Origin: Sulfurovum sp.
GTDB lineage: Bacteria > Campylobacterota > Campylobacteria > Campylobacterales > Sulfurovaceae
Length of the DNA stretch: 51,816 bases
Direction: 5' to 3'
Assembly (NCBI GenBank): GCA_026990595.1
Contig: JALXCZ010000032.1
Span: forward strand, 1 to 51,816
In this document: positions 1-51,816 of the stretch, piece by piece
How the letters are laid out: each line of letters begins with the position of its first letter
How positions within the stretch are numbered: the first letter of the stretch is position 1
Notes under the pieces: generated by a model
What the model saw: the letters and a program-made list of their open reading frames with translations, nothing else
Told to the model about the DNA's origin: nothing
Database searches by the model: none
Made by a program: the position numbers and the translations under genes

Positions 1-4
1 AGCA

Positions 5-2194
5 TTATTTACCTCCCAATTGTTTTTTTAAAAGACAAGGGATACATATATCACTACCTTTATTGACTCTAAGGTTTGCCGCTTTCGCACCCCCACCAGA
101 GCCACCAGTAATACTCACATTCCCTTTGATAGTCACATTCCCCTTAAGCGTTATCCCACCGCCATCTATAATGATAGTCCCACCTTTAGACTTAAAGACT
201 ACTCTGTCACTGCCGTGCATCTCATGCAGTTTGGTGATCTCTTTAATGTGTGTCCCTGCTTTAACATCCAACTTCCCATTCACCGTATGACTAAAATGCC
301 CTCCGGTCTTAAGCGTATAGTTCGCATAGGTTGTTTCAAGTCTCTGGTTCCCTACATAAAGTACTTTATCTTTGTCTACTCTGGTAGACTGAGAGTTAAC
401 AATGTGTATCTCTTGGTCATGTCCTACATCTAGTTTTTGGTCATGTCCTATGCTTATACGCTCATCTTTGCCTACAGACTCTGTTCTGTTGTTTCCTACA
501 TCGGTACTCTCATCATGTCCTATGCTTTTTGTTCTGTCATTGCCTACAGAGAAAGACTCATCATGTCCTACTGTTTCACTCTGGTCATGGTCTATGTTAA
601 TGGCAGAGTCATGCAGGGCATGAAGCTTGTAGTCTTTTTGTGCTCTGATGTGTACGAGTTCTTCTTTTTGTTTGTCTTCAAAGAGCAGGAGGTTATACTC
701 AGCATTGCTTCCTGGCATAGACTGTGTCTTAATATATGACTGTGTCTTTTGAGAAGGTAGGTCTTTAGGGATATGGTTGTTTCCGTTGTAGAGACTTCCT
801 ATGGCTACTGGTCTATCTGGGTCACCGTTAAGGAAGTTAACAATCACTTCTGTGTTGACTCTAGGGATAAACTGGCTTCCCCAACCGTCACCTGCGCTAA
901 AGTTGGTAAAGCGTATATAACAGCTGGTAGGATAGTTGGGGTCAAAGTGAAAGATAACTCGTATACGTCCAAAGCTGTCTACATCAATGGTATTGGGTGT
1001 AGACTCTGTGTCTTTACTTCCACTAGATACTATGGCTGTCACTGAAGAGGGAATGAGTGGTTTAGTAATGTTGTAGTGAGGGATGAACACCGTCTCTTTA
1101 GGAGTAGCTTCAAAGTCTACTTCAAAGAGATACGCTTGTACCTTGTGTTCTTCTTGTACATACTCTTCCAAGGCATTGGGGAAGAACCCTTTAAGACGTA
1201 CCTGTGTGAGTACTACCTCTGTACGTACCACACGTTGGGTATCAAAGAGTGTACCACCATACCCTGTTTCTGTATAGAGACTAAGCGTGTGTCCCTCTAC
1301 ACGTTCTGTATCAGCGTATTGTTTGAGTGCGGTTTGTTTGACATCGTTTTGCAGGTCTTTGGGTCTGGCAGCTTCTAAACGGTCTCTATGGGTCATCACT
1401 TCTAAGTCATGTCTGAGTTGTGCAGAGTGGGTATTGTCTTTAAGACTTTGTGAGAGCGGGGTAGCACCTGTGGTAGTAAGGTACTCTTTGGAAGGGGCTC
1501 TAAAGTCATAGTAGTCTTCTTTTGCATGTGTAGGTGCAAAGGTTTTACTTTCAGTAAAGCTGCAGCGTAACTCTGTTGGGAGTTTGGTGTAGCTCTCTGT
1601 GATCTGTGCCAGACGTACTTTATAGGGTGTTGCATCACTCTGCATCCACAGACTTACTCCTTCTTGTTCACAGAGCATTTGTATGAATTCAAGGTCGCTC
1701 TGTTTGTACATTGTGGTGTACTCTCTCTCAATAAACGTATGCGGAGCAATGTTGGTACCAAAGTCTATATGTAACAAAGCCTTATAGCGTCCAAGGATCT
1801 CTTGGATAATAGCATACGCACTTTTCTCTTGAAAGATCTCATACCGTTGGTTGAGACCAAGGTAAAAGAGAGGATGGACAACGGTGAGGGTATAGAGGTA
1901 TTTATCGGCTACTTTATTGGCTTCTTTGGCTTGGTAGATTTTACCGTAAATCTCTCTTTTTTTAGCAAAGTCTTTTTCATCTTGGAGCAGGAGTTTAACA
2001 TCGGTATCTACCAGGTCAGCAACTTCTAGTTTGACAGGGCTTACGAAGGAGAGTTCATAGACATAGGGTTTGCCTAGGGTGTTTGTGCCGTTTAGGGTGT
2101 AGATGGCGTAATTTCCATCGGAAATATGAGGGTTCTTTTTTGCATTAAGGAGGGTGAGACGGGCTTTGACTTTTTGTAGCTGGGTCGGGTTCAT
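5..2194 (-). CDS. vgrG: Type VI secretion spike protein VgrG
   Basis: Puncturing tip of the type VI secretion apparatus; VgrG trimers sit on the Hcp tube and carry effectors. The 729-residue protein has an N-terminal gp27-like region, a gp5-type OB fold around residues 400-475 (FGRIRVIFHF, then GDPDRPVAIGSLYN), and about ten 8-residue repeats of the type V-G-x-D-x-x-x-x around residues 530-605 that would form the trimeric beta-helix needle. A glycine-rich linker and a short tail with a CIPC pair close the protein. Start is ATG preceded by AAAGGGAA. No other T6SS gene is in the window; the left edge cuts just after the stop, where an effector or adaptor gene would be expected. No effector domain is visible in this protein itself. 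Confidence 0.93.
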   Translation of the reverse strand: MNPTQLQKVKARLTLLNAKKNPHISDGNYAIYTLNGTNTLGKPYVYELSFVSPVKLEVADLVDTDVKLLLQDEKDFAKKREIYGKIYQAKEANKVADKYLYTLTVVHPLFYLGLNQRYEIFQEKSAYAIIQEILGRYKALLHIDFGTNIAPHTFIEREYTTMYKQSDLEFIQMLCEQEGVSLWMQSDATPYKVRLAQITESYTKLPTELRCSFTESKTFAPTHAKEDYYDFRAPSKEYLTTTGATPLSQSLKDNTHSAQLRHDLEVMTHRDRLEAARPKDLQNDVKQTALKQYADTERVEGHTLSLYTETGYGGTLFDTQRVVRTEVVLTQVRLKGFFPNALEEYVQEEHKVQAYLFEVDFEATPKETVFIPHYNITKPLIPSSVTAIVSSGSKDTESTPNTIDVDSFGRIRVIFHFDPNYPTSCYIRFTNFSAGDGWGSQFIPRVNTEVIVNFLNGDPDRPVAIGSLYNGNNHIPKDLPSQKTQSYIKTQSMPGSNAEYNLLLFEDKQKEELVHIRAQKDYKLHALHDSAINIDHDQSETVGHDESFSVGNDRTKSIGHDESTDVGNNRTESVGKDERISIGHDQKLDVGHDQEIHIVNSQSTRVDKDKVLYVGNQRLETTYANYTLKTGGHFSHTVNGKLDVKAGTHIKEITKLHEMHGSDRVVFKSKGGTIIIDGGGITLKGNVTIKGNVSITGGSGGGAKAANLRVNKGSDICIPCLLKKQLGGK

Positions 2195-2273
2195 GGGTTC
2201 CCTTTAAAATGGTTTGGTTTTTTGTTTTATTTTAGCGTAATAGGTTTAAATTTAAGTGTATTTTAGAGATACT

Positions 2274-2729
2274 CTACTCAAAATACTCTGTAATGATCTG
2301 AGGGAAGAGTTTCATCGTTTTTCTTGCCTTGTCTATCTTGGCTTGAAAAATTTCAGAAGATGCCGGAAAATTCTGTATAAATTCATCATAAATAACTATT
2401 TTGTCTTCCATATGTGCTTTAAGCGCATCGAGAACAGATTCCATATTTTCTTTGTTTGAAGCATACTTCATAAGCAATTCAAACATACGTTTACGCGGAT
2501 GGATCGCCATAGAGTCACCTGCTACCAGAGCGATATCTTTAATATCCCAACGGGAGATATAGATTCCACTTACATGTGGGGAGATCAGCTTGGCATAAAG
2601 TGCTTCTGTATAAGAAGGGTAATCTTTAAGTTCTGCCTCTTCGTCACTTGCACAGGTACCATCTACACACGCCTCTTCATTGATGTTAAAATCTTCAAAC
2701 TCTTTTCTTAAATCTTGCATATCTCTCAT
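2274..2729 (-). CDS. Hypothetical protein, last gene of the molybdoenzyme accessory operon
   Basis: I do not recognise this 151-residue protein. It has no signal peptide or membrane segment, so it is probably cytoplasmic. Near the N-terminus it has an acidic stretch with a Cys pair (EACVDGTCAS), and the rest looks helical and charged. The ATG lies one base after the upstream stop and its GGAG sits inside the end of that gene, so translation is coupled. Position after a TorD-type chaperone and an Fe-S accessory protein suggests a role in maturation of the 5201-8551 molybdoenzyme, but nothing in the sequence itself proves this. Confidence 0.75.
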   Translation of the reverse strand: MRDMQDLRKEFEDFNINEEACVDGTCASDEEAELKDYPSYTEALYAKLISPHVSGIYISRWDIKDIALVAGDSMAIHPRKRMFELLMKYASNKENMESVLDALKAHMEDKIVIYDEFIQNFPASSEIFQAKIDKARKTMKLFPQIITEYFE

Positions 2730-2730
2730 A

Positions 2731-3201
2731 TTATTCTCCTATTAACCGTGGAATCTCATCCACATCTATTTTAGCATTAAACCAACGGTTGGCAATGAGC
2801 ATCATCTTAGCCACAAAAAGGATACGGTCATCCAAAAACTCTGCTTTCTCAAAAAGTGCTTTTGCTTCATCATCCAGACAATAGCCGGTCACCTTTCCTT
2901 CTGCTATTTCTACAAAATCCACACGTCCTAGCTTGTTGGCTGTTTCATTTAAACTGTTACAGTAGGCTAACGCTTTGGAGGAAAACTCTTTTTCTATCAT
3001 CATTCTGTCTACTTTGGACTGTGCTACATTATCCATCGTAAAAGCGAAATGTTCATCACTGATGTTCAAGGCGATCGCTGTAGCGTTGATGCCCTGATGT
3101 TTCATGATCTTGTTAAAATACCTGCGCATGTATCCTGTTTGGGCATTGTATCCAAGGATCGTACAAAGACCGGTATCCGGTTTTATCTCATGTGGCATCA
3201 T
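2731..3201 (-). CDS. Degenerate shikimate-dehydrogenase N-domain-like protein
   Basis: 156 residues. I choose the ATG at 3201 rather than an in-frame ATG nine codons earlier: AAGGAG lies 9 bp before 3201, and this ATG overlaps the stop of the 32-residue ORF as ATGA. By eye the protein aligns with the substrate-binding N-domain of AroE encoded at 42558-43355 in this window: 10 of 23 positions are identical over the segment ending GKVTGYCLD (AroE GKLYGYNTD), and an ILG...N...GINA segment matches the start of the AroE fold. The shikimate-binding Ser residues and the catalytic Lys are not kept and the NADP domain is absent. It is therefore unlikely to be an enzyme of aromatic synthesis; a binding or chaperone role for the nearby molybdoenzyme is inference. 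Confidence 0.7.
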   Translation of the reverse strand: MMPHEIKPDTGLCTILGYNAQTGYMRRYFNKIMKHQGINATAIALNISDEHFAFTMDNVAQSKVDRMMIEKEFSSKALAYCNSLNETANKLGRVDFVEIAEGKVTGYCLDDEAKALFEKAEFLDDRILFVAKMMLIANRWFNAKIDVDEIPRLIGE

Positions 3202-3296
3202 AATATATATCTCCTTTTCGATGAGCAAAGCCCACCGAAAATTCCTCTCACTAAAGCTTTGCCTATCGGCTCAGGGATCATATTAGCTCTACTCAT
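3198..3296 (-). CDS. 32-residue translationally coupled small ORF
   Basis: A small ORF starts with ATGA overlapping the stop of the Fe-S accessory gene and ends with TGA overlapping the ATG of the next gene. A GAGGAG ribosome site lies 6 bp before its start. The peptide (begins MSRANMIPEPIG, contains VRGIFGGLCSS) has one Cys and a Gly-rich centre and is basic toward its C-terminus. It fills the 92-base gap exactly, which argues for a real gene; function unknown. Alternatively it is only a coupling leader that carries ribosomes to the next start. Confidence 0.6.
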   Translation of the reverse strand: MSRANMIPEPIGKALVRGIFGGLCSSKRRYIL

Positions 3297-4393
3297 GACT
3301 CTCCTCTCATCTGCTTTGCATTTTCATGAAGAAAGATAGCCTCTTCCTCTTCTACACTACAGCGTGGACAACTTTGTTCTCCACCTTCGTAGGTAAAATA
3401 ATTCCCACACTCGTTACAGCGTCTTACATCAAATGTTGCCAATGTTCTCTGATGTGATTCAAAAAACTCTTTGATCTCAAATCCGGGTTGCAAATGTATG
3501 GCATCAGGTTCACAGGCATCATGGCAGAGGTGGCACTTTACACAGAGCATCGCATCAAAATTGATGAGAGAGAATTTACCGTTTGAGCTCAATGCACCTG
3601 TAGGGCAGATACGGTAACATATCTGACAGTTGGTACACTTTTCATCTATGAATTTTTGGGAGATAAAGTTTATTTCTTCTTCTGGCAGTATCTCGAAAGT
3701 TTCCGGATACTCTGCACGTTTGAGTGCAGTAAAGAGTATTTTTCGTTTATCTGGCAGATGCTTGTCTTTGATCTTGGAGATCATAGAAGCATCTATCTCA
3801 AAATGGTGCAACTCCTCTGCTTCTACTGCTTCATCAAATACTTTTTTGTGTTTGAGTGCACCTTTGAGTGAAGCTGAAGCAAAGAAATCCCGTCGGGAGC
3901 TCTTTTGTTCAGATTCATTTTTTTCTACTAACGGTACAGCATCAAGATTTGTCTCCAACTGTTTACCGGAAAAAGAAGAAAGTACAAAATTTGCCTCTTC
4001 TATGCGGTTTTCAATCACTTCAAACAGATGTGTATTCTTTTCATAGCTATAAAGGTCAAGCGTAATAGGTTCATTACTTGCTAATGCCAGAGAGATAAGA
4101 TGCTCAACACTGAGCAGACTCAGACACGGTACATTGACCTTGGAAGAGATAAGCCTTACTTTTGACTCCAAAAAAGTAAAAAAGAACTCTGTTACCGAAA
4201 AATCAGAAAGCCCAAATGCTTCTGTCGGACAGGCTCCTATACATGCAGCCGCCTCTACACCGGTTGCCTTTGCAAAAGCAGGAAGATGTTCTACGATACT
4301 TAGATGCTCAGGTACAGCATCTACACACTTGGTACAGGTAGAGAATTTACTGGTAGCTCTTACACAAAGTGAAGGATCAAAATGTAGTTTCAT
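3293..4393 (-). CDS. Multi-cluster 4Fe-4S ferredoxin-type accessory protein
   Basis: 366 residues from the ATG; a TTG directly before it is a less likely start. An N-terminal Cys cluster (CTKC ... CIGACP) is followed by a linker with RRDFFASASLKG, then two adjacent ferredoxin motifs (CTNCQICYRICP and CVKCHLCHDACEP). Last comes a rubredoxin or zinc-ribbon knuckle (CNECG ... CPRC). No N-terminal signal is seen, so it is probably cytoplasmic. The twin-Arg sequence lies near the middle and is therefore probably not an export signal. It sits directly after the TorD-type chaperone and before two unknown genes. A likely role is electron supply or Fe-S insertion during maturation of the molybdoenzyme (inference). 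Confidence 0.8.
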   Translation of the reverse strand: MKLHFDPSLCVRATSKFSTCTKCVDAVPEHLSIVEHLPAFAKATGVEAAACIGACPTEAFGLSDFSVTEFFFTFLESKVRLISSKVNVPCLSLLSVEHLISLALASNEPITLDLYSYEKNTHLFEVIENRIEEANFVLSSFSGKQLETNLDAVPLVEKNESEQKSSRRDFFASASLKGALKHKKVFDEAVEAEELHHFEIDASMISKIKDKHLPDKRKILFTALKRAEYPETFEILPEEEINFISQKFIDEKCTNCQICYRICPTGALSSNGKFSLINFDAMLCVKCHLCHDACEPDAIHLQPGFEIKEFFESHQRTLATFDVRRCNECGNYFTYEGGEQSCPRCSVEEEEAIFLHENAKQMRGES

Positions 4394-4396
4394 CAA

Positions 4397-5044
4397 TTAA
4401 GCTACATCCTCACAAAATGTGGAGAGCTGTTCAGTCACATACTCATAATCACTTAAAAGAAACTCCAGAGCCAACTCACTTCCGTCATGATAAAGCGGTG
4501 TTCTGGACTCTCTTTTAGCATTGATAAGGAACATCGGGGTCCACTCAAGAAGATGGTCTTTCATAAATCCTTTTTGGATCTGAAAAAGTTCACAGATACC
4601 TGCTTTATCATCTGCTTCAAGTGCTTTAAGCTGCGCATTGCAAAGCATATACATAAATTCAAGTTCTACACCAATGTGGTCACCGCTGACTACTCTTGCT
4701 TTATTTAGTTCTACCCTAAAATCCAGTGCATCATACAGTTCGATCACAGGATTGCCTTTCCCACTGTCTATCATTTGGTCATCTCTGACATAAAAACTCT
4801 CATAAGGCACTAAATGCATGAGAAAAAGATTGGTAAAATCTACATTATAATACTCTTCTATGAGCTCCTTAGTCGTATGGTTCTCACGCTTACTCCATGT
4901 TTGATAGTTAGGAAAGAGTGCAAGTAACTGCGGATCTTTTTCAAGAGTCTCCAACAAATCCTCATCTACTTCTGTGACCATCAAACGTGAGATCAATGCA
5001 TAGAGTGCAATACGGTTTTCTAATTCTTGTTTTAGTTGTTTCAT
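4397..5044 (-). CDS. TorD/DmsD-family molybdoenzyme chaperone
   Basis: 215-residue, all-helical acidic protein with the TorD-family pattern: helical N-half, then PYESFYVRDD (compare the family Y-x-S-x-y), then a LLEWTPMF helix. Such cytoplasmic chaperones bind the Tat signal of a molybdenum enzyme and hold it until the cofactor is inserted. The Tat-dependent catalytic subunit immediately upstream (5201-8551) is the obvious client. A hairpin at 5162-5183 separates the two genes, so the chaperone probably has its own promoter within 5050-5160. The ribosome site is weak. Confidence 0.82.
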   Translation of the reverse strand: MKQLKQELENRIALYALISRLMVTEVDEDLLETLEKDPQLLALFPNYQTWSKRENHTTKELIEEYYNVDFTNLFLMHLVPYESFYVRDDQMIDSGKGNPVIELYDALDFRVELNKARVVSGDHIGVELEFMYMLCNAQLKALEADDKAGICELFQIQKGFMKDHLLEWTPMFLINAKRESRTPLYHDGSELALEFLLSDYEYVTEQLSTFCEDVA

Positions 5045-5105
5045 TTTTAACTTTCATTCACGGTACTATGAGCATACAAGCCCCTACACCGATTTTAATT
5101 ATGTG

Positions 5106-5111
5106 ACTATA
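5106..5111 (-). promoter_or_regulatory. Candidate -10 box for the chaperone operon
   Basis: On the minus strand the sequence reads TGG-TATAGT, an extended -10, about 60 bp before the chaperone ATG and downstream of the hairpin at 5162-5183. No clear -35 is seen, which is common for Campylobacterota sigma70 promoters. Confidence 0.4.
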
Positions 5112-5161
5112 CCACTTTCAAGATAAATAAAAAGCAAAATATATCTGGAAAATTGTATATT

Positions 5162-5183
5162 GGGCAGACCTAATTGTCTGCCC
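5162..5183 (-). terminator. Hairpin after the molybdoenzyme catalytic gene
   Basis: Perfect 8-bp GC-rich stem (GGGCAGAC / GTCTGCCC) with a 6-base loop, 17 bases beyond the stop of the catalytic subunit. The following U-run is poor, so termination may be partial and allow some readthrough to the chaperone genes. Confidence 0.6.
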
Positions 5184-5200
5184 TTCATCTATAATGCTAT

Positions 5201-8200
5201 TTATGTAAGATTTACAGAATAAGCTTTAAGTGTAAGCGGTACTGCCGGTCTCTTAATGTGTACCGGACGTCTCAATTTGTCATTGGCATCCAATGGGCGT
5301 GTCAATTTGTCTCTCCACGCCTGATAGACTTTAAAGTTGTTCTCATAGTTCACCCAAATATCACCGATCTTATCTGTTGGTGCTGCTTTTTCAATACGAA
5401 CCTTTTGGTGCCACGCATGGTTACCACCAATAGGGTCCGGATGTGAAGGTGCTACAGCATTTTGCCAGGAACCGCTCAGTCCATCCCACCAGATATTGTC
5501 AAGGTCTTTGTTGAACTCTTTGAACTGCCAAGTATCTCTACGTGCCAACATACCCTCTTTGATACCTTCTTTTGGCTTCATCGTACCGACTTTTCCATCC
5601 ATTGTCATATCAAAAAGCGGTGCGCCCAGTCCAAGGACTCCCAGTTTATGTTCAAATCCTGGGATCTCCACAGCATTTTTGAGTTTCCATCTACCTGCAT
5701 GATGTGAACAGGCAAGTACACCAGGCATCGTACCTTCAGTAGGTACTGCCATTGCAATGAAGTAACCTGACTCAAGACCCGAAACAGTATCTTCAATGGT
5801 CACTTTAATAGAATCACCTCTTTGGATACCAAGTTTTTCAGCATCTACCGTATTGATCCATACAGGGTTATGGTTCTGAGAGATCTCCATTAAGTGTTTG
5901 GAGTTCACAGAACGTGTATGAATATTATACGGCAACCTAAATACTGTATTGAGTGCAAACTCGTTGTCTTTTTGCATAAAGTCATGGTGTACCTGTGTGA
6001 CAATATGTGTCATATCTTTACGCTCTTGTGCTGTTCTTGGGTAGATAGGTATCGCATACTCAGGCCACTTCCACTCAGCAAACCATTTGGAATAGAATTC
6101 TAATTTACCACTGAGTGTATGGAACCCTTGCTTGATCTCGCCATTGATTTCAACACCAATCGGTTTTTTACCACCAAAAACATGGTCATGCACAAGCAGT
6201 GTACCATATTCATCTTTTTCCACTTCACTCTCATCATATTCGTGACCATGGGCAATATATTTTGAGCCCTCTTTTCTAAGTTCGCGTTCTTGCGGTCTAT
6301 AGACATGATCTTCTTCAAGCCATGTACCTCTATCCCTCATCATCTCATAATTTGGATACTTAGAATTAGGGTAGAGTTTTTTAGCCGCCTTTCTTAAATT
6401 TGGCAACTTATCCAATGCTGCCTGATACCATTCAGGTATAGTGGTTGGTCTTGATGGATCCTCTTTGGATGCCCAGAATTTTTTGACGCCAAGACTTCCA
6501 TCCGGATCGACATGGTGCACCATGATATTCATCCAGAACTCCATCTCTTCCCAAATTTCACCAAGTCCGGCAGTCATGTGTGCCTCAAGTGTCGCGCGTG
6601 TCGGATCTTTCGGCTTCCATCCAAGTTTTTCCAGTGCAACTCTCAGTGCAGGGTTTTTAAAACTCAACCATCTTGCCGGTTTTGTCGGCTCAGAAGATTG
6701 GTCATGTCTCTCACCCGCAAGTCCTACAGGCAGTACATAGTCACAATACCAGTTTGTCTCAGACCACGTTGGAGAGAGATTGAAGCTCAGCTCAATCTTA
6801 TCTTCACGTTTCAATGCTTCGATCCATCTGAAACCATCAGGATTGATCCATACCGGATTATACATACGAGGGATCCAAACTGCTAATTTCTCAGGAATAT
6901 TAGTAAGACCTTTGGCTTTCCACTTCGCTCTCCACTCATCATCAAGGAGTAAGTGAGGCATAATATGACTCATTTCAAATGAACTGAGCGGATACTCTGG
7001 CGGCCAGGCAATTTCGTTCCAGACATCCACACGAGGAGGTCTTTTCCCTGCAACTGTTGCCGCATCACCTTTACCATTAACAGAGATAACAGACCAATGG
7101 TGCATTCCCACACCACCTATATTACCGGCCATTGCTCCACGAAGTGCCAACGGAAAGAAACCAGAACGTGTATTCATCCAGCTTCCTTTGTGACCAATCG
7201 TTCCTGCTCTCCATAGATAGGTACTGATCCTGTCACCTGCATCAATGAACATCTCAAAAAGTTCATCCAGTTTATGACCGTATCCTTCCATTTTACACTC
7301 TTTGACTACAAAATCTTTCGTGTATGGAGAGTAAATTTCTTTAAGCATCTTAATGAAACTCTCATAACTTTCATCCTGAGGTACCTGTTTCATGTAACCT
7401 TTAGAGACCATCAGTGCCAATTGTTCTTTGTCTGTCATGAGCTGATCCCAATTTACCCAGTTCTTAAAGAATGCATGATGTACAAGATCTTTACCATGAA
7501 TATCTGTCTCATTCAAAATTCTATTTGCAAGGTGAAGGTAAAGAGCTGCCTCTGTTCCCGGCCATACAGGTATCCATAAGTCTGCAATACCAGCTGAGTT
7601 AGAAAGCCTTGGATCCATCACAACCAGTTTTGCGCCTTTTCTTCTTGCATCTGCAATATATCCTGCTGACTGCTGGAAGTAGTGTCCTGCATCTGCCGCA
7701 TGTGATGACTGTAAGAATACCAATTTGGCATTTGCCCAGTCAGGGTTGTTTCTGTCATCGTTTGCCCACTGGATCGTACCTTGTCTTGCACCCGCAGAAC
7801 AGATGTTGGTATGAGAATCATATCCGTCACAGCCCATAGAGTGTGGTACACGGTGACCAAATCCGTTTTCATTTGGACGCCCTACATGATACATAATTGA
7901 TTTTCTAGAGATCTCATCCCCTACTTTGAGGGTATCATGCATCTTTTTACCGATCTCTGCCATTGCTTCATCCCAAGTAGTTCTTACCCACTTACCTTCA
8001 CCTCTTTTTGAACCTGGAGCTCTTTTAAGTGGGAAAGGGATTCTATCTGGATCATACATTTGCGTCTGAGCAGCATACCCTTTGGCACAGTTTCTACCAC
8101 GACTCCCTGCGTGGAGCGGGTTACCCATATACTTTTTAACAAAAAGATCTTTAGGGTTTTTGGTACGTTTATACTCACCTATCTCCACCCATGCTGTCAA

Positions 8201-8551
8201 ACCACACTGTGCTTCACAGTTGGAACAAACCGTAGGAACAAGCATAAATTCATTCACCTTGATTCCCTCAGGATTTGCTTCACTTCTTACACCGTTTCTT
8301 TCGGCACCTCCTCTTTTCCAGTCATCACCGTCAAGCTCTTTAAAGCTGTCCCACTCTTCTAAAGGCGGATAGAATGAAAGTGTTTTAGGATTCGCTGTAA
8401 ACTCTTTTTCATCTGCTGCTGCCGGTGTATCTACGATCGTTTCAAATACACCTGCTGCAAGTGTTGCACCTGCTACAGAGTACGCAGTTCCTTTAAGAAA
8501 ACTTCTTCGGCTCTCTATAAAATTTGTATCATTTTTCATTGATTTTGTCAT
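5201..8551 (-). CDS. Tat-exported molybdopterin oxidoreductase catalytic subunit (PsrA/TtrA/SoeA type)
   Basis: 1116 residues of the complex iron-sulfur molybdoenzyme family. Twin-arginine signal ESRRSFLKG at residues 13-21; FS0 cluster motif C109-x2-C112-x3-C116-x38-C155; Cys251 in THNICSAG is the probable Mo ligand; the C-terminal cofactor-binding domain is present. AAGGAGG precedes the ATG. It follows its Fe-S and NrfD subunits, giving the order B-C-A known from tetrathionate reductase ttrBCA, and its length is nearer TtrA (about 1000) than PsrA or PhsA (about 750). Next to sox genes, a substrate such as polysulfide, tetrathionate, thiosulfate or sulfite is likely. Direction and substrate cannot be read from sequence. 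A formate dehydrogenase is less likely because the gene order, length and neighbours do not fit. Confidence 0.88.
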   Translation of the reverse strand: MTKSMKNDTNFIESRRSFLKGTAYSVAGATLAAGVFETIVDTPAAADEKEFTANPKTLSFYPPLEEWDSFKELDGDDWKRGGAERNGVRSEANPEGIKVNEFMLVPTVCSNCEAQCGLTAWVEIGEYKRTKNPKDLFVKKYMGNPLHAGSRGRNCAKGYAAQTQMYDPDRIPFPLKRAPGSKRGEGKWVRTTWDEAMAEIGKKMHDTLKVGDEISRKSIMYHVGRPNENGFGHRVPHSMGCDGYDSHTNICSAGARQGTIQWANDDRNNPDWANAKLVFLQSSHAADAGHYFQQSAGYIADARRKGAKLVVMDPRLSNSAGIADLWIPVWPGTEAALYLHLANRILNETDIHGKDLVHHAFFKNWVNWDQLMTDKEQLALMVSKGYMKQVPQDESYESFIKMLKEIYSPYTKDFVVKECKMEGYGHKLDELFEMFIDAGDRISTYLWRAGTIGHKGSWMNTRSGFFPLALRGAMAGNIGGVGMHHWSVISVNGKGDAATVAGKRPPRVDVWNEIAWPPEYPLSSFEMSHIMPHLLLDDEWRAKWKAKGLTNIPEKLAVWIPRMYNPVWINPDGFRWIEALKREDKIELSFNLSPTWSETNWYCDYVLPVGLAGERHDQSSEPTKPARWLSFKNPALRVALEKLGWKPKDPTRATLEAHMTAGLGEIWEEMEFWMNIMVHHVDPDGSLGVKKFWASKEDPSRPTTIPEWYQAALDKLPNLRKAAKKLYPNSKYPNYEMMRDRGTWLEEDHVYRPQERELRKEGSKYIAHGHEYDESEVEKDEYGTLLVHDHVFGGKKPIGVEINGEIKQGFHTLSGKLEFYSKWFAEWKWPEYAIPIYPRTAQERKDMTHIVTQVHHDFMQKDNEFALNTVFRLPYNIHTRSVNSKHLMEISQNHNPVWINTVDAEKLGIQRGDSIKVTIEDTVSGLESGYFIAMAVPTEGTMPGVLACSHHAGRWKLKNAVEIPGFEHKLGVLGLGAPLFDMTMDGKVGTMKPKEGIKEGMLARRDTWQFKEFNKDLDNIWWDGLSGSWQNAVAPSHPDPIGGNHAWHQKVRIEKAAPTDKIGDIWVNYENNFKVYQAWRDKLTRPLDANDKLRRPVHIKRPAVPLTLKAYSVNLT

Positions 8552-8562
8552 ACCTATCCTCC

Positions 8563-9510
8563 TTAACTTAAATTTAGCATTTGTGGAATCTTAAGCCATA
8601 CATCTTTTGCCATGTACAGTCCGATCAATGCTAAAAGTGCTGCAAATTTCAACAGCGTTTTATTGTCACTTTTCATATTACCCAATGCTATAAAGAATGG
8701 AATAATGAATCCAAGAGCCATACCAAACCAGAACTCTGTGTTGTATGCTCCACCTGCGTGTACATATGCCAATGTTGCCTCTGCTTCAGCTGACTTGAAT
8801 GAGAAGAAATACTCTCCCATATACATCATGAAGCTAAAGAAAGTTGCAATTGCCAATACCAATGCAAGATCGCGTCTTGCTTCTCTTGACCAGTTGCCGG
8901 AGATAAAAATGAGCCCTGCAGAACCTGCCATCAGTGCTGCCCACATCATCTGCATCACTTCTGCCGGTGCCTGCCATAACTCTCTTGCACTTGCTTCTGC
9001 CATGATGATTGCAGTATACAGTGTTACAGGGATTGCAAGGAATACAACAAAAGGGAATACTTTTTCGTAAAAACCGCTCATTCCTCTAAAAGTATTTGCC
9101 AATGCACAATTTTTTCTTGTATTTGGATGTGCATCAAAGAAGCCTATGGCTGTCATAATAAAGATCAATCCGGTAAAAAGTGTCGCCATCCATGCACCTA
9201 CTGTGATCGCTGATGTCCAGTGCGGGTGCAGGAATATATTCACCATTCTATACGGATGGTGCAGATCTGCCAAAGTAAAAAGCAAGAATATATTTAAAAA
9301 GATGAAGGCAATCAATGGCATCATCCATCTTAAATTAGGCATCTCCTCTTTTTTATGTCTGTAGAGTAAAAATGCACCTACAAGGATCACTCCTGTACCT
9401 ACAGATTTAGCCCACATGTTCAATGTGATCATCCAGCCCCAGATAATACCCGGAAGTGCTACATCTAGTGTGACTATCGCTTGTGTTGCGTGAATTCCAT
9501 GTTCTACCAT
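8563..9510 (-). CDS. NrfD/PsrC-type membrane anchor and quinone-site subunit
   Basis: 315 residues, about eight to nine transmembrane helices, with short charged loops. It is the integral subunit that passes electrons between the quinone pool and the Fe-S subunit. I start it at the ATG at 9510 (MVEHGIHATQ): GGAGG lies 8 bp upstream inside the end of the Fe-S gene and only one base separates the stop from this ATG. Longer in-frame starts would overlap the upstream gene by 47 bp. The catalytic gene follows 11 bp later, so the three subunits are co-transcribed. Confidence 0.9.
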   Translation of the reverse strand: MVEHGIHATQAIVTLDVALPGIIWGWMITLNMWAKSVGTGVILVGAFLLYRHKKEEMPNLRWMMPLIAFIFLNIFLLFTLADLHHPYRMVNIFLHPHWTSAITVGAWMATLFTGLIFIMTAIGFFDAHPNTRKNCALANTFRGMSGFYEKVFPFVVFLAIPVTLYTAIIMAEASARELWQAPAEVMQMMWAALMAGSAGLIFISGNWSREARRDLALVLAIATFFSFMMYMGEYFFSFKSAEAEATLAYVHAGGAYNTEFWFGMALGFIIPFFIALGNMKSDNKTLLKFAALLALIGLYMAKDVWLKIPQMLNLS

Positions 9511-9511
9511 T

Positions 9512-10270
9512 TTAGTGACCTCCCTCTTCTTCATGTGATTCATGGGCATTATTGTCAAAATCCATGAAACTTCTGTTGTCTAACTTCTCTTCATTTTTGA
9601 ACGGTTCCAAGAATCTGTCGATCACGCTCTCATGCGGATTACCGATATGCTTAAGATGCGTTACATTGTTAAAGAGACTATATCCTTCAAGTCGTTGTTG
9701 AGCAAGTGGATTGAGTGTCTGGTTACCGCCACCTACATAGAAGTGTTTAGGTTCAGTATGCTTTTCAGGTTTACGTACCTGAACCGCACCTTGATGCTCC
9801 ATGATATATTGGGAGATATGACTGTTGTCATCATCAATATCGCCAAAGATATTTGCCTGTACCGGACAGACAACTACGCATGCCGGCATCATACCGCTCT
9901 CTACACGGTGCGCACAATAGGTACATTTATCCGCTGTATTTGTCTCCGGATCCATATAGATCGCTCCGTAAGGACATGCCATCATACATCCTGCACAACC
10001 GATACATCTGCTGCTGTCTACATTGACGATCCCGTTTTCAAGATAATGCAATGCAGACACCGGACAGATACGCTCGCACGGTGCAGATTCACAATGGTTA
10101 CAACGTAACGGTGTAAATGATCTTGATGTGTCAGGGAATGTCCCTATATCAATATACTTTACACGCAGACGCCAAGAGCTAAGCGGTACTTCATTTTCCA
10201 CTTTACAAGCCACTTCACAACCTTTACAACCCATACATAGGTTAAGGTCAACTAAGAAACCTAGTTTCAT
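9512..10270 (-). CDS. Four-cluster 4Fe-4S electron-transfer subunit (PsrB/TtrB type)
   Basis: 252 residues with 16 Cys in four ferredoxin-like groups: CMGCKGCEVAC, CNHC...CERICP, CIGCAGCMMACP and CTYC...CVVVCP. This is the DMSO-reductase-family B subunit linking the catalytic and membrane subunits. No signal peptide, so it would be exported as a complex with the Tat-bearing catalytic subunit. The C-terminal 90 residues form a polar extension ending in a His/Glu-rich tail beyond the last cluster. AAGGAGG precedes the ATG. First gene of the B-C-A operon. Confidence 0.9.
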   Translation of the reverse strand: MKLGFLVDLNLCMGCKGCEVACKVENEVPLSSWRLRVKYIDIGTFPDTSRSFTPLRCNHCESAPCERICPVSALHYLENGIVNVDSSRCIGCAGCMMACPYGAIYMDPETNTADKCTYCAHRVESGMMPACVVVCPVQANIFGDIDDDNSHISQYIMEHQGAVQVRKPEKHTEPKHFYVGGGNQTLNPLAQQRLEGYSLFNNVTHLKHIGNPHESVIDRFLEPFKNEEKLDNRSFMDFDNNAHESHEEEGGH

Positions 10271-10343
10271 ATTTCCTCCTTGATATTAATTATCAGTATA
10301 TACTTATTCTATTAAATAAGTTTTTTGAATACGTCTTAATTGT

Positions 10344-10364
10344 ATTATATAAACTGTTAAGTTT
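10344..10364 (-). promoter_or_regulatory. Candidate promoter of the molybdoenzyme B-C-A operon
   Basis: Minus-strand TATAAT at 10344-10349, about 75 bp before the ATG of the Fe-S subunit gene. Directly upstream lies an imperfect palindrome, AAACT-GTTA-AGTTT (10351-10364), a possible operator. The rest of the 262-base gap 10271-10532 is very AT-rich and holds only this and the terminator at 10490. Confidence 0.4.
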
Positions 10365-10489
10365 CAATGTTTTTTTATAATAAATGTCTATTTTTATAAT
10401 AATTTGCGTAAAAAAGGTTATATTGGGAAAGATTTTAAATCATCATTCAATCTTTATCATTGGGTTGATAAGAGAAATGAATGTTTTAT

Positions 10490-10516
10490 CACATTCTCCA
10501 TTTAAAGGGGAATGTG
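10490..10516 (-). terminator. Terminator after the DUF302 genes
   Basis: Ten-base-pair stem (CACATTCTCC / GGGGAATGTG, one G-T pair) with a 7-base loop just beyond the stop of the second DUF302 gene. No strong U-run follows. It marks the 3' end of the sulfur-oxidation block. Confidence 0.55.
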
Positions 10517-10532
10517 ACGTAAAAAGGCTCTC

Positions 10533-11513
10533 TTATTCAGTGAGTCCTCTAAGAATTTTTTTCATACCTGCCTGCGCTGTTTCAAGTATTTTAATATCAT
10601 TTACATCTTCCAATCCCATAGAGCTCATCCAGTTATAGACAGACGGAAATGCTATCTGCATGACTCCCTCACCTTTTTTCTTACTGAGATACAATGAACA
10701 TGGTGCATAGGCTCCTGCTTCGGGATGTGTTTTTGCTATGGTGTAGATCACCGGCAATTTACAGATGGAGTAGACTTCATAAAAATCATATACTTCATAT
10801 TTTTCCTCTTCAAAGTCATCTCCAAGATTATTAAAACCGGCAATAACAAACCCGTTAGGAGCAAGCTCACCTTCAAATCCCATTTTGAACTCTTCCAGTT
10901 CATCTTCCCAGTCTTTAGGATCGATCTCCATCTTAAAGTGGGTCACCAAATTCCCTTTGGGTTCTTTTGGCACATAGGGTAATGCCTCATAATATCCGTT
11001 AGGCATCGCACTTTTTAATGTATTTTGAATAAGTACTTTTAATGTACTCAATGTTTTATCATCTTTGGATACATGCATGATCTTTGCCATGGCAGTAGCA
11101 CTCAATGAAGCAACCGATATCTTTTTCTCTCCTTTTTTTGTATAAATAGACATACTCATCGGTGCAAATAGTCCGACATTTGGATATTTCTTAACCAGTT
11201 CAAGAACAGCCTCCTTTTGATAGAAGGTAAAAAGATTATAGACATCAAATCCTGTTTCTTTAAATTGTATTTTGAATGGTTTGTTCATATCTCTGTTCGC
11301 AGAAACCGTAAAACCTGCTTTTAGAAAAGCTTTTTCAATTGTTTTTGGAGTGACCTTTCCATCCCCATTCTCTGAAGTGAAGATTTCAATATCACCCACT
11401 ATATGCTTTTGTACAGAAGTGGATACTGCCTTAACTTCTTTTGCTTTCTCTTTTGCCCATACTGTTCCCATAAGCAATGTAATACATACTATTCCGTTTA
11501 TTAACTGTTTCAT
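10533..11513 (-). CDS. Exported protein with two DUF302 domains (paralogue 2)
   Basis: 326 residues with an N-terminal signal peptide (hydrophobic run, cleavage near VWA-KEK). Two DUF302-like repeats are seen. The first is around residues 100-190 (YNLFTFYQKEAV ... VGLFAPMSMSIY) and the second around 235-320 (YDFYEVYSICKL ... AGAYAPCSLYL). DUF302 function is not established. The gene lies 23 bp after its paralogue at 11537-12454, and their layout is the same, so they arose by tandem duplication. Position at the end of the sox block and the promoter upstream of the pair tie it to sulfur metabolism; a periplasmic role is inferred from the signal peptide. Confidence 0.8.
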   Translation of the reverse strand: MKQLINGIVCITLLMGTVWAKEKAKEVKAVSTSVQKHIVGDIEIFTSENGDGKVTPKTIEKAFLKAGFTVSANRDMNKPFKIQFKETGFDVYNLFTFYQKEAVLELVKKYPNVGLFAPMSMSIYTKKGEKKISVASLSATAMAKIMHVSKDDKTLSTLKVLIQNTLKSAMPNGYYEALPYVPKEPKGNLVTHFKMEIDPKDWEDELEEFKMGFEGELAPNGFVIAGFNNLGDDFEEEKYEVYDFYEVYSICKLPVIYTIAKTHPEAGAYAPCSLYLSKKKGEGVMQIAFPSVYNWMSSMGLEDVNDIKILETAQAGMKKILRGLTE

Positions 11514-11536
11514 TGTTTTTATCCTTTTATTTAAAT

Positions 11537-12454
11537 TTATTCTGCTGAATCTTCAATAATACGCTTCATGGTATCTTGTGCTTTCACAAGCATCTTTAAG
11601 ATCGTTTTGTCTTTGATAGCAAGCGAAGACGTCAAATTTTCAATACTGAGTGTAACGACCTTCGTCTTGTTACTTTTTTTCTTATGGTAGATCACCATTG
11701 TACATGGAGCAAAAGCACCAGCTTCAGGATGTTTCTTGGAGAGTTCATAAATGATCTTAAGCTTGCAAAGAGAGTAGGCATCATAGAAGATAAAATCATT
11801 GACTTTCTCTTCGTTTAACACCTGATTAAAATCTATATAGTTGGCAACAACAAAACCACTTGGTTTCATATCACTTTCCATCATCATGGTCATATCATCT
11901 CTTGCTTCTATCGCTTCTTTATCTTTTACATCAAATGAATATTCTGTATACAGAGGTTTTTCTGTAACAATACTCCCATAAGATAAACTTTCTTCAACTG
12001 CCAAGGGAACGGTTTTTATAATCGTCTCTCTCGTTTTTTTCTCCAGATTATTAAAATAGGAGTCTTTTACCTTTAAAATATGCTGCTGTGCCTCGGCACT
12101 TAAAAATGCAATGAAAAAATCATCCTCTCCCTTTTTTTGATAGGTCACAATAGAAAAGGGAGTAAAAATGCCGCTTTTGGGTACTTTTGGTATAAGTTTT
12201 ACTGCGATGTCACGATGATACACAGAAATAAGGTTATAGCTGTTAAACAATGTTGCCTTAAACTGTTTTTCATAAGGACCATTCATATCCTGGTTTTTGG
12301 AAACCGTATATCCCTGAAGTATTAATCCGTCTACGATGGTCTGTGCGGAAATTTTCAGATCCTTGTTGGGGATCTTATAGAGAATAATATCTTTGTTCGT
12401 ACTTGCAAACACCATAGTAAACATTACTATATAGATGACTAAAACTCTTTTCAT
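11537..12454 (-). CDS. Exported protein with two DUF302 domains (paralogue 1)
   Basis: 305 residues, signal peptide at residues 1-18 (ends VFA), then two DUF302-like repeats: YNLISVYHRDIA ... SGIFTPFSIV and YDAYSLCKLKII ... AGAFAPCTMV. It is clearly related to the next gene, and the second repeat of each keeps a Cys in the A-P-C motif. AAAGGA precedes the ATG. It has its own promoter (12480-12511) with the same operator layout as soxX, so it can be expressed both by readthrough and on its own. Biochemical role unknown. Confidence 0.82.
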   Translation of the reverse strand: MKRVLVIYIVMFTMVFASTNKDIILYKIPNKDLKISAQTIVDGLILQGYTVSKNQDMNGPYEKQFKATLFNSYNLISVYHRDIAVKLIPKVPKSGIFTPFSIVTYQKKGEDDFFIAFLSAEAQQHILKVKDSYFNNLEKKTRETIIKTVPLAVEESLSYGSIVTEKPLYTEYSFDVKDKEAIEARDDMTMMMESDMKPSGFVVANYIDFNQVLNEEKVNDFIFYDAYSLCKLKIIYELSKKHPEAGAFAPCTMVIYHKKKSNKTKVVTLSIENLTSSLAIKDKTILKMLVKAQDTMKRIIEDSAE

Positions 12455-12479
12455 AAATATCCTTTATTTGAGTTGTCAT

Positions 12480-12511
12480 ATCATAGCAATTAAGTGTAAA
12501 AATAGTGTAAA
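12480..12511 (-). promoter_or_regulatory. DUF302 promoter with tandem TTTACAC repeats
   Basis: On the minus strand: TTTACAC (12505-12511), 4 bp, TTTACAC (12494-12500), 8 bp, TATGAT (-10, 12480-12485, preceded by TGC as an extended -10). The 11-bp repeat period and the overlap with the -35 position are typical of OmpR-family activator sites. The spacing equals that at soxX (20086-20117). Confidence 0.7.
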
Positions 12512-12513
12512 AA

Positions 12514-12951
12514 TTACGGTCTTATATAAATGTATCCCCTAAGCTGTCTTTCAATTAATTCAACGATACCTGCAGTGACTACTTCTACCCCGTCAATAAG
12601 ATCTTTTTTTTCTATATGAAGTGTTCTCATTGTATTCCCACAGGCAATAAATTCAACATCATAGGTCAGAAGTGCCTCAACACGTTTTCGAATATCTCTG
12701 TCACCCTGCTTCAAGAGTGCTTCTATTCCTTGGGAATAGGCAACGATCACCACTTCTGTGTTTTCAGGTCCGTAAAATTTCATCACATTGTTTGCTGAAC
12801 TCAGCACATGATTGATCGCTTTTCTATCTCTTACCGTAATAGGAAATACGAATTTACGCGGATGATCAATGGAGGGTTTAGGTGTTGCAAACTCTGTTTC
12901 TGCTGCAACAAACTGCATTATACATAGACACAGTAATACAATTTTTTTCAT
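12514..12951 (-). CDS. Exported DsrE-superfamily protein
   Basis: 145 residues from the ATG at 12951, which overlaps the upstream stop as ATGA; a longer in-frame start would place a highly charged stretch before the signal peptide. Signal peptide MKKIVLLCLCIMQFVAA, then a DsrE/F-like alpha/beta fold: VVIVAYSQGIEALL, a Cys in VEFIACGNTMRTL, and a final VVTAGIVELI strand-helix. DsrE-type proteins bind or carry sulfane sulfur on a Cys, here probably the one in ACGNTM. An exported copy in a sox operon suggests periplasmic sulfur handling (inference). Confidence 0.8.
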   Translation of the reverse strand: MKKIVLLCLCIMQFVAAETEFATPKPSIDHPRKFVFPITVRDRKAINHVLSSANNVMKFYGPENTEVVIVAYSQGIEALLKQGDRDIRKRVEALLTYDVEFIACGNTMRTLHIEKKDLIDGVEVVTAGIVELIERQLRGYIYIRP

Positions 12952-13736
12952 CTTTTTTTCCTTTTTGCTTTTTTTGCTTCTTTCAGTATTTCTAAGAAAT
13001 CTTCTTTGTTCCATGCGCCTGGTATACGTTTTGTCTTAACATTCTCATTTGTTCCATCCGTAAAAACAAAAAAGAATGTGGGTGTCATACTGGCATTCAG
13101 ACCAAGAGGCAGACTTTTTTGACTGACATCTACCGAAACAACAATAAAATCTTTTTGTAACACACTGACTACTTCAGGTTCTGTCAATACCTCTCTATTC
13201 ATTTTAATACAATAATGACAATGCGGTGCTGTTGCCTCTATCATAATAATTTTATCTTCTTTTTGTGCTCTTCGCAAAGCATTTTCAAATGATTCTGGCT
13301 TTATACGCTTTTGACGCAACATATGTTCTTCATAACTATAGATATATTGACTGACTGCTTCAATCTCATCATTACTTATCTTGCCTTTCATACTCGGCAT
13401 CGTATCAAACGCATTGATCACATCTCTCATACAGACACTTTTGTCCTTATTGGGGTAAAGCAGATAATCGCCAATGAATGCACTCACTTCCATACGATGT
13501 ATATCTTCATCTCCCCGTGGATCACCGATCTGCTGTTTAAGTCTAAAAGAGAGTTGGTTCAGGGTTGGTGCTTTGAGATGCAGCATGGTGTTGTTCATCT
13601 CTTTAAAATTCTTCATTAGCTTTTCCACCGGCACAAAGGCTTCATGGCAGGAAGCACATTTTTTTTCATAGACTTTTTCTCCATCACTTGCAAAAATACT
13701 TACTATTATGACTATCATTGCACCTAAAACTTTCAT
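12948..13736 (-). CDS. Cytochrome c - thioredoxin fusion (SoxW-like C-domain)
   Basis: 262 residues. Signal peptide, then a c-type heme motif CASCH near residue 27 and a helical cytochrome domain with a possible Met ligand in DTMPSMKGKIS. A linker leads to a thioredoxin-fold domain from about residue 150 with active site CHYC (APHCHYCIKM) and cis-Pro in MTPTFFFVF. The protein ends in a basic KKAKRKKR tail. Its ATG overlaps the upstream stop by 4 bp. In other sox clusters a separate thioredoxin, SoxW, keeps the SoxYZ Cys reduced. Here a heme domain is fused to it, so thiol and electron transfer may be linked (inference). Confidence 0.85.
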   Translation of the reverse strand: MKVLGAMIVIIVSIFASDGEKVYEKKCASCHEAFVPVEKLMKNFKEMNNTMLHLKAPTLNQLSFRLKQQIGDPRGDEDIHRMEVSAFIGDYLLYPNKDKSVCMRDVINAFDTMPSMKGKISNDEIEAVSQYIYSYEEHMLRQKRIKPESFENALRRAQKEDKIIMIEATAPHCHYCIKMNREVLTEPEVVSVLQKDFIVVSVDVSQKSLPLGLNASMTPTFFFVFTDGTNENVKTKRIPGAWNKEDFLEILKEAKKAKRKKR

Positions 13737-14647
13737 TCTTCATCCTCCATCATTTCCAACTCTTTATAGGCATCTAAGACATTTCGTTTGTGCAAAACAT
13801 TATAGAGCTTCATCTTCCTAAATTCAGGAAGGATAACCTTTCTGGTGATCTCATCCATTCCAATATCATGGTCTTGCGCATCCAAAATCTCTTTTTTCAT
13901 TTTTATCAAATAGGACTTTAGTGTCTCAGTTGCATTTGCATCTGTTTTATACCCATGTCCACCTATAATGACTTTGGCATGATAGGCATCTATCTTTTTG
14001 AGTGCTTTTAATGAACCCAAAATAGACCCATCCCTTAAAGAGGTAAGCCTGTCATTAAAAACAAGATCACCTGCAAATAGGATCTTTTTTGCAGGCAGAT
14101 AGATAATCAGATCTCCTTTGGTATGTGCAATGGGAGTTAATTGCCTTATTTGAAATATTTGACTACCTACAGTAATGCTTAAATTACTATCTACTATTGT
14201 ATCAAGTTTTACAATTTTTGTTTTTCCGTAAAGCTCTTTTCCAAGCACACGCAGCATTCTGGTCTTCATGCCTGCAACAACATTTTGCTCATAGGTCCGC
14301 GGACCGATCAACAAAGCACCTTTGCTTTTATAAAAACTGTTCCCTTGCCAGTGATCATCATGGTCATGGGTAATAATGACATATTTGACAGGAAGTTGTG
14401 CTATTTTTTGCATCTGTGTATAGGCTTGGGAAGCATATGCATATGTAGGACCGCTGTCTATGACAACAAAACCCTCTTTTGTTTGAACAAAACAGGTATT
14501 TACCATGTTCCCAGCATTTTGTTTGCTGATATTTTCTGTCTTGCCAAAAAAACAGTAGATACCTTCTTCTATCTTTTGTGGTTTCAAATAGTATTCGAAA
14601 CCATACCCAAAAGAGAAGGTTAACAGTATCAATGTAATATATTTCAC
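13733..14647 (-). CDS. Exported metallo-beta-lactamase-fold hydrolase (SoxH-like)
   Basis: 304 residues starting at GTG (AAAGG upstream), with a signal peptide. The metal-binding motif HDHDDHWQGN is followed by the later FAGDLVFND and GGHGY motifs of the MBL fold, so both zinc sites look intact. SoxH of Paracoccus is also an MBL-fold protein of unknown role, and this is a plausible functional counterpart. Its stop overlaps the cytochrome-thioredoxin gene, indicating co-translation. Substrate unknown; a thioester or persulfide is conceivable. Confidence 0.85.
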   Translation of the reverse strand: MKYITLILLTFSFGYGFEYYLKPQKIEEGIYCFFGKTENISKQNAGNMVNTCFVQTKEGFVVIDSGPTYAYASQAYTQMQKIAQLPVKYVIITHDHDDHWQGNSFYKSKGALLIGPRTYEQNVVAGMKTRMLRVLGKELYGKTKIVKLDTIVDSNLSITVGSQIFQIRQLTPIAHTKGDLIIYLPAKKILFAGDLVFNDRLTSLRDGSILGSLKALKKIDAYHAKVIIGGHGYKTDANATETLKSYLIKMKKEILDAQDHDIGMDEITRKVILPEFRKMKLYNVLHKRNVLDAYKELEMMEDEE

Positions 14648-14668
14648 TATTAACCTTTCAACTAACTT

Positions 14669-15880
14669 TTAGAATTTAAACTGGTATTGAAGCAACACAG
14701 TATCTTCCGCATAAAATGCACCTACATCCAACTTATCAAAGTCTTCTGTATCTCCACTTGCGAGTACATAGTTAAGTTGGATACGATGTCTATTTCTGGC
14801 TCTTCTGCCTTTTCTATCCATTTTATTGTTCTTAGGATTGATATAATAGTTAAGACCAAAATAGGTATTGCTTGCATCTGCACTCAGCGTACCTTTATCA
14901 CCAGAACCACCAATATACTTCACCGCAGCTTCAAGTGTATCTGTCAAGTAGTAGGTACCTGTCAATGCCAAAGTCTGCATATCCCATCCCGAGACGCCTC
15001 TAATATTTTTAACATTGTAATACTCCGCTTTGACATTAGCTCTGTTAAAGTGAGAATCAACACCGGCATTGAATACTTTATAGTCTTCTGCCCCTAATTT
15101 ACCTGCAGCATACTTAGTCGCATCAATACCCCCGGCACTTTTTGAAATACCGTAAGATACTTCTGTATGAAGTTCTTGACCCCAATCGAACATCAAACGT
15201 CCCATATAGGCATTGTCATCTCCGGGATTGGCATTCTTCACTGCTCCCGAACGCCCTGCCTGCCCTGCAAACATCAAGTCATACCCAAATCCTTTCCAAG
15301 GTCTTTCATGTCCCATTTCAAGTCCATTGACTTTGCCATCGTTCCCAAATCCAATATCACGACCGGAAATCATAATACCAAAATCACGTTCAAATGCCAG
15401 TTTTTTATCGAAACCACGTTTGACCACATCAAGATTCCATCCTGGTATGGTGAACCCCATACCCACCGGTGTCTTGATCACACCGGCTTTCACTACCATG
15501 GCATCATCAAATTTATAGGCGATAAATGCATCTTTGATCAGCTCTGGTACACCCAAACCATTCTTATCTGAACCGTCTTTGGCAAAATCAAGAAAGACTT
15601 TCGCTGCTAAAGGACCTGAAAAATATTTCCAGCCTAAACGGACACGGTCTGCTTGAAATTTATAATCCCCTTTTTGGGAATTTTTTACTGCACCGTCACC
15701 AAAAGCAACACCGATCTGTGCAAAACCAAAGAATTTATGTTTACTGCTCCAATCTACCGCTTTAACCGGTGCATCTGTATGTGTTACCGGCTCTACAGGT
15801 TCTATATCTCCACCTGCCATTGCTGCTGTCCCCATCAACAAAGCAGTTGTCATACTTAATTTTATTATTCCCTTGTTCAT
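14669..15880 (-). CDS. Outer-membrane porin (phosphate-selective OprO/OprP-like)
   Basis: 403 residues with a cleavable signal peptide (ends AMA-GG), then a beta-barrel pattern of alternating hydrophobic strands ending in aromatic FKF, the usual outer-membrane insertion signal. KHKFFGFAQIGVAF and RVRLGWKYFSG resemble the N-terminal strands of OprO/OprP-type porins. Placed after soxB and with its own promoter, it may admit thiosulfate or another sulfur anion to the periplasm (inference). A second, longer porin follows tsdA at 27957. Confidence 0.82.
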   Translation of the reverse strand: MNKGIIKLSMTTALLMGTAAMAGGDIEPVEPVTHTDAPVKAVDWSSKHKFFGFAQIGVAFGDGAVKNSQKGDYKFQADRVRLGWKYFSGPLAAKVFLDFAKDGSDKNGLGVPELIKDAFIAYKFDDAMVVKAGVIKTPVGMGFTIPGWNLDVVKRGFDKKLAFERDFGIMISGRDIGFGNDGKVNGLEMGHERPWKGFGYDLMFAGQAGRSGAVKNANPGDDNAYMGRLMFDWGQELHTEVSYGISKSAGGIDATKYAAGKLGAEDYKVFNAGVDSHFNRANVKAEYYNVKNIRGVSGWDMQTLALTGTYYLTDTLEAAVKYIGGSGDKGTLSADASNTYFGLNYYINPKNNKMDRKGRRARNRHRIQLNYVLASGDTEDFDKLDVGAFYAEDTVLLQYQFKF

Positions 15881-15942
15881 ATTATTTCCTTCTTTTATTT
15901 GTATATCTTTATAAAAAGATAATCTTTTGCTATAATTTAAAA

Positions 15943-15957
15943 GTGATATTATATCAC
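15943..15957 (-). promoter_or_regulatory. Porin promoter inside a 15-bp palindrome
   Basis: GTGATAT-T-ATATCAC on the plus strand. On the minus strand it contains TGA-TATAAT, a good extended -10, about 65 bp before the porin ATG. The palindrome covering the -10 is a candidate repressor site. The leader between it and the ATG holds another palindrome (AAAAGAT-A-ATCTTTT, 15914-15928). Confidence 0.5.
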
Positions 15958-15965
15958 GGCCAAAA

Positions 15966-16006
15966 GTGCTTCATCCTTTCTTTTTGGACAAACAGGGATG
16001 AAGCAC
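15966..16006 (-). terminator. Terminator after soxB
   Basis: Perfect 11-bp stem (GTGCTTCATCC / GGATGAAGCAC) with a 19-base loop, starting 10 bases after the soxB stop and followed by TTTT on the minus strand. It separates soxXYZAB from the porin and accessory genes, which then rely on their own promoter or on readthrough. Confidence 0.7.
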
Positions 16007-16016
16007 GGTTACAGTA

Positions 16017-17792
16017 TTAGCACTTGGCACCTTTTTGCGGACATCCGCAATCATAATCCAATACTTTTACATTCGATGTCATTGAAATATCAACCACTTT
16101 TTGTTTACGAATATAATCACTGACCACTTCATAGACAGCTCTTATTTTCTTTTCATCCAGATTTTCCCCTGCATTTTGCAGATTTCCTCCCCATGATGAA
16201 ACTTTGTAAGTCTTTTTACGATCAATCGGTTTACCTCCTATTTTAAAATCTGAGATCCGTTTACCTGAAGGAGCTGAGATCTTAATACTGTAGCTTGCGC
16301 CTGTCAAACGACTCATATCTCCACCCTGTTGCAGTAACGGATTTTCATTAAAGACATTATCGGCTATATCTTCCATAAGATTTGCAATCACTTCACCTTT
16401 AAGATCAAATGTATAGACTTCAGGATACGTAATAGCTGTCATCTCATATACATTGTCTTTAAGGATCTTGTCTCCTGGGAGAAGTGTTGTTCCCCATCTG
16501 TATCCGGGGGTGAAGACAATGTCACTTCCCATCTCAGCCTGTATCGCCTGACCTATCAGTGCATCAAATGTTGAGTAGAAAGTATCTCTTTTGTAAAGAA
16601 GTCCTTTGGTCGTACCCAATACTTCATTGAGCTCTTTGTCAAAAGGGGCATAGGCTTTATCTACCAATACTTCTCCGGCTTTGTCGGCAGGAATGAGGTT
16701 TGAGGTAACAGGCATCAATTTAAAGCTGTAGTCCACAACTTTTTTATTTTTAATATCAAGATCCAGTCTACCCACATACTTACCATGACTTCCCGCGATC
16801 AAGATAACCGTATCATTGACAATGATCGGTTTAGGACTTGGATCATGTGTATGTCCACTTAAAATAAAGTCAACACCTTTAACTTTCTTTGCCAGTTCCT
16901 GATCTACAGAAAAACCGTCATGGCTGAGCACAACGACACAGTCCACTTTTTTCTTGCTGCGAAGTTCATCTATGAAACCTTGTAAAGACTCATGTCTAAG
17001 TGCAAAACTCCATCCTTCGGTGAATCTCTTTGGATTTGCAGTGGAAGTGAACGGGAATGACTGTCCGATGATACCGATCTTCACCCCACCCACTTCTTTA
17101 ATGGTATACGGGGGAAAGATCAACTCTTCAAAATTATCTGAGAAAGGATCATTGTCAATCACATTTTGGGAAATAAATTCACCTTTAAGCATCTTGATAA
17201 GTTCCATTACACGTTCTTTACCATAAGTAAATTCCCAGTGTCCCACCATCACATCTACACCCAAATAATTTTGAGCATCCACAATGGCTTCACCCTTTGT
17301 TTTAAGCGCAACTGCCGTACCCTGCCATGTATCACCCGAATCAAGTAAAAGAACATTTTCTGCCCCTCTTTCTTTTTTCACATGATCTATAATAGGTTTC
17401 ATATGTGCAACACCACCCATCTTGCCAAATTTTTCCGCAAGAGCCTCAAAATTATTGTAGGTATCGAAATATTGATCCAATGACCCAGATTCGATTCCGT
17501 AATAACTCTCAAAACTGTCTCCACAGATAAACCCGGGGGTTCCTACCAAATTTTTTGCAGAGATCAGCGTGGATGGTTCTCTCCAGTAAAGTGGTTTAAT
17601 ATGCGCATGCATATCACAGATATGAAGTAGCGTTGCTTTTCCTTTGGCTTCAAAATCCACAATATCAGAAAAACTCAGTTTTTTAATGCGCTCTTTGGCT
17701 GCTTCTCCTGCAAAAAGGTTAGTACCTCCTGTTGCTCCCAGTAATCCTAAGGCTGCTGCGATCTGAAGGAAATCTCGTCTATTAATATCCAT
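16017..17792 (-). CDS. soxB: SoxB, sulfate thiol esterase
   Basis: 591 residues. SoxB hydrolyses the sulfate group from the SoxYZ-bound cysteine S-thiosulfonate in the periplasm. Twin-arginine signal NRRDFLQIAAALG at the start. Dimanganese 5'-nucleotidase-family motifs are present: HICDMHAHI, LLDSGDTWQG, VGHWEFTYG, VLSHDGFSVD and LSGHTHDP, followed by the substrate-binding C-domain. It ends in a Cys-rich CGCPQKGAKC tail. AGGAGG precedes the ATG. Last gene of soxXYZAB, 11 bp after soxA. Confidence 0.96.
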   Translation of the reverse strand: MDINRRDFLQIAAALGLLGATGGTNLFAGEAAKERIKKLSFSDIVDFEAKGKATLLHICDMHAHIKPLYWREPSTLISAKNLVGTPGFICGDSFESYYGIESGSLDQYFDTYNNFEALAEKFGKMGGVAHMKPIIDHVKKERGAENVLLLDSGDTWQGTAVALKTKGEAIVDAQNYLGVDVMVGHWEFTYGKERVMELIKMLKGEFISQNVIDNDPFSDNFEELIFPPYTIKEVGGVKIGIIGQSFPFTSTANPKRFTEGWSFALRHESLQGFIDELRSKKKVDCVVVLSHDGFSVDQELAKKVKGVDFILSGHTHDPSPKPIIVNDTVILIAGSHGKYVGRLDLDIKNKKVVDYSFKLMPVTSNLIPADKAGEVLVDKAYAPFDKELNEVLGTTKGLLYKRDTFYSTFDALIGQAIQAEMGSDIVFTPGYRWGTTLLPGDKILKDNVYEMTAITYPEVYTFDLKGEVIANLMEDIADNVFNENPLLQQGGDMSRLTGASYSIKISAPSGKRISDFKIGGKPIDRKKTYKVSSWGGNLQNAGENLDEKKIRAVYEVVSDYIRKQKVVDISMTSNVKVLDYDCGCPQKGAKC

Positions 17793-17803
17793 TTTCTTCC
17801 TCC

Positions 17804-18562
17804 TTATCTTTTTAAACCGGGAATTGCTATAGGTTTTTTCTTCTCTTGAGCAAGTTTGGAGATATAAACTTCAAGACCTACCATCTCTTTTGAACCTATA
17901 GGGATCACTTTCAGCAATGCATTCTTCATGCATCCCTGAAATCTTCTTTGCAATGTTCTCAAACTTGATTTTGTCATCCTGTATGCAGGCCAGGTCGCAC
18001 CTGAGCCGGCCTCACCAAGATCAGGAAGAGGCTGTGTCCGAAGTACCATACCCACAATATCTTTACTATGACATGAATTACAAGAAAGCCCTCTTCCTCC
18101 TCTGGCAGTTTCAAATGTTTTTTTACCAAGATCATAAGAGGCTTTTTCATGCGGTTCACTTAGATCAATATTTGCAACTTCATCATTGGCTAAAGATTTC
18201 ACGTAGGCCAGTATGGAAAACATTTTCGCACTTTTAAGCTTGAATTTTTCTTTACCCTGCTCCACCTGCATGGCCTGCACCACCTGATCAAGTCCAACGA
18301 CATTACCAAGACTTTTCACATATTTGGGAAAACCAGCGATCGTTTTGGGCAACTCTTTTTCAGATACACCCAAAAATTTTGCCAGTGCTGCCTCATCACC
18401 AAGTTTTTCAAACAGTTCTCCACCCTCTTCTACATAAATATCAGCAGGATTGTTCTCCAGCATTTCCTTGTACATTGCTCTATCGGCATCACTCATGGCA
18501 AATTGCTCACCCGCACTTGCCATGGTTACCAAAAGAGCAATCGGAAGTATGATTCGTTTCAT
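17804..18562 (-). CDS. soxA: SoxA, monoheme c-type cytochrome
   Basis: 252 residues with signal peptide. SoxA pairs with SoxX to attach thiosulfate oxidatively to SoxY. Only one heme motif is present (C161-NS-C164-H165); the N-terminal heme of diheme SoxA proteins is absent, so this is the monoheme type. The conserved catalytic Cys ligand is C211 in RRFQGCMKN. The gene begins 2 bp after soxZ. Confidence 0.94.
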   Translation of the reverse strand: MKRIILPIALLVTMASAGEQFAMSDADRAMYKEMLENNPADIYVEEGGELFEKLGDEAALAKFLGVSEKELPKTIAGFPKYVKSLGNVVGLDQVVQAMQVEQGKEKFKLKSAKMFSILAYVKSLANDEVANIDLSEPHEKASYDLGKKTFETARGGRGLSCNSCHSKDIVGMVLRTQPLPDLGEAGSGATWPAYRMTKSSLRTLQRRFQGCMKNALLKVIPIGSKEMVGLEVYISKLAQEKKKPIAIPGLKR

Positions 18563-18564
18563 TT

Positions 18565-18909
18565 TTAATCCTTTGGCTTAAGTTTCTTACTCTTGGAGTT
18601 CTTCTCACCTGTATTATCTGTATAATCTACTGTGATCTTACCTTTTCCGGGAACTTTGAAGTTCACTGAGAAATATGGATTTGTTGAAACTGTCTCCCAT
18701 ACTTTCATTGTTGTGAAAGGTTTACCGTCAAAACTGAATGTAATGTTATCTATATAGTGCGCCGGTTTGATCTCACCCGTTTTTTTATCTTTTTTCATAC
18801 CCGTATCCATAGGGTGTATCACAATAAAATCTACTTTTACGATATCACCTGTTTTATACTTCTTAGGTTTGATTTTTATCATTGATTTTCGTGCTTCGGT
18901 TTCTGCCAT
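18565..18909 (-). CDS. soxZ: SoxZ, sulfur-carrier complex subunit
   Basis: 114 residues, no signal peptide; the Ig-like fold partner of SoxY, exported together with Tat-bearing SoxY. Typical segments: KTGDIVKVDFIVIHPMDTG, HYIDNITFSFDGK, and the C-terminal GKITVDYTDNTGE. AAGGATAAAAA precedes the ATG. It lies between soxY and soxA. Confidence 0.95.
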   Translation of the reverse strand: MAETEARKSMIKIKPKKYKTGDIVKVDFIVIHPMDTGMKKDKKTGEIKPAHYIDNITFSFDGKPFTTMKVWETVSTNPYFSVNFKVPGKGKITVDYTDNTGEKNSKSKKLKPKD

Positions 18910-18967
18910 TTTTTATCCTTTATTTAATATTGTTTTTTCTGCTTCTGGTGACACAATCGATCCAAGA

Positions 18968-19444
18968 TCAACCACATCCACCGATTGTTACTTTAATACT
19001 TTTAGCTGCTTTAATGAATGTACCGTCACTAAGTTCAACCAGACCTACAACCTCCTGTGTTCCACCAAGTTTTACACGTGTGGCAAAATAGCCTTTGGCA
19101 TTTGCCGGAGTCAGCATGACATCGACACATCTTGCATTACCGTTCTTCGTATTCAGAATATGGATCGCTTTGACATAATTGTTCTCTTCCATCGGGTGAT
19201 CCACTTCAACCTTTACAGGTACAACGGCACCATTCTCTGCGATCTCAGGCACTGTTAATTTTATTTTATCACTGTCTTTAACCTCTTTACCGCCTGTAAT
19301 TGCTGCCACTGCAGCATCATAGGTCATGTCGTTTGGTCCTTTCTTTTTTGCTTTAGGTGCATCCTCTTTTGCCATTAGAGCCATAGGAGCAGCAGCTACT
19401 GCTGAAGCTGCCATCATACTTTTCATAAAACTTCTTCTTTTCAT
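18968..19444 (-). CDS. soxY: SoxY, sulfur-carrier protein
   Basis: 158 residues. N-terminal KRRSFMKSM is a twin-arginine signal. The mature protein ends in GGCG: the swinging-arm cysteine (C157) that carries the growing sulfur chain is one residue from the C-terminus. The usual SoxY ending is GGCGG, so the arm is one Gly shorter here. Forms the SoxYZ carrier with the next gene. Confidence 0.95.
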   Translation of the reverse strand: MKRRSFMKSMMAASAVAAAPMALMAKEDAPKAKKKGPNDMTYDAAVAAITGGKEVKDSDKIKLTVPEIAENGAVVPVKVEVDHPMEENNYVKAIHILNTKNGNARCVDVMLTPANAKGYFATRVKLGGTQEVVGLVELSDGTFIKAAKSIKVTIGGCG

Positions 19445-19467
19445 TCTTCTTTTCCTTTTTTACTTTT

Positions 19468-20040
19468 TTATTTTTTCTTTTCAGCAACAATATACGATGC
19501 AATATCACAGATCTCACGTTCTGTAAAAAGTTTTGTCGTAAGATTGATCGTCATATGGGTTTGAGGATTGTCTATCCTCGCGTCAGCAATCTTTTGGAAT
19601 ACAAACTGATTGTCTCTGGTCTTGGTATTGATGAACTTTTCCTTGTATCCTGTAAGATCCGGACCGATATTCCCTGCACCTTTAGCACCGTCTATGTTAT
19701 GACAAGCTACACAGTTACCGTACTGTTTAGGCTTCTTTATGACTTTTCCGTCTTTGCCTTTTTTCTCTATGAATTTTGCCAACCCTTTAGGTGGTGCTTT
19801 TTTTGCTTTTTTACCGTTAAGATTATGGAAAATATACTCCCCTCTTGCAATCACCTCCGCATCCGTAGAGATACACCCTTTGGGCATTATATATTTCGTC
19901 GGTTTTGCAAGGGCATCTTTTTTTATCATCTTGCTGGCATCAGGCATTTCATATGCTTTGGTCAAATCTGCAGCATTCACAAATGATGCTACTGTACTTA
20001 ACATCACTGTAGTTGTGATGAGTTTGATCTTTCTTTGCAT
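19468..20040 (-). CDS. soxX: SoxX, c-type cytochrome
   Basis: 190 residues with signal peptide. Heme motif CVACH at 110-114, followed by GAGNIGPDLTGYKE as in SoxX, and a Met-containing THMTINL segment that probably gives the axial ligand. Forms SoxXA. AAGGAG precedes the ATG. First gene of the operon, with the operator-bearing promoter at 20086-20117 just upstream. Confidence 0.93.
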   Translation of the reverse strand: MQRKIKLITTTVMLSTVASFVNAADLTKAYEMPDASKMIKKDALAKPTKYIMPKGCISTDAEVIARGEYIFHNLNGKKAKKAPPKGLAKFIEKKGKDGKVIKKPKQYGNCVACHNIDGAKGAGNIGPDLTGYKEKFINTKTRDNQFVFQKIADARIDNPQTHMTINLTTKLFTEREICDIASYIVAEKKK

Positions 20041-20085
20041 TCACACTCCTTTTCTTTTTACCGTTTTTATTTGGTTTCAAGAAGC

Positions 20086-20117
20086 ATCTTAACAAAGAAG
20101 TGTAAAGAAAGTGTAAA
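20086..20117 (-). promoter_or_regulatory. sox operon promoter with tandem TTTACAC repeats
   Basis: Minus strand: TTTACAC (20111-20117), 4 bp, TTTACAC (20100-20106), 8 bp, TAAGAT (-10, 20086-20091). The repeats are 11 bp apart, one helix turn, and cover the -35 position. This suggests activation by an OmpR-type regulator, most simply the one encoded at 21291-21950. Confidence 0.75.
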
Positions 20118-20146
20118 ATTTCCGAATATTTAATTATTATGAATAA

Positions 20147-21301
20147 TTATTTTATTAAAAAAGTATATGTAAAAGTTGTACCTTTCCCGAGAGAAGAGTC
20201 CACATGTAACGTAATGCCCTCTTCATCTATGATCTGTTTAACGATATTCAGTCCGATACCAAAGCCTCCTTTGGCTTCATCTTCTCTATAGTATCGTGAA
20301 AAGATCTTCTGCGTATTTTCTATGCCGACCCCATGGTCTTTGACCTCAAAGACAATACCTCCGTCAACACTTTTTAAGACAATCTCGACTGTACTATGAT
20401 CGTGGCTGTATTTGATCGCATTGGAAATCGTGTTGTCTGCTATACGCTGTAGCTTTGTGCCAGAACAGAGATAATGGATATTCTCTTCTATAGAAACCTG
20501 TAGATCAATATGTTTCAGATTTGCAACTTCTTGGAAATAATCTACTCTTTTTTGGATGAACGCACTCATATCCATACGTTCTTTCTTATGTTCTACGCGT
20601 CCTTGTTTGATGAGATAATCCATATCATTGTAGATCGTTGCCAAAGTTTTGGAAGCAGATTTTATACGATACAGATATTTATTCTCTCCATACTTATTGG
20701 CAAAAAGATCCGCATTGAGGTTGATGATACTTAAAGGGGTATTGATCTCATGCATCGAGTCTTTAATGAAATTATCCAACTGCCGGTTAAGCCTCTCAAA
20801 AGGCGCAGAGAAATTACGCAGCAATAGCCAGGAAAAAAGAAAAAGTGCGATCACAATAGCAATCATTACGGAAAAAGCAAAAAGATAGATTTTGCTTGCG
20901 GTATGTACCGTTTCTACCAGTAATTTACTTGCACCAAAATAATACCCTTGAGGAAGCGGATAGATATAATAGTATTTATTCTCTTCTTTATGATATCCGG
21001 AAATAAAAGATTGGGGCTCGAAATCCAAAGTAGAGAATATCTGTTTGTCACTACTGTCAAGCAGGGCAGACCGATACTCTTTAAAACGTGGGAAATGATA
21101 TACCTTGTCACTGCTTTTGTAGTGTTGCATGGAAGCAATGATCTTCTTTGCCTGCAATTCCAAAGAGAGTTTTACCTTTGCCTCATCTATCTGTAAAAGC
21201 AAAAAGATATAAGTTACCAACGGCACAATGAGCAGAACAGCCAAGACTGCCGTATAAATCATGGCATATTTTCGGGCAAATTTTTTAACATCAAAAATCA
21301 A
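20147..21301 (-). CDS. Sensor histidine kinase of module 1 (sox-linked)
   Basis: 384 residues from a TTG at 21301 that overlaps the regulator's 3' end. This start matches the paralogous kinase at 25772, which also begins with TTG at the equivalent place; longer starts would read far into the regulator gene. Two transmembrane helices (about 14-37 and 136-160) flank a ~100-residue periplasmic domain. The H-box is DSMHEINTPL with H184, and N, G1 and G2 boxes follow (NTISNAIKYS, DHGVGI, GFGIGLNIVKQI). Third gene of the sensor-regulator-kinase operon, ending 107 bp before soxX. Confidence 0.9.
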   Translation of the reverse strand: MIFDVKKFARKYAMIYTAVLAVLLIVPLVTYIFLLLQIDEAKVKLSLELQAKKIIASMQHYKSSDKVYHFPRFKEYRSALLDSSDKQIFSTLDFEPQSFISGYHKEENKYYYIYPLPQGYYFGASKLLVETVHTASKIYLFAFSVMIAIVIALFLFSWLLLRNFSAPFERLNRQLDNFIKDSMHEINTPLSIINLNADLFANKYGENKYLYRIKSASKTLATIYNDMDYLIKQGRVEHKKERMDMSAFIQKRVDYFQEVANLKHIDLQVSIEENIHYLCSGTKLQRIADNTISNAIKYSHDHSTVEIVLKSVDGGIVFEVKDHGVGIENTQKIFSRYYREDEAKGGFGIGLNIVKQIIDEEGITLHVDSSLGKGTTFTYTFLIK

Positions 21302-21950
21302 TACTGTACCCCACTCCACGAATATTTTTGATAAAATCCTTTTTGAGTTTTTTACGTAAAGTACCCACCTGTACCCGAATATTTGTAGGATCGATCCATT
21401 CACCCCATACTTCTTCCCAGAACATCTCATAACTTACCACATTGCCTCTTTGTTTGATAAGCAGTTCAAGTATCTTCGCTTCTGTTTTGGCAAGCATGAT
21501 CTCCTCTTCTTCAAAAGAGAGTTTCATATTTTTCACATCATAGCTGTACCCAAAAGGCAGAGACAGATGTTCATCTGCTGTAGAGAAACAATATGTTTTG
21601 ATCGCCTGCTCTACACGCAACTTGAGCTCAGCAAGATCAAAAGGTTTACGAATATAGTCGCAGGCTCCACATTCATACCCTCTGCTTAAATCATCGATCT
21701 GGGTTAAAGAAGTAATAAAAATAGCCGGTAGTTTTACTCCCTCTTTCCGCAGTGCCTCAAGCATCTCAAAACCATTTTTTTCTCCTAAGACCTTGACATC
21801 CAAAAGTAACAGATCATAGATATTCTCATACACAGCATCATATGCCCGTTCTGAATGTGAAAAACAATCAACATCATATCCACAATCTTCCAAAAACTCC
21901 TGCATGCTCAATGCCAACATAGATTCATCTTCCAGAATAAGTATTTTCAT
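21291..21950 (-). CDS. OmpR-family response regulator of module 1
   Basis: 219 residues: receiver domain with phospho-acceptor D51 (LLLLDVKVLG), conserved FITSL and KPF motifs, then a winged-helix DNA-binding domain (QRGNVVSYEMFWEEVWG ... VQVGTLRKKLKK). The loop after D51 reads VLGEKNG rather than the usual P-G-x-x-G. Its ATG overlaps the sensor stop by 4 bp. Best candidate to bind the TTTACAC repeats at 12480, 20086 and 23127. Confidence 0.93.
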   Translation of the reverse strand: MKILILEDESMLALSMQEFLEDCGYDVDCFSHSERAYDAVYENIYDLLLLDVKVLGEKNGFEMLEALRKEGVKLPAIFITSLTQIDDLSRGYECGACDYIRKPFDLAELKLRVEQAIKTYCFSTADEHLSLPFGYSYDVKNMKLSFEEEEIMLAKTEAKILELLIKQRGNVVSYEMFWEEVWGEWIDPTNIRVQVGTLRKKLKKDFIKNIRGVGYSIDF

Positions 21951-23053
21951 TGTATGACTCCAACCTTTTTTTCATTATGTTTATTGGAAAGAATGATATC
22001 AATGAGTTCATCCTTGCTGTATTCTTTTAATATCTCTTTTGCTTCAGATTCCAGTGCACGCTTGTCTTCTTTTTTTAATTTTGGCAAAAGTGCTATCAGG
22101 TCCTTATCATATCCGCTTCTAAAACTGCCATAGGGATATTCCCATGATGCCACAACCTCTTCTATGTCTTCATCGGAGAACTGGGTGAAAAATGAAACAC
22201 CCTGGTTGGCTTTTTCATACCGATGCAATGCTTCATCAGAAAGTGTAAGCAGATAGCTGCCTATCTTTTTTCCTTCCCCGTTATACATTGGTTCAAGTAG
22301 ATAAAGTCTTTTATCCTGATAAAGATAACTTTTACTCTCAAGCACATCCCAATCAAGCAATGCGATCTTCGGTTTAAGCATATGATTAAAATTACGATTT
22401 ACGATCACATCATCATGCAATCTCGGAAAGTCTCGCATGAGTACGGCTTTGTTGAGATACTGTTCATCCATGAGAGCAAAAAGTTCTATACCTTTTTTAT
22501 GCAGCTTTGAAGCAAATTCGTCTACAAATTTAATGACTTCCAGATAGCCAAGAAGTTTTCCTCCGCTGCGGATGGGGATCGTTGCTTTAAAGGTTAGTAG
22601 CCTGCCTACCTCCATACCTACTTTAGGCTGTTTTCTTGATTTTAACTTTTGAAGATCATCTCTGAACCACCAGATAGGCATTCCTTCAAATCCTTCATTC
22701 CAGCTGCGGGCAAAAATAAAAAAATCCGGTGTCAATACCTGTATACGCAATGACTTCAAATGGGTATATTTTTTAAAACGCTCCGTGATCTTACTGAGAA
22801 TACCATATCCTTTACTTTCATCCTCTGCTATAAGAGCATTTTTCAGCTCTCCATCTTCAGAGAGTGCCATAGAGAAAGAGAGAAGATCTGCCATCTCATA
22901 GGTGAGTCCTGCTCTGAAGTTGCTTACCACATGATCACCCAAATTCGCCAATCTGTCCTCTTTACTCTGATTCAGAAAGAAAAAAACAGAAGCAAGCAAC
23001 AACATCAGTACAAAAAAAATGACCCAAAGAGAGATCTTGTTAAATCGTTTCAT
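21947..23053 (-). CDS. Single-pass membrane sensor protein, Cache-like, module 1
   Basis: 368 residues. One N-terminal transmembrane helix (about 8-28), then a long helix and a Cache-like extracytoplasmic region with FIFARSWNEGFEGMP, PKVGMEVGRLL and PIRSGGKLLGYLEVI. No second membrane span and no kinase, methyl-accepting or cyclic-dinucleotide output domain. It is therefore a separate sensing subunit that would have to signal through the kinase. A helical C-terminal extension absent from the paralogue ends in KKVGVIQ. The paralogue at 24209-25126 shares the RSW and E-V-G motifs and a GVIIQ end. Ligand unknown; a sulfur oxyanion is my guess from context. Confidence 0.8.
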   Translation of the reverse strand: MKRFNKISLWVIFFVLMLLLASVFFFLNQSKEDRLANLGDHVVSNFRAGLTYEMADLLSFSMALSEDGELKNALIAEDESKGYGILSKITERFKKYTHLKSLRIQVLTPDFFIFARSWNEGFEGMPIWWFRDDLQKLKSRKQPKVGMEVGRLLTFKATIPIRSGGKLLGYLEVIKFVDEFASKLHKKGIELFALMDEQYLNKAVLMRDFPRLHDDVIVNRNFNHMLKPKIALLDWDVLESKSYLYQDKRLYLLEPMYNGEGKKIGSYLLTLSDEALHRYEKANQGVSFFTQFSDEDIEEVVASWEYPYGSFRSGYDKDLIALLPKLKKEDKRALESEAKEILKEYSKDELIDIILSNKHNEKKVGVIQ

Positions 23054-23071
23054 AATATTAATGCTACGAGA

Positions 23072-23099
23072 TTAAGCCTATCATAAGGCTTAAGTTTTT
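23072..23099 (+). terminator. Plus-strand terminator-like hairpin in the sensor leader
   Basis: Stem TTAAGCCT / AGGCTTAA (8 bp, 6-base loop) followed by GTTTTTT on the plus strand. No plus-strand gene precedes it, so it may stop antisense transcription. On the minus strand it is a hairpin in the 5' leader of the module 1 sensor. Confidence 0.45.
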
Positions 23100-23126
23100 T
23101 ATTAAAATAAAAAAAACTAATAATTT

Positions 23127-23158
23127 TTTATATTATATTTACACTTTCATGCTATTAT
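23127..23158 (+). promoter_or_regulatory. Phosphoesterase promoter with TTTACAC-like repeats
   Basis: Plus strand: TTTATAT (23127-23133, 5 of 7 matches), 4 bp, TTTACAC (23138-23144), 8 bp, TATTAT (-10, 23153-23158, preceded by TGC). Same architecture as the soxX and DUF302 promoters. It also lies upstream of the divergent module 1 sensor gene. Confidence 0.6.
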
Positions 23159-23191
23159 CTAAAATAATCTATTAAATGAAAAAGGTGGAAA

Positions 23192-24037
23192 ATGAAAAAG
23201 GTATCAAGAAGAGATTTTCTTAAAAGTGCTGCAGCACTAGGCAGTATGCCCTTTTTGGCAGAAGCAAAAGATACTGAGAATCAACAGAGTCTAAAGTTCA
23301 TCCATATTACCGATTCGCATATGGATTTGGGTAATGACGAGAGTGTAGAGGCAATGGAGCTTATGGTGGAGCATATCAACAAGCATTACAAGGCACTTGA
23401 CTTTGTTGTATTTGGTGGGGATAATTTTAATAATAATGTGAAGGGGAATGGTGATGCCTTAGTTTACAAAAAGATCATAGACAAACTTCACTGCTCTACC
23501 TACCATGTCAGAGGCAACAAGGAGGCTCACCCTGATCCTGACGATGCCATCCATCTGGATGAATTCAAGAGACTTTTTATGTCAGACAAAACACTTAACG
23601 TCCAAGGAAAGGACTGGGTACTTGAGACAAAAGGAGTTGCTTTTCTGGGACTGGACAGTTGTATTGAGGGTGCAAATAACGGTCTGTACACGGAAGAGAC
23701 CATAAAGTTCGCAGAAAATATCCTTAAAAAAGGGAAGCCTACCGTGATTCTCAACCACCATCCCTACACCAACTACTGGAAAGGGACAGACCCAAAGGAC
23801 ATACATAAATATGTACTCAACAATACAAACGAAGTACAAAAGCGTCTTTTCAAATTTGACAACCTTATCCTGACACTCTCAGGACACAAACATATAGACT
23901 CTGTTACCACTATCAACAAAACAAAAGTGATCGTTACAAGAGGATTCATCAGACCATTGGATATGGATATGTATCCGATGCGTTATGTGGAGATAGTAGA
24001 TGGAAATATCAATGAAAAATTGATCTATACATCATAG
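23192..24037 (+). CDS. Tat-exported calcineurin-like metallophosphoesterase
   Basis: 281 residues. Twin-arginine signal VSRRDFLKSAAALG, then the dimetal phosphoesterase motifs ITDSHMD, FGGDN, VRGNKE (usually GNHE), NHHPY and SGHKH. It would act in the periplasm on an unknown phosphoester. SoxB belongs to the wider superfamily, but this protein lacks the nucleotidase C-domain and is half the size, so it is not SoxB. AAGGTGG precedes the ATG. It sits between the two signalling modules and shares the sox-type operator. Confidence 0.85.
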   Translation: MKKVSRRDFLKSAAALGSMPFLAEAKDTENQQSLKFIHITDSHMDLGNDESVEAMELMVEHINKHYKALDFVVFGGDNFNNNVKGNGDALVYKKIIDKLHCSTYHVRGNKEAHPDPDDAIHLDEFKRLFMSDKTLNVQGKDWVLETKGVAFLGLDSCIEGANNGLYTEETIKFAENILKKGKPTVILNHHPYTNYWKGTDPKDIHKYVLNNTNEVQKRLFKFDNLILTLSGHKHIDSVTTINKTKVIVTRGFIRPLDMDMYPMRYVEIVDGNINEKLIYTS

Positions 24038-24063
24038 TTATATCGGAAATGAAAAGAGTAAGA

Positions 24064-24093
24064 AGAAATAATGATTTAGTGAGTATTATTTCT
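24064..24093 (+). terminator. AT-rich hairpin after the phosphoesterase gene
   Basis: Nine-base-pair stem (AGAAATAAT / ATTATTTCT) with a 12-base loop, 27 bases after the stop. Weak stem and no long U-run, so a modest call. Confidence 0.4.
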
Positions 24094-24141
24094 ATAACTT
24101 CAACTTCAGAATGTCACACAGAAAAATACTTAAATTTACTC

Positions 24142-24181
24142 GCTCTTAATGTTAAGAGCACAATTTTTAATATGCTATAAT
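24142..24181 (+). promoter_or_regulatory. Promoter and palindromic operator of module 2
   Basis: TGC-TATAAT (extended -10, box at 24176-24181) lies 28 bp before the TTG chosen as sensor start. The perfect palindrome GCTCTTAA-TG-TTAAGAGC (24142-24159) covers the -35 position, a strong operator candidate. The promoter falls inside a longer open frame, which is why the earlier ATG at 24149 is not used. Confidence 0.6.
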
Positions 24182-24208
24182 AAAATTAAAACAAAGAAGC
24201 ATATAAAA

Positions 24209-25126
24209 TTGAGTATATTTGACAAACTAACAGCTAAAATTGATAAAATTGTTTTTATTTTTACAGTTCTAGTTCTCTTTTTTTCCTTCTATTTTGTCTA
24301 CACATTAAAACAGTCCTATGCGCAAAAAGAGACCGTACAGTCACTAGATAATGCACTTTTTTTAACAAGAAATCTACTAGAAGAAGAGCAGCAGCATGCC
24401 CTCTCTCTTTCTTTACTTCTTTCTCAAGACAAAACATTTTTAGAAGCTTTTTACAAGAATAACAGAAAAAAAGCATTTGAGATTATCAGCCAAAAGATTG
24501 AAAGCTTGAAAAAGTTGCAGGGTTACAGTTTTGAAGTACAGGTGCATGATAAAAACCTGCATACCTACCTAAGAAGCTGGGATTATTCTATCAAAGATGT
24601 TCCACTTGCATCTTTTCGTAAAGGGTTGGTTCTAGTCAAAGAACGTAAAAAACCTTTAGTATCTATTGAGGTTGGTAAGCGGTTAAATATTAAAGCTATC
24701 TCTCCCATTATGAAAAATGGTTCTTTTGAAGGTTCTATCGAAGTAATAGAGAACTTTGAACACTTGAGAAAAACACTTGCAGAGCACGGTTACGCACTGC
24801 TCATACTTCTTAATAAGAAATATCTTAATATTGCGACAACACTACAGCATCATCCTATTGTTTTTAATAAATTTGTTCTAGTCAATGACAGCTATAATAA
24901 ACATAGTTTTCAAAGTTTAAAAAATTCAGATTTAAAAAATCTTCAGAGTTATGGGTACTTTACACAAGATAAATATGCATTTTCTTATTTCAGTATCAAA
25001 AATTTTGAAAATCAAAATCTAGGCTATTTTATTGTTGTATTTGAAAACAGTACACCACTCATACTTAATACACATGATGAAGTGATCACTCAGGAAATCA
25101 ACAATTCTGGAGTGATCATTCAATGA
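24209..25126 (+). CDS. Single-pass membrane sensor protein, Cache-like, module 2
   Basis: 305 residues from TTG at 24209 (AAAGAAG upstream; an earlier in-frame ATG lies upstream of the -10). One N-terminal transmembrane helix (about 14-34), a helical stretch, then a Cache-like region with YLRSWDYSIKDVP, VSIEVGKRL and ALLILLNKKYLNIA, clearly paralogous to 21947-23053. No second span and no output domain. It ends NNSGVIIQ, overlapping the regulator by 4 bp. Together with the next two genes it forms a three-component unit directed at tsdA. Confidence 0.8.
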   Translation: MSIFDKLTAKIDKIVFIFTVLVLFFSFYFVYTLKQSYAQKETVQSLDNALFLTRNLLEEEQQHALSLSLLLSQDKTFLEAFYKNNRKKAFEIISQKIESLKKLQGYSFEVQVHDKNLHTYLRSWDYSIKDVPLASFRKGLVLVKERKKPLVSIEVGKRLNIKAISPIMKNGSFEGSIEVIENFEHLRKTLAEHGYALLILLNKKYLNIATTLQHHPIVFNKFVLVNDSYNKHSFQSLKNSDLKNLQSYGYFTQDKYAFSYFSIKNFENQNLGYFIVVFENSTPLILNTHDEVITQEINNSGVIIQ

Positions 25127-25788
25127 AAATATTGCTTTTAGAAGATGATGTCAGTTACAAAGAGACGATACAAGAGTATTTAGAATCTTTAAACTACAGC
25201 GTAGAGAGTTTTGAAAATGGTGATGAAGTGGTTGATGCACTCCATTTTAAAAAATATCATTTGCTACTTTTAGACATTCGTGTACCAGGGAAAAGCGGTT
25301 ATGAGATTGTGAAGATGCTCAGAGAACACAAAGATGATACACCAGTAATCTTCATAACATCTTTAACAGATATTGATAACCTAAGCATAGGCTATGAACT
25401 CGGGTGCAATGATTACATTCGCAAACCATTTGCGGCACAAGAGTTAAAGTACCGTGTTGAACAGGTACTGAAGCTTTTTTATCTCCACTCAAATGATGAG
25501 TATTTGGCACTCAATAACGCGTATAGCTATAACCTCACAAAAGGAAAACTTTTGTATAAAGAGGATGTTGTTGCAATCACACCAAAAGAAAAAAATGTTC
25601 TTGATTATTTGATTACACATCTAGATCAGTATGTTTCAACAAAACAGCTGTGGGAAGATGTATGGGAAGAGAAAATGGTCACTGAAGCAGATATCCGTAT
25701 GTGCATTAAAAAAATTCGTGATAAAACGTATGCTGAATTCATTGTCAGTAAAAAAGGGTTTGGGTACAAAATTGATAAAAAAAGATAA
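25123..25788 (+). CDS. OmpR-family response regulator of module 2
   Basis: 221 residues: receiver with D51 (LLLLDIRVPGKSGYE), FITSL and RKPF motifs, winged-helix C-domain (VSTKQLWEDVWEEK ... IRMCIKKIRDK). Close paralogue of the module 1 regulator. Probable target: the TTACG repeats upstream of tsdA. Confidence 0.93.
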   Translation: MKILLLEDDVSYKETIQEYLESLNYSVESFENGDEVVDALHFKKYHLLLLDIRVPGKSGYEIVKMLREHKDDTPVIFITSLTDIDNLSIGYELGCNDYIRKPFAAQELKYRVEQVLKLFYLHSNDEYLALNNAYSYNLTKGKLLYKEDVVAITPKEKNVLDYLITHLDQYVSTKQLWEDVWEEKMVTEADIRMCIKKIRDKTYAEFIVSKKGFGYKIDKKR

Positions 25789-26914
25789 ACGGTATATCTA
25801 TACACTGGCATTTTTTTACTCTATGCTGATTATCTTCGTGGTCAGTATTCCTGCCTTTTTTTATATATCGGTGGAAAAGAAGAGCTACAAACAGACACAA
25901 ATGCAAAATTTGGAACATTATGCCTATGGTGTAGAGAAGAGTATTTATGATTTTTCTCGTACAAACAAGCATATCTTTCATTTTCCCCGTTCTTTGTTCT
26001 ATACTTCATGTCTTTATGGAAAGAACCGTAAAATTCTTTTTGCTACAGATGAATCAATGTGTGAAAATATTGCAGCCAATAAAATGCAAGAAAACATACT
26101 TAGTAAAAACGTTCTTTTAAGCACCAACAGACTTCAGGCAAAAGAACTTACCATTGCCAAAAGTTTTTCCTATAAGAACATTTATACAAAAGCATTTATT
26201 GCAGCGCTTTTCTTGGGAGCCATTATCTTTTTTATGACACTCTTTTTTGTAAAGATCAGCCTGCGTCCACTTGAAAAAGCCAATCGATACCTTACTGTCT
26301 TTTTCAATGATGCAATGCATGAACTTAAAACGCCTTTGGGAGTGATGCAGCTTAATTTGGAGTTTTTACGCTCAAAAGAAGAGAGTAAAGTACTGCGACG
26401 TCTTTATAATAGTATGCAGAGTATGATCTTGATTTATGAAGATATAGAGTACCACATCAAACATACACATGTAGAGTATAAAGCAGAACATTTAAATTTT
26501 TCACATTTTTTGCAAAACCGCATTGAAGTTTTTTCTGACCTTGCACGTATAAAAGATATTGACATAGAAAAAGAGATTATAGATAATCTATCATTGAATA
26601 TAAACCGTATAGAACTTCAAAGAATCATAGACAACACCATCTCAAATGCCATCAAATACAGTCCAAAAAAAACAAAAATAATCATTAGGCTCTATAAAGA
26701 AGCCGACCATATCATCTTCAGTGTTCAAGATCAGGGTGTCGGTATCAGAGATACCAAAAAGATATTTGAACGTTATGCACGTGAGGATGTCATTCAAGGT
26801 GGCTTTGGTATCGGGCTGAGTATTGTAAAACACATATGTGATAAAAACGGTATTGAAGTCTCTGTAGAAACACAACTCTCTCAAGGCTCTCGCTTCTCCT
26901 ATAGATTTTTATAA
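25772..26914 (+). CDS. Sensor histidine kinase of module 2 (tsdA-linked)
   Basis: 380 residues from a TTG at 25772 that overlaps the regulator's end, as in module 1. Two membrane helices (about 10-33 and 141-161) flank a short periplasmic domain that keeps the HIFHFPRS segment (HFPRF in module 1). H-box NDAMHELKTPL with H183, one residue off the module 1 position; NTISNAIKYS, DQGVGI and GFGIGLSIVKHI are the ATP-binding motifs. tsdA follows 70 bp later on the same strand. Confidence 0.9.
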   Translation: MIKKDKRYIYTLAFFYSMLIIFVVSIPAFFYISVEKKSYKQTQMQNLEHYAYGVEKSIYDFSRTNKHIFHFPRSLFYTSCLYGKNRKILFATDESMCENIAANKMQENILSKNVLLSTNRLQAKELTIAKSFSYKNIYTKAFIAALFLGAIIFFMTLFFVKISLRPLEKANRYLTVFFNDAMHELKTPLGVMQLNLEFLRSKEESKVLRRLYNSMQSMILIYEDIEYHIKHTHVEYKAEHLNFSHFLQNRIEVFSDLARIKDIDIEKEIIDNLSLNINRIELQRIIDNTISNAIKYSPKKTKIIIRLYKEADHIIFSVQDQGVGIRDTKKIFERYAREDVIQGGFGIGLSIVKHICDKNGIEVSVETQLSQGSRFSYRFL

Positions 26915-26925
26915 CTCTTTTTTAC

Positions 26926-26960
26926 TTACGCAAAAGTTACGTAGCTATTGTTACTATAAA
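26926..26960 (+). promoter_or_regulatory. tsdA promoter with TTACG direct repeats
   Basis: TTACG at 26926-26930 and 26937-26941 (11-bp period), then 13 bp and TATAAA as -10 (26955-26960). The repeat differs from the sox-type TTTACAC, fitting recognition by the second regulator. Confidence 0.5.
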
Positions 26961-26984
26961 TATATTCATTTGAAGGAGAATAAA

Positions 26985-27941
26985 ATGAAAACAAATCTAA
27001 CAAAACTTTCACTGAGTGCAATCGTACTTTTAGTTATGGGGACAAATGCAATGGCTCAGACACCGACGGCAGCACCTAAAACGTATCCTGCCGGTGAAGT
27101 CGGCAAGATGGTAAAGCTTGGTGAAGATATTTTAATGCATACCGATACGCATCCGCTTACAAAAGATATGGTAGGTGATAATTTAAAATGTATCAGTTGT
27201 CACCTGCGCGGTGCAGATGGAAAACCTGGTACTGCACCGGGGATCGCTACATTCATAGGAACAGCGACAGCTTTCCCTGCCTATTCAAAAAGAGAAAAAT
27301 CAGTACAAACACTGCAGGACAGGATCAACAACTGTTTTATGAGAAGTATGAATGGTAAGCGTCCTATCATTGATACAAAGGCCTCTGTTGCTATGGCTGC
27401 CTATGTAACATGGCTTTCAGAAGGTATGTCTATGAAAATGAATCCAAAAATGCCTTGCAGTCCGTTAAATTCAGAACGATGGATGCATGGTGCTAAGCAT
27501 TTTGCAAAAATCCAGAAAAAAGCAACCCATGCAAACTATATAAATGGTAAAAAGCTTTACGAGGCAAAATGTGCATCGTGTCACGGGGAAAATGGTGCCG
27601 GCATGGGAACATTCCCTCCGCTTTGGGGTAAAAATGGCAAAGGGGAGTGGCTGGCGTACAATACGGGTGCAGGTATGAGCAAACTTAATAAAGGTGCGGC
27701 ATGGGTTCAGTCAAATATGCCGCTTGGTCAGGGTGGAACACTCAAAGATCAGGAAGCGGCAGATATTATGCTGTATGTTGATGCGCAGCCACATGCTGAT
27801 TTCAACTTGCAAAAAAGACTCTATCCCTCAAGCAAAATGGGTTACTACAACTCTAAAGTGTTGAAAGAGACACACTCTGTACGCAGTAATTTCAAACAGT
27901 TTGGTCTAGATGTAGATGCAATTCGCGGAGATAAAAAATAA
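26985..27941 (+). CDS. tsdA: TsdA-type diheme thiosulfate dehydrogenase / tetrathionate reductase
   Basis: 318 residues from the ATG at 26985 with GAAGGAG 6 bp upstream; a TTG five codons earlier would contain the ribosome site. Signal peptide ends AMA. Two heme motifs, CISCH (69-73) and CASCH (196-200). The TsdA signature RINNCFMRSMNGK contains Cys117, the expected axial ligand of the catalytic heme. TsdA joins two thiosulfates to tetrathionate or does the reverse, as shown for Allochromatium and Campylobacter jejuni. The preferred direction here cannot be judged. A porin follows 15 bp later. Confidence 0.88.
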   Translation: MKTNLTKLSLSAIVLLVMGTNAMAQTPTAAPKTYPAGEVGKMVKLGEDILMHTDTHPLTKDMVGDNLKCISCHLRGADGKPGTAPGIATFIGTATAFPAYSKREKSVQTLQDRINNCFMRSMNGKRPIIDTKASVAMAAYVTWLSEGMSMKMNPKMPCSPLNSERWMHGAKHFAKIQKKATHANYINGKKLYEAKCASCHGENGAGMGTFPPLWGKNGKGEWLAYNTGAGMSKLNKGAAWVQSNMPLGQGGTLKDQEAADIMLYVDAQPHADFNLQKRLYPSSKMGYYNSKVLKETHSVRSNFKQFGLDVDAIRGDKK

Positions 27942-27956
27942 AATAAGGAAAAAAGA

Positions 27957-29303
27957 ATGAAATCAATACATAAAAATAAAATCGTTCTATCATTGTTAGC
28001 TGTGTCTGCCCTTTCTATGAGCTTACATGCTGCAGATTGGCTCTCTATCGCGGGAACGCAACCTTCATTTATTAAAAAAGATGGTAAAAAGATAGAAAAC
28101 CATAATAATAAGCCGCATTTATGGGGTTTTATTCAGACAGGGTATCAAAACAACTATGGAGATATTTTTATCCCGGGGGCAGGTCCAAAATCAGGCTTGA
28201 ATTTAACACCATTTTCTATGTTACCTCCCAATTTAAATTCTCAATCAGGATTTGAAGTCAACCGTGCACGTCTAGCTGTACGTGGGATGATCGATAAAGA
28301 GAATACATTTGATTATTTCTTTATGACAGAGTTTGGAGAAGATGGTATCACCAAACCAGCAGGACATGCATCTAACAACTACCTTACCGATGCATCTATT
28401 ACCTATAGAGGTATTCCCTATTTTAATATCAGACTGGGACAGTTCAAATATCCAGGAAGTGAAGAAGGATTAAGAGCTGTATTCGCTTCTACTTACAGAA
28501 ATTTTTCTACAGCAGAATCACAGCTTTTACTAGAGCGTTTTTTACCTAACAATGCAAAAGAGATCAAACCAGGTCTTTTTCAGGCAGCTCCAGAAGAATC
28601 TGTAGGTGCCTATCGAGATAGAGGTATAGAACTTTTTCATACTTTCAAAATAGCAAATAAAACCATGTTGACATGGGCAGGAATGATAGGTAGTGGTACG
28701 GGAATGAGTTCCTCCAATGCTTCAGGTACCCCAACCTATTATGGGTACCTCGCTGCTGAGTATCTTTTTGGAAAAGGAAAAGGCTATTACACACAATCAC
28801 TCAAAGGGTTCGTATGGTACCAAAATGGGAAAAGACAACTCAACAATAAAGACTATACAAGAGAGCGTTATGGCGTTGGCTTTAACTATTTTCGTAATGG
28901 TTTACGTGTAGGTGCAGAGTATATCAAAGCCAAAGGAATGATATATAATGGTGCAAAAGATGTAGATCATGATCCCTATAGTGTAAACTGGGAATACCAG
29001 ATTGCAGCAGATAAAAACAATGAAGCAGATGGAGGATATGTGAATCTGCAATATTTCTTTATACCTAAAAAGTGGGAAGCGATGGTACGATATGATTATT
29101 TGAATCGTCTCACTAATTCCACAACAGGTGAGAGAAAATTTAAAACAACTACCCTTGGACTCTCTTATCATTTCAAAGGTCCTACAAGAATAGACGTAAA
29201 CTATGCCTTTAGGGATGCAGATGCTCCGGGCAATGCCAAAGCACAAAAAGTGTTGGATCATACAGGAAACCTTTTAAGTATTCAGGCAACCTATAAGTTT
29301 TAA
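27957..29303 (+). CDS. Outer-membrane porin (OprO/OprP-like), tsdA-linked
   Basis: 448 residues with signal peptide (ends HAADW). A barrel pattern follows: HLWGFIQTGYQNNYGD, FEVNRARLAVRGMI and YFNIRLGQFKYPGSEE are typical of OprO/OprP-like porins, and the protein ends IQATYKF with the terminal aromatic. Probably lets thiosulfate or tetrathionate through the outer membrane for TsdA (inference from position). It parallels the porin placed after soxB. Confidence 0.85.
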   Translation: MKSIHKNKIVLSLLAVSALSMSLHAADWLSIAGTQPSFIKKDGKKIENHNNKPHLWGFIQTGYQNNYGDIFIPGAGPKSGLNLTPFSMLPPNLNSQSGFEVNRARLAVRGMIDKENTFDYFFMTEFGEDGITKPAGHASNNYLTDASITYRGIPYFNIRLGQFKYPGSEEGLRAVFASTYRNFSTAESQLLLERFLPNNAKEIKPGLFQAAPEESVGAYRDRGIELFHTFKIANKTMLTWAGMIGSGTGMSSSNASGTPTYYGYLAAEYLFGKGKGYYTQSLKGFVWYQNGKRQLNNKDYTRERYGVGFNYFRNGLRVGAEYIKAKGMIYNGAKDVDHDPYSVNWEYQIAADKNNEADGGYVNLQYFFIPKKWEAMVRYDYLNRLTNSTTGERKFKTTTLGLSYHFKGPTRIDVNYAFRDADAPGNAKAQKVLDHTGNLLSIQATYKF

Positions 29304-29307
29304 TATG

Positions 29308-29335
29308 AGATAAACGCTTATATTGGCGTTTATCT
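29308..29335. terminator. Bidirectional terminator between convergent genes
   Basis: Perfect 10-bp stem (AGATAAACGC / GCGTTTATCT) with an 8-base loop, between the porin stop and the stop of the convergent rhodanese gene. U-runs are short on both sides. Confidence 0.65.
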
Positions 29336-29342
29336 AAAAATA

Positions 29343-30029
29343 TCAATTTCCTGTTACCGTGGTCAGGCTAACATTCAGCCATGCCTGAAGACCTCCTCTA
29401 TACCATTTCAATTTCTTATGTGGGTAACCCATTGACACCAAGGCATCAATCATTTTTGTAGACTGAAGACACCATGTAGCATTACAAAAAAGCAGCAGTA
29501 TCTTTGCATGAGAGAAATCATACTTTCCCTTTGCTATTTTTTGAATATTTAAAAGTTTTAAAGTATGTACAAATTCTTTAGGATATTTTTTAGGATTATC
29601 TAGATAAAAAAATGGGATATTTACCGCTGTAGGGATTGTACGGGCATGGTACCAGTTCGGCTTTCTGGTATCGATAAGCATCATTGTGGTGTCCTCCTGT
29701 GCCTCTTCAATAAAATCCAATACTTCTACTTCTCCAAATGTTTCAATACCTTCATATGTATGCATAGGGGAGATCATTCCTGCAGTTGTAATAAATGTTT
29801 TTTTACAAAAAGAGGGAACACTTTTTTTAGGAAAATCCTGACTCCAAAAAGTCTCACCATTAAACGCAACATCTCTACAGCGAGAATCCATTTCTCTTGA
29901 AATAACCATTGGTTTACCTTTATAGGTTACCTCTACATCATCACTATGAAGTATGGTTGTATTCTTATCTGCTGCACTTAAATATAATACTGTGCTTAAT
30001 AATAGTATGATTGTTTTTTTAACCATCAT
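29343..30029 (-). CDS. Exported rhodanese-domain protein
   Basis: 228 residues, signal peptide (LLLSTVLYLSA), an N-terminal region of about 90 residues with Cys in SRCRDV and SFCKK, then a rhodanese domain: MLIDTRKPNWYHARTIPTAVNIPF and the active-site loop LLFCNATWCLQST. The catalytic Cys of the loop is present, though the loop differs from the common C-R-x-G-x-R. Expected to bind or transfer sulfane sulfur in the periplasm. Last gene of a thiol-chemistry operon, 7 bp after a kinase gene. Confidence 0.85.
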   Translation of the reverse strand: MMVKKTIILLLSTVLYLSAADKNTTILHSDDVEVTYKGKPMVISREMDSRCRDVAFNGETFWSQDFPKKSVPSFCKKTFITTAGMISPMHTYEGIETFGEVEVLDFIEEAQEDTTMMLIDTRKPNWYHARTIPTAVNIPFFYLDNPKKYPKEFVHTLKLLNIQKIAKGKYDFSHAKILLLFCNATWCLQSTKMIDALVSMGYPHKKLKWYRGGLQAWLNVSLTTVTGN

Positions 30030-30036
30030 TTATCCT

Positions 30037-31056
30037 TTATAATTTAAACGAAAAAGTAGATCCCTCATCTACTTTACTTTTTATTTCAAGTTTACTTTTG
30101 TGCAAAGAGAGGATCGTTTTAACGATGGAGAGCCCCAGTCCCATGGAGTTGTCCCAGTTGTGTGTCCCTGAACGGTAAAACTTCTTAGTGACTTTGTCAA
30201 TGTCTTTGCTACTGATACCTACCCCTTTGTCTGTGACAGAGACAGTTCCATCCTCTATGCGTACCATCACCTCTTCTTTGGAATATTTCAGTGCATTCTC
30301 CAGAAGGTTCTTAAGTACCACCTCCATCAGTGTTCGATCTGCTTCTACTGTCATTGATTGCCCTTGCAGCGCTATCTCTCTTGTCTTGTACTTCTCTTGA
30401 AGCGAGCGTATGACCTCCTGAACAAGGGTATAGATATCAAAAGAGCTTTTATGGAGTGTAGCTTCTCCGCTTTCAAATTTGTTCCATAAAATAAGACGAC
30501 TCAGAAGCGATTCGATCTTGTTTCCATTGTTATATATCTTCTCCAAAAACTTCTCTCTAAGCTCAGCAGGTATCTGGGGATCTTCATGCAATGTTTGAGA
30601 ATAGCCCATAATGGAGGCAATAGGATTACGGAATTCATGAGCAATGGCCGAAAGCATATCTGCACGTTGGCGGTTTTTAAGTTTGAGTTTTGCATTATAT
30701 CGCTGTTTGATATCTTCTCTTTTTTTCGCACCTTTAAGTACCTTCATAAGATTCTGGTTGACATCTTCGAACTCTTTGGTAAAAAAACGTGTCTCGTAGT
30801 CTATTTTATCTATCTTTTCCAAATTTTTCAAATAGGTATTGATGGTCATAAGCTCTTTTTGCATACGCTTTGCTCCCCGGTAAATAGCAAAAATAAAAAC
30901 AGTGAATGCTAGAGCCAACAAACCGATGGCAATGAGTGCCACCTTTGTATCTTTAATAAAAAGAACAAAAAAGATACTAAAGATCAGAAAGACCATTGCC
31001 GCAACAGTTACCAGCCTTGCCATGACATACTCTCTGAAATGAGGTCGTCTGAACAC
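30037..31056 (-). CDS. Sensor histidine kinase without adjacent regulator
   Basis: 339 residues starting at GTG (AGGAG 8 bp upstream; the start overlaps the previous stop as TAGTG). Two N-terminal membrane helices (about 13-34 and 38-60) with almost no periplasmic loop, so it probably senses in the membrane or cytoplasm. Then a coiled region, H-box AIAHEFRNPIAS with H140, N-box NLLENALKYS, DKGVGI and GLGLSIVKTI. No response regulator is in this operon. Its neighbours are thioredoxin and rhodanese genes, hinting at redox or sulfane sensing. Confidence 0.88.
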   Translation of the reverse strand: MFRRPHFREYVMARLVTVAAMVFLIFSIFFVLFIKDTKVALIAIGLLALAFTVFIFAIYRGAKRMQKELMTINTYLKNLEKIDKIDYETRFFTKEFEDVNQNLMKVLKGAKKREDIKQRYNAKLKLKNRQRADMLSAIAHEFRNPIASIMGYSQTLHEDPQIPAELREKFLEKIYNNGNKIESLLSRLILWNKFESGEATLHKSSFDIYTLVQEVIRSLQEKYKTREIALQGQSMTVEADRTLMEVVLKNLLENALKYSKEEVMVRIEDGTVSVTDKGVGISSKDIDKVTKKFYRSGTHNWDNSMGLGLSIVKTILSLHKSKLEIKSKVDEGSTFSFKL

Positions 31057-31817
31057 TATTTATACTCCTGGGAAAGCTCGTTAAGATAGCCCAAAAAATG
31101 GTCAGTATCGTAATATCCTGCAAGTGCATCAAGTGCTTTCTTTTGTGTGTCAAACAGATGAAAACTCGGAATAGGACCTCTCAGTCCTTCAAGTGCTTCC
31201 ATATCTTCCTGGTCTATCCTGTCTATTTTAAGCAGGACATACGCATTGAGCTTTTCTTTGACAGCTTCATTTGAAAGGGCATCTGCTTTCATCTTCTTAC
31301 ACCATCTGCATGCTTCATCTTCCACCAGTACCATCACTTTTTTATGTGCATTTTTTGCCTCTGCAAAGGCTTCATCTATGTCATCAAACCATTGCAGTGT
31401 CAGTGGTTCACTCTTTTTTTTCAGAGGTACTTTTTTCTCTACATCATCAATATAACTCAGGAAATCTTCTACATTAAAGTACCCTACAACACTCTCAATT
31501 ACTTTTTTCTCGGCAGTCATAAAAAAAATCGTCGGTACACCGTTTACCATAGGCAGATCCTGCATATTGTCCGCCTCTTCACGCATGATCTTTACTGCAA
31601 TATAAGGCTCAAGTCTCTTACTGACATTTTCATCTGCCAAAGTCCGGTGCTTCATTTTCTTACACCACCTGCAATGTTTACCTTCAACCATAAGCATGAC
31701 CACTTTGTTCTCTTTCTTTGCCAGATCAAATGCACCAGTAAGGTCTTTTTGCCATGCAATATCGGCAAAAAGCTGTGTACTTACAAACAACAAAAGAATA
31801 GTGAATAGTTTTTTCAT
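31056..31817 (-). CDS. Exported protein with two tandem thioredoxin domains
   Basis: 253 residues: signal peptide (ends LFA), then two homologous thioredoxin-fold domains with the same active site CRWCKKM at 49-55 and 170-176. Each has a following cis-Pro segment (GVPTIFF and GPIPSFHLF). An internal duplication of a single domain is evident. Likely a periplasmic disulfide/thiol enzyme of the thioredoxin_7 type. Its stop overlaps the kinase GTG, so the two are co-translated. Confidence 0.87.
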   Translation of the reverse strand: MKKLFTILLLFVSTQLFADIAWQKDLTGAFDLAKKENKVVMLMVEGKHCRWCKKMKHRTLADENVSKRLEPYIAVKIMREEADNMQDLPMVNGVPTIFFMTAEKKVIESVVGYFNVEDFLSYIDDVEKKVPLKKKSEPLTLQWFDDIDEAFAEAKNAHKKVMVLVEDEACRWCKKMKADALSNEAVKEKLNAYVLLKIDRIDQEDMEALEGLRGPIPSFHLFDTQKKALDALAGYYDTDHFLGYLNELSQEYK

Positions 31818-31826
31818 ATAAACTCC

Positions 31827-32927
31827 TTATACATTGAAGTGTGTTATGGTATCTTTAAAGACACGGCGGAGTTCTTCTACCTCTTTAATGGACGTACATT
31901 CATTAGGTGCATGGATCGTATCATTGATCACACCAAATTCTATCACATCTATGCCGTAAGCGGCAATAAAACGTGCATCACTTGTACCCCCTGCAGTAGA
32001 GTGTTTAGGGGTTATCCCACATATTTTTTGAATACTTTTGTCTATCGCATACACGACAGGACTGTTTGCATCGGTCATAAACGGTTTAGCTGATTGACTC
32101 AGAGTCAGATCATAGTCCATTCCGTTAAAATAGCGGTGCACAAAATGTTTCACATCTTCAAGGGAGGTCTTGGTGGAATTTCTTACATTGAACATCATTT
32201 TAAGTTTTCCCGGGGTCACATTGGTCACTTCCATGCCTGCACGGATATCTGTAATGACAAACTGGCTTGGAGCAAAATAGGCATCACCTTCATCCAGATC
32301 AACACCTGCCATTGAAGACAACACCTGTGAGACTTTGTGAATAGGATTCTTCGCCTTTTCCGGGTATGCTGCATGCCCCTGCTTTCCGTGTTTTTCTATC
32401 ATACCATTGATCGAACCTCTGCGTCCTACTTTAATAGCATCTCCAAAGACCTTTTCACATGTTGGTTCGGCAACAATACAGCTCTCAGGCAAAAGATCGA
32501 TCTTCTTAAGATGCTCCAGCATGATCTGTGTACCGTAAGTTGCATCGCCTTCTTCATCAGAAGTAAGGAGTATGGAGAGTCTTCCTTCAAAATGATCTGT
32601 ATCTTTGACTGCCTGTACAAAAGCTGCTACACCGCTTTTCATATCCTGGGTGCCACGTGCATAGATCTTTCCCTCTTTGATCACAGGAACAAAAGGATCG
32701 GTCTGCCATCCATCACCGGCTGGTACGACATCGACATGCCCCGCAAAACAGAGATGGGAACCTTCAGAGAATTTTTTGGTTAAAAAAAGATTCTTCACCC
32801 CCTCCTTATTTACATATATTGCTTCAAATTCATCAAGATATGCCTCAATAAATTTTAAGGATCCTGCATCATCCGGAGTAACTGATTCAAAACTTAAGAG
32901 TTTTAAAAAGAGATCAATGACATTCAT
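31827..32927 (-). CDS. dapE: Succinyl-diaminopimelate desuccinylase
   Basis: 366 residues, cytoplasmic. Hydrolyses N-succinyl-LL-diaminopimelate in the lysine/peptidoglycan pathway. Dinuclear zinc M20-peptidase motifs: CFAGHVDVVPAGDGW, GTQDMKSG, LLTSDEEGDA, IVAEPTC and the C-terminal STAGGTSDARFI. Starts 2 bp after the rhodanese gene, so a housekeeping enzyme is carried in the middle of a redox operon. Confidence 0.95.
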   Translation of the reverse strand: MNVIDLFLKLLSFESVTPDDAGSLKFIEAYLDEFEAIYVNKEGVKNLFLTKKFSEGSHLCFAGHVDVVPAGDGWQTDPFVPVIKEGKIYARGTQDMKSGVAAFVQAVKDTDHFEGRLSILLTSDEEGDATYGTQIMLEHLKKIDLLPESCIVAEPTCEKVFGDAIKVGRRGSINGMIEKHGKQGHAAYPEKAKNPIHKVSQVLSSMAGVDLDEGDAYFAPSQFVITDIRAGMEVTNVTPGKLKMMFNVRNSTKTSLEDVKHFVHRYFNGMDYDLTLSQSAKPFMTDANSPVVYAIDKSIQKICGITPKHSTAGGTSDARFIAAYGIDVIEFGVINDTIHAPNECTSIKEVEELRRVFKDTITHFNV

Positions 32928-32929
32928 TG

Positions 32930-33274
32930 TTATCTTTCGATTTCACCACGGTAAGAGACAATACCGCCGGCATGATTGATGGCTCTACTGTGTCCGTTGC
33001 TTTTAAATACATGTTGTACCTGGGCGCTTCTTGCCCCTGTACGACAGGTAAAAACAATGGTCTTGTCTTTGGCTTCATCAAACAGTATCTGTGCCCAGTT
33101 TTGAAAAGTAGAAGTGGGTCTAAGCATATCAATGCCTTTGACATGTCCGGCATCATACTCCATCTGTTCTCTTACATCTACCAAGAGAAAGTCTACTTTC
33201 CCTTCTTCTCTTGCTTTCAAAAGCACTTCCAACTCTTCTGACTGAATATTGTCTTTTGCCAATAATTCTTGCAT
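32930..33274 (-). CDS. Single-domain cytoplasmic rhodanese
   Basis: 114 residues: FLLVDVREQMEYDAGHVKGIDML, then active-site loop FTCRTGARSAQVQ (C-R-T-G-A-R) and the closing GGIVSYRGEI. Complete catalytic loop, no signal peptide. Moves sulfane sulfur between donors and thiols in the cytoplasm. Second gene of the operon that begins with ferredoxin-thioredoxin reductase. Confidence 0.92.
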   Translation of the reverse strand: MQELLAKDNIQSEELEVLLKAREEGKVDFLLVDVREQMEYDAGHVKGIDMLRPTSTFQNWAQILFDEAKDKTIVFTCRTGARSAQVQHVFKSNGHSRAINHAGGIVSYRGEIER

Positions 33275-33317
33275 TTTTTCCCTTTTGACGTAAAAATTGT
33301 CGCGTATTATACCTAAT

Positions 33318-33668
33318 TTATTTTATACTGTTTTCTGCAACATACTCTGGTGTACAGAAAATACCGCAATGGCATTTTCCTTCATTGGGTACCTCCTCTT
33401 CTATTGCCGGTTTGCAGGGACAAACCCTGTTATCTACACTTTTAAATTTTCCCGGTTTGTTCTCATCAGGCTCTACCATGAAGCAGGGACAAAAACGTTT
33501 TCCGTACAGCGCTTTGTTTCTTGCCAATCCTAAAGTAACCCCTTCATTGACATCTTCCATAGGATGATACTCCCAACCAAACTGTTTACATACTTTATCT
33601 GTAAAGATCTTCGTTTTTTCCAATTCTTCCAAAAACTCAGGAGAACTCATATCTATCTGTGGCATCAT
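33318..33668 (-). CDS. Ferredoxin-thioredoxin reductase catalytic (beta) subunit
   Basis: 116 residues carrying the full FTR-beta cysteine set: FCPCF, VCPCK and KCHCGIFC, which bind the 4Fe-4S cluster and the redox disulfide that reduces thioredoxin using ferredoxin electrons. No variable-chain gene is adjacent, as usual for non-photosynthetic FTR homologues. AAGGAT precedes the ATG. First gene of the minus-strand operon, divergent from gatC across an AT-rich 115-base gap. Confidence 0.9.
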   Translation of the reverse strand: MMPQIDMSSPEFLEELEKTKIFTDKVCKQFGWEYHPMEDVNEGVTLGLARNKALYGKRFCPCFMVEPDENKPGKFKSVDNRVCPCKPAIEEEVPNEGKCHCGIFCTPEYVAENSIK

Positions 33669-33783
33669 TGCTATATCCTTGTAAACTTTTTATATGTAGT
33701 TATATCTTAAACCAAATTAATATATAATAATAGCATTATATATTAAATCTCTATAAACAATTTTTTAGGGGATAAGGGACAGC

Positions 33784-34074
33784 ATGCAAATTGACAACAC
33801 ACTTTTAGAAAAACTTGAAAAACTCTCTCATCTTCGTATTGCAGATTCAAAAAAAGAAGAAGTAATGGGACAGCTCACAGAAATACTGGGTTATATAGAC
33901 AACCTTAATGAACTTGACACAGAAAATCTGGATGCTGCATTCTCAACACTTGAAGGGGGAACACCCTTAAGAGAGGATATACCTCGTGAACCAAATGATA
34001 TTGCAAAAGATATTCTCTCTCATGCACCTCAGAGCCAGGATGATTTCTTCATCGTACCGGCGATCATTGAATAA
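33784..34074 (+). CDS. gatC: Asp/Glu-tRNA amidotransferase subunit C
   Basis: 96 residues of typical GatC length and pattern: KLEKLSHLRI, LTEILGYIDNLNELDT, and the conserved LREDIPRE ... FFIVPAIIE end. It is the small subunit that holds GatAB together for Asn/Gln-tRNA synthesis. GGGGATAAGGG precedes the ATG. Confidence 0.93.
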   Translation: MQIDNTLLEKLEKLSHLRIADSKKEEVMGQLTEILGYIDNLNELDTENLDAAFSTLEGGTPLREDIPREPNDIAKDILSHAPQSQDDFFIVPAIIE

Positions 34075-34082
34075 ACATTACC

Positions 34083-34436
34083 ATGTTAAAAATTTACGGG
34101 ATCAAAAATTGTGACAGCGTACGAAAAGCGATCAAGTACCTTAAAACACACAACATACCTTATACATTTATAGATTTTAGAGAAACACCTGTAGGTCAGG
34201 AAACTGTCAGAAAGTGGCTTATGCATACAGATATAAAAACTCTTTTTAATACCAGAGGTACAATGTATAGAACATTGAAACTCAAAGAACTGGATCTCAA
34301 TGATACAGAAAAAGAGGCATGGCTGGCAAAAGAGAATATGCTGATCAAACGACCTGTTATTACATTTGATAATAGTATATTAGTTGGATATAATGAATCC
34401 CAATACCTTGAAAAACTACCAAAACACAAAGGATAA
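34083..34436 (+). CDS. ArsC/Spx-family protein (YffB-like)
   Basis: 117 residues with the N-terminal thioredoxin-like YGIKNCDSVRKAIKYL. It has one Cys in the position of the ArsC active site, followed by FNTRGTMYR and the late LIKRPVI motif of the family. This is the YffB-like branch, not a proven arsenate reductase, and no ars genes are nearby. Starts 8 bp after gatC and ends 2 bp before pilT. Confidence 0.85.
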   Translation: MLKIYGIKNCDSVRKAIKYLKTHNIPYTFIDFRETPVGQETVRKWLMHTDIKTLFNTRGTMYRTLKLKELDLNDTEKEAWLAKENMLIKRPVITFDNSILVGYNESQYLEKLPKHKG

Positions 34437-34438
34437 AA

Positions 34439-35503
34439 ATGGCCGCTTTCGATATTAAAAAACTTCTACAAAGTGTCGTAACACACGGTGCTTCAGACCT
34501 TCACCTTGTAAGTCGTACAGAACCGCAGATCAGACTTGACGGGGCATTGAAACCTGTAAACCTTCCTAAACTTACAGGAGAAGATATTGAAGAGATGGCT
34601 TATTCTCTGATCACAGAGAAGCAGAAGCAACAGTTTGAAGAGAATGATGAGCTTGATTTTGCACTCCTTCTTCCGGGGATAGGACGTTTTAGGGCGAACT
34701 ACTATCGCACCCTGGGAGACACTGCAGCGGCATTCAGAACGATTCCCATTGAAGTACCTTCTCTTGATGATCTGGGTGCACCTGAAGTTTTCAAAAAACT
34801 GATCAAAAGAGAAAAAGGACTCATCCTGGTAACAGGACCTACGGGTTCAGGTAAATCAACCACACTTGCAGCACTCTTGAATGAGATCAATCTGCATGAA
34901 CAAAAACATATTGTAACTGTTGAAGACCCTGTGGAATTCATCCACCAGAATAAAAAAGCGGTCTTCTCACACAGAGGTGTCGGTGAAGATACCAAAAGCT
35001 TTGCTACAGCACTGAAGTATGCCATGCGTCAAGACCCCGACATCATCCTGATCGGGGAGATGAGGGACAAGGAGACCATAGAAGCCGCACTGACCGCTGC
35101 CGAAACGGGTCACCTGGTCTTTGGTACCCTGCACACCTCTTCGGCACCGGGAACCATCAACCGTATCATTGATGTATTTACCGGAGATGAACAACCACAG
35201 ATCAGAGCAATGATCTCTACTTCACTGGTTGCTGTGATCGCACAGGCACTTTTACCAAAACTCGGGGGAGGTCGTGTCGCTGCACATGAGATCCTGCTTA
35301 CCAACCATGCGATCTCCAACCTTATCCGTGAAGACAAAGTCCATCAGATCTATTCACAGATGCAGCTGGGACAAGGAGATACAGGTATGCAGACACAGAC
35401 ACAGGCACTGATGAAATTTCTGAATGACGGAAAGATCTCTCGAGATGCAGCCTTACAGTATGCCAATAAACCGGATGAAATGTCCAAAGCTTTGGGGCGA
35501 TAG
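34439..35503 (+). CDS. pilT: PilT-type twitching ATPase
   Basis: 354 residues of the secretion/pilus ATPase family: N-terminal PAS-like domain (ASDLHLVSRTEPQIRLDG), Walker A GPTGSGKSTT, Asp box, Walker B IILIGEMRDKETIE, and the His box ETGHLVFGTLHT, then an AIRNLIRE-like ISNLIRED motif of PilT. Powers type IV pilus retraction in other bacteria. No other pilus genes are in the window. Confidence 0.9.
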   Translation: MAAFDIKKLLQSVVTHGASDLHLVSRTEPQIRLDGALKPVNLPKLTGEDIEEMAYSLITEKQKQQFEENDELDFALLLPGIGRFRANYYRTLGDTAAAFRTIPIEVPSLDDLGAPEVFKKLIKREKGLILVTGPTGSGKSTTLAALLNEINLHEQKHIVTVEDPVEFIHQNKKAVFSHRGVGEDTKSFATALKYAMRQDPDIILIGEMRDKETIEAALTAAETGHLVFGTLHTSSAPGTINRIIDVFTGDEQPQIRAMISTSLVAVIAQALLPKLGGGRVAAHEILLTNHAISNLIREDKVHQIYSQMQLGQGDTGMQTQTQALMKFLNDGKISRDAALQYANKPDEMSKALGR

Positions 35504-35591
35504 TCAAAGATCCTAAAAGATTTTAGATACAATACGCAAAATAAATGAAAAGACTGATGGGGAAACATTAAAATATATGGAGAATTTTTCA

Positions 35592-36230
35592 ATGATTGAT
35601 TTTAACTACTTTGACATTACTATTGGAGCGATCATACTTATTTTGGGGATCAAAGGTTTTATGAACGGATTCATTAAAGAAGTATTTGGGCTTATAGGTC
35701 TGGTAGGCGGTGTATACTTCGCTTCACGTCTTGCAGGAGATGCAGCGACGTTCATTGACAGTAATTTTCTACATTTGGAAAATACTGCCCTGCTTAAACT
35801 TTTGGGATTTCTTACTATCCTTATCATTATATGGTTGAGTGCAACTATTTTGGGTTCTATCTTTTCCAAACTTACAAGTGCAAGCGGGTTAGGTTTTCTT
35901 AACCGACTTTTTGGTTTTATCGCAGGAGGAGGAAAATATTTTCTTATTTTTGCGCTGATCGTTACTGCACTATCCAATGTTACTCTGGTAAAAGACAACT
36001 TAGGGAAATATGTGAAGGACTCTATACTTTATCCTTATCTCAAGGCTGCCGGCTCAAGCATTATCAATATTGATCCGGCAACACTGGGCTTAAAAAAATC
36101 AAATACAACAGAAGTACTCAAAGAAGTTGCTAATCTTAATGAGAAAAATAGTACAGTAGCCATTAAAACAGAAAATAATACAACTGTAGAAAAAAATCTT
36201 GATCGTAATAAAAGTGTATCAGGTCACTAA
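35592..36230 (+). CDS. CvpA-family membrane protein
   Basis: 212 residues from the ATG at 35592 (GGAG about 9 bp upstream); an ATG at 35577 is a possible alternative. Four predicted membrane helices with the CvpA pattern DITIGAIILILGIKGFMNG, IKEVFGLIGLVGG and GFLNRLFGFIAGG. An acidic/Asn-rich C-tail follows. CvpA proteins affect colicin V release and envelope integrity elsewhere. Upstream of fur by 10 bp. Confidence 0.85.
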   Translation: MIDFNYFDITIGAIILILGIKGFMNGFIKEVFGLIGLVGGVYFASRLAGDAATFIDSNFLHLENTALLKLLGFLTILIIIWLSATILGSIFSKLTSASGLGFLNRLFGFIAGGGKYFLIFALIVTALSNVTLVKDNLGKYVKDSILYPYLKAAGSSIINIDPATLGLKKSNTTEVLKEVANLNEKNSTVAIKTENNTTVEKNLDRNKSVSGH

Positions 36231-36239
36231 AGGTTAATC

Positions 36240-36686
36240 ATGCTCACCTACCCTCTTCTTTTAGAAAAGTTCAAAACTCTGCTGAAAGAGAACAACCTCA
36301 AATTCACGAAACAAAGAGAACTTATTTTAAAGTTCCTTTATGACAATGATGACCATTTTACCCCTGAAGATATTTATATACTTCTTAAAAAGGAGTACCC
36401 CGATATTAACATCGGTATTGCTACAGTCTACCGTACATTAACCCTTCTTGAAGAGTCAGGGATCGCAAGCTCCATCTCTTTTGGTGCACAGGGGAAAAAG
36501 TATGAACTTGGACTCAAAAAACATCATGATCATCTTATCTGCACCAAATGTGGAGAGATCATAGAATTTTTTGACGAAACAATAGAAAGAAGACAAGAAC
36601 AAATTGCCCAAAAATTTAATTTCCAAATGCATGACCATACAATGAAGATCGTAGGATTATGCGAAAAATGCCAACAGATAGACTAA
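36240..36686 (+). CDS. fur: Fur-family iron/peroxide regulator
   Basis: 148 residues: winged helix with [16 protein letters not shown] recognition region, metal-binding [16 protein letters not shown], two CxxC zinc pairs (CTKC, CEKC) and [11 protein letters not shown]. Heads the fur-lysS-glyA order also found in Campylobacter jejuni, supporting Fur over PerR. Confidence 0.92.
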
Positions 36687-36711
36687 ACTACATTACACCA
36701 TAGGAGAAACC

Positions 36712-38361
36712 TTGATATTTGAAAATCAATATATTCAAGAACGTATTAAAAAAACTGAGACACTAAGAGAAAAAGGGATCAACCCTTACCCTAACCAAGT
36801 CAAAAAGGGTACACCTTCAAAGACATTTTTAAATGAATGTGCCTATGTGCATAACATCGATACAGATGAGATGAAAAAAGATGAAACCAAAAGCTTCCGA
36901 CTTACAGGACGTCTTAAATTTATCCGTATCATGGGAAAAGCAGCTTTTGCCAAGATAGAAGATGAAGAGGGATTGGTTCAAATATACTTTAACCGTGATG
37001 ATCTTCCCGAAGGATACTACAACGATATCGTTAAAAAACTCTTTGAAGTAGGAGACATCATAGAGGTTAAAGGATACCCTTTTGTGACTGGAACAGGAGA
37101 ACTTACGCTGCATTGCCTGGAAGTGAATCTTGTGGCTAAAGCGATCTCTCCACTACCTGAAAAATTTCACGGTATCCAGGATCAAGAGATCAAATACCGT
37201 CAGCGTTATCTGGATATGATCATGGATGCCGAAGTTAAAAACCGTTTTAAACTCCGTTCGAAGATCGTCTCTGCTATTAGAAGATTCTTTGAAGATAAAG
37301 GTTTTCTGGAAGTAGAAACACCTATGATGCACCCTATTCCCGGTGGTGCCAATGCAAAACCGTTCATTACCCATCACAATGCACTGGGTGTTGACCGCTA
37401 CCTTCGTATCGCCCCTGAGCTTTACCTCAAACGTCTTATTGTAGGGGGTATGGATGCAGTTTTTGAGATCAACCGAAACTTTAGAAACGAAGGGATAGAT
37501 GCGACACACAACCCTGAGTTTACCTCTATTGAGTTCTACTGGGCATACAAAACCTACCGTGAACTTATGGAAGTGACTGAAGAACTGTTTGACTATCTCT
37601 TTGACAACTTGGGATTAGAGAGAACACTTCCTTACGGTGATATGGAAATAAACTTTGCCACGCCATTTGCCAAAGTCTCATGGGTAGACTCCATCGTAAA
37701 CATCGGCGGTGTGCCAAGAGAGATCGTCACTGACAGAGATGCGGGACTTGCCTATTTAAAAGAGCGTGATTTAAAGGTAGATGAAAACTGGACACTGGGC
37801 TATGTACAGGCAGAACTCTTTGATGAGTTTGTAGAGTGTAAACTTATTAACCCGACTTTTATCACTGACTACCCTGTTGACATCTCTCCACTTGCAAGAA
37901 GAAGTGATACGAATCCGGAAGTAACTGAAAGATTTGAACTTTTCATGGCAGGCAAAGAGATTGCCAATGGTTTCTCAGAGCTGAATGACCCACTGGATCA
38001 ATATGAAAGATTTAAGGGACAGGTCGATGCAAAAGAAGCCACAGGTGATGACGAAGCGATGCACATGGATACAGACTTCGTTAGAGCACTTAGCTACGGT
38101 ATGACACCCACAGCAGGTGAGGGAATAGGTATCGACCGTCTAGTGATGATGCTGACCAACCAGCACACCATACGTGATGTACTCCTCTTCCCTGCCATGA
38201 GACCAGAAGCCGTGCAGGAAGTAGTGAAGATAGATACCACAAATGTATGTAAAAAATGTGGGCATGATATAATGGAAGAACTTAAACCTGCGAAAAAAGG
38301 CAAAGGCTACTTCTGTCTTGATGTAGCTGCATGTAAAGGGCGTGTTTCTGAAAGAACATAA
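36712..38361 (+). CDS. lysS: Lysyl-tRNA synthetase, class II, with a Cys-rich C-terminal tail
   Basis: 549 residues starting at TTG (AGGAG 5 bp upstream). OB-fold anticodon domain, then class II motifs: motif 2 [20 protein letters not shown] and motif 3 [13 protein letters not shown]. The normal enzyme would end near LLFPAMRPE. Here about 45 more residues follow with C-x2-C and C-x5-C pairs (VCKKCGHDI ... [10 protein letters not shown]), resembling a zinc ribbon. Confidence 0.95.
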
Positions 38362-38366
38362 ATATT

Positions 38367-38390
38367 GGTTGGCGTTAGCCAACCTTATTT
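38367..38390 (+). terminator. Terminator after lysS
   Basis: GGTTGGC-GTTA-GCCAACC, a 7-bp GC-rich stem with a 4-base loop, then TTATTT. Begins 5 bases after the stop. Confidence 0.8.
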
Positions 38391-38400
38391 AAAGAAACAG

Positions 38401-38438
38401 ATTTAATTTAACCCTATCAAGGTAGTATTAAATTAAAT
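38401..38438. repeat. Inverted repeat upstream of glyA
   Basis: Perfect 11-bp arms ATTTAATTTAA (38401-38411) and TTAAATTAAAT (38428-38438) around a 16-base centre, 37 bp before the glyA ATG. Could be an operator or a second terminator element; the likely -10 lies just downstream in GATATAAAT. Confidence 0.5.
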
Positions 38439-38474
38439 TTGATATAAATTCAACATTAAACCAAAAGGAACCCT

Positions 38475-39725
38475 ATGTCATATGCAATAGAAACATTTGA
38501 TCCAGAGATTTTTCAAGCTATTGAAAATGAAAGAGAGAGACAAACTGACCATTTAGAGATGATCGCATCCGAGAACTTCACTATCCCTGCTGTGATGGAA
38601 GCAATGGGATCTGTATTTACAAACAAATATGCAGAAGGTTACCCGTATAAAAGATATTACGGCGGATGTGAGTATGCGGATGTTGTGGAGCAACTTGCCA
38701 TAGACAGAGCATGTGAACTTTTTGACTGCAACTATGCCAATGTACAGCCACACTCAGGTTCTCAGGCAAACGGTGCCGTATATGCAGCACTCATTAAAGC
38801 AGGTGACAAAATTCTGGGTATGGATCTTTCTCATGGAGGACACCTCACGCATGGTTCAAAACCAAGTTTTTCAGGAAAGAACTATCACAGTTTTACGTAT
38901 GGGGTAGAACTTGACGGACGCATTAACTATGACAGAGTAATGGATATTGCAAAGATCACACAACCTGATATCATCGTCTGTGGTGCTTCTGCGTATGCAA
39001 GAGAGATAGACTTTAAAAAGTTTAGAGAGATCGCTGATGAAGTAGGTGCAATCCTCTTTGCAGATATCGCGCACATCGCCGGACTTGTCTGTGCAGGTGA
39101 GCATCCTAGCCCATTCCCTTATGCTGATGTCGTAACCACTACAACTCACAAGACACTTGCAGGACCTCGTGGCGGAATGATCATGACCAATGATGAGGAC
39201 ATTGCCAAGAAGATAAACTCCGCCATCTTCCCTGGGCTTCAGGGTGGTCCGCTTGTACATGTGATTGCTGCCAAAGCTGTCGGATTCAAGCACAATCTCT
39301 CTGATGAGTGGAAAGTCTATGCAAAACAAGTTAAGAAAAATGCTGCTGTACTTGCAGATGTCTTGATGAAACGTGGTTATGATGTGGTAAGTAGCGGTAC
39401 AGATAACCACCTTGTACTTGTAAGCTTCCTAGACAAGGACTTCTCCGGAAAAGATGCAGATGCAGCACTTGGAGCTGCCGGTATCACAGTGAACAAAAAT
39501 ACAGTACCGGGTGAGACAAGAAGCCCATTTGTGACATCCGGTGTACGCATCGGTTCTCCTGCACTTACAAGCCGTGGTATGAAAGAAGCAGAGTTTGAGA
39601 TCATCGCAAATAAAATTGCTGATGTACTTGACAATGTTAATGATGCCAACCTGCATGCAAAGATTAAGGAAGAAATGAAAGCATTGGCTCAGAACTTCGT
39701 GATCTACGACAAGCCCATTTATTAA
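38475..39725 (+). CDS. glyA: Serine hydroxymethyltransferase
   Basis: 416 residues, PLP enzyme converting serine and tetrahydrofolate to glycine and methylene-THF. Family motifs: [38 protein letters not shown] and the PLP-lysine motif [22 protein letters not shown] precedes the ATG. The next gene starts within 20 bases. Confidence 0.96.
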
Positions 39726-39739
39726 AGAAAGGGCAAATC

Positions 39740-40240
39740 ATAAAAGTTTTTGATCTGGAGCTTTTTGACAGCCACTACTACATTAAACGCAGTACGATCG
39801 TTGAGCAGATACAGTTTGACAATCGTACCTTCTATGCAAAATTTGAGCGCATAGACGAACCTCTTACACCTCTTCTGCTGAAACAACATCTCAACAGACA
39901 ATACACGATAGCAGTTCCATTACTTAAAGAGGGTCGCACAAACTACCTTGTACTTGAATATAAAGGGGAAGAGTATCAGAGGTTCTACCACTTGGTCAAA
40001 CATCTTTTCCATACATTGGGGATCGATCGTTATCATATTTATCAGGGAAAAGACGAAGAGAAGATACAGGTATTCATTGAAGTGGATCATCTGACTCTCG
40101 AAGTTGCAGACAACAGACTTTTGGAAATCTCCAATGCGCTGAAACAAAAATTGACAAAGAAGTGGAAATGTCTGCCCTCCTCTTCATTACCGGAATCCTA
40201 TAATATAGTCACACTGCCCTATAAAATATTATCATTCTAA
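39740..40240 (+). CDS. DUF1882-like protein with a non-canonical start codon
   Basis: About 166 residues. The reading frame is open from inside the end of glyA to 40240 but has no ATG, GTG or TTG before 39992. That late start would remove half the protein. AAGGG at 39729-39733 is followed 6 bases later by ATA at 39740, the likely start (ATC at 39737 is next best). The product (begins KVFDLELFDSHYYIKRSTIVEQIQ when read from there) matches by position and general look the DUF1882 protein that follows glyA in Helicobacter and Campylobacter. Function unknown, no membrane segment. Confidence 0.7.
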   Translation: MKVFDLELFDSHYYIKRSTIVEQIQFDNRTFYAKFERIDEPLTPLLLKQHLNRQYTIAVPLLKEGRTNYLVLEYKGEEYQRFYHLVKHLFHTLGIDRYHIYQGKDEEKIQVFIEVDHLTLEVADNRLLEISNALKQKLTKKWKCLPSSSLPESYNIVTLPYKILSF

Positions 40241-40273
40241 AGAGAATCCCTAAAGTTTTAATATAAATAAATA

Positions 40274-40282
40274 TGATATAAT
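40274..40282 (+). promoter_or_regulatory. Extended -10 promoter of the SPOR-trpE-aroE unit
   Basis: TGA-TATAAT (box at 40277-40282) about 34 bp before the SPOR gene ATG, in a very AT-rich stretch. No -35 recognised. Confidence 0.55.
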
Positions 40283-40315
40283 CAATTCAAAATAAAATTT
40301 GGAGATTTTCCCTTT

Positions 40316-41140
40316 ATGAATGATCACAATCTAGATGACCTCATTATCGATAATATAGCACCAAAAAATGGTAAAGCAAAAAATATTTTAACGATCATTG
40401 CACTTTTGATCGTTGTATTGATCGTAGCCATTATTCTTACAAAGATCATACTCAAAGATCCCAATGCTGAGCAACTTGCTCTGGAAAAAGATAATTCTAC
40501 CGAAATGATAAGTCCGGAACTCACACTGCAGAATGCAACAGAAACAAAAAAAGCACAGAAGAAAACAACACTTTCAACAATCATAGAGGATGAACCTAAA
40601 GCACCAGTACCAGCTCCAAAAGAGGTAAAAGAAAAGACACCAAAAATAGAAACACCCATAAAAAAAGAAGTAACCGTCAAAAAAACAAAACTTCCTGAAG
40701 AGTCCGTAGCAATAACAAAAGAGTTTGCCCAGGTACCCACTGAACAGGAAATCAAACCAACAGTTAAAAAACCGATCAAAGAAGAGACACCAAAAATAGA
40801 AGAATCTAAAAAAGAGCCGCTTCAAACAGCAAAACCTGCACCAATCAAGATCATAGAGAAAGCCAAAGAGCATCCAACAGGCAGACCTGTAAATGTTCCT
40901 AAAAAGATACATGTGGCACAAGGTTACTTTATACAGGTTGGATCATTTACGCAAACACCAAGTTCACGTTTTTTAAGCATTATTAAAAACAGCGGATTCA
41001 ATTATACTATCACACCAGCTGCAAAAAATGGAACCAAAAAACTACTTATTGGTCCATATGATAATAGAAAAGCTGTAGATACAGCTCTTGTTAGAGTAAG
41101 AGACCGTATTAATAAGCAAGCATTTGTCATTAAAAAGTAA
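40316..41140 (+). CDS. SPOR-domain membrane protein
   Basis: 274 residues: short cytoplasmic N-terminus, one membrane helix (about 24-46), a long Lys/Pro/Glu-rich linker with repeated KxEtPKIE-like segments, and a C-terminal SPOR domain from about residue 195 (GYFIQVGSFTQTPSSRFLSII ... LLIGPYDNRKAVDTAL). SPOR domains bind denuded peptidoglycan at division sites. Position between DUF1882 and aroE matches the Campylobacter order. Confidence 0.9.
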   Translation: MNDHNLDDLIIDNIAPKNGKAKNILTIIALLIVVLIVAIILTKIILKDPNAEQLALEKDNSTEMISPELTLQNATETKKAQKKTTLSTIIEDEPKAPVPAPKEVKEKTPKIETPIKKEVTVKKTKLPEESVAITKEFAQVPTEQEIKPTVKKPIKEETPKIEESKKEPLQTAKPAPIKIIEKAKEHPTGRPVNVPKKIHVAQGYFIQVGSFTQTPSSRFLSIIKNSGFNYTITPAAKNGTKKLLIGPYDNRKAVDTALVRVRDRINKQAFVIKK

Positions 41141-41147
41141 CTATAAC

Positions 41148-42554
41148 ATGCATAAAACAGTTCTATTTGACCAACTTACTCCTGTTGCACTTTACGGGAA
41201 GATCAAAACACTCTTTCCAAATGAGGTTACTATGCTTTTTGAAAGTGTGGTGAACACAAGTGACGGAAATTTCTCTTTTATTACGGTAGGGGCACAGGAG
41301 CGGCTCAGTTATAAAGACAAAACAACAACATATACCGATATAACGGGAAACAGTAAAATATTAGAAGAAGACCCCTTCAGTTTTTTAAAAAGCTACTATA
41401 CTTCTGTGGATCAGGCAGCCTACAAAGCAAAAGTACAAGAAGTAGGATTCTCTTTTGTTGACGGTTTCATAGGTTTTATTGCTTATGACATGGTCAAAGT
41501 ATTTGAACCGGTACTCGAAGAGAGTATGGATCACTTGGATGACCCGTTAAATACTCCTGACCTTGATCTTGTACGCCCAAAGATCATCATAGCCTATTCC
41601 CACAAAAGTGCCAAACTTACCCTTATTCTCAATGATGATTCGATGAAAGAAGGGCTTAACGCAATTGAAGATATTTTACAAAATACCTGTACACCAATGT
41701 CTCTTAAAGCAGTAAAATTAGATGGGAAAGGTAATTTTAGTATAAATGAAGAACGTTTTAAAGAGATGGTGGAGGAATCAAAAGAAAACATACGTTCCGG
41801 TGATATTTTCCAGATACTGCTCTCTAACCGATATACACAAAAAGGAGAAATAGATCCTCTGAGTTTTTACAGGGTACTACGATCTAAAAATCCTTCTCCC
41901 TACCTCTTCCTGCTTGATTATGAAGATTTCTCTATCTGTGGTTCCAGCCCGGAAGTAATGGTAAGACTGACCGAAGATGAGATACTGCTTCGTCCTATTG
42001 CCGGTACACGTAAACGTGGAAAAAATATAAAACGGGATAAAGAGCTTGAACATGAAATGCTAAATGATCCTAAAGAATGTGCAGAGCATCTTATGCTTAT
42101 CGATCTTGGGCGTAACGATGTGGGACGTGTAGCACAGACCGGTACGGTAAAAGTAACCGATATGATGCGTGTAGAAAAGTACTCTCATGTCATGCACATG
42201 GTCTCCGATGTGGAGGCACAGCTTATGGAAGACAAAGATATGTTCGATCTCTTTGCTGCTACATTTACCGCAGGTACCATGACAGGTGCTCCCAAAATAG
42301 AAGCCATGAAACTCATCGCCCAGTATGAAGGGCTTAAGCGTGGTTTTTATTCTGGAAGTGTTGGCTACTTCTCATTTGACGGTAATATGGACTCAGCCAT
42401 TGCCATTAGAACATCTCTCATTAAACCTGATTCTATTACCTTGCAGGCAGGGGCAGGCATTGTTGCTGACTCTGTTCCGGAACTTGAGTATCTGGAAGTT
42501 AAAAATAAGTTAGGTGCCCTGCTCTCTACACTTAAAGAGATGGAGGAGCTTTAA
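41148..42554 (+). CDS. trpE: Anthranilate synthase component I
   Basis: 468 residues from the ATG at 41148; an in-frame TTG at 41124 lies within the SPOR gene. Chorismate-binding motifs: GDIFQILLSNRY, ICGSSPEVMVRL, LRPIAGTRKRGKN, LIDLGRNDVGRVA and FTAGTMTGAPKIEAM. The N-domain and LLSNR motif favour TrpE over PabB. No glutamine amidotransferase partner is adjacent. It is inserted between the SPOR and aroE genes, 3 bp before aroE. Confidence 0.9.
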   Translation: MHKTVLFDQLTPVALYGKIKTLFPNEVTMLFESVVNTSDGNFSFITVGAQERLSYKDKTTTYTDITGNSKILEEDPFSFLKSYYTSVDQAAYKAKVQEVGFSFVDGFIGFIAYDMVKVFEPVLEESMDHLDDPLNTPDLDLVRPKIIIAYSHKSAKLTLILNDDSMKEGLNAIEDILQNTCTPMSLKAVKLDGKGNFSINEERFKEMVEESKENIRSGDIFQILLSNRYTQKGEIDPLSFYRVLRSKNPSPYLFLLDYEDFSICGSSPEVMVRLTEDEILLRPIAGTRKRGKNIKRDKELEHEMLNDPKECAEHLMLIDLGRNDVGRVAQTGTVKVTDMMRVEKYSHVMHMVSDVEAQLMEDKDMFDLFAATFTAGTMTGAPKIEAMKLIAQYEGLKRGFYSGSVGYFSFDGNMDSAIAIRTSLIKPDSITLQAGAGIVADSVPELEYLEVKNKLGALLSTLKEMEEL

Positions 42555-42557
42555 AAG

Positions 42558-43355
42558 ATGGCAAAAGAACTCTTTGCTATCTTTGGAAATCCTGTCTCTC
42601 ACTCCAAATCTCCTCTTATGCACAACTTAGCCTTTCAAGGTCTTAGCTATGATGCCTGTTATACACGCTACCTTTTAGAAAATGGCTCTACACTTAAGGA
42701 GACTTTTTCTAACCTGAAACTTAAAGGGGTTAATGTAACAGTACCGCATAAAGAAGCAGCATTTAACGCTTGTGATTTTCTTGATCCTTTTGCTCAAAAA
42801 ATAGGTGTGGTCAATACGATCATAGAAAAAGAAGGAAAACTCTACGGCTACAATACCGATGCTCCAGGATTCCTTAAAGCTATTTCTGAGTTCAAAGAGA
42901 TTAAAACTGTACTTTTTCTTGGAGCTGGGGGGACAGCACAAGCTACTTCTGTCATTTTAAAAGATGAGGGATATGAAGTCACCCTTCTTAACCGCAGTGA
43001 AGAAAGGCTGAAAAAATACAAAGTTGATAACTTTAAGACATACACTTTTGAGACTTTTGAACCACAAACCTATGACCTTGTTATCAATATGACTTCAGCC
43101 GGTCTTGAAGATGATTCTCTACCTGCTCCAAAAGAGATACTTGATACCGTTATACCTCAGGCAAAAGCCTGCATGGATGTCATTTACGGAAAAGAAACAG
43201 CTTTTTTAAAACTGGCAAAAAGCCACAATAAACCAACTAAAGACGGAAGCGATATGCTGCTCTATCAGGGGATCATAGCATTTGAATATTTTACACAATC
43301 TAGTTATACTTTTGAAAGTATCAAATCTTATATGCAAAAGGCTTTTATTTTATGA
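42558..43355 (+). CDS. aroE: Shikimate dehydrogenase
   Basis: 265 residues, NADPH-dependent reduction of dehydroshikimate. N-domain NPVSHSKSPLMHN, catalytic Lys in NVTVPHKEAAF, catalytic Asp in GYNTD, nucleotide loop LGAGGTAQA and NRSEER, and DGSDMLLYQG near the end. All active residues are present, in contrast to the degenerate N-domain-like protein at 2731-3201. Confidence 0.95.
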   Translation: MAKELFAIFGNPVSHSKSPLMHNLAFQGLSYDACYTRYLLENGSTLKETFSNLKLKGVNVTVPHKEAAFNACDFLDPFAQKIGVVNTIIEKEGKLYGYNTDAPGFLKAISEFKEIKTVLFLGAGGTAQATSVILKDEGYEVTLLNRSEERLKKYKVDNFKTYTFETFEPQTYDLVINMTSAGLEDDSLPAPKEILDTVIPQAKACMDVIYGKETAFLKLAKSHNKPTKDGSDMLLYQGIIAFEYFTQSSYTFESIKSYMQKAFIL

Positions 43356-44686
43356 AACGTATTTTTACACTTCTTTTACCATTACTGATTATTGCCGCTG
43401 CAATCATCTGGCTTAATCTTCCAAAGATCACTCCCTACTACAAACAACTTACCAAACCTCATGTCGGGATGAATATTGACCTTCAGCCCGTTGAGCAAAA
43501 AGAGGCACATTTTATAGGGTCAACCAAATGTAAAGAGTGCCACAAAGAGAAATATCATGACTGGAAAGCCTCTATGCACTCTAAAATGATACAGGACATT
43601 ACCAAGGATCCTAAAGTAGTTGTTGCCAATTTCTCAAGACTTCCTGAAGATGCTGACTTCACACTCAAAGATGCTGTCTACACTATAGGAAGTAAATTTA
43701 AACAACGCTATATGATCCCTGCAACCATTAATGGCAAAAAAGACTATAGGCTTGGAAATTACCAGTGGAATACTCAAACAGGAAAATGGCAGCATTTCAA
43801 ACCCTACAAATACTGGTATCACAATTCCTATCCGCATGACAACCACCAGTTTCCTACTTCTAATACTTGTGACGGATGTCACTTTACAGGTTATATGGCA
43901 ACAGGAAAACGGGTTGAACCCGCCATTGCCTGTGAAAACTGTCACGGTCCCGGAAGCAAACATGCAGAAGATCCGAACAACCCTGTCTATAAAGCCAGTA
44001 TAGCAGACCCCTTGCGTACCAATGAAGTCTGTCTGCAATGCCATATGCGTAACCGTGACAAACGTATAGAGACAGAACATGCAACAGCCAAAGATTTGTG
44101 GCTGAAAGCCAAAGATTATCCAAGCGGGTATGTCCCGGGAAAAGCACTTATTAACTACAAACTTCCTGCTCCATTTACTCTAGGCAAAGAGACTAAAGAG
44201 TTCTGGGCAAACGGTGCTGCAAAAAAGAACAGAACCCAGGGAAATGAGTATGTCCATGATACCATGTACAAACATGGGATCACTTGTATCAACTGTCACG
44301 ATCCACATAAACTGACCAATACAGCCAAAAAACCGCAAGGCAATGCTGCCTGCATGAAATGTCACTCTTTTGGCTCGATTATTGGACCACATCAAAGTTC
44401 ATTGGAACAACATACCCACCATAAAGCAGCTTCAAAAGGCTCACTCTGTATTGAGTGTCATATGCCTAAAACCGGTAAACACACAGGAAAATCACCACTG
44501 ACAGTACGCTCACACCGTTTTGCCTTTACCTATCCGGCACAGACCAAAGCGTATGGTATGCCACCTGAGACCAATGCCTGTTTTGCCTGCCATAATGACA
44601 AAACACTGGATAGTTTACAAAAAAGCTTAAAAGAATGGGGAAATCTTGAGTGGGAGAAACTTGAAATGCACCCTGAAGTCAAATAG
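43352..44686 (+). CDS. Membrane-anchored octaheme c-type cytochrome
   Basis: 444 residues with an uncleaved-looking N-terminal helix (about 5-22). Eight CxxCH motifs at 60, 173, 194, 227, 312, 334, 366 and 410. The 110-residue gap after the first heme is rich in Tyr, Trp and His (KYWYHNSYPHDNHQFP). Hemes 2-4 resemble the c554-type CxGCH...CENCHGPG pattern. A periplasmic electron carrier or reductase of the multiheme family; substrate unknown. No NrfA-type CxxCK heme. ATGA overlap with aroE puts it in that operon. Confidence 0.85.
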   Translation: MKRIFTLLLPLLIIAAAIIWLNLPKITPYYKQLTKPHVGMNIDLQPVEQKEAHFIGSTKCKECHKEKYHDWKASMHSKMIQDITKDPKVVVANFSRLPEDADFTLKDAVYTIGSKFKQRYMIPATINGKKDYRLGNYQWNTQTGKWQHFKPYKYWYHNSYPHDNHQFPTSNTCDGCHFTGYMATGKRVEPAIACENCHGPGSKHAEDPNNPVYKASIADPLRTNEVCLQCHMRNRDKRIETEHATAKDLWLKAKDYPSGYVPGKALINYKLPAPFTLGKETKEFWANGAAKKNRTQGNEYVHDTMYKHGITCINCHDPHKLTNTAKKPQGNAACMKCHSFGSIIGPHQSSLEQHTHHKAASKGSLCIECHMPKTGKHTGKSPLTVRSHRFAFTYPAQTKAYGMPPETNACFACHNDKTLDSLQKSLKEWGNLEWEKLEMHPEVK

Positions 44687-44699
44687 CTATTTGACTTCA
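44674..44699 (+). terminator. 26-bp perfect palindrome spanning the cytochrome stop codon
   Basis: Arms of 13 bp meet at the centre without a spacer. The left arm ends with the TAG stop (44684-44686) and the right arm begins CTATTTGACTTCA. As RNA it folds into a hairpin of about 11 bp. No strong U-run follows. Confidence 0.5.
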
Positions 44700-44748
44700 A
44701 TTAACCTTTAAAAACTAAAATAGTGTAATATAAAAAAGGAGGAAGCCT

Positions 44749-45402
44749 ATGGTCAATATTCTTATGATCGAAGATGATCCTGAATTTGCGGAACTTTTAA
44801 CAGAATATCTTGAACAATTCGATATAAAAATCACCAATTTTGAAGATCCTTTTTTAGGGTTGAGTGCCGGTGTCAAAAAGTATGACCTGATGATACTTGA
44901 TCTTACTCTTCCCGGCATGGACGGACTTGAAGTCTGTGAAGAGGTGGTACGTAAATATAATATGCCTGTCATCATCTCTTCTGCACGAAGTGATATTAAT
45001 GACAAGGTAGCAAGTTTTGAACTTGGAGCCTACGACTATCTGCCAAAACCTTATGACCCTAAAGAAATGTATGCAAGGATCATGGCTATCTTAAATCGGG
45101 TAAAAAAAGGTGAAGGGAAACAGAATGCTTTACCCAAAAGTGATTTTGAGATCAAAGGTGATACGATCTATTTTAAAGGAGAGGCTCTCTCTCTGACACC
45201 TGCAGAGTTTGAAGTACTCTCCTTGCTTGTCAAACATCAGGGTATGACCCAGTCACGTGAACAGATCATCAATACTTCCGGAACTATGAGTATTGACTCT
45301 CAAGGTAAAAGTCTAGATGTTATTATCTCAAAAATCCGTTCAAAACTTGGAGATAATAAGCGTATACAGGCTGTACGTGGCGTAGGATATAAGCTTGTTT
45401 AA
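44749..45402 (+). CDS. OmpR-family response regulator
   Basis: 217 residues: receiver with D51 (LMILDLTLPGMDGLE), ISSAR and LPKPYDP motifs, winged-helix domain ending KRIQAVRGVGYKLV. AGGAGG precedes the ATG. Paired with the kinase that follows. It is of the ArsR/CprR-like group common in Campylobacterota; exact orthology not established. Confidence 0.93.
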   Translation: MVNILMIEDDPEFAELLTEYLEQFDIKITNFEDPFLGLSAGVKKYDLMILDLTLPGMDGLEVCEEVVRKYNMPVIISSARSDINDKVASFELGAYDYLPKPYDPKEMYARIMAILNRVKKGEGKQNALPKSDFEIKGDTIYFKGEALSLTPAEFEVLSLLVKHQGMTQSREQIINTSGTMSIDSQGKSLDVIISKIRSKLGDNKRIQAVRGVGYKLV

Positions 45403-46591
45403 CGGCTTTAGGTCACTCAAGAGTAAAATACGGCTGATCTTTTCACTTACACTTTTACTTCTTGCCATTTTATTCATTGGCTCTATCAAATATGACCGTG
45501 CCAAATATGAAGAAGGGAATGCCATCCATGAACGTTTGGTTGCACATTATCTCTACAATTACTATCTTATTTACGGAAAGATCGATGAAGCCTATCTGGA
45601 ATCTCAAAACTTTTCACTCATTAAAGACAAAGCTAAAATTGTCAATATTGAACACTATTTTAAAAAGAAAGAAAAATACAAAAAGTATGCGGTTGATACC
45701 TATAAACTTCAACGTGTCATACTTATTAACAATGACCGATTCAAACTTTTTTTACAAAATAAAAACAAACTCAGATACCCGCTAAAACGTATTTTTGTTT
45801 TTACTATTGTTTTTTTACTGATCATACTACTCTACTTTTGGGTCATACGCAGTCTCAAACCTCTTTCAGAACTTAAAAATAAAATCAAAACATTTTCACA
45901 GGGTAACCTCAATATCCGATGTTCAAGCAATAAACAGGACGAAATTGCAGAAGTAGCCAATGAATTTGACCATGCAGTAACCATGATCCGTGAACTCTTG
46001 CAGTCTCGCCAGCTTTTCTTACGTGCGATCATGCATGAGCTCAAAACACCCATTGCAAAAGGGCGTTTGGTGAGTGAAATGCTGCCTGATGAAAAGAACA
46101 AAGCCAGAATGCACAGTATTTTTGAGAGACTAAACCTTCTTATTGATGAGTTCGCAAAGATCGAAAAGATTACCTCAAAGAATTTTGAACTACATGTCAA
46201 AACCTATAAAATGAGTGATCTTGTTGAAGCTAGTATTGATCTGTTGATGATTGAAGCGCCGCAACGTCATATTACCATGCATGTTGATGAGGACTACAGT
46301 GTCAATGTAGATTTTGAACTCTTTACACTGGTACTTAAAAATCTTTTTGATAACGGCATTAAATACAGTACCGATAAACATATTACTGTGATCATTGATG
46401 ACCATACATTGCAGATCATCAACAAAGCCAAGGCACTAAAAGAACCTTTGGAAAATTACTTTAAGCCGTTTCACACTACAAAAAAAGGATTGGGATTAGG
46501 TCTTTACATTGTAAAAAGTATTTTGGATATTCATAAAATGGCGTTGCACTACCGTCATGAAGAGGGGAAAAATATCTTCACGGTAGTCTAG
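45395..46591 (+). CDS. Sensor histidine kinase with HAMP domain
   Basis: 398 residues starting at a TTG that overlaps the regulator's stop (AGGATATAAGC upstream). Two membrane helices (about 13-31 and 132-151) enclose a ~100-residue periplasmic domain; HAMP follows (RSLKPLSELKNKIKTF). H-box RAIMHELKTPIA with H214, N-box NLFDNGIKYS, and GLGLGLYIVKSI. Third regulator-kinase pair in the window in which the kinase begins with TTG inside the regulator gene. Confidence 0.92.
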   Translation: MFNGFRSLKSKIRLIFSLTLLLLAILFIGSIKYDRAKYEEGNAIHERLVAHYLYNYYLIYGKIDEAYLESQNFSLIKDKAKIVNIEHYFKKKEKYKKYAVDTYKLQRVILINNDRFKLFLQNKNKLRYPLKRIFVFTIVFLLIILLYFWVIRSLKPLSELKNKIKTFSQGNLNIRCSSNKQDEIAEVANEFDHAVTMIRELLQSRQLFLRAIMHELKTPIAKGRLVSEMLPDEKNKARMHSIFERLNLLIDEFAKIEKITSKNFELHVKTYKMSDLVEASIDLLMIEAPQRHITMHVDEDYSVNVDFELFTLVLKNLFDNGIKYSTDKHITVIIDDHTLQIINKAKALKEPLENYFKPFHTTKKGLGLGLYIVKSILDIHKMALHYRHEEGKNIFTVV

Positions 46592-46597
46592 AGGAAA

Positions 46598-47944
46598 CTA
46601 TTCGCTGTCTTTAATCGTATCAGAAAGCATAAATGCAAGTTCCAGCGCCTGAGAAGCATTAAGTCTCGGATCACACTGTGTATGGTAGCGGCTGGCAAGT
46701 CCTTCGTCTGTAATGGCACAGGAGGTACTTCCCGTACACTCAGTCACATCATTACCTGTCATCTCCAGATGGATACCTGCAGCAACAGTTCCCATCTCTT
46801 TATGGATAGCAAAAAACTGTTCTACTTCTGAAAGAATGTTATCAAAATTTCTTGTTTTGAAACCGGTTGAACTTTTCTCAACATTCCCATGCATCGGGTC
46901 TATGGTCCAAACTACATTCTTACCCGCATCTCTTACTTTTTTCAAAAGCGGCGGGTAGTATTCAGAGATCTTTTGAGCACCCATACGAACGATCAGATTT
47001 AATCGGCCCTCTTCATTCTCCGGATTCAGTGCATCAATGAGTTCTATAAGCTCATCTTTTTGCATACTTGGGCCAACTTTACATCCAATAGGATTTTTTA
47101 TCCCTCTGAAGTATTCTATATGTGCTTCATTAAGATCTCTTGTCCTATCACCGATCCAAAGCATATGTGCAGAACAGTCATACCACTCACCGGTTTCTGT
47201 ATCCTGTCTTGTCAGCGATTCTTCATAATTCAGCAAAAGTGCTTCATGTGATGTATAGAGTGTTGTCTGATGAAGCTGCGGCATCGTATCACTCGTAAGC
47301 CCGCATGCCGCCATAAAATGCATCGCATGGTCTATCTTGCAGCTGAGCTCATTATAACGTTGTCCCAACGGGTTATCTTTGATAAAATCGAGGTTCCACT
47401 GATGTACCTTGTTAAGATCTGCCAAACCTCCACGAGAGAATGCACGCAGCAAGTTCAGTGTTGCCGCTGATTGGTTGTATGCTTTGATCATATTTTGTGG
47501 ATCAGGTACTCTCGCTTCTTCCGTAAACTCTATGCCATTAATAATATCACCACGGTAACTTGGAAGTTTTACACCATCTATCTCTTCAAAGTCAGAAGAT
47601 CTTGGCTTAGCGAACTGTCCTGCTATACGTCCTACTTTCACCACAGGTTTCCCTGTTGAATACATCAATACCATATTCATTTGCAACATGAGTTTAAAAA
47701 GATTTTTAATATTCTGTGCACTAAAATCAGAAAAACTTTCTGCACAGTCACCACCTTGAAGCAAGAAAGCCTCTCCGCGTCCGGCAGCTGCCAGTTTTTC
47801 TTTCAGTCTTCTGGCTTCTCCTGCAAAAATAAGCGGTGGGTACACACGCAAAGCATCTTCAACATTTTGAAGTGCTGCTTTGTCTTGATATGTTGGTTGT
47901 TGCTTTATGGGAAAATCTCTCCAACTGCCTGGTGTCCAACTCAT
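46598..47944 (-). CDS. aroG: DAHP synthase, class II
   Basis: 448 residues; condenses PEP and erythrose-4-phosphate to open aromatic synthesis. Class II (plant-type) features: [86 protein letters not shown] precedes the ATG. Convergent with the kinase at 45395. Confidence 0.95.
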
Positions 47945-47996
47945 TTTCTATCCTTCTGTCATGGATAAATAATTTACCCAAAAAATTAATGCAATG

Positions 47997-48096
47997 ATTA
48001 TATCTTAAAAAAGAACAATTTTAAATTTTTTTGGTAACTTTTTGGTAATTTTAAGAAAAAATATGCCTATTCACATGGTGAATAAGTTGTGAATAA
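47997..48096 (-). promoter_or_regulatory. aroG upstream region with direct repeats and DnaA-box-like motifs
   Basis: Minus-strand TATAAT at 47997-48002 is the likely aroG -10. Upstream are two TTTTTGGTAA copies with an 11-bp period (48028-48037 and 48039-48048). Beyond them are three motifs close to TTATTCACA: CTATTCACA at 48067-48075, and TTATTCACC and TTATTCACA read on the minus strand at 48077-48085 and 48088-48096. The first two form an inverted pair. Confidence 0.45.
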
Positions 48097-48157
48097 CTCA
48101 TATTAAATAATGCAACTCGTGTTTTAGGGCATTGTTCATTTCTAGAGTAAAATACTC

Positions 48158-48865
48158 CTATTTTTTAGCAACAAATGTGACGAAATTTGCCCATTGAAAA
48201 ACCGTCTCTATCTGTTTGAATCCTGCATCTTTACACATCTGTATATTTTCTTTTATGGTAAAGGGAATAAGAATATTCTCTAATGCTTCACGTTTCTGTG
48301 CGATCTCATATTCGCTGTAACCTTGCTCTTTTTTGTACTCATAGTAAATATCAATCATCTGTTTATCGAGTAATTTGTCTTCAAAAACAACCTTCTCTGA
48401 AAAGATGAACATCCCCTCCTTATGTAACCCATCATAAATCTTCTTTACCAGTTCCAATCGCTGCATAGGGCGTATAAACTGCAAAGTGTAGTTTGCTACA
48501 ATGACATCCTCATCCTGATAGTTATACGTCAGCATATCCGCAAGTTCCAACTCAATACCGGCACCAAATGCCTGACATTTCTGTTCTGCTCTGTCCAACA
48601 TGGCTTGGGAATTGTCCAAACCTTTCAGCTTCATAGGTACTTGCATCTTAGAGTGAAGGTCTAGGAGAAACTTGGCGGTAGAAGAACCCAAATCAAGTAC
48701 TTTCATCCCCTCTTTTTGTTCTGCTAAAATAAGAGAGATCACCAACTTTCTCACCTCATCATAAAAAGGTACGGAACGAGAGAGCATATCGTCAAATACA
48801 GAAGCCACTGCTTCGTCAAATTCAAACTTTTTATTTATTTTCTCTGTGAATACTTTATCTTTCAT
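48158..48865 (-). CDS. cmoA: Carboxy-SAM synthase
   Basis: 235 residues, SAM-dependent fold with the CmoA N-terminal signature [25 protein letters not shown] loop [12 protein letters not shown], and ANYTLQFI. Makes carboxy-S-adenosylmethionine used for uridine-34 modification of tRNA; cmoB is not in the window. Its ATG lies inside the last codons of ribF. Confidence 0.9.
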
Positions 48866-49667
48866 CTAAAATTCTCCTTGCTTGATCTATATCTTCTGAT
48901 ATCTGTTGTTTCAGTTCATCCAATCCATCAAACTTTTTATTTTCTCGTAGATATGCAACAAATTCAAGCCAAACCTGCCCCTGCACCTCACCTACATTCT
49001 CATCCAATATATGTGTTTCTACCGCAAAGCTGCCATCGGTAGTGACACGGTGTCCTAAAAAACTCACAGAAGGTAACCATCTCCCATTTATGTTGCTACG
49101 TGTAGCATAAACCCCCTCCATCGGAAGCTGATAATCTTCTACATAAAGGTTAAGTGTAGCAACAAGTTCTTTTTTACCTAAGCCCTGCCCTTTTACCACC
49201 TCTCCGTCTATACGATATGCACGACCAAGCAGACAGTTCGCCATCTTGATGTTACCCTCTTCCAGATAGTTTTTGATGGTACGGGAGTGCACAGAGACCC
49301 CCTCGCAGCTCACCTCTTTGACAATGCATACTTCTCCATCAAATAGTTCATTAAGATGCTCTGCATCCCCTGCTTTTTCTTTACCAAAAGCAAAGTCATA
49401 CCCCACGACGATCTTCTCCAACTTCGGAAAATCCTCTTTGAGTTTTGCGACAAACGCCTGTGGGGTCAAAGATCTGATCTTGTCAAAATGGTAAAAACAG
49501 CATATTTTTGAAGTATAGAGTGAACGCTTATAGCCAGGAGTAAGATAGCCACCGTTACGCTCAATAATCACAATAGCTTCTGCCTGTTCTATGAGCCGCT
49601 GATGGGCAATATGTATGCCGTCAAAAGAACCAATGGCGATGGATTTAATAGTATTCTTTAATTTCAA
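48855..49667 (-). CDS. ribF: Riboflavin kinase / FAD synthetase
   Basis: 270 residues from a TTG (GGAG 6 bp upstream). N-terminal nucleotidyltransferase domain ([40 protein letters not shown]) and C-terminal riboflavin kinase domain ([27 protein letters not shown]). An ATG two bases after the GGAG opens an 8-codon out-of-frame mini-ORF (49645-49671) that overlaps the TTG start and might tune initiation. Confidence 0.92.
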
Positions 49668-49677
49668 TCATTTCTCC

Positions 49678-49782
49678 GTAGGGTGTTGTCCCCTGACAAC
49701 ACCTTCTTTATTTTTATTGCATTACCATTATCGGTGTTGTAAGGGTACAAGCATTAAAATACTGAGTCGTACAACACCCTAC
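49678..49782. repeat. MITE/REP-like palindromic element
   Basis: A 105-bp element with perfect 12-bp terminal inverted repeats (GTAGGGTGTTGT / ACAACACCCTAC) and an inner inverted pair ACAACACC (49696-49703) / GGTGTTGT (49733-49740). Four copies of one 8-mer can pair as two adjacent hairpins or one long cruciform. It fills the ribF-tlyA gap and supplies the tlyA stop codon. No coding capacity. The pattern resembles REP/MITE elements mobilised in trans. Confidence 0.6.
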
Positions 49783-50492
49783 ATTTTTTTAAAATGGTAA
49801 AGATATTCCTGATTGCCTTCTTTCCCTGTCACTTTTGACTCTGACTGATACACTTCATCCCAGTCAAGCCTCTTAGCCTCAGCCTCAAACTCTTCTTTAC
49901 GTCTGGCAATGGCATCCAAGTCCTGCACTACACCCTTGCTGTCACGCTTGGTATCTTTGCCTACTTCAAACTGTGGTTTATAGAGTATGACAATATCACA
50001 CCCTTTACCTGCCAATCTATCTATGTCATTAGTGATTTTTAAAATAGAGATAAACGATACATCACAGGTAATAAGATTAAAACGTTTTTCACTCTCAAAC
50101 TCGCGGATGTCCGTACCTTCATGCAAAGAAAGTTTCTCATTTTGACGTAAAGAGATATGTAATTGTTCAGAACCCACATCTACACAGTCTAGTGTCGCTA
50201 CATCATTTTCAAGTACTATTTGGGCAAAACCACCCGTACTTGAACCTATATCTAATGCCACTGCATCTTTCATATCTATGGGATGCTCCGTTAAAAAACT
50301 CTCAAGTTTACGTGCCGCACGGCTCACATAAAACTTCTCATTTTCCACATCCACTACAGAATTTTCATCTATCTTTGTTGAGGGCTTAGCCTTCTTGGCA
50401 TCTACCATCACCTGCCCAGCCTTTATAGCCTCATGTGCACGGTTACGACTCTCGAAGTACCCCTCATCTACTAGGTATTTGTCTAGTCTCAT
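49779..50492 (-). CDS. tlyA: TlyA-type 2'-O-methyltransferase / hemolysin A family
   Basis: 237 residues: N-terminal S4 RNA-binding domain (RLDKYLVDEGYFESRNRAHEAI), then a RrmJ-type methyltransferase fold (VALDIGSSTGGFAQIVL, LITCDVSFISI, YKPQFEVG). TlyA methylates ribosomal RNA, which affects capreomycin sensitivity elsewhere. The start shares one base with the ccdB stop, and the stop lies inside the repeat element. Confidence 0.92.
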   Translation of the reverse strand: MRLDKYLVDEGYFESRNRAHEAIKAGQVMVDAKKAKPSTKIDENSVVDVENEKFYVSRAARKLESFLTEHPIDMKDAVALDIGSSTGGFAQIVLENDVATLDCVDVGSEQLHISLRQNEKLSLHEGTDIREFESEKRFNLITCDVSFISILKITNDIDRLAGKGCDIVILYKPQFEVGKDTKRDSKGVVQDLDAIARRKEEFEAEAKRLDWDEVYQSESKVTGKEGNQEYLYHFKKM

Positions 50493-50794
50493 TAAAATCC
50501 ATTCACTAAAAAATCTAAAGCATCTACAATCTCTGTACGCTTATCTTCAAGGTTATCTATAGCCTCACCAAGCATCGTAGCAGGGATACCTGCTATATCC
50601 ATTGTGGACATATAAAGTTCTTCTCCATCTATTTCAAAAATAAGATTGAGGTGTGCAATGGTATGGCTATCATTACACAAAGGTATAACAACTCGAAGTT
50701 TGGAGACAGTGTTTATCTCATGTGTCACATCTAAAAGATAAGGAAACACAGAAGCATTTTCTCGACTGTTTCTATACAAGTCAAACTGTGCCAC
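50492..50794 (-). CDS. ccdB: CcdB-family toxin
   Basis: 100 residues, same length as F-plasmid CcdB (101). The pattern matches by eye: AQFDLYRN, PYLLDVTHEI, RVVIPL, MSTMDIAGIPATMLGE and the helix ending DALDFLVNGF. CcdB poisons DNA gyrase. The last residues differ from the F CcdB W-G-I end, so gyrase binding is not certain. Adjacent to its antitoxin. Confidence 0.85.
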   Translation of the reverse strand: MAQFDLYRNSRENASVFPYLLDVTHEINTVSKLRVVIPLCNDSHTIAHLNLIFEIDGEELYMSTMDIAGIPATMLGEAIDNLEDKRTEIVDALDFLVNGF

Positions 50795-51039
50795 TAAAAC
50801 CTCCTAATACCATCAGAAAAACAACCATATTTTTCTATGCGTTCATTCTGTTTATCTATCGCCTCTTTATTCTCTTCAAGCCACCGTTGCTCTTCTCTCT
50901 TTCTAACTACCTCAGCCAAATAGGCTTCAAAGTTTTTAGAGATATTGATTTTGTAGGCTTTTGCCTTTTGGAGTAAATCAGAGTTAATCGTCACATTTGT
51001 TGCTTTTTTTATTGCATTCTCATTATATATAGCAGACAT
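50794..51039 (-). CDS. ccdA: CcdA-family antitoxin
   Basis: 81 residues from the ATG at 51039 (AAAGGA 5 bp upstream). N-terminal ribbon-helix-helix-like segment (KKATNVTINSDLLQKAKAYKI) for operator binding, and the CcdA toxin-binding tail WLEENKEAIDKQNERIEKYG followed by CFSDGIRRF. Overlaps ccdB by one base. Confidence 0.85.
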   Translation of the reverse strand: MSAIYNENAIKKATNVTINSDLLQKAKAYKINISKNFEAYLAEVVRKREEQRWLEENKEAIDKQNERIEKYGCFSDGIRRF

Positions 51040-51070
51040 GTGCATCCTTTATGTGGGTATAGTATGTGCA

Positions 51071-51816
<746 letters not shown>

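Follow-up and report, generated by a model that had tools for sequence, protein, structure and literature searches.

In the TorT-TorS and LuxP-LuxQ systems the kinase is under the control of a second protein outside the cytoplasm, TorT or LuxP, each a soluble binding protein of the periplasm. QseE is likewise governed by a separate extracytoplasmic partner, QseG, which is an outer-membrane lipoprotein (PMC12691602). The kinase-regulator pairs TtrS-TtrR and ThsS-ThsR are encoded beside thiosulfate/tetrathionate enzyme clusters, and ThsSR was first found through such gene linkage and validated later (PMC5408782, PMC11293645); in both, the kinase itself carries a fused PhnD-like periplasmic domain (PMC5408782). 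Control of sox has been ascribed to SoxR, an ArsR-type sulfane-sulfur repressor that responds to sulfur substrates (PMC10451225, PMC12423496) and, according to one of these papers, occurs in Proteobacteria only (PMC10451225). Three kinase-regulator pairs with an adjoining extra sensor/regulator gene were listed in Arcobacter butzleri RM4018 (AB0416-18, AB0453-55 and AB0795-97), a likeness drawn from the description in the genome paper, which gives no domain, function or linkage (PMC2147049).

The window analyzed here, a stretch of 51,816 nucleotides from Sulfurovum sp., carries two operons of the order sensor, response regulator (RR), histidine kinase (HK), arranged back to back (23053 to 20147 on the minus strand; 24149-26914 on the plus strand). 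Like ttrSR and thsSR they stand beside thiosulfate/tetrathionate genes. However, the PhnD-like domain fused to the kinase is absent. In its place stands a dCache_3 protein of its own, anchored in the membrane; the kinase lacks HAMP and the regulator is of the OmpR type. In contrast to TorT, LuxP and QseG, the partner protein is anchored in the inner membrane and its gene opens the operon, and the periplasmic domain of the kinase is minimal. SoxR likewise controls sox, but it is a cytoplasmic one-component repressor, unrelated in protein family and mechanism.

The gene order places module 1 before soxX, Y, Z, A and B and module 2 before tsdA and a porin gene (Table 1), as the initial annotation had it; its 4-bp sensor-RR overlaps, its TTG kinase starts within the RR genes (21301 and 25772) and its phospho-histidines at residues 184 and 183 were also borne out exactly. 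The paralogy that it proposed is far above chance, with pairwise identities of 29% for the sensors (E 8e-25), 42% for the RRs and 34% for the HKs. Its word "duplicated" was dropped as far as it implies a local event, because the two modules belong to distinct ancient clades that each have orthologues of their own across families; the tsd module recurs at 76-78% identity in genomes of the same family.

Table 1. Coordinates of the two modules, their predicted sites and neighboring genes in the window.
Feature	Coordinates	Strand	Remarks
Sensor 1	21947..23053	-	One TM helix at the N-terminus, dCache_3 domain in the periplasm (about 30-280), further helices at the C-terminus (294-358); without output domain
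OmpR-family response regulator 1	21291..21950	-	4-bp overlap with sensor 1 gene
Histidine kinase 1	20147..21301	-	TTG start in RR gene, His184, two TM helices, small periplasmic beta domain, without HAMP
soxX promoter, predicted RR1 site	20086..20117	-	TTTACAC-N4-TTTACAC direct repeat and TAAGAT -10
soxX	19468..20040	-	First in soxXYZAB; next to module also in related genomes
soxY, soxZ, soxA, soxB	16017..19444	-	
Second perfect sox-type promoter site	12480..12511	-	40 bp from second repeat end to ATG of DUF302-like gene
DUF302-like gene	11537..12454	-	Predicted second RR1 target
Weak sox-type site copy (2-mismatch)	23127..23158	+	In divergent promoter, faces metallophosphoesterase gene
TAT-exported metallophosphoesterase-like gene	23192..24037	+	Divergent neighbor, often retained in related genomes
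Sensor 2, short-form dCache_3 sensor, one TM	24149..25126	+	Probable start TTG 24210
OmpR-family response regulator 2	25123..25788	+	4-bp overlap with sensor 2
Histidine kinase 2	25772..26914	+	TTG start, His183, without HAMP
tsdA promoter, predicted RR2 site	26926..26957	+	TTACG-N6-TTACG direct repeat and TACTAT -10; unique in genome
tsdA, dihaem thiosulfate dehydrogenase/tetrathionate reductase-like cytochrome	26970..27941	+	ATG probably 26985
Porin gene	27957..29303	+	Co-linear with tsdA; homologues follow or precede other modules too

Linkage of the sensor to its kinase and regulator is conserved well beyond this locus. Among the distinct stand-alone sensors collected across the order, 120 of 130 have an RR and an HK gene within 3 kb, the opposite of a family mostly unlinked to such pairs; only four of the unlinked sensors lie away from contig ends, and three Campylobacter-like genomes (L163, L164, L166) carry a sensor with no adjoining kinase. 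From the side of the kinase, an N-terminal profile applied to a 120-genome sample delimited a clade of 51 members scoring at least 110 bits (next score, 97), of which 50 adjoin a sensor and the last belongs to a genome with a sensor elsewhere, the linkage and co-occurrence expected of a three-component system. The 4-bp sensor-RR overlap recurs in 100 of the 110 same-strand pairs measured and the TTG kinase start in 92 of 112, and the tree distances of sensor, RR and HK correlate with r=0.90-0.91. These counts rest on alignment searches, since a Pfam family search of the genome itself missed sensor 2. The named-genome set was scanned with sox-type sensors only and is thus biased toward the sox subfamily, while distant low-score relatives of 280-330 aa found in other operons (L086, L090 and others) were excluded from the member counts.

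Four kinds of operon are flanked by the modules, namely soxXYZAB, tsdA, phsABC-type reductases and a cytochrome/NHL operon. By comparison of coordinates from separate searches, rather than by a single script, a module adjoins 17 of 19 soxXYZAB-type soxB loci and 15 of 22 tsdA matches; no module that was found adjoins the other soxB type. The association of the modules with sox and tsd is general across the relatives surveyed. Transcription of the soxABXYZ cluster and the adjoining dsrE-soxW-soxH1 in Sulfurovum indicum is higher on thiosulfate than on sulfur (PMC10045233). The PhsA-type reductases exceed the NCBIfam cut-off for thiosulfate reductase. The cytochrome/NHL operon, which also encodes a PPIase, is not obviously a thiosulfate pathway.

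Class II promoters of the PhoB/OmpR type carry 11-bp direct repeats immediately upstream of the -10 box and have no -35. The promoter sequences of the sulfur operons display the same layout, with the -10 about 10 bp downstream of 11-bp direct repeats and no -35, but the repeat sequence differs and the targets are sox, tsdA and phs. TTTACA-N5-TTTACA occurs in 51 of 55 soxX promoters, against 0.6 expected, usually with the -10 box 9 bp downstream, and the tsdA and phsA promoters have 11-bp repeats of their own. Repeat and -10 box together are present in 80% of soxX, 60% of tsdA and 73% of phsA promoters vs 11% of controls (Fisher p 1e-26, 6e-7 and 8e-8, respectively). The composite sites are also specific genome-wide: the sox type has two perfect matches in this genome, before soxX and before the DUF302-like gene, the latter kept in further genomes of this genus, and the tsdA type has one. 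Judged by sequence, the soxX and tsdA repeats are the predicted binding sites of RR1 and RR2, and such promoter sites supply the missing link between the regulators and the sulfur genes. Self-regulation of the modules was discarded, as the repeat stands at 7% of sensor promoters vs 11% of controls, and a role as operator was also discarded for the perfect palindrome GCTCTTAATGTTAAGAGC that precedes sensor 2, since its sequence is not kept in the closest relatives.

Taken together, we consider it probable that each operon encodes a three-component system in which the dCache subunit senses a periplasmic sulfur compound and the OmpR-type activator drives the adjacent sulfur operon. The input subunit would be the membrane-anchored periplasmic dCache_3 protein, and its ligand, we infer, would most likely be thiosulfate or a closely related compound, for instance tetrathionate or sulfite. 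The bound state would be passed to the HAMP-less kinase by a presumed contact through the periplasmic domains and TM helices of both proteins. Going by what is known of these families, the kinase would then phosphorylate its own regulator, which would bind the 11-bp repeats just upstream of the -10 box and activate transcription, module 1 acting on soxXYZAB and the DUF302 gene and module 2 on tsdA-porin. The accessory sulfur-sensing subunit put forward in the initial annotation is partly supported, through the linkage to kinase and RR, the association with sox and tsd and the promoter sites; its sulfur ligand and its contact with the kinase are putative, and its origin by local duplication is rejected.

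The Cache-like domain, the single membrane helix and the lack of an output domain were all recovered in the sensor. Sensor 2 matches Pfam dCache_3 (PF14827) above the cut-off (E 7e-11); sensor 1 falls below it (E 1e-4) and is assigned by its modelled fold, the AlphaFold model (pLDDT 87) being a double Cache. A profile search of PDB sequences gave no match for the sensor, and a fold search was needed, which matched the periplasmic domains of DctB (Z 14.9), LuxQ and CitA (distal module, rmsd 2.2 over 129 residues). The nearest solved folds, those of DctB, DcuS and CitA, lie within kinases, whereas the domain here is a free-standing protein. The true start of sensor 2 is probably TTG 24210 and not ATG 24149, because a TATAAT box sits downstream of the latter.

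The folds nearest to the sensor bind dicarboxylates, citrate or amino acids, and LuxQ partners with a binding protein. It is on account of the carboxylate-binding neighbors DctB, DcuS and CitA that a signal other than a sulfur oxyanion (C4-dicarboxylate, citrate, sulfide-derived thiols or nitrate) has to be weighed, with the sulfur genes as part of a wider respiratory response; the fourth group, beside the cytochrome/NHL/PPIase operon, is in keeping with it. The candidate pocket residues R116, W118, R131, K/R156 and E172 are not specific to sulfur-linked members: MCP- and GGDEF-fused relatives conserve them just as well, and therefore a sulfur ligand is not identified by them. Nevertheless, Sox, TsdA and PhsABC are unrelated enzymes for which thiosulfate is a substrate or product, each with its own module subfamily and promoter repeats, and the predicted regulons here are tiny and local, a poor fit to a global respiratory regulator. 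We regard such a signal as unlikely.

The regulators and kinases are two-component proteins by Pfam matches above cut-off (receiver and winged helix; HisKA and HATPase). His184 and His183 lie in an HE(I/L)(N/K)TPL motif, whose H, E, T and P are invariant across the kinase family together with the catalytic residues, and a HAMP domain was sought in both kinases and is absent. Their periplasmic part is a small, compact five-stranded beta domain with conserved F-x-F-P-R, LYD and YFGAxYLVV motifs. Such conservation, and the distant RR-HK relatives in the same genome that have no adjoining sensor, could be accommodated if the kinase sensed alone, through this domain or through membrane redox or quinone state, with the dCache protein as a modulator (brake, stability partner or adaptation subunit) and the RR still controlling sox and tsd. 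That the clade kinases co-occur with a sensor in every case, that sensor and kinase coevolve as tightly as RR and kinase, and that the sensor gene is first in the operon and translationally coupled, which is unusual for an optional modulator, make this rather improbable.

That the sensor travels with the regulatory genes only by chance, as a free-standing fragment of a chemotaxis or accessory receptor, might be imagined from the frequency of dCache_3 in the MCPs of these genomes, one such MCP sitting within a sox operon (L043). This was already disfavored by the linkage data and is scarcely tenable given the absent signalling domain, the lack of a C-terminal TM in nearly all stand-alone sensors, the almost invariable 4-bp overlap with the RR gene and the matching trees.

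In the literature searched, no description of a comparable sox control system was found, in agreement with the initial annotation, and the modules likely constitute an apparently undescribed control of sulfur oxidation in Campylobacterota, a major bacterial group at vents and in sediments. Whether they form a general thiosulfate-type sensor family of the phylum, with a detachable membrane-anchored dCache receptor and four subfamilies (sox, tsdA, phs and cytochrome/NHL), each with its own promoter repeats, and with the sox branch as the missing sox regulator, we hold to be evenly balanced. Sox occurs in about 31% of Campylobacterota species according to a published survey (PMC10451225), and at vents and redox boundaries Sulfurovum and Sulfurimonas are leading sulfur oxidizers. 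With a conserved module, and a defined site at almost all soxXYZAB promoters, sox control in Campylobacterota becomes directly testable; the module also offers a new modular type of thiosulfate/tetrathionate sensor, with the receptor apart from the kinase, of the kind wanted for biosensors.

The two modules of the window, each comprising a sensor, an OmpR-type response regulator (RR) and a histidine kinase (HK), are arranged as given in the table below, and their paralogues share 29% (sensors), 42% (RR) and 34% (HK) identity. The 4-bp overlaps, the TTG starts of the kinases and the kinase histidines at residues 184 and 183 described in the initial annotation proved exact on checking. The molybdopterin oxidoreductase operon near the sox cluster reached no curated family cut-off, and the perfect palindrome ahead of sensor 2 showed no conservation in the nearest relatives.

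Coordinates of features in the window and in related loci (L-numbers: sensor, kinase or tsdA loci in other genomes or contigs; G000: own genome)
Feature	Position	Strand	Context
Module 1 (sensor 1, RR1, HK1)	20147-23053	-	upstream of soxX, Y, Z, A, B
Metallophosphoesterase-like gene, TAT-exported			divergent from module 1, ahead of sensor 2
Palindrome GCTCTTAATGTTAAGAGC	24142-24159		directly upstream of sensor 2's probable -10
Module 2 (sensor 2, RR2, HK2)	24149-26914	+	divergent, after metallophosphoesterase-like gene; followed by tsdA, porin
Molybdopterin oxidoreductase operon (1116-aa A subunit, NrfD/TtrC-like and TtrB-like subunits)	5201-10270	-	near sox cluster
VgrG-like type VI secretion spike gene	5-2194	-	window edge
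Third module subfamily	L071:12615-19735; also L056, L065, L068, L072, L073, L075, L077, L079		ahead of paired-CXXCH cytochrome/NHL-repeat/PPIase operon
Chemoreceptor with the sensor's domain	L043:5165-7123	-	between HK1 and soxX
Second tsdA-like gene, 50% identical	G000 contig C11:72220-72933 (L155)		without module
Distant stand-alone dCache_3 protein	L090:8507-10604	-	beside MotA/ExbB-like and outer-membrane efflux proteins, no kinase

Sensor homologues were present in 72 of 120 sampled genomes of the order, and by the sensor search the closest named relatives of the window's genome were Sulfurovum MAGs; a script was used to examine the gene surroundings of about 160 loci. The genome-wide tabulation of linkage proposed in the initial annotation bears out its grouping of the genes, with RR and HK within 3 kb of 120 of 130 distinct stand-alone sensors and sox and tsdA operons among the neighbours. 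The other ten were located at contig ends (six), were Campylobacter-like (three) or were split from the kinase (one, genome G021). In G021 (loci L046/L135 and L152) the sensor lies apart from the RR-HK pair, which adjoins a riboflavin-biosynthesis gene, yet both are retained. The N-terminal kinase profile recovered 51 kinases at 110 bits or more, followed by a score gap, and all except the split one adjoin a sensor. Sensor, RR and HK coevolve, their gene-tree distances correlating at 0.90–0.91, and each of the three trees recovers the phs group and the cytochrome group as clades. In the phylum-wide sample the family was confined to this order; one named match, L149, carries a Flavobacteriaceae label. 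The neighbours of the L090 protein represent another possible output.

Four operon kinds adjoin the modules: soxXYZAB (58 of the 130 sensors), tsdA (19–20), phsABC-type reductases, whose PhsA scored 999–1057 bits against a cut-off of 694, and multihaem cytochrome/NHL-repeat/PPIase operons. By coordinate comparison, a module adjoined 17 of the 19 soxB loci that belong to the soxXYZAB type, and none of the modules found was next to the other soxB type. Of 22 tsdA matches, 15 had an adjoining module. The cytochrome/NHL operon could possibly function in extracellular electron transfer or in exploiting insoluble sulfur; in L065 it also holds a Cys/Met-metabolism PLP enzyme and an Rrf2 regulator. 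The chemoreceptor within the L043 sox locus hints at chemotaxis to the same signal.

The sensor is assigned to Pfam dCache_3, and its AlphaFold model (pLDDT 87, pTM 0.71) comprises a long N-terminal helix and then a double Cache, the sox-type protein adding C-terminal helices. Its top solved folds were DctB (Z 14.9) and LuxQ (Z 13.8), the distal module matching CitA/DcuS at an rmsd of 2.1–2.2. A single TM segment occurs in 114 of 130 members and domain analysis found no output domain. The pocket-like residues are common to chemoreceptor-fused relatives, hence the ligand is not identifiable from them. Alignment of sensor C-termini revealed a conserved K-x-G-x-I-K/R end, which probably stems from the Shine-Dalgarno sequence of the RR gene and its ATGA overlap and not from a role in the protein. 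The modelled kinase (pLDDT 86), intact as judged by its motifs, has a TM helix, a small five-stranded periplasmic domain (77–133) and a second TM helix that continues directly as the dimerisation helices, HAMP being absent.

The promoter repeats are the strongest new result. TTTACA-N5-TTTACA (at most one mismatch) was found in 51 of 55 soxX upstream regions, usually about 45 bp ahead of soxX, compared with a mean of 0.57 and a maximum of 3 in dinucleotide shuffles. A TANNNT box usually follows 9 bp past the second hexamer and no -35 was found at soxX promoters, a layout shared with PhoB/OmpR class II promoters, in which repeats precede a -10 box without a -35. Across the whole genome of the window, the composite TTTACACN4TTTACACN6GNTANNNT gave only two perfect matches, one at soxX and one at a DUF302-like gene lying at the sox cluster's far end; a copy with two mismatches faces the metallophosphoesterase. 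Four further genomes of the genus, and one genome from another family, also have the DUF302 site. The window tsdA promoter carries TTACG-N6-TTACG and TACTAT, unique in the genome even at one mismatch, and relatives L182 and L173 have three TTACG-type repeats. The phsA and other tsdA groups have their own 11-bp repeats, and sox-like TTTACA repeats occur in 6 of 9 cytochrome/NHL loci. The share of promoters with a repeat plus -10 was 80% for soxX, 60% for tsdA and 73% for phsA, compared with 11% for control promoters and 7% for the sensors' own. RR binding to these direct repeats is predicted from the promoter analysis.

Two-component families typically operate by His-Asp phosphotransfer, the RR binding direct repeats. 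The dCache protein would be the receptor, acting through the kinase, which would phosphorylate the RR for action on the promoter repeats. The ligand may be thiosulfate or a relative, mainly because thiosulfate is a substrate or product common to Sox, TsdA and Phs. Independent support for the proposed mechanism comes from Sulfurovum indicum, where transcription of the soxABXYZ cluster and of neighbouring dsrE, soxW and soxH1 is higher with thiosulfate than with sulfur (PMC10045233).

The module resembles TtrSR/ThsSR in its proposed sulfur oxyanion control but lacks their defining PhnD-like domain fused to the kinase (PMC5408782). Like TorT-TorS and LuxPQ it would use a separate sensing protein, although here this is an inner-membrane-anchored dCache protein. 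SoxR, the known sox regulator, is confined to Proteobacteria (PMC10451225), and a keyword search of a review on Campylobacterota respiratory regulation (PMC6682613) found no sox or tsd regulator. Overall, the module is a new form of an already known regulatory kind, and there is a good chance that it is the sox regulator of this phylum.
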